Shown in pieces: positions 1-38,400 of a stretch of DNA of 38,400 bases. This DNA is from Pirellulales bacterium (GTDB lineage Bacteria; Planctomycetota; Planctomycetia; Pirellulales; Thermoguttaceae). The notes beneath the pieces are model-generated. The model ran no database searches and was not told the DNA's origin. It was given only the letters and a program-made list of their open reading frames with translations. The DNA is taken from contig JAFGDS010000146.1 of the NCBI GenBank assembly GCA_016931995.1, forward strand, positions 1 to 38,400, given 5' to 3'. The translations under genes and the position numbers were made by a program. The stretch's first letter is position 1, and every line of letters starts with the position of its first letter.

Positions 1-1
1 A

Positions 2-1237
2 CCCATAACCGCCGGCGAGTCAAGGCCCCGGGTATCGGATTTGGGCGGACCCAAACAGGAACTGGAACGGAGAGAGGCTAGCCGGGGTCCAGGGGCGGCA
101 ATGAGCGCCCTGGTCGGCGGACGGAGCCGCCGAAGTCCGCGGCAGGATGCCGGTCTCGATTTCCGCCAGACCCTCGACGAACGGCTCTACGCCCTGTCGG
201 ACGCGAACTACAACGTGACGGCCTTGACGGACGCGGACGGCGACGTCGTGGAGCGGTACGCCTACGGCGCCGCGACGGTCCTGGAGCCCAACTTCGCCGC
301 GGACGCCGACAACCGCTCCGACGTCGGCAACACCACCCTCTACACCGGCCGCTCGCTCGACGGGGAATCCGGCCTCATGTACTACCGCAACCGCTACTAC
401 CACACGGGCCTGGGCGGGTTCGTGACGAGGGATCCGGTGGGGTATGGTGACGGGCCAAACCTGTATCAATACGTCCAAGGCCGACCTACCTATGCTATGG
501 ATCCCAGCGGTCAGTGTGTGTCGAACATTGGTGCTGCCCATGATGCCTACTGTAAGGCGGCGGGGAATGATGAGACGGCGGACGGAATGGCACGAGCTAA
601 TAAGTGCTTCTGTGAAGTAACGGGGCTGGTTCAATCGCTTCTCGGCGGGTTTGATGGAGTCATGGCAGCCGCGGGAGGGTTTTGGAATCACGCATGTGAT
701 CCTTGGCTCAATTGCATGGGGAAGTGTATTTTTGGGTACTGGTCGAAATACCAAGGTAAAGTCGGAGGTGGCGCGGCGCGCAATGACAATCCCAAACCGA
801 TGATGGTGTTTCCTCCCGTGAGCCCGCCGCACGAAGGTCGCACTCCGCCGGGCATTCCCGATCCCATTTCGTGTTGGAGCGGTAGTCTCGTCATGGGGCC
901 GTTCAAAAAACCAGATGGAACGACAGTTGGAGGCACTCTTCCTCAATTGTGCGCGGATCCCAACAGTCGAGAGTGCTGCTACGCTCTCTCCACATGTGAG
1001 AAACACTCGCTCGTGGCATGTACATATCGGTGCAAACCGTACCAAATGGTGTGGGCCAGAGAATGCATGTCCGAGGATTCGTATTGGAACGATTGCCTCG
1101 AAGCATTTTCAGTCCTTCCGCCGCTATCGGTGCCCGGAATCAAAGATCCTATCAACTACCACTATGATGCACCACTTTCACAGCAGATTACCGAAAGCCA
1201 AAACGTGTGCTGCGATGACCCGTTCTGGTTGAAGTAG
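2..1237 (+). CDS. Rhs-family protein, C-terminal part with Cys-rich variable tip (5' partial)
   Basis: The reading frame is open from the window edge, so this is the 3' part of a longer gene. The TTG at 41 and ATG at 101 are possible internal starts but neither looks like a true start. The Rhs-associated core is clear: a DANYNVTALTD segment, then YYRNRYYHTGLGGFVTRDP and a closing DPSGQ. Family knowledge: Rhs/YD-repeat proteins carry a conserved core followed by an exchangeable C-terminal tip, often a toxin, in contact-dependent competition systems. Here about 235 residues follow the core. They are very rich in cysteine, with many C-x(n)-C pairs and a CC pair near the end, and match no toxin domain I recognise. 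The tip also looks less GC-rich than the core, as expected for an exchanged module. The cysteines suggest a disulfide-stabilised secreted domain (inference). Confidence 0.75.
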   Translation, partial: PITAGESRPRVSDLGGPKQELERREASRGPGAAMSALVGGRSRRSPRQDAGLDFRQTLDERLYALSDANYNVTALTDADGDVVERYAYGAATVLEPNFAADADNRSDVGNTTLYTGRSLDGESGLMYYRNRYYHTGLGGFVTRDPVGYGDGPNLYQYVQGRPTYAMDPSGQCVSNIGAAHDAYCKAAGNDETADGMARANKCFCEVTGLVQSLLGGFDGVMAAAGGFWNHACDPWLNCMGKCIFGYWSKYQGKVGGGAARNDNPKPMMVFPPVSPPHEGRTPPGIPDPISCWSGSLVMGPFKKPDGTTVGGTLPQLCADPNSRECCYALSTCEKHSLVACTYRCKPYQMVWARECMSEDSYWNDCLEAFSVLPPLSVPGIKDPINYHYDAPLSQQITESQNVCCDDPFWLK

Positions 1238-1303
1238 TGAATCATCGGCGGCCGTGAGGGTTAGGCCGACTCGATGGTGGGTGCGCAATCAGAGGATCGA
1301 CAG

Positions 1304-2416
1304 ATGATCCGACAAGGAGAACATCGCAGACGATTCGTCGTCAAGTGGCTGGTAGGAGTCGGAATCGCAACCGCGCTCCTTGTCCTCGCCGCCTTCTGGA
1401 AAACGGATTGGGTACGACAGCGCCTCGGCGACTTGACAGTCGTCAGGATGTGGTTCGGGGGAGGGGGCGAGCAAGTACGCTCCATTTCCTTTGCACCGAA
1501 TGGAGAGTGCCTGGCCGCAGGATACAGCTTCCCTCCCTTGACGTGCATATGGAATGTCGAGTCGGGGGCGCGTTTCATGGTGGTCAGGGAGAAAAAGGGT
1601 GAATCGATCAAGCACGTGAGCTACAGCCCTGACGGCAAGCTCCTTGCTGTTGGGGTCGAGCAACTTTCTGACGTGGGTACAACAGGATGCTGCGTAAGGA
1701 TTCGAGACGCTTGTACGGGGGCACTGATTCGTGAACTCGACATGCCGGTGCTGTCAGTATTCAGCCCCGATGGCAAACTGCTCGCTGCCGGCGACGGGAT
1801 TCGCGCGATGCCAGAAGGAACTCGCCTCCGACAGTTAACCAACCCCGATAAGTTCTGGCTTATGGGACTCGGCTTCAGCCGGGACGGAAGCCTGCTTGCT
1901 GCGGGCGGGTTCGTGAACGACGGCCACTTTCATCCCAGCGTCATTGCGCTGGTGTGGGACGTCAAGACCGGTCGAATCGTAAAATCACGGATTTGTCCCA
2001 ACGACGAAGCGCATGAGACTTGTCCCGAGGGCAAGGCTGTCGATTTTCACCCCGACGGCAAGCAAGTTGCGATAGGCACCATTGACGATGCGTTCTACGT
2101 CTGGAACATCGAGACGGACGAGGTGAAGATCATCCGGCGTGAAGGAGGGCGTTGGTGGGCGGTGAAATACAGTCCGGATGGACAACTGATCGCGGCAAGC
2201 GGCGCCGGAGGAATCGTCCTCATCTGGGACATGAAGAACAACAAGGAACTGTGCGCGCTCGAGCGGCACGTTGGGTCGGTCTATGCCGTTGCCTTCAGCC
2301 CGAGGGGCAATCTGCTGGCTACTGGAGGCATGGATGGAACAGTACGACTATGGGCTCCAACGGGGCATTCCGGTAAGGCGTGGGGTCTCGCTCGGGAACT
2401 GGTCTTGGGTGAATAG
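1304..2416 (+). CDS. Membrane-anchored WD40-repeat protein
   Basis: I chose the ATG at 1304 because AGAGGA lies seven bases upstream; the frame also allows an ATG at 1274 with no clear ribosome site. Residues 12-33 (start at 1304) form a single hydrophobic helix after a basic stretch, a signal anchor that would leave the rest outside the cytoplasm. The remainder is a beta-propeller with repeated FSPDGKLLA, YSPDGQLIA and FSPRGNLLA strands, each followed by WD-type IWNVE, VWDVK, VWNIE and IWDMK ends, giving about six or seven blades. WD40 propellers are protein-binding scaffolds; no catalytic motif is visible. The gene begins shortly after the Rhs tip, the position where the cognate immunity gene of an Rhs toxin usually sits, but WD40 immunity proteins are not a standard family, so that role is only a hypothesis. 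Confidence 0.72.
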   Translation: MIRQGEHRRRFVVKWLVGVGIATALLVLAAFWKTDWVRQRLGDLTVVRMWFGGGGEQVRSISFAPNGECLAAGYSFPPLTCIWNVESGARFMVVREKKGESIKHVSYSPDGKLLAVGVEQLSDVGTTGCCVRIRDACTGALIRELDMPVLSVFSPDGKLLAAGDGIRAMPEGTRLRQLTNPDKFWLMGLGFSRDGSLLAAGGFVNDGHFHPSVIALVWDVKTGRIVKSRICPNDEAHETCPEGKAVDFHPDGKQVAIGTIDDAFYVWNIETDEVKIIRREGGRWWAVKYSPDGQLIAASGAGGIVLIWDMKNNKELCALERHVGSVYAVAFSPRGNLLATGGMDGTVRLWAPTGHSGKAWGLARELVLGE

Positions 2417-2603
2417 GTGGAGTCCGCGCCGACGCCTTCGACCAATCCTGGACCCTCGACGCCCTGGGCAACTGGGCGGAGTTCGACGACGACGGGGCGG
2501 CGCAAACCCGCACGGTCAACGAGGCGAACGAGATCGAGACGATTGACTCGTCCAACACGAACGTGGCCTACGACGCGGCGGGCAACATGATACGGGTGCC
2601 GAA
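2417..2603 (+). pseudogene. Rhs core fragment, cut off at the prophage junction
   Basis: Directly after the WD40 stop codon one frame reads a YD-repeat segment of an Rhs core, including LDALGNWAEFDDDG, TVNEANEIETI and AYDAAGNMIRVP. There is no start codon or ribosome site in front. The Rhs similarity ends at about 2600, and the minus-strand phage gene ends at 2620. A complete Rhs protein would continue for well over a hundred residues beyond AGNMIRVP. This is therefore a remnant, either an orphan Rhs piece of the kind found behind main rhs genes or a gene disrupted by the phage. No continuation is visible at the other side of the prophage. Confidence 0.7.
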
Positions 2604-2619
2604 CTTGTCGGCCCGCCCT

Positions 2620-2844
2620 TCACCGCGGCCCGTCGTCTTTCGGCCTTGCTTGATCGCTGACTGTCCGATCGCTCGCCGCCCGGTCGTTCGACAGGGCGAG
2701 CGTCACCTGGTCGGCGTCCATGCGCCAGTCCTTGAAGAGCTTCAGGCCGGGGATCTTGCCTTCGCGCAACATCCGGCGGACGGTCTCCTGGGAACAGCCC
2801 AGGTACTTGGCCATGTCGGGCACGGTCACCATTCGCTTGGCCAT
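2620..2844 (-). CDS. Excisionase/MerR-like helix-turn-helix protein
   Basis: This small 74-residue protein starts at an ATG preceded by GGAGGAGA that overlaps the stop of the upstream head gene. It opens with MVTVPDMAKYLGCSQETVRRMLREGKIPG, the typical winged-helix excisionase/AlpA-like (HTH_17) pattern in which a short helix-turn-helix is followed by a K-x-x-x-W-R strand (LFKDWRMDADQV). Proteins of this type are phage excision factors or small transcription regulators. The C-terminal 25 residues are polar and probably disordered. It is the last gene on the left side of the prophage, where a recombination function would make sense, but no integrase is next to it. Confidence 0.75.
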   Translation of the reverse strand: MAKRMVTVPDMAKYLGCSQETVRRMLREGKIPGLKLFKDWRMDADQVTLALSNDRAASDRTVSDQARPKDDGPR

Positions 2845-2855
2845 CGTCTCCTCCT

Positions 2856-3791
2856 TCATGCTCCCAGGCCCACGAGCGTGCCGAAGCTCACGGCGAAGCC
2901 CGGATCGGTCGAGGGCGGCACGTCCCGGCCGTCCACGTCCACCGTGCGGGGTCGGTAGAGCGGCGCTTCGGCGAACATCGGGATCGTTGCGCAGCGGCAG
3001 GCCCAGCCGTTGGGCGGCGTGCTTTCCAGCCAGAACGGATCGTCCTTGGGCAGCGTCACGCCGTCGTAGCCCGCGTGCTCCGGCCGGACCCGGTCGTCGC
3101 CCACGGTGACGTACCGGTAGCCCCAAAGGATCTCCTGGACCTCGGGGTCCTGTTCCGCGTTCCACTTGCCCGCCGAATAGGCGATGGCCGTCTGCGTGCG
3201 GAAGAGGGCCTCCAGCGTGAAGCTGTTCGAGGGCGTGAGGCCCAGCCGCGCGAACGCTTCGGCCAGACGCCGCTTGCCCTCCCGCACGTGCGCCCCTTCG
3301 GCGGCCAGCTCGGCCACCGTCCGGCCGAGCGTGCGGCCCACCTGCCGGTCGACGCCCGCCAGGACCTTGACGGCCTGATCTCCATACTTCGCAGCGAGCC
3401 GGTCCAGGTCGTCGTCGGTCAGCTCGGCGATCCTCAGAAGCGAGCGGGTCGCCTTCCGGTACGGATCGCCGCGGGCCGGGAGGAACGGGTCGGGCAGCTT
3501 GGCGGCCACGGCCCGGCGCGGGCCCAGGTCCAGCCGGTTGCGTCGCGCGCCCGCCACGTGCCCGGCCACCATCGCGTCGCGCAGTACGGGCAGCAGCTCC
3601 CGCCCGAGGACGTCGCTTACCGCATTGCCCGGGTCGCTGCCTGCTCGCCACGCCCGCCAGGCCGCCTGTTGGGCGCGGAAGCCGATCCGCTGGACCGCGG
3701 CCAGCCCGATCTGTTCGAGCCGGGCTTTGTCCCGGTCCTGCAAGAGAGCCGCGCGGCGCTGGGCGGGGGTGACGGGGGAGCGGGTGGACAT
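2856..3791 (-). CDS. Phage head morphogenesis protein (Mu F-like / SPP1 gp7-like)
   Basis: This is a 311-residue protein read from the ATG at 3791. The first 220 residues are helical and basic. The C-terminal part carries the diagnostic minor head protein signature: VGDDRVRPEHAGYDG, then DPFW, then PPNGWACRC. Family members (Mu gpF, SPP1 gp7) are injected or portal-associated minor head proteins in procapsid assembly. The gene lies behind portal and terminase in the usual order. The ATG has no good Shine-Dalgarno, since the sequence just upstream is a low-complexity repeat that separates it from the portal gene, so expression may rely on the operon or another start. Confidence 0.85.
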   Translation of the reverse strand: MSTRSPVTPAQRRAALLQDRDKARLEQIGLAAVQRIGFRAQQAAWRAWRAGSDPGNAVSDVLGRELLPVLRDAMVAGHVAGARRNRLDLGPRRAVAAKLPDPFLPARGDPYRKATRSLLRIAELTDDDLDRLAAKYGDQAVKVLAGVDRQVGRTLGRTVAELAAEGAHVREGKRRLAEAFARLGLTPSNSFTLEALFRTQTAIAYSAGKWNAEQDPEVQEILWGYRYVTVGDDRVRPEHAGYDGVTLPKDDPFWLESTPPNGWACRCATIPMFAEAPLYRPRTVDVDGRDVPPSTDPGFAVSFGTLVGLGA

Positions 3792-3904
3792 GGCAGGGGG
3801 AATGACGAATAACGAAACCAGAATGACGAAAGAATGACCAATGACCAAGCACCAATGACCAAAGAAATCCCAATCCCTAATCCCTAGCCCCCAGTCCCCA
3901 GCCC
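3792..3904. repeat. Low-complexity intergenic repeat between portal and head genes
   Basis: The gap holds short repeated words: AATGACGAA and AATGACCAA variants (about five), then a run of ATCCCTA, ATCCCTA, CCCAGTCCCCAGCCCC. This type of variable, word-based repeat is common between genes in planctomycete-like genomes. Nothing else is seen in the gap. Related arrays occur at 13841-13965 and 15775-15852, all within the late region of the prophage. Confidence 0.7.
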
Positions 3905-5203
3905 CTACCTCCCCATCTCCCGGTAGATCGCCCGGGTGGCGGCGGCTTCGGGGGCGTAGGGGTCCACGCCGGGGCGCACGAGGCCCACAGGACCGTCGCT
4001 GCCCGCGTCGGCCACCTCCTGGCTCTTGGGCACGCCGAGCTTGTCCTTCAGGGCGTCCGTGTCGATCTGCGCGTATTCTTCCAGGAAGCCGCTCGGGTTG
4101 GTCAGGAACGCGCGGTAGACCTCCCGCAGGAATGAGAGCGTCTTGTCCGACAAGGGCGCCGGGGTGAGGCGGACCTTGCCCCGGGCCGCCTCGCCGTAGT
4201 TGTACGTCAGGAGCGGATCCACCAACTGCTCGTTCACCTGCCGGACGATGGACTGGTGCGTCAGCTCGGCATTCACCAGCGCGACGTCCTCGTGGGCCTC
4301 GGCCTCGGCCAGCGTCCCGTGGCTGCCCTCCATGAACGCCCGCTCGGGCAGCAGCAGGCCCCGGGCGATGAGCTTGTCCAGGTACTCCAGCCGGTCGCGG
4401 AAGGTGGGCTGCCGGCCGCCGCTGTCCTGTAACAGCTCGATCTTCCACTCGTTGGATTCCGCCGGGCCGGTCGGAATGTCCTGGCTCTGGTTCGGGATGC
4501 ACACCGAGCCGGACGACTGGAGGGCCGCCAAGATCTCCTGGGCCAGCTCCAGGTTGTCCCGCTCCGCGCCCCGCTCGTCGGGCGACTTGCCCAGCGGGTA
4601 CTTCACCACGTACAGGGCTCCGGCCACCTTGGCGTCGTACCGTCGGGCGCCCGCGTTGCACTCCATCCAGTCGTTCCACGGGTCCCGGACGTTTTCCAAG
4701 AGGGCCTGGCCGTACCAGTTCGTGCCCTCCACGCGGAAGGACAGGACCATGGCCTTGTCCAGTCCCAGCACGACGTCCTTCTGCCGCAGACCCGCCAGCG
4801 AGCCCGAGCGCGGGTCCCCCAACAGCCGCGTGGGGTCTTGCAGGAGCCCTTTGACCTTGGCCAGACGCAGGCCCTCGCGGGTGTAGACCCAGACCTTCTC
4901 AAAAGGCGCGAAGCCGTAGTCCGTGCTGCCAGTGACGGCGTGCTCGACGATCTCGTGGCGCCGGTTGACGACCTGGTCCTTCACGAGCCGGTCCCACGCC
5001 TCCGGGGCGTCGTTGTCGGACTCGACGGCCCACTGGCCGGCCAGGATCGGCGCGGCGGCCAACGCCCTGCCCATGGCCACGGTCGGGTGCTTGCGCATCT
5101 TCCGGTAGGTCGCGTAGCTGGGCGGCAGGGCCGCCACGCCGAAATACGAGAAGGACCGGACCACCTGGGCCCCGGTCCGCTCGCCTGCTACTGGTAGTGC
5201 CAT
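3905..5203 (-). CDS. Phage portal protein (DUF935 / Mu gp29-like)
   Basis: The 432-residue product fits the portal position after the large terminase and before the Mu F-like gene. It shares with the Mu gp29 group a central segment in which the portal sits on a DNA-entry ring: VYTREGLRLAKVKGL, KAMVLSFRVEGTNWYGQALLENVRDPW and a later LDKLIARGLLLPERAFMEGSHGTLAEAEAH segment. The portal forms the dodecameric channel at one vertex of the capsid, through which terminase packages DNA. I placed the start at the ATG 5203, which overlaps the end of the terminase gene by 16 bases and has AAAGGGA upstream. A longer reading runs further back but has no support. Confidence 0.85.
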   Translation of the reverse strand: MALPVAGERTGAQVVRSFSYFGVAALPPSYATYRKMRKHPTVAMGRALAAAPILAGQWAVESDNDAPEAWDRLVKDQVVNRRHEIVEHAVTGSTDYGFAPFEKVWVYTREGLRLAKVKGLLQDPTRLLGDPRSGSLAGLRQKDVVLGLDKAMVLSFRVEGTNWYGQALLENVRDPWNDWMECNAGARRYDAKVAGALYVVKYPLGKSPDERGAERDNLELAQEILAALQSSGSVCIPNQSQDIPTGPAESNEWKIELLQDSGGRQPTFRDRLEYLDKLIARGLLLPERAFMEGSHGTLAEAEAHEDVALVNAELTHQSIVRQVNEQLVDPLLTYNYGEAARGKVRLTPAPLSDKTLSFLREVYRAFLTNPSGFLEEYAQIDTDALKDKLGVPKSQEVADAGSDGPVGLVRPGVDPYAPEAAATRAIYREMGR

Positions 5204-6546
5204 GAAGGAGTCCCTTTCCGGACGATGACGCCCACCTTGCCGTCCAGCGCCAGCCGGATCGGGAAGAGCCGATGCACGGCGTAGCCCAGCGCGTCGGTGA
5301 TGTGGCCGATGTCGCCGCTGTCGTCCAATTCCGTCGTGCCTTGTTTGAAGCCCCGCCGCTCCAGGTCGGCGATCAGCTGGACGCAGTGGGGGGCGACGTA
5401 CATGCGGGTTTCGCCCGCGGCGTTGTGGAACATGGCGTTGCACGCCGCGAGCCGGTCCGCCACGATGGGATTGATCTTGGGGATGCACAGCCGGGGGCGG
5501 AGCCGTTTGATCTTCGGATGGCCGGCGAGGATCGCATAGTCGCTCTTCGAGGCGGACGTCTTGCGGGCCGCGCCCGAGGCGTCTCCGAAGAAGAGGAGAC
5601 CGCCTTGGTGGTCCGCGTAGCGGTCGGCCAGGACGCCTGCGGCCTCTTCGGTGTTCGTGTCCCGCAGCCACAGCTCGTCGATCCACTCCATGCGGTTGTC
5701 GTAGCGATGCCCGACGACCCAGGCCATGGGGTCCACGTTGAAGTCACATCCGACCACCAGCGGCCGGTCGGCGTGGTACGCGCAGGGCCGGACGTTGCGC
5801 TGGCGGTCGAAGGCGTGGAAGACGATCCCTCCGGCCGTCTCCCAGCTTGCCTTGAACTGTTCGCGGTAGTCCTTGGGATCGAGCGCCCGGCGGGCGCGCT
5901 CGAGGGCCGCTTGGGGCACGACGCCTTCGGATTCCCACCAGAAGGACCGGAAGTCGGGGTCTTGCCCGCTCCGGCCGCGCTCGAAGGCCGTGCGGAACTC
6001 GAAGGCCCCGACGCCGTGGCGCTTGGGCACGCCGAAACGGACGCAGATCCCGTTGCGCCAGGTCAAGGCCGGGGCAATCGAGATATCGTAGGTACCCGGC
6101 TTGACGTCCGAGGATTCGTCCACGGCCCCCGCGTCCCACTGCACGCCCTCGATCCGCTTGGCCTCTTGCAGGCCCACGACGTGCAGCGTGGAGCCGAAGA
6201 TCGTCCGGATCGTCAGCTCCGCCGTGCTCACGTTGCGGCCGTGCTTGCCGCCGTCGATCCACCAGGCGGGAATGAGGTCCAAAAAGTCCCGCCAGGCGAT
6301 CCGCTTCGCCTGTCCCAGGGTCGGGGCCCCGTAGAAATACCGGGGATCGGGCCACGGCTTCGGTTCGGGCAATCGGGAGACGAGCCACCGCTTGACGATC
6401 TCCGTCTTGCCCGAGCCCCGCCCCGCGACGATGAGGACGTTGCCGGCCGCGCGGGTGTACAGGCACTCGCACAGGGCCCGCTGCGCCGGGTGGGGCCGGA
6501 ACGGCGTCCAGCGGTCAGTCAGTCTTACAGTGGTCGTCGTTACCAT
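5188..6546 (-). CDS. Large terminase subunit (TerL)
   Basis: This 452-residue packaging motor is complete. The ATPase half has Walker A AGRGSGKT at residues 41-48 and a Walker B-like AVDESSD with Asp143-Glu144. The RNase H-like nuclease half has VVGCDFNVDP (Asp268, Asp272), FFGDASG (Asp322) and GDIGHITDALGYAVHRL (Asp412, Asp418), matching the acidic cluster that cuts concatemeric DNA. In phages it docks on the portal and translocates DNA into the procapsid. It starts inside the end of the preceding small gene (32-base overlap), which supports translational coupling, and it overlaps the portal start. Confidence 0.92.
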   Translation of the reverse strand: MVTTTTVRLTDRWTPFRPHPAQRALCECLYTRAAGNVLIVAGRGSGKTEIVKRWLVSRLPEPKPWPDPRYFYGAPTLGQAKRIAWRDFLDLIPAWWIDGGKHGRNVSTAELTIRTIFGSTLHVVGLQEAKRIEGVQWDAGAVDESSDVKPGTYDISIAPALTWRNGICVRFGVPKRHGVGAFEFRTAFERGRSGQDPDFRSFWWESEGVVPQAALERARRALDPKDYREQFKASWETAGGIVFHAFDRQRNVRPCAYHADRPLVVGCDFNVDPMAWVVGHRYDNRMEWIDELWLRDTNTEEAAGVLADRYADHQGGLLFFGDASGAARKTSASKSDYAILAGHPKIKRLRPRLCIPKINPIVADRLAACNAMFHNAAGETRMYVAPHCVQLIADLERRGFKQGTTELDDSGDIGHITDALGYAVHRLFPIRLALDGKVGVIVRKGTPSWHYQ

Positions 6547-6904
6547 CGGGCGCCATCGTTGCTTTCATGGCCCGCAGCTCGGCCATGATCCGCATCGCCT
6601 TTTCGTGGGCGTTGTCCACCTCCGCCGATTCGCGCCGCGCCTCGCGGTGGTCCCGGCGGAACTCCAGGTTGATCCGGTCCAGGCTGGCGATCAGCCGCGC
6701 CAGGGCCACGTAGTTGCGCGAGCTGGTGGTCTCCAGGGCCAGCTTGATCGCCTTGTTCGCAATGGCCTGGCGCAACCGCGCCGGCACGCCCCATCGCTCG
6801 AGGAGCTGCACGTCCGAGCGAACGTTCGCGTGGCTTTCAAGCAGGCCCTCCCCCTCTCCCCCTTCAGGTTTTGGCGCGTCGTCCTGGGCGCGTTCGTCTG
6901 CCAT
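6515..6904 (-). CDS. Putative small terminase subunit
   Basis: The 129-residue protein has an acidic, Gly/Glu-rich N-terminus (residues 1-22), a central helical part with LLERWGVPARLRQAIANKAIKLALE, then LARLIASLDRINLEFRRDHREARRESAEVD, likely a coiled coil, and an acidic tail. The function is assigned mainly by position: it directly precedes and overlaps terL as a terS gene does. A recognisable DNA-binding helix-turn-helix is not obvious, so this could be another packaging-associated protein. It is the first gene of the leftward packaging operon and faces the divergent promoter at 6994. Confidence 0.5.
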   Translation of the reverse strand: MADERAQDDAPKPEGGEGEGLLESHANVRSDVQLLERWGVPARLRQAIANKAIKLALETTSSRNYVALARLIASLDRINLEFRRDHREARRESAEVDNAHEKAMRIMAELRAMKATMAPDGNDDHCKTD

Positions 6905-6993
6905 GACACTGCATCGCCTCCTCGGTCGCAGACCCTGTCGCGCACGTTCTCAACCGCGGGACGAAGTTGGACGTTTTGTCAAAAAAATGACTC

Positions 6994-7021
6994 TTGTTGC
7001 GGGTTACTTCCGGTCTATAAT
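6994..7021 (+). promoter_or_regulatory. Sigma-70-type promoter for the plus-strand pair
   Basis: A TTGTTG -35 at 6994-6999 and a perfect TATAAT -10 at 7016-7021 are separated by 16 bases. Transcription would begin near 7028, 27 bases before the ATG at 7055. It lies in the 150-base gap between two divergent genes, and such a perfect -10 stands out in this GC-rich background. Confidence 0.65.
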
Positions 7022-7054
7022 CGGTATGTACGAAGCACATTGCGACGTCCGCGC

Positions 7055-7489
7055 ATGACCACCGATGATCTGAAAGCCGTAGCCCGACGCGAACAACTCT
7101 CCTGGCTCGACCTGCGGGACGCCTACCATCACGTTCGTTTCCAGCAGCGCGAGCGGCGCGCGTGGAAGTGGACGATCCGCGACGCGTTTCTGTGCCGGAC
7201 CGGCTACCGGCATCTGGGCCACTACAAGGCCGCCTTCCGACGCGCGTTTACCGACGGCGACCACGATCGGATCGCGGGCTTCGACGTGCTGGCTCAGAGC
7301 CTTGCCGCCGAGCATCCGGAGCTTGCCCAGGACCAGGATCCCGCGGCGCGGCTTTGGGAACTCGTTTGCGAACCGATTGACCGGATGCCCCCGCCGCGGG
7401 ACAGCGTCGCCAAGGCCGTGGACCTCCTGACCAGCGGCCGATTCGCGGTCCACGAGGGCGGGGCGAACGACGTGGACGAGGACTTTTAG
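7055..7489 (+). CDS. Uncharacterised phage protein (plus-strand island, first gene)
   Basis: I do not recognise this 144-residue protein. The start ATG 7055 follows the promoter at 6994-7021; the open frame extends far upstream but there it is only antisense to terL. The sequence is basic and aromatic in the first half (LRDAYHHVRFQQRERRAWKWTIRDAFL, then GYRHLGHYKAAFRRAF) and acidic at the end (NDVDEDF). It could bind nucleic acid or another protein, but no motif is diagnostic. It is followed after 15 bases by an HNH-like gene with a strong ribosome site, so the two are probably co-transcribed. Confidence 0.55.
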   Translation: MTTDDLKAVARREQLSWLDLRDAYHHVRFQQRERRAWKWTIRDAFLCRTGYRHLGHYKAAFRRAFTDGDHDRIAGFDVLAQSLAAEHPELAQDQDPAARLWELVCEPIDRMPPPRDSVAKAVDLLTSGRFAVHEGGANDVDEDF

Positions 7490-7504
7490 CCAAAGGAGGA
7501 TCGC

Positions 7505-7999
7505 GTGAAACCCTACAACGGATTCTCTCCGCAGCAGCGGGCCCGCACCTGCCCCTGGCTCCGCCGGGAGTACGAGTCGGGCCGCCGGGCCCGGCCGACC
7601 GTTTGCGAGGCGTGCGGTCAGACCGAGGGCGCGATCGAGGCCCACGCCGAGGACTACTCGGAGCCCTTTGGCGACCATATCTGCGAGTTCAGTTTGTGCT
7701 ACCGGTGCCACATGATTCTCCATTGCCGCTTCGGCTGCCCCGACGCCTTCCACCACTACGTCCAAACGCTCGCCAGCGGCCGCCGGTTCGTCGCCATGCC
7801 CGGGCGATCGTGGCCCACGTTCGCCCGGGAGCACCTCCAGGGTCGCACCGCGCCGACGGAGCCCGCCGACGCGCCGCCGCGGGGCTTTGACCACATTCTC
7901 CAGCGCGGCCGCGAGGTCCTGGCCCGCCGTCAGGCGGAATCCCCTTGCGCCGCGTCCTCGGAACCGGACGACCGCGTCCCCGAGGGGTATCTCTTCTAG
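7505..7999 (+). CDS. HNH-like zinc-binding endonuclease-type protein
   Basis: The GTG start has AAAGGAGG seven bases upstream. The 164-residue product has CEACG (about 37-41), then IEAHAEDYSEP, then CYRCHMILHCR (about 65-75). This C-x2-C ... H ... C-x2-C-H-x3-H arrangement is that of HNH/zinc-finger nucleases in phages. Many phages carry an HNH protein next to terminase that helps to cut packaged DNA; here it stands beside terS/terL but on the opposite strand and from its own promoter, so it may be a selfish or regulatory moron rather than part of the packaging machine. It meets the minus-strand ParB-like gene tail to tail with a 4-base overlap. Confidence 0.6.
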   Translation: MKPYNGFSPQQRARTCPWLRREYESGRRARPTVCEACGQTEGAIEAHAEDYSEPFGDHICEFSLCYRCHMILHCRFGCPDAFHHYVQTLASGRRFVAMPGRSWPTFAREHLQGRTAPTEPADAPPRGFDHILQRGREVLARRQAESPCAASSEPDDRVPEGYLF

Positions 8000-8529
8000 G
8001 CCCTCCTGGTTCGACTGCTCTCGGCGGGATACCACGCCCGCGAGTACGGGGCGTTCGCCAGGTTCCGCGCCTTGAACACGTCGTTCTCCAACAGCAACTG
8101 CACCTCCTCGCGGGTCGCGCCGATCCCCGCGGCGATCTCCTCGATCTCGCAACCATGGTCCTCGACCAACTGCCGGACCAGCTCCGCCATGCGGACCGCC
8201 ACGTGCGTCCCCTTCGCGCGGTTGATCCGCACGGTGAGCATCTTGGCCTCCGCCTCGTCCAGGTCCAGGATCGAACAGGGGACCTTGCCGCCGTACCGAT
8301 CCCGCAGTGCGCGGCTTTCCAGAGCCAGCCGGACCCGGTGGTAGCCGTCGATGATCGTCAAGGCCGTCGAGACCAGGATCGGCTGGACCCAGCCGGACCG
8401 CAGGAGGGACGTTTCCAGGAGCCGGAGTTCCGCGCGCAGGACGACATTGGGATTCCAGGCGTTGGCGCTAAGTGTATCGGCCTCCAGCCAGCAGACGTTG
8501 CACACCGGGTCGTCGATCATGGGTCGCAT
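7996..8529 (-). CDS. ParB/sulfiredoxin-fold protein (second ParB-like of the cassette)
   Basis: The 177-residue protein has the ParB N-terminal (Srx) fold pattern: WVQPILVSTALTIIDGYHRVRLALE, in which GYHR at about 62-65 is the nucleotide-binding GxxR motif of ParB/Srx proteins. The following ATREEVQLLLENDVFKARNL segment looks like a small helix-turn-helix. Family knowledge: stand-alone ParB/Srx domains act as CTPases, nucleases or partners of nucleic-acid-modifying enzymes in mobile elements. Two or three cysteines near the N-terminus (CNVC) could bind metal. It starts seven bases after the methyltransferase gene, the last gene of a four-gene cassette. Confidence 0.75.
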   Translation of the reverse strand: MRPMIDDPVCNVCWLEADTLSANAWNPNVVLRAELRLLETSLLRSGWVQPILVSTALTIIDGYHRVRLALESRALRDRYGGKVPCSILDLDEAEAKMLTVRINRAKGTHVAVRMAELVRQLVEDHGCEIEEIAAGIGATREEVQLLLENDVFKARNLANAPYSRAWYPAESSRTRRA

Positions 8530-8536
8530 CGGGGCC

Positions 8537-9100
8537 TCACTCCTCCAGGGTCAGGTAGGCGACCGGACCGCGCCGGATGCGCTGGGTGAACACGCCGCGG
8601 CACAACGCCACCTCGGCATCGGTGTGGGGGATCGGGTGCCGGGACCGCGTTGAAAACACCCGCCCTTGCAGAAACAGCTCCCGAATCCCGGCGTCGGCCA
8701 CGCGGCGGCAGAACACCGCCGCCCAATCCATTCGGGCCGCGAAGATCTCGGAAAAACACCGCCGCGCCACCAAAACCGTCACCTGGCGCTCGGCAATCAG
8801 TCGCGTCAGGGTTTCCAGAGTCGCGGGCTCGACGCTCATCGGCACGATCGGCACGGTGACGCCGCGCGCCCGGGCCGCGGCAATGGCCTCCACGTCGCGT
8901 TCCACGCCCACGGCCTGGAAGCCCAGCGACGCGAGGCGCTCCCCCAGCAGGCCCGTGGAGCAACACAGGTCCAGCACGGCCTGGCCACGGGCCAGCTCCA
9001 GGACCGCCTCGACCATCGGCCGATGGATCTCCGGCCAGCGGCGTCCTTCCCGAAACGCCCGCACGTGCGCAAGTGAGTTGTAGCGGAGGCTCTGGCTCAT
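8537..9100 (-). CDS. SAM-dependent methyltransferase, class I
   Basis: From the ATG at 9100, which overlaps the upstream stop as ATGA, the product is 187 residues. Motif I is VLDLCCSTG (about 42-50), followed by GFQAVGVERD with the acidic residue (Asp69) that binds the ribose of SAM. The remainder (VLVARRCFSEIFAARMDW, then PIPHTDAEVALCRGVF) shows no DPPY/NPPY motif of DNA adenine or cytosine-N4 methylases and no PC motif of C5 methylases. The substrate is therefore unknown; it may act on a modified base, a small molecule or a protein. The context between a PAPS-reductase-like and a ParB-like gene points to nucleic acid modification (inference). Confidence 0.75.
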   Translation of the reverse strand: MSQSLRYNSLAHVRAFREGRRWPEIHRPMVEAVLELARGQAVLDLCCSTGLLGERLASLGFQAVGVERDVEAIAAARARGVTVPIVPMSVEPATLETLTRLIAERQVTVLVARRCFSEIFAARMDWAAVFCRRVADAGIRELFLQGRVFSTRSRHPIPHTDAEVALCRGVFTQRIRRGPVAYLTLEE

Positions 9101-10161
9101 CGGGCGCCTCCCGGCCCGCGCGTGGGCAGCAGCGTCCGCTTCACGCTGCCGGACACCAGGGCGTCCAGCAGTCCGACGGGCGTGTAGGAGCCCGGCGAGC
9201 GCTGGGCCAGTTTGAGGGTCTCCCGGTACCGTTTCAGGGCCGCGCGTCGCTGGCCGGGGTCCGTGATCCGCTCGGCGATGTACCGACGGCACCCTTCCCA
9301 TCCATCGGCGTACCGCGCCTTCACGCCGCGGCCGTCAAAATCCCGCCAGTAGCGGTCCTGGAGGGCCATGTCGGGGAACACGGCCAGGAGCCGGTCGTAG
9401 AACTCGGGGTCCAACGCCCGCAGCCGGTCGATCCGCTTGGCCGCCTCGGCGTGCAGCGGGGTGGACACCCGGAGCCCGACCCCCGCCAGGTGTTGCGCGT
9501 TGTACAGGGGACACCATGCGACGCCGTGCTCGCCGAGCCATTTGAAGACGTCGTTCTCGGTCCAGTCGTAAATGGGTTTGGCGGTCTTGATCCGCGCGGT
9601 CGTCGAGCCGACGGGCGTCGTGATGTAGTTCTCGCTGAGTTTGTTGACCACCGACCGGTACCGCACCAGGCTCTCGTCGGCCCGGATGCCCGTGATGAAG
9701 GCCACCGAGCCGGGCCACCCCGCCGCGCACGCCTCGTCGGCCGTGTACTGGTCCAACACGCGATAGGCGCCCTCCGGCTGCCGGATGGCCCAGGGCGGCA
9801 TCTCCCGAATCCATGCCCGATCCCGGTCCCACTGGACGTAGGTGGTCCGCCGCCCCAGGACGAACTGATCGCCCCGCAGCGGCAGACAGAACCACCGCAT
9901 ACGGACCCACGGCTCGAGGCGGTAGCCGTTGACGAAGTCCAGCACGGACGAGGGGATCAGCTCCTCGTCGCGAAAGATCACGCGGACGTGGTCCAGGCCC
10001 CGCTGGCGGGCGACCTGCCACGTCAAATGGAGGCACGTCAACGAATCCTTGCCGCCGCTGAAGCAGACCGCGACCGTGTCGAACAGGTCGAAGACGTGGT
10101 GGATGCGCTTCAATGCCTCCGCGACCACGTCCGTGTCGATGTATCGCTTGTACCGCGCCAT
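9097..10161 (-). CDS. PAPS-reductase-like ATP-pyrophosphatase (IbrA/DndC-like)
   Basis: The 354-residue protein starts at the ATG 10161, overlapping the previous stop. The PP-loop SGGKDS lies at residues 35-40 and is followed by HLTWQVARQRGL, FRDEE, the adenylate-binding-like GIRADESLVRYRS (158-170) and IYDWTENDVFKWL (197-209). These are hallmarks of the PAPS reductase / DUF3440 group, which includes IbrA and the phosphorothioation protein DndC. Such enzymes activate a substrate with ATP, and the Dnd version helps to place sulfur in the DNA backbone. Here no cysteine desulfurase or Dnd partner is present, so the chemistry is open. The tight overlap with both neighbours shows one translational unit with the ParB and methyltransferase genes. 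Confidence 0.85.
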   Translation of the reverse strand: MARYKRYIDTDVVAEALKRIHHVFDLFDTVAVCFSGGKDSLTCLHLTWQVARQRGLDHVRVIFRDEELIPSSVLDFVNGYRLEPWVRMRWFCLPLRGDQFVLGRRTTYVQWDRDRAWIREMPPWAIRQPEGAYRVLDQYTADEACAAGWPGSVAFITGIRADESLVRYRSVVNKLSENYITTPVGSTTARIKTAKPIYDWTENDVFKWLGEHGVAWCPLYNAQHLAGVGLRVSTPLHAEAAKRIDRLRALDPEFYDRLLAVFPDMALQDRYWRDFDGRGVKARYADGWEGCRRYIAERITDPGQRRAALKRYRETLKLAQRSPGSYTPVGLLDALVSGSVKRTLLPTRGPGGAR

Positions 10162-10787
10162 CAGTCCCCGCCCAGGCTGTCGATGAATCGCACAAGTCGC
10201 TCGCCGTGGGTCTGCGCGTCCGGGTAGCGCTCCTTCAGGGATCGCAGGAACCGATACCACGTCTGCTGTTGCCGGTCGTCATCGAAGACCAGGGTGAAGC
10301 TGATAACCGGCTCGCCCAGTCCCGACCCTTCCTCCTCCGCCGCTTGGGCCGGATCCTCCGCGGCGGGCTCGAACAGGTCGATCCCATGCGTGTCCGCCAG
10401 GCCCGCCAGCATCTCCTCGACGGCCTCGCTCTGGGAGCCGATGTCGTGGAGCAACTGCCCCAGGGCGTCTTTGTCGGCGTCCGCCATGGCCGCCAGCGGA
10501 TCGAGCACGGCCAGGAGTTTGGCCGCCTCGTCGGCGTCCACGTCCAAGATCAACACGGGCACTTCCTGGTCCGGCGTGGTCTCGGCCCGCAGGTGGCCGT
10601 CGATCAGCTCGAGCCCGCCGTCGGGCAACTCGCGGGCCAGGAGGGCATCCGCGTAGCCGACTTCCGCCAACACGCCCCGCAGGGCGTCCCGCTGCCGGTC
10701 GGGATGCGTCCGCCAGTTTCGCGGGTTGGGCCGCAACTGGGACGCCTTCACCCGACGGAGTTCCTTGATCCGGTCGCGAATCTGCAT
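10161..10787 (-). CDS. ParB-like nuclease-domain protein (first gene of the cassette)
   Basis: The 208-residue protein begins with KASQLRPNPRNWRTHPDRQRDALRGVL, the classic ParB N-terminal opening, followed by GLELIDGHLRAE where GHLR (about 64-67) is the ParB/Srx GxxR motif. After VPVLILDVDADEAAKLLAVLDPLA the C-terminal half is acidic, with EEMLAGLADTHGIDLF and a stretch of Glu/Ala. ParB-like proteins of this type are often encoded next to PAPS-reductase-like enzymes or DNA methylases in phages (IbrB next to IbrA is one case). Its stop codon overlaps the start of the PAPS-reductase-like gene, so the two are translationally coupled. Confidence 0.8.
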   Translation of the reverse strand: MQIRDRIKELRRVKASQLRPNPRNWRTHPDRQRDALRGVLAEVGYADALLARELPDGGLELIDGHLRAETTPDQEVPVLILDVDADEAAKLLAVLDPLAAMADADKDALGQLLHDIGSQSEAVEEMLAGLADTHGIDLFEPAAEDPAQAAEEEGSGLGEPVISFTLVFDDDRQQQTWYRFLRSLKERYPDAQTHGERLVRFIDSLGGD

Positions 10788-10804
10788 GATCTACCAACTC
10801 CTCG

Positions 10805-11614
10805 TCACTGAGTCACCACCACCGGGGCCCGCGCGCCCGTGACGCCGGAGGCCAGCGCGGCGTCGAGCCGACGGCCGCCGGCCATGATCTCCTTGAGCAC
10901 CCGGTCCACGTGCTCCCGGTGCCAGGCCAATCGGTGGATGGCCCGGCCCGTGACCTCGTCAAAATCCTCGATCCCGCGGCTTTCGTAGAGCCACACACCC
11001 GCCAGACGCGCGGCCAGTTGGCGGATGGTCGTCGGCACCGTGGCGATGGGCACCAGATACGGGCCGCCCCGCAACCGGTCGTCGATCTCGGCCGTGGCCG
11101 CCGCAATCGCCCGGGCGATCCGCCCTCCAATGTGGGCGCCGTTGCCGTGGTTCTCCACGTCCGCCCACTTGCGGACGTTGTGCGCCCCAAAGACGTTCTC
11201 CACGTCCGCCCGGACGCAGTAGCCGTCCGACGCGGCCGATGGGTGCGTCGTGACGACCAGCGTCGCCAGCACGGCGCCCGTGCCCGTCGTGAGCATGTAG
11301 ACGGCCTTGTAGGACCGGCCGGGCAGCGTGAAGGGGGACACGTTGAAGAAGTGCCGGAAGCTGTAGCCCACGTCGTCGGCCGTCCATCCGCCGCCCGTCT
11401 GGAGCGTATCGAAGATCGCCTCGGACACGGCCAGCGGCACGTCCGTGAAGCCGTCCAGCGGCGTCTCGACGGATTCGTCCGGCTCGCCCAGCAGGACCAC
11501 GGAGTATACCATCGCCGAGACGTCGGCCTGCTGGTAGGCGTCCGCGTTCTCGTCCAGGAGCCGCGCCATGAGGGCCGCGGGCTTGGCGGCCTCGATCGTC
11601 ACGTATCCGCTCAT
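10805..11614 (-). CDS. DUF1320-like head completion protein (Mu gp36-like) with an extra N-terminal domain
   Basis: The C-terminal 130 residues match the DUF1320 pattern: CVRADVENVFG, then IARAIAAATAEIDDRLRGGPYLVPI, then VPTTIRQLAARLAGVWLYESRG. Mu gp36 and relatives are connector or head-completion proteins. The first 130 residues are an added, beta-rich domain containing VYSVVLLGEPDESVETPLDG and YKAVYMLTTGTGAVLATLVVTTHPSA, and may be a virion decoration or binding domain. The gene precedes the ParB cassette by 17 bases. It is 269 residues long, about twice a plain DUF1320 protein. Confidence 0.68.
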   Translation of the reverse strand: MSGYVTIEAAKPAALMARLLDENADAYQQADVSAMVYSVVLLGEPDESVETPLDGFTDVPLAVSEAIFDTLQTGGGWTADDVGYSFRHFFNVSPFTLPGRSYKAVYMLTTGTGAVLATLVVTTHPSAASDGYCVRADVENVFGAHNVRKWADVENHGNGAHIGGRIARAIAAATAEIDDRLRGGPYLVPIATVPTTIRQLAARLAGVWLYESRGIEDFDEVTGRAIHRLAWHREHVDRVLKEIMAGGRRLDAALASGVTGARAPVVVTQ

Positions 11615-11632
11615 TGCCCACGATCCCCCAAG

Positions 11633-11827
11633 TCAGTCCGCGCACGCGGCGGCAAGTCCCGCCTGCCCCGCCACCGCGGCATCCACGCAACCGCTCCGGC
11701 CGCACGCGGCTGTCTCTCCCGTCACGACAGCGGCGCACTGCGCCACGCGCACGGCAATCGGCCCGCCGGTACCCCCGCCGCGCCAGCGAAAGAGCCACGC
11801 CAACAGGTCCCAGAATCCGCATTCCAT
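11633..11827 (-). CDS. Small Cys/Trp-containing phage protein
   Basis: The ATG at 11827 overlaps the stop of the larger gene in front as ATGA, a coupling signal, so I keep this 64-residue frame as a gene. It opens with MECGFWDLLAWLFRWRGGG, a short amphipathic or membrane-associating stretch, and continues with Ala- and Gly-rich sequence with four more cysteines. The function is unknown; it may be a membrane peptide or a minor virion protein. Confidence 0.5.
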   Translation of the reverse strand: MECGFWDLLAWLFRWRGGGTGGPIAVRVAQCAAVVTGETAACGRSGCVDAAVAGQAGLAAACAD

Positions 11828-12714
11828 CAGCCCACCCCCGTGATCGGTTTGGCGGTCGGATCGGTCGCGACGGTCTTGACCGCGTGGGGCGTCTCGCCGT
11901 CGGTCCGATAGATGTTCCAGGTCGTGCCCACGACGAAGCTTTCCAGGGCCGCGAGCACGAGCGTACACAGCGAGTGCTCCGGCGCCGTGCCTTCCACCGC
12001 GGCGACGCTGCGGGCCAAGACGGCATCGGCGATGGCCTGCGCCAAAGCGGTGCCCAACGCGCCGGCGTCCGCCGCGATGTCGATCCCCTTTCCTTGGCAG
12101 TCAATCACGATTCCCCTGCCCGACCACGCGGTGTTCAGGACGACCGCATCGAGACCGGCCTCGACCTTCAGCCCGTAGGCGCTCGCGGCGTTGCCCAGGA
12201 TCTCCGCGCCGAGCGTCGTTCCACTGAGGGACGCGCCCACGCCGTTGGTGTTTTCGACGTCCAGGGCCGCCTTGGTCGGGTCCGCGGCCACAATGTGGAG
12301 TCCGGCCAATTCCAACACGACGCCGCCCGTGCCATCCAGCATGTCCCGGAGCTTCCCCGCGACCAGTTCGTCCACCACCCTGCGCGGGACCACGGTCACG
12401 TCCACGTCCGTGTCGCTGGCGTTGGAGCTTGCGATGGCGACCGTAACCGTGTCGCCGTTGGCAATGAAGATCCTCGCCGTGCGCAATTGAACGCGCGTCT
12501 GCGCGCCCTTGTATACCGGCTGGCCGTCGCCGCCCACGACGCGCCCGTCGTTGGCGACGGTGACGTTGAGCGTTCCGACGCCGGCCGCCAGGTCCTTCGT
12601 CCCGTCGCCGACGTCGATCTCGAACTCGTACTCGCCGTCCGCCGCGGCCGTCTTGTTGAAGACCGTCGCGCCGGCGGCAAGGTTGTAATCGCCGTTTTGC
12701 GTTTCGATGGCCAT
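11827..12714 (-). CDS. Putative phage structural protein
   Basis: The product has 295 residues and no family that I can name with confidence. The N-terminal 100 residues read as an all-beta jelly-roll-like domain (GDYNLAAGATVFNKTAAADGEYEFEIDVGDG), followed by VVDELVAGKLRDMLDGTGG, a second beta-rich region with GVGASLSGTTLGAEILGNAASAYGLKVEAGLDAVVLN, and a helical C-terminus. Ala/Gly/Thr-rich beta domains of this kind are usual in tail or decoration proteins. It sits directly after the LamG protein (one base between stop and start), supporting a virion surface module. Confidence 0.5.
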   Translation of the reverse strand: MAIETQNGDYNLAAGATVFNKTAAADGEYEFEIDVGDGTKDLAAGVGTLNVTVANDGRVVGGDGQPVYKGAQTRVQLRTARIFIANGDTVTVAIASSNASDTDVDVTVVPRRVVDELVAGKLRDMLDGTGGVVLELAGLHIVAADPTKAALDVENTNGVGASLSGTTLGAEILGNAASAYGLKVEAGLDAVVLNTAWSGRGIVIDCQGKGIDIAADAGALGTALAQAIADAVLARSVAAVEGTAPEHSLCTLVLAALESFVVGTTWNIYRTDGETPHAVKTVATDPTAKPITGVG

Positions 12715-12715
12715 G

Positions 12716-13429
12716 TCAACTCACCAGGACCGGTTGGAGGGTCCGCCCGACGTCCCGACGCCGCAAGGGCGACGCGATGGGCGGATGCCCCGCCAGTCCG
12801 CCGCTGGCATCCGTCACGGTCAAACCGGCAAGCGTCTCGCGGGAGTCCGTCTTCATCGGCATCCGCCAGACGAGGCCGAGCGGGAAGAACGACGACGCCG
12901 CGCCCGCCGCCAGCGCGGCCCGCTCGTCGGCCGACAGGGCCCGGTTCCACTTGGCCCATTCCGCCAGGCGGCCGCCGAAGTAGCTGTTCGGGTCGAACTC
13001 CGACACCGCGCCGAAGAGCCAGGGCACGGACGGATTGATGTCATCCATCTTGCTCAGGACGCCCTGCCCGGCGGCCACGCCATCGACGTACTGCGTGAAC
13101 GTGTAGCTGCTGCGGACGAGGCACAGGTGGTGCCAATCCGTCGTGGTAATCACCGCCGTCGGCGACATGACCTCGAGCTGTTCGGCGGTATCCTTGAGGC
13201 GGAATTTGATCTTGCCGGCCTCGCCCGGGTAAGACGCCTCGCGGAACCACCAGTTCAGCGACGGCAGGTAGTTGAAGTGGTTCCACGACAGGACGAACTG
13301 ACTGGCCGCGCCGGCCAGCGAGTCCGGCTTCATCCACCCGGCCAGCGTCCAGTCCGCGTCGGGCAACGTCAAGGCGGCGTTGTCCGCGATCGAGAGGTAC
13401 TGGTCGATTTCGTTGAACGACAGGGCCAC
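12716..13429 (-). CDS. LamG/concanavalin-like lectin domain protein, probable virion surface or tail fibre protein
   Basis: The 237-residue sequence is nearly all one LamG (Laminin_G_3/concanavalin-like) domain: LPDADWTLAGWMKPDSLAG, then TDWHHLCLVRSSYTFTQYVDGV, then YFGGRLAEWAKWNRALSADERAALAAG. These jelly-roll domains bind carbohydrates and often form receptor-binding parts of phage tail fibres. No signal peptide is present, which fits assembly into a virion. The C-terminal 40 residues are outside the domain and Arg-rich at the end. Confidence 0.75.
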   Translation of the reverse strand: MALSFNEIDQYLSIADNAALTLPDADWTLAGWMKPDSLAGAASQFVLSWNHFNYLPSLNWWFREASYPGEAGKIKFRLKDTAEQLEVMSPTAVITTTDWHHLCLVRSSYTFTQYVDGVAAGQGVLSKMDDINPSVPWLFGAVSEFDPNSYFGGRLAEWAKWNRALSADERAALAAGAASSFFPLGLVWRMPMKTDSRETLAGLTVTDASGGLAGHPPIASPLRRRDVGRTLQPVLVS

Positions 13430-13430
13430 G

Positions 13431-13784
13431 TCAGACTCCTCCCGTCGGCGCGTCGCCGCGCGGCGCGCGCGCGGCGGCTTCCGGCGACGGGCGTGCGGGG
13501 CCGACCCGTTGCTCCAACCGGTCGATCGAGCGGGCCAGCCGCCGGGCGCTCCGGGCGTTGGCCCGCAGGGCCTGGTTGTTCGCCTCGACCACTTCGTGGT
13601 ACTTGCCCAACAGGAGCGGGCCCACCTTGACCGACAGCGCCACGGCGATCACGATCACCGCGGTGGTGGCCGTGAAGTTGGCCGCCCCCTCCCAGCCCGA
13701 GGGCACATCGGTCGCCAGCACGGTCCCCGCCGCGGCGAACGTCGCCGTCCCGAATCCCAACACCCAAGTCGTGATCGTGTTCAT
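13431..13784 (-). CDS. Small membrane protein with coiled-coil C-terminus, holin candidate
   Basis: I chose the ATG at 13784 because the longer frame runs through the repeat region and into the papain-like gene. The 117 residues hold two hydrophobic helices, about 5-27 (TWVLGFGTATFAAAGTVLA) and about 38-58 (ATTAVIVIAVALSVKVGPLLL), separated by a short loop with GWEGAANFT. A coiled coil follows, VVEANNQALRANARSARRLARSIDRLEQRV, and a basic, Pro/Ala-rich tail. Two-helix proteins of this size near a cell-wall enzyme can be holins. This is positional inference only. Confidence 0.5.
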   Translation of the reverse strand: MNTITTWVLGFGTATFAAAGTVLATDVPSGWEGAANFTATTAVIVIAVALSVKVGPLLLGKYHEVVEANNQALRANARSARRLARSIDRLEQRVGPARPSPEAAARAPRGDAPTGGV

Positions 13785-14050
13785 GGTGAGCACCGAGTGA
13801 AGACGGGGGTGCGGACGCGCCAACGCCGAAGGGGCCGACGCGGCGGATCGAAAGCGGAACGCGGAAAGCGGAAAGCCGGCCGCGACGCCGAACCTCCGCT
13901 TTCCGCTTTCCGCTCCCCGCTCTCCCGAGTTCCGAACCCCGACTCCCGACTCCCGACTCCCGAAATGTCCGGCAGCACATCGGGCAAAATGTCCGGCAGC
14001 GGCCCAAGAGGGGCCGCCGCCAGACACCACACCAGGAGGACTCGCGTCAT
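13781..14050 (-). CDS. Possible short exported protein eroded by repeats
   Basis: A start codon four bases after the papain-like gene opens with MTRVLLVWCLAAAPLG, which resembles a signal peptide, followed by the repeat PDILPDVLPDI. The rest of the frame is translated from low-complexity DNA repeats (SGVGSRESGFGTRESGER) and ends inside the start of the next gene. I see no conserved domain. Either the gene was interrupted by repeat expansion or the frame is not real. Confidence 0.3.
   Translation of the reverse strand: MTRVLLVWCLAAAPLGPLPDILPDVLPDISGVGSRESGFGTRESGERKAESGGSASRPAFRFPRSAFDPPRRPLRRWRVRTPVFTRCSP
13841..13965. repeat. Inverted and tandem low-complexity repeat in the late operon
   Basis: A 15-bp arm made of GCGGAAAGCGGAAAG (13861-13875) has a perfect inverted copy at 13899-13913, and a GACTCCC word is repeated three times at 13941-13961. 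The structure can fold into a strong hairpin. It lies between the papain-like and the membrane protein genes and resembles the host-type intergenic repeats seen elsewhere in this window. Confidence 0.75.
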
Positions 14051-14053
14051 GGT

Positions 14054-14761
14054 TCACGCCTTGATGTCGGGCAGTTTCAGGGCATCCGCCGGGCGGATGA
14101 AGAACTCCCGCACGAGGAAGGCCCCGAACACGCCCAGCCCGGCTTCGATCTGCGACTCGGTCACCGGGTACCAGCCGTTGGTCCCGTATTCGCGGCCCCA
14201 CGTCCCGCGGACGTGGAACACGGCCTTCGAGCCGTCCCGCCTCGTGTACGCGGGAAACTCCGCGTGGCCGCCGCGGCCGATGAACCGGCCGTAGATCCCG
14301 CGGCAACCCTTCTGGACGCCGCTGACGAGCCGTTCGATCGAATCGCCGCAGTCCCACACCTCGTGCGCAAAGAGCCGCTCCGTCGATCCCTTGATCGGGA
14401 AACCCTTTTCGAGAAGGTACGCCAACGCCGTGTCTAGCGCGACGCCACCCCGACCGCCCGAGAGATCCATCCAGGCTCGGTGCCAGTCGAGCGACACCTT
14501 CTCGCGACCGCAGAGGGAGAGGTGAAACTCCCCGGCGTTCCCGGCGGAAGCGAGACAGCAGGCCGGATCGCCGTCCTGGTCGATGTCCTCGTACTCGGCC
14601 CATTCCAGCCCTTCCTGATCGATCCACTGCGCGCGCGGAACGATCGGGCAGGCGGGGATCTCTGGAGACCAGATCGGGAACCGCTCGCCCACCTTGGTCT
14701 CGCGGGGCAGACAGCCGGTCGTGTAGAGCCGACCGGCTTGTTCAACCTGAAACTCGTTCAC
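14054..14761 (-). CDS. Papain-like cysteine peptidase-type protein
   Basis: The GTG start at 14761 overlaps the upstream stop and has AAAGGAGG seven bases before it, so the long upstream extension is not used. The 235 residues include the three landmarks of a C1-type fold in order: DPACCLASAGN (about 73-83, candidate nucleophile cysteine), GRGGHAEFPAY (about 165-175, candidate histidine) and GTWGREYGTNGWYPVTESQI (about 186-205), which resembles the NSWG-x-x-WG-x-NGY motif of papain. There is no signal peptide. The protein may cleave a virion protein or cross the envelope with holin help as a lysis or peptide-cleaving enzyme; both are inference. A catalytic Asn before WGREYG is not obvious. 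Confidence 0.55.
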   Translation of the reverse strand: MNEFQVEQAGRLYTTGCLPRETKVGERFPIWSPEIPACPIVPRAQWIDQEGLEWAEYEDIDQDGDPACCLASAGNAGEFHLSLCGREKVSLDWHRAWMDLSGGRGGVALDTALAYLLEKGFPIKGSTERLFAHEVWDCGDSIERLVSGVQKGCRGIYGRFIGRGGHAEFPAYTRRDGSKAVFHVRGTWGREYGTNGWYPVTESQIEAGLGVFGAFLVREFFIRPADALKLPDIKA

Positions 14762-15414
14762 TGGACGCCTCCTTTCGCCTTGACCAGGGCCACGAGGGCC
14801 TCGGTGGTCGCGGGCAACGGCTCGACCGACGCCAGGCCGTTGGCATCCACGAACACGATCGCCGGCAGGCCCTTCGTCTTGGCTTGCGCCACGACGTTGG
14901 GCCAGGTTTTCGAGGCCGCGTCGGGGTCCGCCACGGCCCAGCGGATCTTGGCCGCGTCGGCCGCGTCCCGCCACGCCTTGGCGTCGCGGACCTGGGCCTC
15001 CTCGGGCGTGACCGTCTCCGTCTCGACGATGACGTACATCGCCACCGCCTTGTCGATGGGCGGCGGAGGGGGCGGTGGCGGAACCGGGTTCGGATCGCCG
15101 CGAGGCACCAGATCGAACGTCGAGAAGTCCGGCAGGATCAAAACGACGGTCCCGGGCGTCGTCCCGGGCACGAACATCGCCGTCTGCACGGCGCCGTCGG
15201 CCATCGGGAGGTTGAACGGCGCAAACAGCGCGACCGGGGGCGTGGCGGACGCCTTGGGCTCCGCGCCCTGGGCGATCGCAAACAACGACATCATGGCCAC
15301 AACGGCCCCCAGCACGATCGCCAGGCACGCGCCGCGGTGCCGGGCGATCCAGTCCTCGACCACCGCGCCGCGCGGTGGTCGGCAACTCCGGCAGGTTCGC
15401 TCTTTGCGCTTCAT
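14758..15414 (-). CDS. Membrane-anchored protein with proline linker and thioredoxin-like C-terminal region
   Basis: I prefer the ATG at 15414 (AGAGGTGA eight bases upstream) over the GTG at 15423. A basic N-terminus with two Cys (CRSCRPP) is followed by a hydrophobic helix, GACLAIVLGAVVAMMSLFAIA, then a periplasmic-type domain, a run of about nine prolines (PVPPPPPPPP), and a C-terminal domain IDKAVAMYVIVETETVTPEEAQ ... KGLPAIVFVDANG. The latter has the beta-alpha-beta look of a thioredoxin fold without a CxxC motif. A spanin or anchor role is possible. It overlaps the papain-like gene by four bases. Confidence 0.5.
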   Translation of the reverse strand: MKRKERTCRSCRPPRGAVVEDWIARHRGACLAIVLGAVVAMMSLFAIAQGAEPKASATPPVALFAPFNLPMADGAVQTAMFVPGTTPGTVVLILPDFSTFDLVPRGDPNPVPPPPPPPPIDKAVAMYVIVETETVTPEEAQVRDAKAWRDAADAAKIRWAVADPDAASKTWPNVVAQAKTKGLPAIVFVDANGLASVEPLPATTEALVALVKAKGGVQ

Positions 15415-15419
15415 CGCCG

Positions 15420-15767
15420 TCACCTCTGGTTACGAGGAAGAACGGCCCCAACGACACGCATGGGGGCGGTAGCGACACGCAACCCCAACCGGACGGCACC
15501 GCCAGCGGCTTTCAACACAGGCCGGGGTCGGTTCGCAACGCGATGCCTCAGGCCCTTGTGGGCAACCGTCACTGGGGCGCAGGCTTCTGTCGTGGCCGGT
15601 GTGCAGGCTTCCGGCACGCACGCCTCCGGGATGCACACGTCGGCGGCACAGGTATCGGGAAGAGGCGGCGCCGCCGGAGCGACCGGGCAGGTGTCGCCCG
15701 GACATCCGGCCAAGCCAGCCGAGCACAACACGGCAACGAGCAAGCACGCGAAAAAAGCGGGTCTCAT
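15420..15767 (-). CDS. Cys-rich lipoprotein
   Basis: The 115-residue protein has a lipoprotein signal MRPAFFACLLVAVLCSAGLAGC, with LAGC as lipobox, so the mature protein should start at Cys22 and be membrane-anchored. It continues CPGDTCPVAPAAPPLPDTC and a run of Cys-x(3-4)-Cys units (ADVCIPEACVPEACTPATTEAC), then a basic Arg/Val-rich tail. It lies upstream of the anchored protein and close to the peptidase-like gene, where an Rz1-like lipoprotein could sit. I do not assign a function. Confidence 0.6.
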   Translation of the reverse strand: MRPAFFACLLVAVLCSAGLAGCPGDTCPVAPAAPPLPDTCAADVCIPEACVPEACTPATTEACAPVTVAHKGLRHRVANRPRPVLKAAGGAVRLGLRVATAPMRVVGAVLPRNQR

Positions 15768-15774
15768 GGCAAGG

Positions 15775-15852
15775 TTCCTTGGTTCGGGGTTCGGGGATCG
15801 GGATTCGGGGATCGGGAGGTCGGAAATCGGATTCTTCCGACCTCCCCCGTCC
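15775..15852. repeat. GGGATCGGGATTC-type word repeat
   Basis: The segment repeats GGTTCGGGG, GGATCGGGATTCGGGGATCGGGAGG and related words, then a CCTCCCCC run. It fills the 93-base gap between the lipoprotein gene and the small gene upstream. It belongs to the same class of word repeats as those at 3792 and 13841. Nothing else is seen there. Confidence 0.65.
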
Positions 15853-15860
15853 CCGTTTCG

Positions 15861-16142
15861 TCACGTTGCCTCGGGCGCGGGCGGGGCGTCCTTCGCGAGC
15901 CACGCCTGGAGGATCATGAGCACGATCTCCAGGATCTTCTGGAAATCGAAGTTGAGCTTGCCGGCCAGCGTCTGGGCGTGGGCCGTCAGTTCGGGATCGA
16001 CCGACAGGGCCGACGGCGTGTCCGGCGAGGTGGCCTCGGTCTCCCGCAGGCGGTCGTGGGCCCGCACGAGGATTGACCGGTACAGCTCCCACGTCTCGCC
16101 GCCTTCCACCGCGCAGCGCACGGTCAGGGTGTTCGCGTCCAT
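15861..16142 (-). CDS. Small phage protein with C-terminal amphipathic helix
   Basis: The 93-residue frame has an ATG with GGAGACC nearby and sits in the operon between the lipoprotein and the zinc-ribbon gene. The N-terminal half is beta-like (TLTVRCAVEGGETWELYRSILV). After an acidic linker comes FDFQKILEIVLMILQAWLA, a hydrophobic helix that could associate with the membrane. No family is recognised. Confidence 0.5.
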   Translation of the reverse strand: MDANTLTVRCAVEGGETWELYRSILVRAHDRLRETEATSPDTPSALSVDPELTAHAQTLAGKLNFDFQKILEIVLMILQAWLAKDAPPAPEAT

Positions 16143-16283
16143 CGCAAAAGGTCTCCTTGGTTCGAGGCAAAACAGGTTCCTTCGCGGTCACGGCGCTCGA
16201 TGCCGCCGCCAGCCGCGCGTCAACCGGGAGCCTACCGCGACGACCGGACCTTTGGCGAGGCGTTTTGGCCAGCCGGGCCAAGA

Positions 16284-16305
16284 AAGGTGCTAGATGTAGC
16301 ACCTT
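16284..16305 (-). terminator. Hairpin overlapping the zinc-ribbon gene stop codon
   Basis: A perfect 9-bp stem, AAGGTGCTA with TAGCACCTT, encloses a 4-base loop. On the minus strand it is followed by TCTT, a weak U-tract. Its stem includes the stop codon of the 16304-16492 gene. It could be a weak terminator or a 3' stabiliser before the late genes. Confidence 0.4.
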
Positions 16306-16492
16306 ACTGTTCGCAGGTGGTGAATGTGGCACGGCAGGCGGAGCATCGGCGGACCCGCCAGATGCCCAACTCGTCGCGCCGCGTCCGCGTCACGGCCAAC
16401 CCCTCCCGGGCGCCGCACTCGGGGCACTGGACGCCGCGGCGGATCCCCTTGGGCCGGGGCAGCTCGACGCGATTGGATTCAGGCGATTCCAT
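16304..16492 (-). CDS. Stand-alone NrdR-type / Com-like zinc ribbon protein
   Basis: The 62-residue product ends in CPECG-x(n)-LAVTRTRRDELGIWRVRRCSACRATFTT. Its cysteine spacing and the VRRCSACRATFTT finish closely resemble the N-terminal zinc ribbon of NrdR, here without the ATP-cone domain. The small size and phage context also fit Com-type zinc-finger regulators, which in Mu activate translation of a methylase gene. Here it is separated from the Dam-like gene by one gene, so a regulatory link is possible but not shown. Confidence 0.65.
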   Translation of the reverse strand: MESPESNRVELPRPKGIRRGVQCPECGAREGLAVTRTRRDELGIWRVRRCSACRATFTTCEQ

Positions 16493-16516
16493 GACAACCT
16501 CCGTGTCGTTGGCGGC

Positions 16517-17002
16517 TCACTCCGCCGTCAACAAAAGCGGCTGGGCCTTGCCGGGTAGTGCGGCGTAGGACCTCGCCAACGCCGGCCGGATCACCTCGCC
16601 CACGGTCTTGCCGGTGGCCGGATCGACGATGTGGGCCAGGAACTCGTCCTCGAACGTCGTGATGTCGGCCTCGACCGCTTCGAGCTTCGCCTTGATCGCC
16701 AGCGCCAGCGCCCGCCACCGTTGCCGGCAGGTTTGCTCCCAGGCGGCCCGGGCCTGATCGGCGGTCCGCCTGCGCCGCCCGGTGGGCGACGTGCTGAATT
16801 CCCTGGCGCTGGGACTGGGCAGCGGCAGGACAAACCGGACCAGCCGGTCGTGGCAGCGGAACGTCACGACGGCCATGGAATGATCGGCCCCTTCATTCCA
16901 TCCGTAGCCGAACTGCGTCGCCCCGTACCGCTGTACGATCCGCTCGATCTCCGCGCGGGAGCGGTCCGCGCTGACGGTGGTGGCCTCGGCGTATCGAGTC
17001 AT
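16517..17002 (-). CDS. Conserved-looking phage protein of unknown function
   Basis: I placed the start at the ATG 17002, with AAAGGAACTCC in front (the same leader as the MT-A70 gene). The 161 residues include ERIVQRYGATQFGYGWNEGADHSMAVVTFRCHDRLVRFVLPLPS, which reads as a compact alpha/beta domain, then a basic RRRR turn, and a long helix RQRWRALALAIKAKLEAVEADITTFEDEFLAHI. Proteins with this opening occur in several phages as unnamed early genes, to my recollection. No catalytic motif is visible. Confidence 0.55.
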   Translation of the reverse strand: MTRYAEATTVSADRSRAEIERIVQRYGATQFGYGWNEGADHSMAVVTFRCHDRLVRFVLPLPSPSAREFSTSPTGRRRRTADQARAAWEQTCRQRWRALALAIKAKLEAVEADITTFEDEFLAHIVDPATGKTVGEVIRPALARSYAALPGKAQPLLLTAE

Positions 17003-17031
17003 ATGGAGTTCCTTTCGCGTGCATTCGCGGT

Positions 17032-17901
17032 TCAAAACAGCGTCTTGTCTTTCGCCTCGCAACTCCGGCTGTTGACGAGCAAGACTTCCGGGGCTTCCGC
17101 ATTGCTCTGCTTGCGGCCGGTAAAAGGACGCCACCGCCATCGCGTCTCCGGGTACAACTCCCGAACGAGCGGATGGTCGTAGAACCGACAGACGATCCGG
17201 ACTTTCTGGAAGGCTCCGAGCGCTTTGGCAAGCCCGCGGTGATCCTCCTCGGTGAACTTGTGCTTGTACGGGAGCCCGGTCTCGGGGAAAGGCGGGTCGC
17301 AGTAGAGGCCGTGGCCGTCGAGGTCCTGCACCTTGGCAAGGAACTCGAACACGTCAATGGTCGCGAAGTTGCACCGCCGCAGGATTCGATGCCACGCGCG
17401 AAGCGACCCGACGGCCGATCGGTACCGCGTGTTGGAGTCGCCCCCGTTTGCGTTCCAGCGGATCGGCAAGGCGCCCTTGAACTCGTCAACGGTACCCGCC
17501 TTGCCGCTACGGCCCATCCACGACACGATGAAGTAGTTCAAGGCCCACCGCTCGGACAGCTCGGCGTCGGCCGTCTCGAACGTCCAACCACCGCGCTCCA
17601 TTTCCTCGCAATGCGTCTGAGCGAGCGCAAGAACGTCGGGATGAAACGGCATCCGCGACAGGTGCGCAGACAGCCGGCGTCGGCACTTCGTCGTCGCCAC
17701 AACCGCCGCCAAGTTCATCACGTGTCGATGCACGTCTCCTACCACGATCGTGGGCGCGTCAATGTAGGCCAGTTCCGGCATTCCCCCGGCGAACGGCACG
17801 CCCACCCAGCGACATCCGGCGAGCAACTTGCCGACTTCTGGGGCGAGCATCCTGGCACAGCCGAACCACGGGGCGAGGGCTTTGATTGCGGGTTGGGTCA
17901 T
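17032..17901 (-). CDS. D12-class adenine-N6 DNA methyltransferase (Dam-like)
   Basis: The 289-residue protein carries SAM motif I as FAGGMPE (37-43) and the catalytic motif IV as DPPF (202-205) in LYCDPPFPETG. The order, motif I before motif IV with an intervening target recognition region, is that of the Dam/D12 class. There is no obvious restriction partner, so it probably protects phage DNA from host restriction or regulates transcription. It is one of two predicted adenine methylases within 1.8 kb. The stop codon is 29 bases ahead of the next gene. Confidence 0.85.
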   Translation of the reverse strand: MTQPAIKALAPWFGCARMLAPEVGKLLAGCRWVGVPFAGGMPELAYIDAPTIVVGDVHRHVMNLAAVVATTKCRRRLSAHLSRMPFHPDVLALAQTHCEEMERGGWTFETADAELSERWALNYFIVSWMGRSGKAGTVDEFKGALPIRWNANGGDSNTRYRSAVGSLRAWHRILRRCNFATIDVFEFLAKVQDLDGHGLYCDPPFPETGLPYKHKFTEEDHRGLAKALGAFQKVRIVCRFYDHPLVRELYPETRWRWRPFTGRKQSNAEAPEVLLVNSRSCEAKDKTLF

Positions 17902-17905
17902 GTCG

Positions 17906-18250
17906 CTAGACCTCCATCCTCGACACTGCCGGGCTCGCCAGGTACCTCCGCACGTCCTCGATAAACCGTCGCATCAGTTCACTCGGCGGGTCTGCAAGCC
18001 GTTGGAGATATCTCAGTTCCACGTCTCCAACGCGATTGGTCGCGTTGGCCCCGAAGGGAATGGCCATGTCCTCGAACATTCTTGCCTCTCGATCCGTCAT
18101 GGGGATCAGCTTCGGCTGTTCCTGGAGAACTGGAACGCCGTTGTGCAACTCGTTCACCCGCTCGACGAAGGCGCCCTTGTCGTCGGCCGCGGCGTAGCAC
18201 TCCTCCGCCCAACGGCGCGATTCGATCCGAGTTATCAGGCTGTTGTTCAC
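17906..18250 (-). CDS. Hypothetical phage protein between two methylase genes
   Basis: A GTG start at 18250 overlaps the MT-A70 stop codon as GTGA, so translation is coupled. The 114-residue product is charged and helical, with RRWAEECYAAADDKGAFVERVNELHNG, a middle EARMFEDMAIPFG, and ELRYLQRLADPPSELMRRFIEDVRRYLA. I recognise no domain. It ends four bases before the Dam-like gene, so all three are one unit. Confidence 0.55.
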   Translation of the reverse strand: MNNSLITRIESRRWAEECYAAADDKGAFVERVNELHNGVPVLQEQPKLIPMTDREARMFEDMAIPFGANATNRVGDVELRYLQRLADPPSELMRRFIEDVRRYLASPAVSRMEV

Positions 18251-18825
18251 CCCACCACTCCCGCCGCGCTAACCTCCTCGCCCCAGGCCGTCCACCCAGC
18301 CCGCTCGCCCCGTGCGAACAGTTCCAGGTACGGCCCGGGGCTACATGCTTCGATCAGGTCATAGATTTCCTCGGGCTTGCGGGAGTGCTCCCGCTTGCGC
18401 GTGGCAATCACGTTCACCTGCGTGCGTCCAGGCTTGAGCGTTCGCAGGTTGCCGCGAACGCCGAACAGGAGCAACTCCGTCACGTTGCGGAAGTAGAACC
18501 CGCAGCCGCGGCCGTCGGGGCCGCCGTCCTTGCGGACCTTGTGCCAGACGATGTTGGTCTTGTAGACGAAGCCCCACGCCTCCATGACCGCCAAGCCCCA
18601 GGGCAGGATGGCGTTTGGGACCCAGAGGTACAGGTGGCTCGGCCAATCCGCGTGGGCCGCAACGGGCATGGCTCGAATTTCTCCCACCGTCATCGTCCCG
18701 TACCGCCGCAACCGCCGATGCTCGGGGGCGACCTTGCCCGTGCGGTTGGTGAATCGCCACGGTGGATCGGCCAGGATCGTCCCGAACGTGCCGCGGAGGT
18801 TGGGTATACCATTCAGCCGTCGCAT
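18247..18825 (-). CDS. MT-A70-family adenine methyltransferase
   Basis: The start ATG 18825 has AAAGGAACTCC upstream; longer readings lie in the upstream Cys-rich gene. The 192-residue protein opens with the diagnostic FGTILADPPWRF (DPPW at 20-23). It continues with HLYLWVPNAILPWGLAVMEAWGFVYKTNIVWHKV, TELLLFGVRGN and HSRKPEEIYDLIEACSPGPYLELFARGERAGW, which are hallmark MT-A70 segments. Family members methylate adenine N6 in RNA or DNA; phage versions modify DNA and resist restriction. The target here is unknown. Confidence 0.9.
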   Translation of the reverse strand: MRRLNGIPNLRGTFGTILADPPWRFTNRTGKVAPEHRRLRRYGTMTVGEIRAMPVAAHADWPSHLYLWVPNAILPWGLAVMEAWGFVYKTNIVWHKVRKDGGPDGRGCGFYFRNVTELLLFGVRGNLRTLKPGRTQVNVIATRKREHSRKPEEIYDLIEACSPGPYLELFARGERAGWTAWGEEVSAAGVVG

Positions 18826-19286
18826 GGAGTTCCTTTCGTGTCCGTCGTGACGGGTTCTTTCGCCTGCGATTCGTTGACCACTGCGGCGAGCCTCTCCAAC
18901 CGGCGGCGGTCGGCCGCACGAACGGGCCGGAGTCGTCCGTTGCACGCATCGCAGACCACTCCCGTCGGCGTCAACGTCCTCGGGCGCCGGCAGTCCGGGC
19001 AGAGCAGGATCTCCAGGTCGCGGGCCAGCCGTGCCGGATCGGGCTTGGGCCGGGCGGGCTTTCGGGGCGGGGCAAGGGTGGCTTCGTGCCCGGGGTGTTC
19101 TTCGTTCCATCGGTCGAGCCACTGCTGGGCAAAGACGGCGGTCCTCTCGGCCGCCTCGACCAGTCCGGCGCCGTGGTTCGCGCCACCACAGATGCAATGG
19201 CAGTGCGTCCCGATCGCGTTGTAACACCGGGCGTCGCAACGTCCCACGCAACCCTTCGAGTTGTAGACCGCGATCAGCGTCGCCAT
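18813..19286 (-). CDS. Cys-rich zinc-binding protein
   Basis: The 157-residue protein has an N-terminal cluster CVGRCDARCYNAIGTHCHCICGG (six cysteines plus a histidine within about 22 residues) and a C-terminal zinc ribbon CPDCRRPRTLTPTGVVCDAC. A helical part with RTAVFAQQWLDRWNEEH and a basic PRKPARPKPDP linker lies between. Phages carry related small proteins with CVGRCDARCYNA-like openings in early operons. A nucleic-acid-binding role is likely. Its end overlaps the MT-A70 start by 13 bases. Confidence 0.6.
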   Translation of the reverse strand: MATLIAVYNSKGCVGRCDARCYNAIGTHCHCICGGANHGAGLVEAAERTAVFAQQWLDRWNEEHPGHEATLAPPRKPARPKPDPARLARDLEILLCPDCRRPRTLTPTGVVCDACNGRLRPVRAADRRRLERLAAVVNESQAKEPVTTDTKGTPCDG

Positions 19287-19377
19287 GGGTCAATCTCCTG
19301 CAGGATGATCCTCAATGGGAGCCGACCCGCCCGGGCCCGGGAAGGGAAGGCGACGGGCGAGCCGGACTCGCGTTGCG

Positions 19378-20100
19378 TCAAGCGACCACCTCGTACTCCG
19401 AAGGCACCAGGTGGTACAACTCGGCGGCGTCGTTGGGCCGGATGCCAACCATCCAGAGCCGCGTCCCCTCTTCAAGTTCGGCCGTCTCCACCACGTCGAA
19501 CTCATCGCCAGCCTTGCCGACGTTCTCGCGATCCTCGCGCAGGCGCACGCGCCTGGGCTGGCCCAGCGTCGCGGGCGAGACGCAGAACTCCGGATGCTTC
19601 GCCCAGAACTCCGCCCAGGCCGTCTCGACCTTCCCGTTGGCGGCTTCGCCGACGCCCTTCACCTTCTGGTACCACGTTATGCCGACCTCCTGGAAGTCGG
19701 CGAGTTTGCCGAGCGTGTCCAGCGGCGGGTCCGCCTCGACGAGCTTCGCCGTCAGGCCCTCGGGCAAGCCCAGCTCGCCGATGGACAGCGCGCGCCAGGC
19801 GTCGGGGGCGGCTTTCTTGTCGGCGAACAGCGGCCTTTTCGCGTCGTTGTTCCATCCCTCGATGAACTCGTTCAGTTCCTCGTTGGCGTCGTCCAGGGCC
19901 TTCTTGGATTCCTTCGCGCAGTTTTTCGCCGCGTCGAAGTCCAGCTTCTTCCCGGCGTACTCGGCGCGCAGCTTGCGAATCCGCAGGCACCTGTTCTGGA
20001 CTTCGGTTTGGAATTCAATCGCGTCGGCCGCGTCGTCGGCGCGCTTGCGAAGGGTCTCGGCTTCCTCGGGGGTCAGGGTGTCGGCTTCCGTTGTGGACAT
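19378..20100 (-). CDS. Coiled-coil phage protein
   Basis: The 240-residue protein starts with an ATG that has AAGGAGG nearby. Residues 10-85 are a charged coiled coil with acidic heptads (EAETLRKRADDAADAIEF ... DDANEELNEFIEGWNN), followed by a beta-rich part containing PRRVRLREDRENVGKAGDEFDVVETAE and EGTRLWMVGIRPND. No family is recognised; it may be a DNA metabolism accessory or a scaffold-like protein. It precedes the Cys-rich and MT-A70 genes by 91 bases, a short gap with no other feature. Confidence 0.5.
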   Translation of the reverse strand: MSTTEADTLTPEEAETLRKRADDAADAIEFQTEVQNRCLRIRKLRAEYAGKKLDFDAAKNCAKESKKALDDANEELNEFIEGWNNDAKRPLFADKKAAPDAWRALSIGELGLPEGLTAKLVEADPPLDTLGKLADFQEVGITWYQKVKGVGEAANGKVETAWAEFWAKHPEFCVSPATLGQPRRVRLREDRENVGKAGDEFDVVETAELEEGTRLWMVGIRPNDAAELYHLVPSEYEVVA

Positions 20101-20140
20101 TGCGGTCCTCCTTGGGTATGGAATGGGTTAAGGTTCTTTG

Positions 20141-20653
20141 CTACAAAACAAACTCCAGCTCGCGCTGCAGGTCTGCGACCCCCACGAGCCGCGGCACGAC
20201 CTCCAGCGTCACCTCCGTCCGGGCCTTCGTCGCATCCATCGCCTCCAGTTTCGCCGAGCCGCCGACGGCCACCGCCGCGTCGTCGTCCCATGCGGCGCCT
20301 TTGAGCGCGTCCATGACGGCCTTTTCGATGTTGTCTCGGTCGGGGACCGTCACCTTGAGGAAGACCAGGTTGTGCTGGCTCTTGCGGTACCGGCTCTCCG
20401 GCACGGGGAACACGGCCAAGACGCGAATCAGGACGGCCTCTCGCCGCGTGTCGATGGTGAGCTTCCGCCGCGCGGCGCGCAGGTACGCCGTGCGGATCCG
20501 CTTGCGATACGCGAAGACCGGATGATTGGGATCTTGGGTTCGCACGACGAATGGCCGCCCTCCGTCCTTCGGCACCACGGGCCGAAACGCCATGCGCGGC
20601 TGCGCGACCGGCTCGCCGGGGACGGTGAACGTGACGCGCGTGAGCGGTTCCAT
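20141..20653 (-). CDS. rusA: RusA-family Holliday junction resolvase
   Basis: The ATG at 20653 has AGGAG upstream. The 170-residue protein has the RusA signature: VPDRDNIEKAVMDALKGAAWDDDAAV, holding the catalytic aspartates, with a conserved Lys afterwards (SAKLE). The N-terminal FTVPGEPVAQPRMAFRP fits the first strand of the family. RusA cuts four-way junctions made during phage recombination and replication. It lies directly behind the DnaC-like helicase loader in the replication block. Confidence 0.88.
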   Translation of the reverse strand: MEPLTRVTFTVPGEPVAQPRMAFRPVVPKDGGRPFVVRTQDPNHPVFAYRKRIRTAYLRAARRKLTIDTRREAVLIRVLAVFPVPESRYRKSQHNLVFLKVTVPDRDNIEKAVMDALKGAAWDDDAAVAVGGSAKLEAMDATKARTEVTLEVVPRLVGVADLQRELEFVL

Positions 20654-20664
20654 CCGGGTGGCTC

Positions 20665-21381
20665 CTAGGGGGCTGGCTGGGCCTTGCGGTAGCTCGGCCA
20701 GTCGCAGTGAAACGTGAGGGCCCCGTGCCGGAGCCGGTCCACGATCGCTGCGCCGAGCCGCTCGTCGGCTTCCTTGCCCGACGCCACGTTGACGCTGATC
20801 CAGGTCGGCTTGCAGTTGCTGTACCGGCGGTCGATCACCTCGAAGAGCGTGCTCGACTGGTAGGCCGTCAGCGCCTGACCAGGCGGCACGGGATCGCTCA
20901 GGTACAACACGGCCGCCTCGGCCAGGTCCCGAATCAGGCCGCCGCCCGAGTCGTTCGCCTCGATGCACTCACGGAACTCGCGATGCAGGCTCGCCCCGCC
21001 GCGCCAGACCACGGCGATGTTGTGCGTCTTGATCGCCACACGGCACATAGCCACCAGCAGGTGATCCTTGCCCGTTCCGCTCGGTCCGAAAAGGATCAGC
21101 CCGTCGCCCTGGGTGACGCGCTGACGAAGCTCCTCCGCGTACCGGCGCAGCGCGGCGAGGTGCTCGCGCTGCAGCTCACAGTTGACCTCAAAATTCGCCA
21201 GCCGGCACTCGGTGTACCGGACGCCGCGCCGGGCGATGAATCGGTCCCACGCAGCCTTGCGCTGCTTCTCGGCCTCCTCGCGGATCCTCGCGGTCCGCTC
21301 GGCGGTGATCGCTTTGTCGGCGCCCACGGGCCGGTCGAGGCCGACGGCCGTGTGGAGCGTGCTGGTCGAGAGTCGGGTCAT
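20665..21381 (-). CDS. DnaC-like helicase loader (AAA+ ATPase)
   Basis: The 238-residue AAA+ protein has Walker A GPSGTGKDHL in the middle, then LYLSDPVPPGQ as Walker B region, STLFEVIDRRYSNCKPTWISVNVAS (sensor 1), and DRL near the end. The residue after the P-loop lysine is Asp rather than Thr/Ser; E. coli DnaC also departs there (GTGKNHL), so this fits the loader family rather than a defect. DnaC-type loaders place the replicative helicase on single-stranded origin DNA. It follows the initiator gene with four bases between. Confidence 0.85.
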   Translation of the reverse strand: MTRLSTSTLHTAVGLDRPVGADKAITAERTARIREEAEKQRKAAWDRFIARRGVRYTECRLANFEVNCELQREHLAALRRYAEELRQRVTQGDGLILFGPSGTGKDHLLVAMCRVAIKTHNIAVVWRGGASLHREFRECIEANDSGGGLIRDLAEAAVLYLSDPVPPGQALTAYQSSTLFEVIDRRYSNCKPTWISVNVASGKEADERLGAAIVDRLRHGALTFHCDWPSYRKAQPAP

Positions 21382-21385
21382 TGGC

Positions 21386-22378
21386 TTAGAAGGTTCCTGG
21401 CTGGTCGCGAATATCCGCGGGGTGACGCTGACCGGGGCCGCAACGGGCCACGGCGGGCGGCGATCGGCTGGCCGCCTTCGTGAAGTCGTACTTGCCCTCC
21501 AGAATGCGGGTGACGCTGTCCGGCCGGAGGAACCAGTCCAGGTCCGGCTTCCACGAGTCGTCGCCCACCGTGCAGGGCAGGGGGAACTTCGCGAGGGCCT
21601 TGGGGTAGTCCTCGCGCCACTGGCGGGACTTCAGGCGGGCCCGGAAGGCCCGGCGCCGTGCCTCGGTCAGCCGGTCGCCCTGGCTCTTTCGCACACCCGG
21701 CAGGGCGTTCCACTGGCGGACGAAGTCCAGCTCGAGCGCGCTCGAGGCGTCGGTCTCCGCCGCCCCATCGGGCTCGTCCGGCGGCCCCGCCGTCGAAGCG
21801 GCGCGAGCCGACTTCGACAGAGACTCCGTAGGAGTCTCTTCTAGATACTCCGTAGGAGTATCTAGATCTGATACTGATACTGATACTGGGGAGGCGCCGC
21901 GTCTGCGTTCCGTCTGCGCCGTGTCCGCACTCTGTCCGCACTCTGTCCGCGTTGTGTCCGCACTCTGTCCGCGTTGCGTCCGCAGTCGGTCCGGGTCTTG
22001 TCCGCCATCCGTCCGCTTCCCCTGCTCGTCTTCGGCGCGTTTGTTGGCCTTTCTGGTGGCCTCCCGTATCCTCCGTTTTGCGGAGACTCCGAATCGCTCT
22101 TCAAAGTCAGGGATGCGCGCGCCGTCCTCGGAGAAGGACACCCAGCCGACCGCTTCGACCGCCCGCCAGAAATCGCCATCCCCGCCACACCGCGCGGCCA
22201 GCCCCGTCGGTCCCACGTGTGGCAAAAATCCGTCCGTCGTCTGACGGTCAAACAGGCGCCAGAGGAACATGAGCCGGCCCATGATCGTATCCACGGGAAG
22301 GCCCGTCCGTTCGCAGATGCCGAGGACCTCCGCCTTCTCCGGAAGATCGTGGTCGATCTGAAGGTAATCGCCTGCCAT
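21386..22378 (-). CDS. Phage replication initiator-like protein with internal origin
   Basis: I chose the ATG at 22378, which has GGAGG five bases in front, over the GTG at 22384. The 330-residue protein begins GDYLQIDHDLPEKAEVLGICERTGL, a winged-helix-like opening used by phage O-type replication proteins, with ARIPDFEERFGVSAKRRIREATRKANKRAED after it. The middle is translated from a DNA repeat array (RTQRGQSADT, then GQSADTAQTERR) and from palindromes, and it is presumably a flexible linker. The C-terminal part reads DFVRQWNALPGVRKSQGDRLTEARRRAFRARLKS and KPDLDWFLRPDSVTRILEGKYD, typical of replication proteins. It likely binds its own origin and recruits the helicase via the DnaC-like loader. 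Confidence 0.8.
   Translation of the reverse strand: MAGDYLQIDHDLPEKAEVLGICERTGLPVDTIMGRLMFLWRLFDRQTTDGFLPHVGPTGLAARCGGDGDFWRAVEAVGWVSFSEDGARIPDFEERFGVSAKRRIREATRKANKRAEDEQGKRTDGGQDPDRLRTQRGQSADTTRTECGQSADTAQTERRRGASPVSVSVSDLDTPTEYLEETPTESLSKSARAASTAGPPDEPDGAAETDASSALELDFVRQWNALPGVRKSQGDRLTEARRRAFRARLKSRQWREDYPKALAKFPLPCTVGDDSWKPDLDWFLRPDSVTRILEGKYDFTKAASRSPPAVARCGPGQRHPADIRDQPGTF
21819..22016. other. Predicted phage replication origin with iterons
   Basis: Inside the initiator gene ten tandem 11-bp units run from 21901 to 22010, each beginning GTCCGC or GTCTGC (e.g. GTCCGCACTCT), followed by the first six bases of an eleventh; one unit begins GTCCGG. Two further elements precede them: a perfect 21-bp palindrome (21819-21839; 9-bp arms) and a perfect 27-bp palindrome (21840-21866; 12-bp arms), which share the core ACTCCGTAGGAGT. 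Between the second palindrome and the iterons is GATACT three times in tandem (21870-21887). Lambda-type origins also lie inside the initiator gene and combine iterons with a melting region; the analogy is inference. Confidence 0.75.
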
Positions 22379-22414
22379 AGCCACCTCCGTGTGTTGTGTG
22401 ATCCCTTGGTATGT

Positions 22415-22774
22415 TCAGTTCCGCGCCGCCCGGACGCGGCACAGCGTGCGCCTCACTCTGTCCCGCAGCACGGGATGGTTCCGCGCCAATTCCATCGCCT
22501 CCAGGAAGGGCTCGCCCGAACGGCGCAGTCCCAGCAGGACTTCGTCCAGCCAGGGGTCTCCCGTGGGCAAGTCGATGAAAGTGGCCAGCGCCGAGGCCGC
22601 GCCGTGGAGCCACACGCTCCGCCGCTCGAGGTCGGCCACCACTTTGCCCGCCAGGTCGCCGGGAAGGATGGCCTGGCCCGCCTTGACGGCGTCTCGCGCC
22701 TTGTCGGCGTCCGAGCCCACCTGGCACGCCAGCAGCAACCGCTCGATGAGTTCCTCTTGGCTCTGGATGCTCAC
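22415..22774 (-). CDS. Hypothetical helical protein before the initiator gene
   Basis: The GTG start abuts the stop of the SMC-like gene, which supports a real gene. The 119 residues are mostly helical with LIERLLLACQ and DAVKAGQAILPGDLAGKVVADLERR, and ending RDRVRRTLCRVRAARN. No motif is recognised. The strong similarity in length and location to small replication accessory proteins is only contextual. Confidence 0.5.
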   Translation of the reverse strand: MSIQSQEELIERLLLACQVGSDADKARDAVKAGQAILPGDLAGKVVADLERRSVWLHGAASALATFIDLPTGDPWLDEVLLGLRRSGEPFLEAMELARNHPVLRDRVRRTLCRVRAARN

Positions 22775-24205
22775 TTACGCCTCCTGGTACGCCGCGGCGG
22801 TCAATCCGGCGGGTTCCCCTTCGCGCTGCGCCTCGGCGGTCAGGATGACCACGCGCCGCGCTCGGGCGTGCCGGGCGATCAGGAACCGGTTCTCGGCGTC
22901 GAGCCCTTCCCAGGCGTCCTGGGGCACGATCAGGACGCCGCGCTGGCCCACGTGCTCGGCCGCCACGTCAATGGCGATCTTCCACCGCTCGCCGTCCGAC
23001 AGTTCGGCGTAGTACGTCTCGCCGCGGGCCGTGTCGGTGACGAGCCGGCCGTCAACGACACGTAGGACCTGGCATTGGATCGCCTGCCCCAGGACCTCGT
23101 CGCAGAGCCGGGCGGCCTCGCGGTAGCGCGCGGCGCGCTTGGCGGCGTGCTCGGCCATGGCGGCGGCGCCCTTGGCGCGCCCGAGCTTCTCGCGGGCGTC
23201 GCGCTGGGCGACCGCCTTGGCGTGGTCTGCCCGGGCTCGTTCGACCACCGTTGTGGCCTCCTCGATCTCCTCCTCGGTCGGAATGGCGCACCGCCCGGCC
23301 TGGTCGATCAGCGATTTCGCCGTGGCGATGGTCTCGGCGTGGGCCTTGGCGGCCCGGCATCGCTCCTGGGCGATCTCCAGCTTGTGCTCGGCGCTGGCCA
23401 ACATGTCCCGCAGCGACTGGACATCGGCGGCGACTTTGGCGACCTTCTCGTTGGCCTCTTCCACGGTTGGGCCGCTGTAGTTGGCCTCCGCCTCGTCCAG
23501 CCGCGCGCGGGCCTCCCGGGCCCGCTCGTGGGCCTCCAGACCGGCCGCCCGGCGCTCACCCAGTTTGTCCGCCGCGCGGAGCGCCTCGGAGAGAGCCTCT
23601 TGCGCCGTCTCCTCGCTCGGGCCCGATTCGTCCAGGTCTCCGGCCGCCTCCCGCAGGCCCGCGGCGCGGCCGGCGTGGTTGTCGCGATCGGTCTCGGCGA
23701 ACCGCGCGGCCTCCTGGAGGTCCTGTTTGGCGCGGCGGGCCATGTCCACCGGATCGGTCGCCGCCAACGCCGTGCGGCTCACGTCGCCCCACGGCTCGCC
23801 GATTGTTCGCGCAAACGCCGTCGGATCCGCCTCCACGCCGGTCAGGGTCAAGAGGGCCTTGATCCGGTGCGCGTCGGCCGCCACGGGATCCTTCAACCCC
23901 GGATCGACCAGGTCGGCCACGTTGAGCTTGCCTTCGAGGTGTACGGCCTCCAACTGACCCGTCCGCCGCGTGGACTTCGCCACGGCAATGCTCGCACCGA
24001 ACCCGGCCACCGATCCCGCAAGCGCGCCGTCGCGGCGGTCGAGCCCGCCCGAGCCACGCAGCAGCGCCTGCGTCGCGGCCAGAGCTTGGGTCTTCCCGGC
24101 GCCGTTGCGGCCGTGCAGCACCACGACGCCGCCGTCCGCCGGGACCGGAATGGTCAGACGCTCGACGGGGCCGATGTTCTCGATGGTGATGGTTCGCTCA
24201 GACAT
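22775..24205 (-). CDS. SMC/RecF-like ABC ATPase with coiled coil
   Basis: The 476-residue protein starts at ATG 24205 (AAGGAGAA upstream). Walker A is GRNGAGKT (32-39) after an ENIGPVERLTI strand typical of RecF/SMC N-termini. Residues about 155-370 form an Ala/Glu/Arg-rich coiled coil. The C-terminal lobe carries the ABC signature LSDGER (402-407) and a Walker B-like VLIVPQDAWEGLD with Asp430. These ATPases bind DNA ends or gaps in repair and replication. The partner may be the Cas4-like nuclease 2.6 kb upstream in the operon; this link is inferred. Confidence 0.82.
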   Translation of the reverse strand: MSERTITIENIGPVERLTIPVPADGGVVVLHGRNGAGKTQALAATQALLRGSGGLDRRDGALAGSVAGFGASIAVAKSTRRTGQLEAVHLEGKLNVADLVDPGLKDPVAADAHRIKALLTLTGVEADPTAFARTIGEPWGDVSRTALAATDPVDMARRAKQDLQEAARFAETDRDNHAGRAAGLREAAGDLDESGPSEETAQEALSEALRAADKLGERRAAGLEAHERAREARARLDEAEANYSGPTVEEANEKVAKVAADVQSLRDMLASAEHKLEIAQERCRAAKAHAETIATAKSLIDQAGRCAIPTEEEIEEATTVVERARADHAKAVAQRDAREKLGRAKGAAAMAEHAAKRAARYREAARLCDEVLGQAIQCQVLRVVDGRLVTDTARGETYYAELSDGERWKIAIDVAAEHVGQRGVLIVPQDAWEGLDAENRFLIARHARARRVVILTAEAQREGEPAGLTAAAYQEA

Positions 24206-25097
24206 GGGCGTTCTCCTTGTGTTGGACGGCCTGTTCTGTGACGCACCGCGAAACCAGACATCGCAAGTCGCATCGGCGCACTTCACTAAACACGCGGGAA
24301 GGATAGCGCGCCTGGGCCATCTCGAGCGCGTCAGCGAGCGACGTCGCGACAACGTCCATCTCGCGTCTGACGCCGGTGCCGACAAGATACACAACCACAT
24401 ACCGGTCCGCCTCCCAGCCGTGCGGCGGTTTCTGTTTCGTCTCCTTTTTTCCGTTCCCCTCGGCCCCCTGCTCCGGAGCGTTCTTTCTGAACCAGGGGTC
24501 CACGGCGTCAAGCAGTTGCAGTAAGGTCCATGCCTTTGGAAGGGGGAAATGCGGCGGCGATCCCATGGCGGTCGTAATCGTCAGTGTCGCCGGCCAGACA
24601 TCCACGATCCACGTCGGCGCAATGAGGCGATACTGCGTGTCGGACAACTTTCTCAACGCGATCCGCTCATCGCGTTTCGACGTGTTGATCTCGTTGTAGT
24701 CCGCCGCGAACCGCCTGATTCGCTGGGCGTGAACCGGGTTATGTTCTGTCGTCTTCTCGTCGTGTTCCTTTACATGTCCTTTGCTGTTGGCATCCGCCCA
24801 CGGCAACTCGCCGTCCTTCGGGCCGAACCAGGCGTCCGCGGCCGTAAGAAGGTCGTGGCAGGACCAGTCCTTGGGAAGCTTCAGCTTGGGCGGCGTGCCC
24901 TCAAGCGGCAGGATCTTCAGCGTCGTCGGCCAGACGTTCAGCGACCAGGTCGGCGTGGTGAGCTGGTAGTGGGTGCTGCAACACCTCTTGAGTCCGATCC
25001 TCGGGTCGTACCGGCTCCAGTCAATACGGTTGAACTCCAAGTAAAACCGCGTGGACCGACGGAAGGAATCCGGGTTCTTCTTGGTTCGTTTGCTCAT
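24198..25097 (-). CDS. Protein with two copies of an unknown ~75-residue domain
   Basis: The ATG at 25097 has AAGGAGAG upstream. The first 240 of its 299 residues contain an internal duplication: one copy spans FYLEFNRIDWSRYDPRIGL ... TPTWSLNVWPTTLKILPLEGTPPKLKLPKDWSCHDLLTAADAWF, the second FAADYNEINTSKRDERIAL ... APTWIVDVWPATLTITTAMGSPPHFPLPKAWTLLQLLDAVDPWF. Each copy is a beta-sheet-like core with a conserved V-W-P and a terminal W-F. The C-terminal 60 residues (YVVVYLVGTGVRREMDVVATSLADAL) resemble a separate small domain. I know no family for it. It overlaps the SMC-like gene by eight bases. Confidence 0.6.
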   Translation of the reverse strand: MSKRTKKNPDSFRRSTRFYLEFNRIDWSRYDPRIGLKRCCSTHYQLTTPTWSLNVWPTTLKILPLEGTPPKLKLPKDWSCHDLLTAADAWFGPKDGELPWADANSKGHVKEHDEKTTEHNPVHAQRIRRFAADYNEINTSKRDERIALRKLSDTQYRLIAPTWIVDVWPATLTITTAMGSPPHFPLPKAWTLLQLLDAVDPWFRKNAPEQGAEGNGKKETKQKPPHGWEADRYVVVYLVGTGVRREMDVVATSLADALEMAQARYPSRVFSEVRRCDLRCLVSRCVTEQAVQHKENAHV

Positions 25098-25333
25098 TAT
25101 CTCTCCTTGGACCACTCCCGATACTTGATTCCCATCCCCAACTTCTTCCGCAGCCGGTTGACCTCTCGCCGCAATGCGAGGTTCTCCGCCCGCGTGCAGT
25201 GGGAGCTTGGCGCATGGAACGGCGTGGCAGCCACCAACGTCGGTTGTCCACACCCCGGGCATTTGCGCATGTTGTGGTACCGCTCCCCCGCGTCGCGGTC
25301 GCAAGCGGAACAGATCTTGTGGACGTAAGGCAT
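25097..25333 (-). CDS. Zinc-ribbon protein
   Basis: The 78-residue product starts ten bases after GGAGGAT and ends in TAATG overlapping the next gene. It has CSAC and then CPGCG in a ribbon (residues 8-28: ICSACDRDAGERYHNMRKCPGCG), then a helical basic tail. It is too short for an enzyme. A nucleic-acid or protein binding role in the early operon is plausible. Confidence 0.55.
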   Translation of the reverse strand: MPYVHKICSACDRDAGERYHNMRKCPGCGQPTLVAATPFHAPSSHCTRAENLALRREVNRLRKKLGMGIKYREWSKER

Positions 25334-25353
25334 CGCGCATCCTCCTTTCCGAG

Positions 25354-25427
25354 TGCCAGGGGCGGGACTTGAACCCGCAACCTCCAGATCATGAATCTGG
25401 CGAGCTACGCTTTTGCTCCACCCTGGT
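25354..25427 (-). tRNA. tRNA with CAT anticodon (elongator Met- or Ile2-type), atypical
   Basis: A full cloverleaf reads on the minus strand from 25427. It has a 7-bp acceptor (CCAGGG with CCCTGG, plus an A-C pair at the end), a 4-bp D stem GAGC/GCTC, an anticodon stem CCAGA/TCTGG with loop TTCATGA (anticodon CAT), a 5-base variable loop and a T arm GCGGG/CCCGC with loop TTCAAGT. Position 1-72 is A-C, the D loop has C where G19 should pair with C56, position 37 is G where A is usual for A-starting codons, and CCA is not encoded. It is not an initiator type (no GGG/CCC anticodon stem). It sits between two genes of the early operon. Confidence 0.75.
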
Positions 25428-25489
25428 CATGCGCGGCCGAGTCCGGAACCGGCGGGGCAAGGGAACGGCCCGGACCCGAACCGCGCTGG

Positions 25490-26806
25490 CTATTGTCCTT
25501 GGCTCGCCGCGGTCGGGCGCGTCTCGAACAGCTTCCCGCCAGTCGTCTTCGCCGTGTTGCTCCGCGGGCCGCGGCTTGCGCGAATGGTCTCCTCGCGGGC
25601 CTTGGCCTTCTCCAGCAGGGCCTCGCGGGACGCCACGTCCAGGTCGGGGTCCTCGATGATCTGGCCGACTACCCCGTTCACCGCATTGACCGACGCGGCC
25701 CGCTCCAGCCCGCGCTGGTAGCCGGCCACGATGCTCGCGAGGCTGCCGGGCTCGGGCTGAGCCGCTTCATCCGGCTCGGGCTGGGGCGCTTCATCGGGCC
25801 GCGAGGCCGCCTTCGGTTCCGGCCGCTCGTGCGTCTCGGCCGCCGCGCCCGCCAGTGCGTCGGCCGTCACGGGACCGGACGGCTGTGGCGCGGGCTTGCT
25901 CTTCAAATCGCTGGCGTCCAGCCCCTCCAGAAGCTCGCGGGCCGTCGTCTCCTCGTTCTTCAGGGCGTTGAGAATCTTGCGCAGCTCCAACCGCTCTTCC
26001 TCCCGCCAGCCGAGCTTGTGCGGTCGACCGACCAGCTTGTCCAGGTGCGCCGGCGTGATACCGTAGTCGGCAAACGCGGGGATCACCTTCTGGTCGATCA
26101 CCTCGGGCTTGACCAGCGCGCGCATCTTGTCCTCGCACGCCGAGCGGAACATCGCCTTGATGATGCCCGGCGTGTTATCGAGAATCACGTCCCGTCGGAG
26201 CTTCGATTTCTCGGCCTTCACGGTCACGTTCAAAAACCGATCCTCCGGGGTGCGGACCATCCCGCCCTCGCGCGACTTGTAGTAGGGCGAAACAATCCGT
26301 TCGTCGCTGGTGAGGTTCCCGGCGGCGTAGTCCACGATCACCCCCGTGATCTTCGCGCGTCCATCCTCCAGCAGTTCCGTCGTCGTGGCCAACCGGGTGT
26401 AGCCGTAGATCGACCGGATCGACTCGGCCGCGCGGATCGACAACCCCTCGGCGAACTTCTTGACCGGATGGGCGTTCGTGTGCTTCTTCTCCCCGCAGAC
26501 GGTGCAGCACGTGTCCTTGTCGATCTTGACAACCTCGTACTTGATCCCGCACTTGGCACACGTAAGCTGATGCACCGTGCCGACCGGCTTGCAGTAGATC
26601 GCCTCCTCGGCGGACTGCGGGTAGGCGTCGATCAGTTGCTGGAGCTGCTCGACGATCTTCATCGGGTCCCGTGGCTGCGCCCGGGCGACCGACATGATGG
26701 ATTCGTTCTCCATCTTGAGGAGCATCAGGTCGGGCGGAAGCGCGGCAATCGCCTGCGCCTGCTGGAGGTCCATGCCCGTGTCTTGCGGTTGAATCGCCGT
26801 TGCCAT
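25490..26806 (-). CDS. Phage protein with inserted zinc ribbon, candidate recombination partner of the nuclease
   Basis: The ATG at 26806 has AGAGGTG upstream. Residues about 83-107 hold CAKCGIKYEVVKIDKDTCCTVCG, a zinc ribbon. The body (about 120-240) reads SIRAAESIRSIYGYTRLATT ... KAEKSKLRRDVILDNTPGIIKAMFRSACEDKMRALV, then HLDKLVGRPHKLGWREEERLELRKI. Proteins with a similar SIRxAExI ... RSACEDKMRAL layout are encoded next to phage exonucleases and may pair DNA strands, but I cannot name the family. The last 140 residues are an Ala/Pro/Glu-rich linker. It follows the Cas4-like nuclease gene with a few bases between. Confidence 0.55.
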   Translation of the reverse strand: MATAIQPQDTGMDLQQAQAIAALPPDLMLLKMENESIMSVARAQPRDPMKIVEQLQQLIDAYPQSAEEAIYCKPVGTVHQLTCAKCGIKYEVVKIDKDTCCTVCGEKKHTNAHPVKKFAEGLSIRAAESIRSIYGYTRLATTTELLEDGRAKITGVIVDYAAGNLTSDERIVSPYYKSREGGMVRTPEDRFLNVTVKAEKSKLRRDVILDNTPGIIKAMFRSACEDKMRALVKPEVIDQKVIPAFADYGITPAHLDKLVGRPHKLGWREEERLELRKILNALKNEETTARELLEGLDASDLKSKPAPQPSGPVTADALAGAAAETHERPEPKAASRPDEAPQPEPDEAAQPEPGSLASIVAGYQRGLERAASVNAVNGVVGQIIEDPDLDVASREALLEKAKAREETIRASRGPRSNTAKTTGGKLFETRPTAASQGQ

Positions 26807-26809
26807 CAA

Positions 26810-27634
26810 TCACCTCTCTGCCGCCGCGCGGCGTTCGGAATCTATGTAAGGGCAAGAATGCCAATATCCGCACCACTTGGGCGAGCACACCCAGTCGCCC
26901 GGGGCGGCCGGAAGAAACGCCCCCGCTTCGATGGTCTTGATCGCGGCGTTCAGCCGGTTGGCCAGGGCCGCCATCGACCCGGGGCCGCGCACGCCGTCCA
27001 ACCGCACCCGCTTGGGCTCCTTCGTCTTCGTAAGCACGTCGAGCGTCACCCGGGCCGGCAGCTCGCCGTACTTCGCCCGGTGGAAGGCGGCGTACACGGT
27101 CAGTTGCACCGAATTGGCCACGTCGCCCAGCGCCGGCGCGCGGGCCGCCGTCTTCAAGTCCACCACGGTGTGGGTCTCGTCCACCAGGTCGATCACGCCC
27201 ACCAGGTCGTGCGAGGCGCTCGGCAACACCAGCCGCGATCCTTCCTCCACGGCGATGGGCTGGTAGTCCGGGGCCTGATTCGAGGCGTGGACTGCCGCCA
27301 GCCGGGCCACCATGTCGGTAGCTTCGCCAAACACGCTGCCCGCGCCGCGACCGGCTTCCTCGTCGGTCAGCACGTACCCGCCGGCCGCCCGGGTCTTGAA
27401 CGCTTCCACCGCGGCGTCCACGATGTCCGCGGCCGGCAGGTCCTCGCGGGTGTCCATCTTCTGCCGAAAATTCACCTCCGCCCCGCCGTGCAAGCCCCCG
27501 CCGACCAGCAGGGCAATCCCCGGCGGGACCACCTCGCCCTCGACGTACCGCCGTCGATACTGCTCGCCGCACCGGGAGAGCATGTCCAGTTGCGTGGGAG
27601 AAAAATGGGGTTTCTTCGTGTGGTCGATCATCAC
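26810..27634 (-). CDS. Cas4/RecB-like PD-(D/E)XK nuclease
   Basis: The 273-274-residue protein begins with GTG 27634 or ATG 27631. It has FSPTQLDMLSRCGEQYRRRY at the N-terminus, the nuclease core VGVIDLVDETHTVVDLKTA (D ... DxK), QLTVYA (motif after the core) and a C-terminal CSPKWCGYWHSCPY cluster. One early cysteine and three late ones fit the [4Fe-4S] site of Cas4/AddB-type nucleases. In phages such nucleases resect DNA ends for recombination. It stands directly in front of the zinc-ribbon recombination candidate and likely works with it. Confidence 0.82.
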   Translation of the reverse strand: MMIDHTKKPHFSPTQLDMLSRCGEQYRRRYVEGEVVPPGIALLVGGGLHGGAEVNFRQKMDTREDLPAADIVDAAVEAFKTRAAGGYVLTDEEAGRGAGSVFGEATDMVARLAAVHASNQAPDYQPIAVEEGSRLVLPSASHDLVGVIDLVDETHTVVDLKTAARAPALGDVANSVQLTVYAAFHRAKYGELPARVTLDVLTKTKEPKRVRLDGVRGPGSMAALANRLNAAIKTIEAGAFLPAAPGDWVCSPKWCGYWHSCPYIDSERRAAAER

Positions 27635-27910
27635 TCACTCGTCCGATGCGCACTGGCCAAAAACCACGTTGTAACAAAACACCGCCCCGCCGGTTTCGCA
27701 CGGGAGCACCCGCCGGTGCATCGGCAGACTCGGGTCGGCGCCCTCGTCGTCCTCGAACCGCGCGGCGGGCACGTCCCGCTCGATGCACGCACGGCACATT
27801 GGCACGGGCTCTTCGTCGCCCAGGCCGAGCTTGCGCCAATACAGGCGCGGCCCCCGGCCTCCGTTCTCCTTGCGATCCAGTTCACGTTCCACATTGGATA
27901 GGTTCACCAT
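27635..27910 (-). CDS. Small Cys protein, early operon
   Basis: The ATG 27910 has GGAGG upstream. The 91 residues read LGLGDEEPVPMCRACIERDVPAARFEDDEG ... MHRRVLPCETGGAVFCYNVVFGQC. CRAC plus later cysteines suggest a metal site. Its stop is adjacent to the nuclease start. Function unknown; it resembles the next gene upstream in size and Cys content, so both may be related small zinc proteins. Confidence 0.5.
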   Translation of the reverse strand: MVNLSNVERELDRKENGGRGPRLYWRKLGLGDEEPVPMCRACIERDVPAARFEDDEGADPSLPMHRRVLPCETGGAVFCYNVVFGQCASDE

Positions 27911-28202
27911 GGTTGACCTCCGTGTCGTTGGATTGGGTTTTCGTGGGTTCCAAAGTCGCGTCCGGCACGGCCATGCAGTTCTGGTAGAGCACCGGTCCCG
28001 AACACCGCGAGCCCGCCGGTGCGCGGCGGTAGAGGGTCCCGCAATAGCCGTCCACCTTGCCCCAGCCGTCAACGTGGACATCCCAGGTATCCGGATCGTC
28101 GCCCTCGAACCGCGCGCCCGGCTCATACTCGGTGATGCAGAACCGGCACCACGGGCGCAGCTCGCCGTCAAGGTCGGCCAGGAAGGTCTCGATGTCGGTC
28201 AT
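27882..28202 (-). CDS. Small Cys/His protein, early operon
   Basis: I use the ATG at 28202 (GAGGT upstream), which overlaps the stop of the gene in front. The 106 residues contain RPWCRFCITEYEPGARFEGDDPDTWDVHVDGWGKVDGYCGTLYRR and later CSG/NCM cysteines. CRFC plus YC and the following acidic segment resemble the pattern CRAC ... ARFEDDEG of the downstream gene; I infer a distant duplication. Function unknown. It overlaps the next start by 29 bases. Confidence 0.5.
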   Translation of the reverse strand: MTDIETFLADLDGELRPWCRFCITEYEPGARFEGDDPDTWDVHVDGWGKVDGYCGTLYRRAPAGSRCSGPVLYQNCMAVPDATLEPTKTQSNDTEVNHGEPIQCGT

Positions 28203-28498
28203 GATACCTCGCCAAGGCAGTCGCACGGGGTTGTGAGTAGGTAGCACAGGTGCTGGTTGCACGGTCCTGGATATTGCGACGCCATGGCTTCAAAGGCGTG
28301 GCTCACCACGTCCTCAATCGCCTCCTCGACCGTCCGGGCAGAGCCGTCCGACTGGTAGCGCCGATGCTCGCGCCAACAGAGGACCAGGTGTTTGAGGATC
28401 GAAAGCCACTCCTCGGCGTCGGTGGTCACGCGGCGGTCGTCGAATTGGGCGACGGCCTCCATCGCGTCCGGGGGGCTTGGGAAGGGGTTGCGTGTCAT
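28199..28498 (-). CDS. Hypothetical early protein
   Basis: The 99-residue frame ends by overlapping the next start (ATGA) and lies downstream of the DUF932 gene. It is helical: DAEEWLSILKHLVLCWREHRRY, then VEEAIEDVVSHAFEAMASQYPG and a C-terminal part with four cysteines (CNQHLCYLLTTPCDC). No family is recognised. Confidence 0.5.
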   Translation of the reverse strand: MTRNPFPSPPDAMEAVAQFDDRRVTTDAEEWLSILKHLVLCWREHRRYQSDGSARTVEEAIEDVVSHAFEAMASQYPGPCNQHLCYLLTTPCDCLGEVS

Positions 28499-28535
28499 GA
28501 CTCGGTGTCCTACAATGCGGTTACGTTCCGGTTAT

Positions 28536-28582
28536 GGCCCCCGCCAGTTGATTCTCAGTCTTCGGCGGGGGCCCTCTTTTTT
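28536..28582 (+). terminator. Strong hairpin with T-tract, plus-strand orientation
   Basis: A perfect 10-bp stem GGCCCCCGCC / GGCGGGGGCC with a loop of 18 bases is followed on the plus strand by CTCTTTTTT. This is a classic intrinsic terminator for rightward transcription, although the neighbouring genes run leftward. It may block rightward read-through into the early region. On the minus strand only A-rich sequence precedes the stem. Confidence 0.6.
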
Positions 28583-28589
28583 CCCCGGG

Positions 28590-29663
28590 CTACAGCGCCA
28601 GCCCGGCGAACCGGCAGGCCGTCTCAAAGGCCCGTTTCTTCATGTCGCGGCCCGCCCCGTAGAGGCACACGTTGAAGCGGGCCTCCGCCTTCCGCTCGGG
28701 CGTGGCCCCCCGTCGCGGCAGGTGGTCAATGTGCTCCGTCACCGCGTTGAACGCCGCCCAGGCGGTTCCCTCGATCCCCGGCAGCGTCTGTCGCTCGTTG
28801 TGGTACGCCGCCTTGATCGCCGCGCGGGTCTCGTCCAGCCGCTTCGCGCGGCTGTCCGTCCAGTCCGGGTCCCGCCGGTCCAGCGTCGGGCACATGATGT
28901 CCAAAAAGGCGTCCCACTCCGCGCCGGTCATCCGGTGTTTGGCCAGCGCGCGGCCGGCCTCGGCGTGGGCGTCAAACGTCTGGTTGGCCGCCACCAGGGC
29001 CCGCTTGGCCACCTCCAACTTCTTGCCCACGTCGCCCATGTGCCGGATGGCCGCGTCCCGCGAGAACTGGTCGGTCGTCACGTCGGCCAGGTTGCCCTCG
29101 CCCAACGCCATCGCGTAGGTGTTCGCGCAGACCACCCGCACCGACGTGGGGCCAAAGCGGATTGCCCCACTGCCGTCGTGGTGCAGGCTCAGGAGCACGT
29201 ACCGCAGGGTCTCGTCGCCCGGGGCGATCTCGTCCACCTTGGGCAACCGCCCCAAGAGCACCACCTTCCTGCCGCCGCTCAGGGAGAACGCCGACTCGTA
29301 CTGCATCTCGTGGGATTCGATCAGCCCGTCGAGGAACGCAAACGCCTCGGTGTTCTGGACGATCTTGTACCACTCGCTCACCGTCCCGAGCACAAACCCG
29401 TTGTCCGACCGGACGTTGGCGAACATCCCGGGGATGTCGTGGTACCGGACCCGCTCGACCGGTCCCTCGGGCGTCTTGATCGGCTCGGGCACGCCCACGG
29501 CCATGGGCCGCTGGACGACCTCCCAGCCCAGCCCGGCCGCCTCGAGCGCCTCGCGGCTGCTCATCGGGTGGTCCAGCACGGCGCCCAGCCCGTGCCAGGC
29601 GGGCGTCAGGGCAAAGGCCGCTTCCGCGCGGCCGTCGGCGTGTACGGTGATTTCGTGCGACAT
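28590..29663 (-). CDS. DUF932 phage/plasmid-like protein
   Basis: The first gene of the early operon starts at ATG 29663 with GGAGGAG upstream; a longer frame runs into the control region and is not used. The 357 residues carry the family landmarks: ALTPAWHGLGAVLDHPM, RVRYHDIPGMFANVRSDNGFVLGTVSEWYKIVQNTEAFAFLDGLI, LRYVLLSLHHDGSGAIRFGPTSVRVVCANTYAMAL. DUF932 (TIGR03299) proteins are common in early operons of phages and plasmids; their function is unknown. Being first after the regulated promoter, it may be among the earliest expressed proteins. Confidence 0.85.
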   Translation of the reverse strand: MSHEITVHADGRAEAAFALTPAWHGLGAVLDHPMSSREALEAAGLGWEVVQRPMAVGVPEPIKTPEGPVERVRYHDIPGMFANVRSDNGFVLGTVSEWYKIVQNTEAFAFLDGLIESHEMQYESAFSLSGGRKVVLLGRLPKVDEIAPGDETLRYVLLSLHHDGSGAIRFGPTSVRVVCANTYAMALGEGNLADVTTDQFSRDAAIRHMGDVGKKLEVAKRALVAANQTFDAHAEAGRALAKHRMTGAEWDAFLDIMCPTLDRRDPDWTDSRAKRLDETRAAIKAAYHNERQTLPGIEGTAWAAFNAVTEHIDHLPRRGATPERKAEARFNVCLYGAGRDMKKRAFETACRFAGLAL

Positions 29664-29691
29664 GTCCGACTCTCCTCCAGAAAGAACCAAC

Positions 29692-29747
29692 AAAAAACCC
29701 CGCACCGACCTGATCGGCTGTCGCACCAATCGGGGTCGGGCGGGGTT
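29692..29747 (-). terminator. Intrinsic terminator in the early leader, possible attenuator
   Basis: On the minus strand the arm AACCCCGCCCGACC (29747-29734) pairs with GGTCGGTGCGGGGTT (29710-29696) with one bulge, followed by TTTTTT at 29697-29692. It lies between the early promoter and the DUF932 start. The loop (29711-29733) holds TTGGTGCGACA on the minus strand, perfectly complementary to TGTCGCACCAA just upstream at 29777-29767, of which all but the first base or two lies in the transcript (start near 29776). Pairing of these 10-11 bases would compete with or modify the terminator, so regulation by read-through is likely. Confidence 0.6.
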
Positions 29748-29782
29748 GTACCAAAACAAGTGCCGTTTGGTGCGACACTTGT

Positions 29783-29811
29783 AGTTTAACAATTTGGAAC
29801 ATACTCGTCAA
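29783..29811 (-). promoter_or_regulatory. Early leftward promoter
   Basis: On the minus strand TTGACG (29811-29806) and TAAACT (29788-29783) are spaced by 17 bases, close to consensus. The start should be near 29776, 113 bases before the DUF932 ATG. The -35 and the spacer lie inside the large palindrome, so the repressor must block it directly. Confidence 0.75.
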
Positions 29812-29835
29812 TAGAGTATGTTCCATTTTGTTAAA
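29785..29835. promoter_or_regulatory. 51-bp palindromic operator
   Basis: A symmetric element with 22-base arms and a 7-base centre spans 29785-29835. Each arm is TTTAACAA, two bases, TGGAACATACTC, mirrored on the other side; the only mismatch is the two-base spacer (TT on both strands). An extra ATTGTTCCA half site is at 29837-29845, between the operator and the repressor gene. It overlaps the promoter from -35 to the -10, so the XRE repressor encoded 26 bases away is the natural ligand (inference). Confidence 0.75.
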
Positions 29836-29861
29836 GATTGTTCCAGTGAGGATTCGTCTCC

Positions 29862-30116
29862 TTAGCGGGCAGGCATCAAGTCTTTGATCCGAACCTTGAG
29901 GGCTTTGGCAATCGCGGGTAGGGCATCCAAATCGGGTTGCCGCCGGTTGCTTTCCCAATGACGGTAGGCCATGTCCTTGATCTCGTAACCGGCCTTCGCC
30001 ATGCGTTCGACGACATCGGCCACCGAGAAATCGGCCTTCGTCCTCAGGTCGATCATTCGTTTCGCCAACCGTCCGCTGTAGGTACTCTGATCCGGCTCCT
30101 TGCGCGCGGGACCCAT
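29862..30116 (-). CDS. XRE-family repressor
   Basis: The 84-residue protein is read from the ATG at 30116 (AGGAG upstream). The helix-turn-helix lies in RLAKRMIDLRTKADFSVADVVERMAKAGYEIKDMAYRHWESNRRQPDLDALPAIAKALKVRIKDLM, with the typical second half WESNRRQPDLDAL of XRE/Cro-type domains. There is no peptidase or oligomerisation domain, so it resembles Cro-like or small CI proteins. It is transcribed in the same direction as the early operon it faces, so its transcript probably reads into the operator region. Confidence 0.8.
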   Translation of the reverse strand: MGPARKEPDQSTYSGRLAKRMIDLRTKADFSVADVVERMAKAGYEIKDMAYRHWESNRRQPDLDALPAIAKALKVRIKDLMPAR

Positions 30117-30540
30117 TGTCCTGGCTCCTGACGTGGTTCTTTTGGGTGCGACAAACCGAAGCCACCATTGTACCCACACCGCCGGAGGGGGTCCATCGAA
30201 TGCCGGCCGCCGACTCCATGCCGGCGACCGGGTTGACGGGGCCTCGTGCCTCCGGCGCCGCCCTGCGCCGGACGAATCCCGCAGGCAGCTCGACGATCCC
30301 GCCCAGCCGCCATGGAGCAGAACGGCCGTCGGTAATGACGGGACGCCGCGAGTATGAGAAGCGCGGCCGGCCGGTGGACCGGCCGCGCAAAAGAAACGCC
30401 GGCACATCCAGGGGGGCGACCCGATGGTGCCGGCGTCTCAGTGTCGATTTGTTGGTCCGCATCGGGTCGCCCTCCGAATGACGAGGGCGATGATAAACGC
30501 AGATTCTGGCGTTCCCGGCCGTTGAGTTAGATTCCCGGAA
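30117..30540. other. Gene-free control region with competing inverted repeats
   Basis: I see no convincing gene here. Three inverted repeats stand out. GCGCGGCCGG (30361-30370) pairs with CCGGCCGCGC (30379-30388). ACGCCGGCAC (30396-30405) pairs with GTGCCGGCGT (30427-30436). GGGCGACCCGATG (30414-30426) pairs with CATCGGGTCGCCC (30460-30472). The last two interlock, so only one can form in a simple fold. On the minus strand the third includes GGAGGG and an ATG at 30462-30460 of a short basic reading frame (MRTNKSTLRRRHHRVAPL). This could be a repressor leader or an RNA switch. Confidence 0.45.
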
Positions 30541-30805
30541 ATATCACGGATTTTGAAACGTAGGGAGCGCTAGGGAAACCTCGCGCGCGCAAGGTTTCTC
30601 TTGACAGGGTTTCTTGGATCGGGACGATCCCCAAGAGTCCGCTGCGGAAAGCCTTATGAGAAAGGGCTTTGCAGCGAGTCGGAAAATGGGTAAGATTATG
30701 GGGCGATTCCAGACTGCTTCGGATTTTACTTCGCCTTCCGAGGCGGCCGTTCGGAACCGATTGTCACCAAATACGTTAGCGAAAGTGGTTCGAGTCCCGT
30801 TGGGG
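30541..30805. other. Boundary region of the prophage, no gene
   Basis: This 265-base stretch has no convincing coding frame. It holds a 24-bp near-palindrome (30575-30598: GAAACCTCGCGC facing GCGCAAGGTTTC, one mismatch), a TTGACA at 30602, and a stem of CGCTGC + AAAGCC facing GGCTTT + GCAGCG around 30640-30675. Near 30790 is GTGGTTCGAGTCCCGTTGGG, which resembles a tRNA T-arm, but I can fold no tRNA. One of these may mark the right attachment site. No copy of the left junction sequence is seen here. Confidence 0.4.
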
Positions 30806-31330
30806 TCACTCATCCACCTCCGCGCTCAGCGTTCTCTTGACGTCCTTCACCAAGAGATACAGGTGCAGCTCCTGCACGGGCGAGGGCTCGAAGCCGAACC
30901 GGCTATGGAACGCCCTCGCGTTCTCGTCAATCGCATGGGTGAGAATCGCGCGGCTGCCAATGATGTCGGCCGCCTGCACCGCTCGCAGGATCGCGTCCTT
31001 GAGAAGCGCTCCGCCAAGCCCGTGTCCTTGTTCCGTCAGGTCCACGCCAAGCCGCGCAAGCAACACCACGGGCACGGGGTATTGCCCTAGGCCATGGGCA
31101 ATCCGCTGAGGCGTTTCTTCACGACGGACGGAGCCCGCCGCAAGCGTGTAATAGCCAACGACGCGCGCGCCCCGCGCCGCCACGTACGTCCGGGCGGAAC
31201 GGTTCTGGTGGTTCGCGTACGCGTGCTTCTGGAGATAATCATTGAGCGACTCCACGCCGCAGTCGAAGCGCGAAGGGACGTGGCCTTTTTCAAGCGGCAC
31301 GGGCCTGCCCAAAGGCGTTTCAGTCGCCAT
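30806..31330 (-). CDS. TacT-like GNAT toxin
   Basis: The 174-residue protein has the TacT/AtaT opening RFDCGVESLNDYLQKHAYANHQNRSARTYVAARG, then VVLLARLGVDLTEQGHGLGGALLKDAI with the acetyl-CoA binding QGHGLGG (residues about 101-107). GNAT toxins acetylate charged tRNA. The segment that in these toxins usually reads AFYxxFGF here reads AFHSRFGFEP, so the catalytic tyrosine position appears to be His. It overlaps the antitoxin gene by 11 bases, typical of the operon. Confidence 0.82.
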   Translation of the reverse strand: MATETPLGRPVPLEKGHVPSRFDCGVESLNDYLQKHAYANHQNRSARTYVAARGARVVGYYTLAAGSVRREETPQRIAHGLGQYPVPVVLLARLGVDLTEQGHGLGGALLKDAILRAVQAADIIGSRAILTHAIDENARAFHSRFGFEPSPVQELHLYLLVKDVKRTLSAEVDE

Positions 31331-31616
31331 CGAAAACGCTCTTTTCCGTAAGAAGCCTTCGTAACGACGGGATTACCTTGGGCGGCATGTCGATCGCCGC
31401 GCAAAACGCCTCCCAACGCTCCGGCGACAGCTCGAAGTGCGCCTGCTCCGCAAGCACCTGCTGGGCAGCGCTGAGAGCATGTTCCACCATGAAGCTGGTG
31501 AGCGTGGTTTGTTTGACCTGCGCCGCCTGCGAGATCACCTCTTTCTGAGCCGGTCGCAGCCGAAGCTGAACCTTGCTCTCCTTCAGCGGACGCTTTGGCT
31601 GCGGATGGGTGCCCAT
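31320..31616 (-). CDS. DUF1778 ribbon-helix-helix antitoxin (TacA-like)
   Basis: The 98-residue protein starts at an ATG behind GGAGGAG. Its N-terminal part SKVQLRLRPAQKEVISQAAQVKQTTLTSFMVEHALSAAQQVL is a ribbon-helix-helix DNA-binding domain of the DUF1778 class. The C-terminal LSPERWEAFCAAIDMPPKVIPSLRRLLTEKSVFDG is the toxin-neutralising helical tail. The toxin gene follows with an 11-base overlap. TacA-type proteins bind the promoter and the toxin. Confidence 0.85.
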   Translation of the reverse strand: MGTHPQPKRPLKESKVQLRLRPAQKEVISQAAQVKQTTLTSFMVEHALSAAQQVLAEQAHFELSPERWEAFCAAIDMPPKVIPSLRRLLTEKSVFDGD

Positions 31617-31631
31617 TTGCTCTCCTCCAAT

Positions 31632-31676
31632 GTATGGACAATGTCATTATAGCATATAGCTGTACATTGTCCATAC
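31632..31676 (-). promoter_or_regulatory. Promoter and palindromic operator of the toxin-antitoxin pair
   Basis: A perfect 13-bp inverted repeat, GTATGGACAATGT (31632-31644) and ACATTGTCCATAC (31664-31676), encloses 19 bases. On the minus strand a perfect TATAAT (31651-31646) lies 16 bases behind TGGACA (31673-31668), which falls inside one arm. Binding of the antitoxin to the arms would block the promoter. Autoregulation is the known behaviour of this family. Confidence 0.8.
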
Positions 31677-31850
31677 GCCAGCTTGCGGGATTTCGACGGA
31701 AACCGCATCACTGGCTGTCCCGTGCAGGGCTCGTAGCGACATCCACCCACCGTTGCCGCCATCGGGCCCACGAGGCTACAATGGGCCGATTGTCGGTGCT
31801 TGTGGGGCGTTACGCGTCTCCGGAAGCCCGGCTCGTAGCCGCGCCTTGAC

Positions 31851-31923
31851 TGTGATGCCGCGCGAAGCGAAGCGTCTCAAGTTGTTCTATGCCAACGGGA
31901 TCCTTCGCCGCGCTCAGGATGAC
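31851..31923. repeat. REP-like inverted repeat, degenerate copy
   Basis: GCGCGAAGCGAAGCGTCTC and GATCCTTCGCCGCGCTCAGGATG face each other across about 20 bases. They match the better copy at 36903-36974. It lies in the otherwise gene-free stretch 31677-31970, which otherwise shows nothing. Confidence 0.55.
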
Positions 31924-31970
31924 TTGACCTGCGATCCGGATGACCTGCCGCACACTGGGGAGTTGCCACC

Positions 31971-33116
31971 ATGAGATGTAGCATCCGCCACGGCCCGTGG
32001 CTGGTCTTGGTCCTGTTGGCGGGTACCGCCGTCCGGGCGGACGATCTGGGCCCGCTTCTGGCGACGCTCAAGGCCGTCGGGCCGCAAGGGACTGGCAGCA
32101 AGCAGGCCGCCGGAGCGTGGAAACAGCTTGCCCAAGCTGAAGCGGGCGAGCTGCCGACGATCCTTTCGGGCATGGACGGAGCCGGACCCCTGGCGGCCAA
32201 TTGGATCGGCAGCGCGGCCGACGTGGTGGCCCAGCGGGCGATCGACCAGGGCAATCTGCCGACGGCCGCGATGGAGCATTACGTTCGCCAGACCGATCAT
32301 GCCCCGCAGGCGCGGCGGTTGGCCTACGAGTGGCTTTGCCGCGTGGATCCCGGCGCGCCCGAACGGCTTCTGCCCGACATGCTCGACGACCCGAGCCTCG
32401 AGCTTCGTCGCGACGCGATCGCCCGGCTGATCGAAGCAGCCGCGCCGCTGCCCAAGGCCGAGGCGCTGCCGCTGTTGAAGCGGGCATTGGGTTCCGCCCG
32501 CGACCTGGATCAAATCCAAAGGGCGGCCGGGCAGATCGACAAGTTGGGCGAGAAGGTGGATATCGCCCGACAATTGGGCTGCGTGCTTCGGTGGAAGGTG
32601 ATCGGCCCCTGGGACAATACGGACGGCAAGGGCTTCGCCGCGGCCTATCCGCCTGAAGAGGCCGGCGGACTCGATTTCGCCCGGTCGTGGCCCGGCAAGC
32701 CGGACGCCGAGGGCAAGCCCCGGACCGTGTCCTGGATCAACCACGTCGCGCCGCGGCCGTTCGGCGAGATCGACTTCAACAAGGTCCTGGTCGAGGAAAA
32801 GTCCGTGGTGGCCTACGCCGCCGCGGAGTTGGACAGCCCTCGCGAACAAAAAGTGCAGATCCGCTGCGGATCGAACAGTGCCTTGGTGATTTGGGTCAAC
32901 GGCGAGCGCGTCGGGGGCTTCGAGGTCTATCACGCCGGCGGGCAGTTCGACGAATACACGTGCGAGGCGACGTTACGGCAAGGCCGGAACATCCTGCTCG
33001 TGAAGGTCTGCCAAAATGCCCAAACCCAGCCCTTTGCCCGCGTGTGGAGCTTGCAACTGCGGATTTGCGACTCCTTGGGCGGCGGGATACCGTTGGACCA
33101 GGGCGCCGTTGAATAA
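31971..33116 (+). CDS. Secreted protein with helical repeats and a carbohydrate-binding-like C-terminal domain
   Basis: The 381-residue protein has a signal peptide MRCSIRHGPWLVLVLLAGTAVRA, then a helical region with repeat-like pairs (DDPSLELRRDAIARLIEAAAPLPKAEALPLLKRALG) reminiscent of HEAT repeats. The last 170 residues start LRWKVIGPWDNTDGKGF and end with the beta-sandwich pattern SALVIWVNGERVGGFEVYHAGGQ ... LRQGRNILLVKVCQNAQTQPFARVWSLQLRI. Such sandwiches occur in glycosidase accessory domains. No enzymatic motif is visible. It likely acts outside the cytoplasm. It is followed by a Tat-exported protein after 37 bases, possibly one operon. Confidence 0.62.
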   Translation: MRCSIRHGPWLVLVLLAGTAVRADDLGPLLATLKAVGPQGTGSKQAAGAWKQLAQAEAGELPTILSGMDGAGPLAANWIGSAADVVAQRAIDQGNLPTAAMEHYVRQTDHAPQARRLAYEWLCRVDPGAPERLLPDMLDDPSLELRRDAIARLIEAAAPLPKAEALPLLKRALGSARDLDQIQRAAGQIDKLGEKVDIARQLGCVLRWKVIGPWDNTDGKGFAAAYPPEEAGGLDFARSWPGKPDAEGKPRTVSWINHVAPRPFGEIDFNKVLVEEKSVVAYAAAELDSPREQKVQIRCGSNSALVIWVNGERVGGFEVYHAGGQFDEYTCEATLRQGRNILLVKVCQNAQTQPFARVWSLQLRICDSLGGGIPLDQGAVE

Positions 33117-33153
33117 CGCGCGCCGGCGCCGAGATTAGATCTCGGAGGATCGA

Positions 33154-34344
33154 ATGCCCCATCTCAATCGCCGCGATTTCCTCGCGACCGCGTCGGGCGG
33201 GCTCCTCGCGGGGGTTGCCGCCGAAGCCGTTGGCGCCGAGCCCTTCGCGGCCTCTCAAGGCAAGCCGGTCCGCGCTAATCCCGCGCGCCGACTCAAGTAC
33301 GTCGGCTGGCAGGTGGGCGTCACGTATCAGGCAACGGCGCCCGGCGGTCTGACTCGCGACGACATGATGCGCCTGCTGGATGAGATGGCGCGGAATCGGA
33401 TGAACCTTCTGAGCCTCCAGATGCTCAGCTTCGGCCACTTCGATCCCAAGCACGACGGTTACTGTTGGCCCGTGGCAAATCCCAAGCTGCGCGCCCTTTG
33501 GGATTCCACCGCGGTCAATGGCCGACCGGAAACAGAGTACTTGCGCGAGGTGATCCGATCGGCGGCGCAACGTGACATCGAGATCCAACTGTTCATGAAC
33601 TGGGGAATATGGAATCCCGAAAAGGTCCGCAAGAGCTATGCGGACGCGGGGGTTCTGGAACGGCGCCCCCGTCCCGGTCAACCGGGCGCGAAACGCCCGT
33701 GGTTTTACTGCGCCGACGCGCCGGGCTCGTGGCAACTCGGCCTCGACGAGGTCACCGACTTATTGACGTATTACTCCGATCCGAACGTCACGAGTTACGG
33801 CTTTGAAAACCTGTGTTCCCATGACTGCTTCTGCCCTTTCACGCGGCAGAAGTACCAGCGGGAAACGGCCAAGTCGCTATTGGAGGCGTCGGACGGCGAG
33901 CGATTGGCGTGGTCCAAGCGGCGGATTGCAGGGCTGCTGAAACGATTTGTGGAACACATTCATCGCATCCGGCCCGATCTGGACGTGTGGCTCCACACGC
34001 GGTGCACGGACGACTCGGGCCACGATCCCAAGCGGCTGCCTGAATGCGGCATCGGCTACGTCCTACCCCACACGTTCCATTTCCCCATTGCCAAGAACGG
34101 CTTCCACAGGACGCTGGAACATCTGGAGCCCAACCGTTGCGTGCTGCATTTCTCCGCTAGAGATATCCGCCCGACGAACTATCCCCTCTGGATTCAAACG
34201 CCCGAAAGCATTGCGGAGAAGACCGGCTGGGTGTTGGACTATCCGGGAGACAATCTCGCGGGAGTTGTCTTCTACAATCCGAACGCCATGTCGCCGCGGA
34301 ACATCCGCGCCGTCTACGAACAAGTCAAACGCTTTGATTGGTGA
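33154..34344 (+). CDS. Tat-exported TIM-barrel-like glycosidase candidate
   Basis: GGAGG lies six bases before the ATG. The N-terminus MPHLNRRDFLATASGGLLAGVA is a twin-arginine signal. The 396-residue protein then reads RDDMMRLLDEMARNRMNLLSLQMLSFGHFDP, QLFMNWGIWNPE, RPDLDVWLHTRC and FHFPIAKNGF, a layout of beta-alpha strands with a GHL/GH-like TIM barrel, and ends with NLAGVVFYNPNAMSPRNIRAVYEQVKRF. I cannot name the glycoside hydrolase family. Its neighbour encodes an N-acetylglucosamine-6-phosphate deacetylase, so a role in amino-sugar or mucopolysaccharide use is possible. Confidence 0.6.
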   Translation: MPHLNRRDFLATASGGLLAGVAAEAVGAEPFAASQGKPVRANPARRLKYVGWQVGVTYQATAPGGLTRDDMMRLLDEMARNRMNLLSLQMLSFGHFDPKHDGYCWPVANPKLRALWDSTAVNGRPETEYLREVIRSAAQRDIEIQLFMNWGIWNPEKVRKSYADAGVLERRPRPGQPGAKRPWFYCADAPGSWQLGLDEVTDLLTYYSDPNVTSYGFENLCSHDCFCPFTRQKYQRETAKSLLEASDGERLAWSKRRIAGLLKRFVEHIHRIRPDLDVWLHTRCTDDSGHDPKRLPECGIGYVLPHTFHFPIAKNGFHRTLEHLEPNRCVLHFSARDIRPTNYPLWIQTPESIAEKTGWVLDYPGDNLAGVVFYNPNAMSPRNIRAVYEQVKRFDW

Positions 34345-34357
34345 GGGTAGGCCAGCC

Positions 34358-35512
34358 GTGACGACGTTGCGCGGGCGGATCATCGCGCCGACGGAAATCC
34401 TCGACGGAATCGTCGTTCTTCGCGACGGCCGGATCGAGCGCGTGGCGCCGTCCGATGGCTCGTCCGTGGACCACGACTTCGGCGACGCGCTGGTCGTGCC
34501 GGGCTTCATCGACGTCCACATGCACGGCCTGGGCGAGCACGTCGCGCTCGACGTGGACGATCTCCTGGCCGTCGCACGGCTGCAAGTCCGCTTCGGCACG
34601 ACGGGCTTCCTGCCAACCGCGGCCTCGCTGTCCGAGGAGCGCTACTGTCAGTTCGGCCGCAACGTCGCCCAGGCGCGCCGCGAGGCGGGGTCCGACGCGG
34701 CGGAAATCCTCGGCGCGCATTTCGAGGGCCCGTTCATCAATCCCGCCGGCAAGGCGGGCATGGACGAGGCCTACTTGCGGCCGGTCGATCTGGACGAATG
34801 CCGGCGCTATCTGGCCGTGGCGGACGGTTGCCTGCGGCTGATGACGCTCTCGCCCGAGCTGCCCGGCAGCGACGCGCTCATCCGCTTGCTTCGCCAGCAC
34901 GGCGCGGTGGCCTCGCTGGGACATAGCCGCGCGACGGTGGCCGAACTCGAGCGAGCCGTGGCGGCGGGATTGACCCACGTGTGCCACTGCTTCAATACAT
35001 TCGAGCGCGGCGACGACGATCCGGATTGGCCCTGGCGGCCCGGGCTGTTGGACGCCGTGCTGGTCGATCCGCGCCTGACGGGCGAAGTGATTTGCGACCT
35101 GGTCCACGTGCAAGAGAAACACGTCCGGGTGGCCGTCGAGCGGTTGGGGCGGGACCGGTTCGTGGCCATCACCGACAGCCTGCCCGGAGCGGGTTTGCCG
35201 CCGGGACAACACCTCATGGTGGACGGCCGGCGCTACGCGACGCTCGACGGGGCCGCGCGGCTGGTCGAGGGCGGCACGTTGGTCGGCAGCATGTTGACGA
35301 TGGATCGGGCATTCGGCAACCTGATTACCCATTGCGGCGTCGATCCGGTCCTAGCCGCCCGATTCACCTCGACGAACGCCGCCCGCGTCCTGGGGCTGGC
35401 CGATGAGTTGGGCCGCGTCGAGCCCGGCCGCCGCGCGAACCTGGCCGTGCTCGACGTGGATTTCAATTGCTTGGCCACGTGGGTGGATGGCCGTTTGGTC
35501 TATCAACGATGA
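34358..35512 (+). CDS. nagA: N-acetylglucosamine-6-phosphate deacetylase-like amidohydrolase
   Basis: A GTG start lies 14 bases after the previous stop, so the gene is probably in the same operon. The 384 residues have the amidohydrolase set: FIDVHMHG (His54, His56), AHFEGPFINP (Glu123), LGHSRAT (His189), VCHCFN (His210), DLVHV (His250) and AITDSLPGAG (Asp273). This is the metal and acid/base set of NagA, which removes acetate from GlcNAc-6-phosphate to give GlcN-6-P. The usual THLFNAM is CHCFNTF here. The protein should be cytoplasmic. Confidence 0.85.
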   Translation: MTTLRGRIIAPTEILDGIVVLRDGRIERVAPSDGSSVDHDFGDALVVPGFIDVHMHGLGEHVALDVDDLLAVARLQVRFGTTGFLPTAASLSEERYCQFGRNVAQARREAGSDAAEILGAHFEGPFINPAGKAGMDEAYLRPVDLDECRRYLAVADGCLRLMTLSPELPGSDALIRLLRQHGAVASLGHSRATVAELERAVAAGLTHVCHCFNTFERGDDDPDWPWRPGLLDAVLVDPRLTGEVICDLVHVQEKHVRVAVERLGRDRFVAITDSLPGAGLPPGQHLMVDGRRYATLDGAARLVEGGTLVGSMLTMDRAFGNLITHCGVDPVLAARFTSTNAARVLGLADELGRVEPGRRANLAVLDVDFNCLATWVDGRLVYQR

Positions 35513-35518
35513 AGGGAC

Positions 35519-36874
35519 ATGCCGATGAGAGGACGTTGGCTTTGGGATAATGACGCGACCCAACCGACGCACTGGCGGAGCCAGTGGCACACGGCGCTGG
35601 CAGTGCCGCGGCACATGACGGGATCCCCTCACCCCCGGCCCCTCTCCCGCAGGCGGGCGGGGGGTGCGTTAGGTCTGGTTCTCCTGATAATGGTTGCCAC
35701 TACGGCCAGCGCCGCCGATTGGCGGCAGTTTCGGGGGACGGACGGCAATCCGGCGTGCGACGACGCGGGCGTGCCCACGTCGTTCGACGTGGCCAAGGGG
35801 CTCAACGTCGCGTGGCGCGTGCCGCTGCCCGACCGTGGGGCCGCCTCGCCCATCGTCGTCGGCAATCAGGTCATCGTCACGTGCTCCGGCGGCGAAAGAC
35901 AGGATCGGTTGAGCATTCTGTCGTTCGACGTGGGCTCGGGCAAGAAGCTCTGGCATCGCCGCTGGTGGGCGACGGGCACGACGCACGTGCACCCCTTCAG
36001 CGCGGTGGCCCAATGCACGCCCGCCAGCGACGGCAGCCGTGTCTTCGCGTTCTACTCCTCGAACGATCTGGCCTGTTTTGACCTGGACGGCAATCTCCTG
36101 TGGTACCGCGGGCTGGCGCTGGAGAGTCCCACCACGCGGAACGACGTCGGCATGGCCAGCTCGCCGCTGGTGGTCGGATCGACCGTCGTCGTGCAGTGCG
36201 AAAACCAGGGCGAGTCGTTCGCGGCGGGATTGGACGTCGCCTCGGGCCGCACCCGATGGCGGATCCCGCGCGACCACTCGGCCATCTGGTCGTCGCCCAC
36301 GCTGCTGCCCGGCGAGACGCCCCGGGAGGACGCCGTCTTGTTGGTGGGCCGCGATCGGCTCACCACGCACGATCCGCAAACCGGCAAGCTCCTCTGGACG
36401 TTCGAGGCCCCGTGCCACACGGTCGCCTCGCCCGCGGTGCGCGACGGGCGCGTCTATCTCCAGGCCAACGGTTTGAACGCCCTGGAGCCGACCGGGCGGG
36501 CAAGCGAACCGAGGCTGCTATGGGCGCAAAACCGAATGCACTCGGGCGCATCGAGCCCCGTGATCCACGCCGGCCGCGCGTACGTCATCAAGTCGCCGGG
36601 TATCCTGGTCTGCGGCGATCTGGCCGACGGCCGCGTGCTGTGGCAGGTGCGGCTCGCGGGCACGTTCTGGTCCACGCCCGTGGTGGCCGATGGGCATCTT
36701 TGGGCCGCCAACGACGAAGGGCTCGTTCACGTCGTCGAGCTGGGCGAAAAAGGCCGGCTTCTGGGCAGCTATCCGTTCGACGCGAAGGTGCTAGCCACGC
36801 CCGCCGTCGCCGACAACGCCCTGTACCTCCGCGGCGATGAACACCTCGCCAAGATCGCGCTCACCGATAACTGA
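35519..36874 (+). CDS. Secreted PQQ-like beta-propeller protein
   Basis: The propeller has repeated blades ending in DVASGRTRWRIP, DPQTGKLLWTFEAP and LADGRVLWQVRLAG, and a planctomycete-style opening DWRQFRGTDGNPACDDAGVP. A hydrophobic signal, LGLVLLIMVATTASA, precedes it, at residues about 52-66, which is unusually far from the start. The first 40-50 residues are translated partly from a DNA repeat (see 35625-35665) and may not belong to the original protein. The function is unknown; PQQ-like propellers of this class usually lack the cofactor site and bind partners. The ATG at 35519 has GAAGGGA upstream. Confidence 0.72.
   Translation: MPMRGRWLWDNDATQPTHWRSQWHTALAVPRHMTGSPHPRPLSRRRAGGALGLVLLIMVATTASAADWRQFRGTDGNPACDDAGVPTSFDVAKGLNVAWRVPLPDRGAASPIVVGNQVIVTCSGGERQDRLSILSFDVGSGKKLWHRRWWATGTTHVHPFSAVAQCTPASDGSRVFAFYSSNDLACFDLDGNLLWYRGLALESPTTRNDVGMASSPLVVGSTVVVQCENQGESFAAGLDVASGRTRWRIPRDHSAIWSSPTLLPGETPREDAVLLVGRDRLTTHDPQTGKLLWTFEAPCHTVASPAVRDGRVYLQANGLNALEPTGRASEPRLLWAQNRMHSGASSPVIHAGRAYVIKSPGILVCGDLADGRVLWQVRLAGTFWSTPVVADGHLWAANDEGLVHVVELGEKGRLLGSYPFDAKVLATPAVADNALYLRGDEHLAKIALTDN
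35625..35665. repeat. C-rich/G-rich palindromic repeat inside the propeller gene
   Basis: CCCCTCACCCCC followed by CCCCTCTCCCGC and a GGCGGGCGGGGGG stretch can fold into a hairpin. This type of sequence is a widespread interspersed repeat in bacteria. Here it lies in frame within the leader of the beta-propeller gene, just before the signal peptide. Confidence 0.6.
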
Positions 36875-36902
36875 GAGCCTACTGCCAAACCTGGCCAACA
36901 CC

Positions 36903-36974
36903 GTCATGCTGAGCGAAGCGAAGCATCTCGAATCGCGCGACGCCGACGAGATCCTTCGCTTCGCTCAGGATGAC
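36903..36974. repeat. REP-like inverted repeat
   Basis: A 27-base arm at 36903-36929 starts GTCATGCTGAGCGAAGCG and is mirrored at 36948-36974 by an arm ending GCTTCGCTCAGGATGAC. Twenty-five of 27 positions pair and 18 bases lie between. It follows the propeller stop codon and may also terminate transcription. A weaker copy is at 31851-31923. Confidence 0.7.
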
Positions 36975-37021
36975 GTGCTTGGATAGGGGGGGTTCGGAAG
37001 AAGGCTCAAGGCGGCGCTATC

Positions 37022-38308
37022 ATGACCACGCCAGACACCCTCGAAATCCAACCCACCGGTCCCGTGGTCGGCTCGATCCGCCCGCCGGGCTCGAAGAGCC
37101 TGACCAACCGGGCGCTGGTCTGCGCGGCGCTGGCCAAGGGCCGTTCGCGGCTGGCCGGCGCGCTGGACAGCGACGACACGCGGGTGATGCTCGATTCGCT
37201 CGCGCGGCTGGGAATTGCCGCTCGGCACGATGCCCGAGAGCAGACCATCGACGTGGACGGTTGCGCCGGCCGGCCGCCCGCGCAAGGCGCGGAGCTGTAC
37301 GTGGCCAACAGCGGAACGACCGTTCGATTCCTCACGGCGCTGGTGGCGCTGGGCCGCGGGACATTCCGCCTCGACGGCAATCCGCGGATGCGCGAGCGTC
37401 CGATCCAGGACCTGCTACGCGCGCTGGCCGAGTTGGGCGTGTACGCGCGGTCGGAGGCGGGCACGGGTTGCCCTCCGGTCGTGGTCGAGGCCCGGGGGAT
37501 CTCCGGCGGCCGAGTCGCCGTGCCCGGCGACGTGTCGAGCCAGTTCTTAAGTGGCCTGTTGATGGCGGCGCCCTGCGCGGCCGCGCCGGTCGAGATCGTC
37601 GTCGAGGGCGAGCTGGTCTCGAAGCCGTACGTGAACATGACGCTCGCCGTGATGGACGCGTTCGGCGCGACGGCGCGGAACGACGCCCTGCGGCGATTCG
37701 AGATCGACGCCCCGCGGGGCTATCGCGCGACGGATTACGCCATCGAGCCCGACGCCTCGGCCGCCAGCTATTTCTTCGCCGCCGCGGCCATCACCGGCGG
37801 GCGGGTGACCGTCGAGGGCCTCTCGCGCGAGAGCCTTCAGGGGGACGTGGCTTTTTGCGACTGTCTGGCGCGGATGGGTTGCCGCGTCGAGTATGGGCAA
37901 AACGGCATCACGGTGGCTGGCGGCGCGCTGAGCGGTATCGAGGCGGACATGAACGCCATCAGCGACACCGCGCAAACGCTCGCGGTCGTGGCCCTGTTCG
38001 CCCAGGGGCCAACCCTCATCCACAACGTCGCCCACGTCCGGCACAAGGAAACGGACCGGCTGGCCGCGCTGGCCGCCGAGCTGCGCAAGCTGGGGGCCGG
38101 CGTGGACGAGGGGCCCGACCGGCTTCGGATCGCGCCCGCCGCGCTTGGCCCAGCGGCGCTGGACACCTACGACGACCACCGCATGGCCATGAGTCTCGCG
38201 CTGGTGGGGCTGCGCGTGCCGGGCGTCGCGATTCGCCAACCCGGCTGCGTGGCCAAGACCTACCCGGGCTACTTCGACGACCTGGCGCGTCTGGCCGGGG
38301 AACGGTAA
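37022..38308 (+). CDS. aroA: 3-phosphoshikimate 1-carboxyvinyltransferase (EPSP synthase)
   Basis: The 428-residue protein is complete and matches the usual length. It shows PPGSKSLTNRALVCAALAKG near the N-terminus (PEP/S3P-binding Lys and Ser), ANSGTTVRFLTAL, GNPRMRERPIQDLL, DVSSQFLSGLLMAAP, EPDASAASYFFAAAA, HKETDRLAALAAELRKLG and TYDDHRMAMSLALVGLRV. The enzyme joins phosphoenolpyruvate with shikimate-3-phosphate in aromatic amino acid biosynthesis, in the cytoplasm. It is separate from the preceding operon by the REP-like repeat. Confidence 0.95.
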   Translation: MTTPDTLEIQPTGPVVGSIRPPGSKSLTNRALVCAALAKGRSRLAGALDSDDTRVMLDSLARLGIAARHDAREQTIDVDGCAGRPPAQGAELYVANSGTTVRFLTALVALGRGTFRLDGNPRMRERPIQDLLRALAELGVYARSEAGTGCPPVVVEARGISGGRVAVPGDVSSQFLSGLLMAAPCAAAPVEIVVEGELVSKPYVNMTLAVMDAFGATARNDALRRFEIDAPRGYRATDYAIEPDASAASYFFAAAAITGGRVTVEGLSRESLQGDVAFCDCLARMGCRVEYGQNGITVAGGALSGIEADMNAISDTAQTLAVVALFAQGPTLIHNVAHVRHKETDRLAALAAELRKLGAGVDEGPDRLRIAPAALGPAALDTYDDHRMAMSLALVGLRVPGVAIRQPGCVAKTYPGYFDDLARLAGER

Positions 38309-38336
38309 GAATTGGCTCATCCGGCTCGAGAATACG

Positions 38337-38351
38337 CCGGGCTTCGCCCGG
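38337..38351 (+). terminator. Weak hairpin after aroA
   Basis: CCGGGC and GCCCGG pair across a three-base loop, followed by GGGATTTTC. The stem is short and the T-run is weak, so this is only a possible aroA terminator. Confidence 0.35.
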
Positions 38352-38400
38352 GGATTTTCAAGGCATGAGTCCGGTGTCCCATGGCCCTTACCCGCGATTC

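Follow-up and report, generated by a model that had tools for sequence, protein, structure and literature searches.

A widespread phage module of two ParB-fold proteins and a long IbrA-type PP-loop enzyme with an interchangeable methyltransferase or acyltransferase

The DNA analysed here (the window) comprises positions 1-38,400 of the forward strand of contig JAFGDS010000146.1 from the Pirellulales bacterium assembly GCA_016931995.1, and at 7996-10787 on its minus strand lies a four-gene operon, transcribed in the order ParB2, PAPSR (PAPS-reductase-like), MT (methyltransferase) and ParB1, that is one arrangement of a widespread module. ParB2, ParB1 and a PP-loop enzyme of the long IbrA type make up the conserved core of this module. 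The core is accompanied by either an MT or a GNAT (acyltransferase), never the two together, and in most cases by an HNH-like gene; this swap is its most telling feature and is invisible from one sequence. The phage module probably serves to mark phage DNA chemically, with a final methyl or acyl decoration that is exchanged from phage to phage, and we infer both its substrate and its chemistry. That the region is a nucleic-acid modification module of a phage, with DNA the most likely target, is a reading we hold at about even strength.

The cassette and its recurrence beside terminase genes

The sequence-only reading had described four genes that overlap or nearly touch, and all four stand at that place and on that strand: the ParB2 stop and the PAPSR start have one base in common, the last 4 nt of PAPSR also belong to MT, and ParB1 follows MT after a gap of 7 nt (Table 1). 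The PAPSR start is likely the ATG at 10161 and not the GTG of the longest ORF. Profile searches of all four proteins, which that reading had advised, found a PHROG family for each. An HNH-like gene on the opposite strand, which it had missed, is part of the recurrent set; it is convergent with ParB1, and because their ends overlap by 4 nt the window, like L006 by coordinates, prints as 2-P-M-H'-1, the true order in the window being 2-P-M-1. Genes for a Mu-type portal, F and gp36 (Pfam) flank the region, TerL lies about 1.5 kb downstream of the cassette, and the product of the possible TerS gene had no convincing family match in Pfam or PHROGs.

Table 1. Genes of the cassette and its surroundings in the window
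Feature	Coordinates	Strand	Basis or remark
Terminase large subunit, TerL	5188..6546	-	phrog_2, 1.7e-25
Possible terminase small subunit, TerS	6515..6904	-	position just before TerL only
HNH-like zinc protein, fifth member of the recurrent set	7505..7999	+	phrog_2340 endonuclease, 3.1e-05
ParB1, IbrB-type ParB-fold protein, 177 aa	7996..8529	-	phrog_2159 ParB, 5.6e-63
MT, class I SAM methyltransferase, 187 aa, swappable slot	8537..9100	-	phrog_11826, 3.8e-27
PAPSR, long IbrA-type PP-loop ATP enzyme, 354 aa	9097..10161	-	PF01507 PAPS_reduct and phrog_2302
ParB2, ParB-fold protein, 208 aa, first gene	10161..10787	-	phrog_723 ParB, 2.7e-20
Mu gp36-like head-tail adaptor	10805..11614	-	PF07030, 6.5e-12; ends 17 nt before cassette

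The gene order does recur elsewhere, and the core is found in many phages: ParB1 lies beside the long PAPSR in 94 of 94 related loci and ParB2 upstream of it in 92, which rules out a neighbourhood formed by chance. In 19 further contigs (L229 and L230 being near-copies, and L263 being phage L338C, already examined) ParB1 was found 19 times and ParB2 19 times at E 1e-3, or 17 at the earlier 60-bit limit. Here a PAPSR counts as long when it scores 400 bits or more against the PAPSR profile; matches below 90 bits (L150, L152-L165, L167-L172) are in neither the long nor the short group, and one truncated long locus, L099, fell into the short bin, which numbers 53 with it and 52 without. Duplicates of loci counted elsewhere (L005, L007, L008, L011 and L012) were dropped before the counts, and gene clustering covered 79 loci, 15 near-copies being skipped; because near-copies persist among the 94 loci, both the trees and the test of exclusion were run again with the 68 loci whose PAPSRs differ by more than 10%. 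A methyltransferase between two ParB genes had been called an unfamiliar layout; it is one arrangement of the widespread module (MT lies between PAPSR and ParB1 in 6 of the 36 MT loci). The PAPSR matched 214 of 50,697 phage records, and a host gene was discounted after a search of 297 genomes of the class returned two rows, the genome's own and a marginal match (E 1e-3 over 46 residues). A literature search, with subscription papers and preprints outside its reach, found no description of the module.

The place beside packaging genes also proved common, the cassette often lying just upstream of terminases of several families. Among 87 long ORFs just downstream of cassettes, 26 matched Terminase_6N, 9 Terminase_3, 3 GpA_ATPase and 3 TerL_ATPase, and among 37 ORFs just upstream none matched a terminase. 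For the downstream scan 8 near-copies were skipped, 25 loci with less than 3 kb of flank were set aside, 8 of the 61 remaining loci lacked a long ORF, and of the 88 ORFs found one, an antisense ORF of the window, was left out; the upstream scan of 53 loci gave 38 ORFs, less one window ORF that overlaps other genes. No terminase appeared within the stretch seen of a Bacillus phage, and Rhizobium phage L338C has the core and the HNH gene, with no terminase, MT or GNAT within the 9-kb stretch seen. In one locus (L036) the cassette contains, or has close by, a SAM synthetase, MazG and a 2OG-Fe(II) oxygenase.

The interchangeable transferase and the HNH-like gene

MT is present in 36 of the 94 loci and GNAT in 40, and the two are never found together, where about 15 such loci would be expected; there was no co-occurrence even with the search relaxed to E 1. 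The same exclusion was seen in the 65 loci with PAPSRs more than 10% different (MT 23, GNAT 29, both 0), which make up the PAPSR tree of swaps after four contigs that stop at ParB1 or shortly beyond it (L015, L024, L068 and L072) had been excluded beforehand, and in the 19 further contigs (3, 11 and 0). Neither transferase occurs in 18 of the 94 loci, where three contigs end inside ParB1 and one within 0.5 kb of it, and the cap is therefore not obligatory. The swaps have been numerous: on the PAPSR tree the three states (MT, GNAT or neither) take 28 changes against 28.8 with shuffled labels, and well-supported branches force at least 11 changes for MT and at least 14 for GNAT. The Arthrobacter phages Salgado and Kovu illustrate the swap: ParB2 (76% identity), PAPSR (87%), ParB1 (85%), TerS (67%) and TerL (83%) are alike, and gene 8 is MT in one and GNAT in the other, without similarity.

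A class I SAM fold for MT is supported by its motif DLCCSTGLLG, by its model (pLDDT 93.3) and by its structural matches; in Pfam it scores just below the cut-offs (24.4 versus 27). As the sequence-only reading had remarked, the protein (P0006) has no known DNA-methylase catalytic motif, neither (N/D/S)PP(Y/F/W) nor PCQ being present. Twelve positions, P23, I25, H26, D44, G50, L51, R113, R114, E118, G146, R147 and E163, are invariant in 28 members, and the family has A-R-R-x-x-x-E near residues 112-118. The model aligned with small-molecule, peptide and RNA methyltransferases alike, i.e., with the general class I fold, and the attempt to read a substrate from such generic matches was given up; PADLOC matches were weak (mads_2, 29.8 bits; type II methyltransferase, 13.9). 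A Mom-like acyltransferase was also sought, and none of the 5 GNAT proteins scanned matches phrog_1384, a paper's Mom-like PHROG, which falls short of proving its absence.

Relatives of the HNH-like gene occur in 72 of the 94 loci, and in 62 of 68 pairs no more than 200 bases lie between the gene and the transferase; of the 22 loci lacking one, some do so by contig end, and 4 loci have the gene without a transferase. Its tree follows transferase type (8 changes versus 15.3 when shuffled, 0 of 500 as low), a shared history that could be linkage alone because the two genes adjoin, and the ParB2 tree partly does so (12 versus about 17, 5-6 of 500 as low). A tblastn search with this one short protein, of limited reach, found it in 4 of the 50,697 phage records, as against 214 for PAPSR, which speaks against a general packaging HNH.

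The PP-loop enzyme and its ParB partners

That PAPSR is PAPS-reductase-like was borne out by its matches to PAPS_reduct (49.3 bits, cut-off 22.5) and to the PAPS reductase family phrog_2302 (8.1e-99), and its SGGKDS is invariant in 59 aligned members. No cysteine is invariant in those 59 long PAPSRs (the best column has 52), and two members, L047 and L050, probably one lineage, have no cysteine at all. In contrast, five cysteines are invariant in 25 of 25 CysH controls (chosen by homology, and of the APS-reductase kind), and FRWC and CWxC cysteines are common to the two DndC proteins that, together with the account of DndC in PMC10853773, formed the DndC control. PAPSR fell far below the NCBIfam DndC threshold (20.7 bits, cut-off 290.4), and a PADLOC scan of six window proteins gave it weak matches to BrxP (24.6 bits) and DndC (21.8). 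In the tree the long PAPSRs form their own clade (100/100), as does CysH (100/99); long and short IbrA stand together, apart from CysH, CysD and DndC (98/93), the short type needing 2 changes, with a single origin for it still conceivable, and CysH/CysD carrying a long-branch warning. Since the ATP-loop residues are kept and the enzyme does not group with CysH, CysD or DndC, neither loss of ATP binding nor kinship with ordinary sulfate assimilation enzymes, both named in advance as contrary results, was obtained. The cysteines, the tree and the family cut-offs together rule out ordinary sulfate assimilation or an auxiliary metabolic gene. The suggestion that the enzyme helps to place sulfur in DNA was not supported, given the cysteine pattern.

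The PAPSR model (pLDDT 91.9) has an FAD-synthase-type fold, which is also found in reductases. Its best structural alignment was to the PAPS domain of FAD synthase (Z 19.3, rmsd 2.9, 171 residues), followed by CysD (16.8), FMN adenylyltransferase (16.1) and reductases (15.9-14.6), which are practically tied so that only FAD synthase is clear; by Foldseek E-value, CysH 6vpu came first (4.5e-07) and FAD synthase second (5.9e-07). Adenylyltransferases of the PAPS fold, such as FAD synthase and the ATP sulfurylase CysD, do their chemistry without a catalytic cysteine. These two head the structural alignments, but they have other substrates and 18-20% identity over the aligned part, and CysD is nearly tied with the reductases. 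The absence of an invariant cysteine and the Z score of FAD synthase relative to the reductases favour adenylyl transfer, which the enzyme may perform, a fold match being no proof of activity.

Both ParB-like proteins were upheld, although Pfam ParB_N was not reached (ParB1 13 bits, cut-off 26.3; ParB2 no match); the naming is owed to PHROGs and to profile matches to solved ParB/Noc structures. ParB1 matches ParB/Noc/Spo0J structures, as does a profile of ParB2 relatives for Noc/Spo0J (best 1.6e-13). The DG(F/Y)HR motif of ParB1 (DGFHR in the window) is present in 94 of 94, and its ParB2 equivalent is variable in the family. The second part of ParB1 is weakly HTH-like (HTH family phrog_686, E 0.003 at 99-144), each of the two ParBs has a match in the N-terminal part of the phrog_498 DNA methyltransferases, and L082 encodes a DNA methylase with a ParB2-like domain fused to it. 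The phrog_498 matches, this fusion and the terminase context favour DNA as the target on which the module would act.

A proposed marking pathway, its rivals and its meaning

How such a mark might be built can be outlined. The ParB proteins, ParB1 by means of its HTH-like part, would hold the phage DNA while the PP-loop enzyme spends ATP to adenylylate, and so activate, a group on it. AMP would then be displaced by a nucleophile, for which an amine is likelier than a persulfide bound to the enzyme, and the new reactive group left behind would be capped with methyl or acyl by the slot enzyme. Related phages would thus bear different final marks on the same scaffold, which would help in evading host restriction or other defences that sense such marks, before or during DNA packaging, and the mark may also guide the HNH-like protein in reading or cutting DNA.

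Several other explanations were weighed. The HNH-like gene invites one in which phage DNA receives its mark from the core and the slot enzyme, while host or rival DNA that lacks the mark falls to the HNH-like protein, as in restriction-modification: its frequency in the loci, its closeness to the transferase, a tree that follows type and its rarity among phage records all fit, but the 22 loci without it, the 4 with it and no transferase, a nuclease role predicted from sequence, the lack of any PADLOC match for the window copy and the position of that copy on the other strand make this rather unlikely. Slightly less likely still is a DndC-like pathway in which PAPSR puts sulfur in phage DNA, as phosphorothioate or thiobase, and MT methylates the sulfur. 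The available text of PMC12707154 and PMC10853773 has DndC and SspD as PAPSR-type enzymes serving phosphorothioation, with a ParB-superfamily partner, DndB, acting on DNA in the latter; that of PMC8092301 likens a prophage PAPS reductase to DndC; and that of PMC12839542 files BrxP of type-4 BREX under phosphorothioation although it lacks the DndC cysteine dyad, having a cysteine-rich region of its own. The weak PADLOC matches agree, but the module's PAPSR has not kept the cysteines and scores far below the DndC cut-off; another protein might yet bring the sulfide.

That the module regulates the genes of phages or prophages, as the name IbrAB implies, is a distinctly poor prospect. IbrAB were reportedly described in the original work as co-activators of prophage gene expression. 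Annotators call phage relatives IbrA/IbrB, and ParB1 has its weak HTH-like part, but that naming rests on similarity, and the invariant ATP-loop residues and interchangeable transferases speak for an enzyme pathway. The short IbrA/IbrB pairs share the PP-loop superfamily, a ParB1 partner nearby in 51 of 53 short-bin loci, and a related GNAT between the two genes in 12 of 52; they differ in that the 53 have ParB2 in 4 (one the truncated long locus), MT in 0 and HNH-like in 0, and the long type is the separate clade, this control being unmatched because it is mostly bacterial genomes. Least probable is a module whose product or target is a small AMP-conjugate or a protein (e.g., a terminase or capsid protein) and not DNA: PAPSR aligns best with enzymes whose substrates are small molecules (FMN, sulfate) and the MT fold is indifferent to substrate class, but two ParB-fold partners, one HTH-like, and the nearby terminase fit DNA better. 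Among known two-step DNA hypermodifications, the CmoX/CmoY carboxymethylcytosine pathway of phages has a ParB-domain gene in many contigs, but its first enzyme is another, and the available description includes no PAPSR-like protein (PMC12783734).

The DNA-marking reading can be pressed to a bolder and decidedly tentative form, in which IbrA-type 'PAPS reductases' would be ATP-dependent adenylylating enzymes, not sulfur enzymes, and would work with two ParB proteins to attach a reactive group to the DNA of the phage; diversity in the end mark would come from a two-gene cartridge (methyltransferase and HNH, or acetyltransferase and HNH) swapped into a fixed core next to the terminase. If this is true, phages have a class of DNA hypermodification that has gone unrecognised, one whose marks can be exchanged and whose nucleases match them. 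The conservation of the module, combined with a final step that is interchangeable, suggests a modification pathway and selection that favours a change of marks, and the two cultured Arthrobacter phages, which differ at exactly the slot gene, make it amenable to the mass spectrometer. Confirmation would bring a new type of phage DNA modification, a function for the orphan pair IbrA/IbrB, and enzymes for DNA labelling.

The cassette core and its place beside the terminases

The four genes proposed by the sequence-only reading were all present on the minus strand, running from 10787 to 7996 and overlapping or almost touching, with the transcription order ParB2, PAPSR (the PAPS-reductase-like PP-loop protein), MT (the SAM methyltransferase) and ParB1. 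A Pfam scan placed PAPSR in PF01507 (49.3 bits vs. a cut-off of 22.5), and neither ParB of the window passed the Pfam ParB_N cut-off. The window is the entire contig C51 (38,400 bases) of its genome bin, in which a second cassette copy was not found; PF00589 integrase was not matched on the contig, and the phrog_56 and phrog_359 matches (see table) indicate that the element has other DNA methylase genes too.

Coordinates and gene order of the cassette and neighbouring features
Sequence	Feature	Position	Remark
Window	ParB2	10787-10161 (-)	PHROG 723
Window	PAPSR	10161-9097 (-)	PHROG 2302
Window	MT	9100-8537 (-)	PHROG 11826
Window	ParB1	8529-7996 (-)	PHROG 2159
Window	Mu gp36-like gene	upstream of cassette	family scans
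Window	HNH-like gene	7505-7999, downstream of cassette	opposite strand to cassette
Window	TerS, candidate	downstream of cassette	position only
Window	TerL, Mu-type portal, Mu F-like gene	downstream of cassette	family scans
Window	DNA methyltransferase PHROG matches	17032-17901 and 18247-19293 (-)	phrog_56 3.9e-25 and phrog_359 3.2e-55
Window	RHS-repeat-like protein	41-1237 (+), left contig end	by eye; may be host sequence or phage gene
Window	tRNA-Met	25353-25427 (-)	
L006, closest relative	PAPSR gene	1614-1811	broken by frameshift or sequencing error
L082	extra ParB-domain gene near cassette	13041-14351	the N6_N4 fusion
L065	extra ParB-domain gene near cassette	3451-4878	
L002	extra ParB-domain gene near cassette	226-1422	
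L036, viral contig	SAM synthetase	8-1087	in or near cassette
L036	190-aa gene	2550-3122	in or near cassette
L036	MazG pyrophosphohydrolase	4762-5148	in or near cassette
L036	2OG-Fe(II) oxygenase	5145-5786	in or near cassette
Arthrobacter phage Salgado	cassette	genes 5-8	then TerS and TerL
Bacillus phage 031MP004	cassette	genes 79-84	including two small genes
M. abscessus prophi79-1	cassette	genes 92-98	next HNH (100), terminase (101)
Mycobacterium phage Phlyer	cassette without MT	genes 1, 4, 5	then TerL

Searches of 50,697 phage records by tblastn yielded 214 matches to PAPSR (78 covering at least 80% of the query) and 217 to ParB1, and an MT search of phage records yielded 18 (Arthrobacter 11, Bacillus 6, Mycobacterium 1). 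With viral and bacterial collections drawn upon besides the named phages, 94 loci with a long PAPSR (profile score of at least 400 bits) were assembled: 83 viral contigs, 6 genome contigs, 4 named phages and the window. ParB1 adjoined the long PAPSR in 94/94 and ParB2 lay upstream in 92/94, and thus the cassette does recur elsewhere as a core of three genes. MT was downstream of PAPSR in 36/94 loci, and 6 of those 36 placed it between PAPSR and ParB1, like the window. All 19 contigs examined outside the 94 had ParB1, and all had ParB2 at E 1e-3 (a 60-bit limit kept 17); the HNH-like gene was in 16. Across 68 distinct loci, distances of PAPSR and ParB1 correlated (Spearman 0.65, with no value above 0.22 in 300 permutations), with ParB2 at 0.41 and MT at 0.47 in the same comparison with PAPSR. 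ParB1 had the motif DG(F/Y)HR in 94/94 loci and ParB2 was variable at the equivalent motif, a pattern that would make ParB1 the likelier nucleotide-using partner. Both ParBs resembled the N-terminal region of the DNA methyltransferases in phrog_498, and in one locus a ParB2-like domain was fused to an N6_N4 DNA methylase.

The proximity to packaging genes noted earlier proved common. The 87 long ORFs that begin downstream of a cassette, at a distance of up to about 4.5 kb, included 26 matches to Terminase_6N, 9 to Terminase_3, 3 to GpA_ATPase and 3 to TerL_ATPase; family matches may overlap, so at least 26 of the 87 are terminases, and the leading PHROGs were also terminases. Upstream, 0/37 long ORFs matched a terminase, and helicase, primase and toprim families led. 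Downstream of short IbrA pairs (shorter PAPSR-like relatives with their IbrB) a terminase appeared in 1/55, among the best 25 of 86 families, an unmatched comparison as these are mostly bacterial genomes. No terminase was found in the stretches examined of Rhizobium phage L338C and a Bacillus phage. That the terminases belong to several families indicates that the cassette has held its place beside different packaging engines.

The putative cap step is genetically exchangeable

Gene clustering around 79 loci produced two unexpected families: one was an HNH-like zinc protein, the other a GNAT acyltransferase (in L026, 39.9 bits to Acetyltransf_7 vs. a cut-off of 27). Profile searches of the 94 loci found the HNH-like gene in 72, including the window, and GNAT in 40, and MT (36) and GNAT never occurred jointly (0/94), with about 15 joint cases expected; relaxing both searches to E 1 uncovered no hidden second transferase gene. 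The exclusion held in 65 loci with PAPSR differing by more than 10% (MT 23, GNAT 29, both 0) and in the 19 additional contigs (MT 3, GNAT 11, both 0). Either transferase followed ParB1 or separated it from PAPSR. Scored as MT, GNAT or neither, the loci required 28 changes on the PAPSR tree vs. 28.8 with shuffled labels, and well-supported branches forced no fewer than 11 for MT and 14 for GNAT: the two often substitute for one another.

One such substitution could be seen in Arthrobacter phages, in which the GNAT query had its one match among the 50,697 records, gene 8 of phage Kovu. Kovu genes 5-10 encode ParB, PAPSR, ParB, acetyltransferase, TerS and TerL; Salgado has the same order, but its gene 8 is a methyltransferase with no similarity match to that of Kovu, and the flanking identities are 76% (ParB2), 87% (PAPSR), 85% (ParB1), 67% (TerS) and 83% (TerL). 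As 12 Arthrobacter records have PAPSR and 11 have MT, they split into 11 with MT and Kovu.

No more than 200 bases separated the transferase from the HNH-like gene in 62/68 cases, and the HNH-like tree tracked the transferase label (8 changes vs. 15.3 shuffled; 0/500 as low), so the two seem to move as one cartridge, a shared history that simple linkage could also produce. The ParB1 tree scarcely tracked the label (15 changes vs. 17.2) and the ParB2 tree did so in part (12 vs. about 17; 5-6/500 as low). The HNH-like gene matched only four phage records, two of them of Rhizobium L338C and one each of prophi79-1 and P11VFA. prophi79-1 and L338C have the cassette core; the match seen near the gene in P11VFA was to ParB2 only.

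Probable activation by PAPSR

The ATP-binding residues on which the earlier reading depended were intact, SGGKDS being invariant in 59 aligned long PAPSR proteins. Nor did these cluster with sulfate assimilation enzymes: in the tree the long PAPSR formed one clade (100/100), and long and short together stood apart from CysH, CysD and DndC (98/93), with a warning from the tool of long branches. The PAPSR model (pLDDT 91.9) aligned best with the PAPS domain of an FAD synthase (Z 19.3; 171 residues at an rmsd of 2.9). The groups that followed were practically tied among themselves: CysD ATP sulfurylase at 16.8, FMN adenylyltransferase at 16.1 and PAPS/APS reductases between 15.9 and 14.6. By Foldseek E-value a CysH (4.5e-07) took first place, ahead of FAD synthase (5.9e-07) in second. 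Adenylyl transfer by FAD synthase and CysD needs no catalytic cysteine. PAPSR is predicted to adenylylate its target, an activation supported by the modelled fold and the invariant residues.

The earlier suggestion of sulfur placement in DNA fared poorly. No cysteine was invariant in the 59 long PAPSR (best column 52/59), and two proteins, probably of one lineage (L047 and L050), have none, whereas 25 APS-reductase-type CysH, drawn from genomes of the window's class, have five invariant ones; two DndC have several in common, and the best column of short IbrA was 46/52. By its own cysteines PAPSR does not look like a sulfur enzyme, although the nucleophile may be free sulfide or a partner protein's persulfide. 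BrxP, filed under phosphorothioation, likewise has no DndC-type cysteine dyad, but is described with its own cysteine-rich part in PMC12839542. When 59 genomes of the class were searched for APS reductase TIGR02055, 58 gave a match and the window's own bin did not, nor did the bin match CysD TIGR02039; it seems either to be without both or to be missing their contigs.

A putative DNA modification module

The most economical account of the cassette would be a DNA modification module, with DNA as the probable target given the ParB partners, terminase context and HNH-like gene. ParB-guided ATP activation by PAPSR would lead to a new reactive group, which the slot transferase would then cap with methyl or acyl. 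The accessory enzymes of the viral contig L036 would suit a demanding modification pathway. Such a module was undescribed in the available portions of the literature searched, including PMC12839542, PMC4490671, PMC12707154, PMC5874904, PMC8092301, PMC11318856, PMC10853773, PMC12783734, PMC10434257 and PMC11437467.

Ordinary IbrAB pairs have the ParB1 partner in common with the long cassette, but among 53 short loci (ParB1 51) ParB2 is rare (4, one from a truncated long locus) and MT absent (0). A GNAT-profile match lay between IbrA and IbrB in 12/52 short loci, mostly of proteobacterial genomes (L100, L102, L110, L112, L115, L116, L121, L124, L125, L128, L130 and L131); the two scanned fell just below Pfam GNAT cut-offs. 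Ordinary IbrAB pairs may therefore use capping as well, and for the cap swap itself Salgado and Kovu are a natural test pair.
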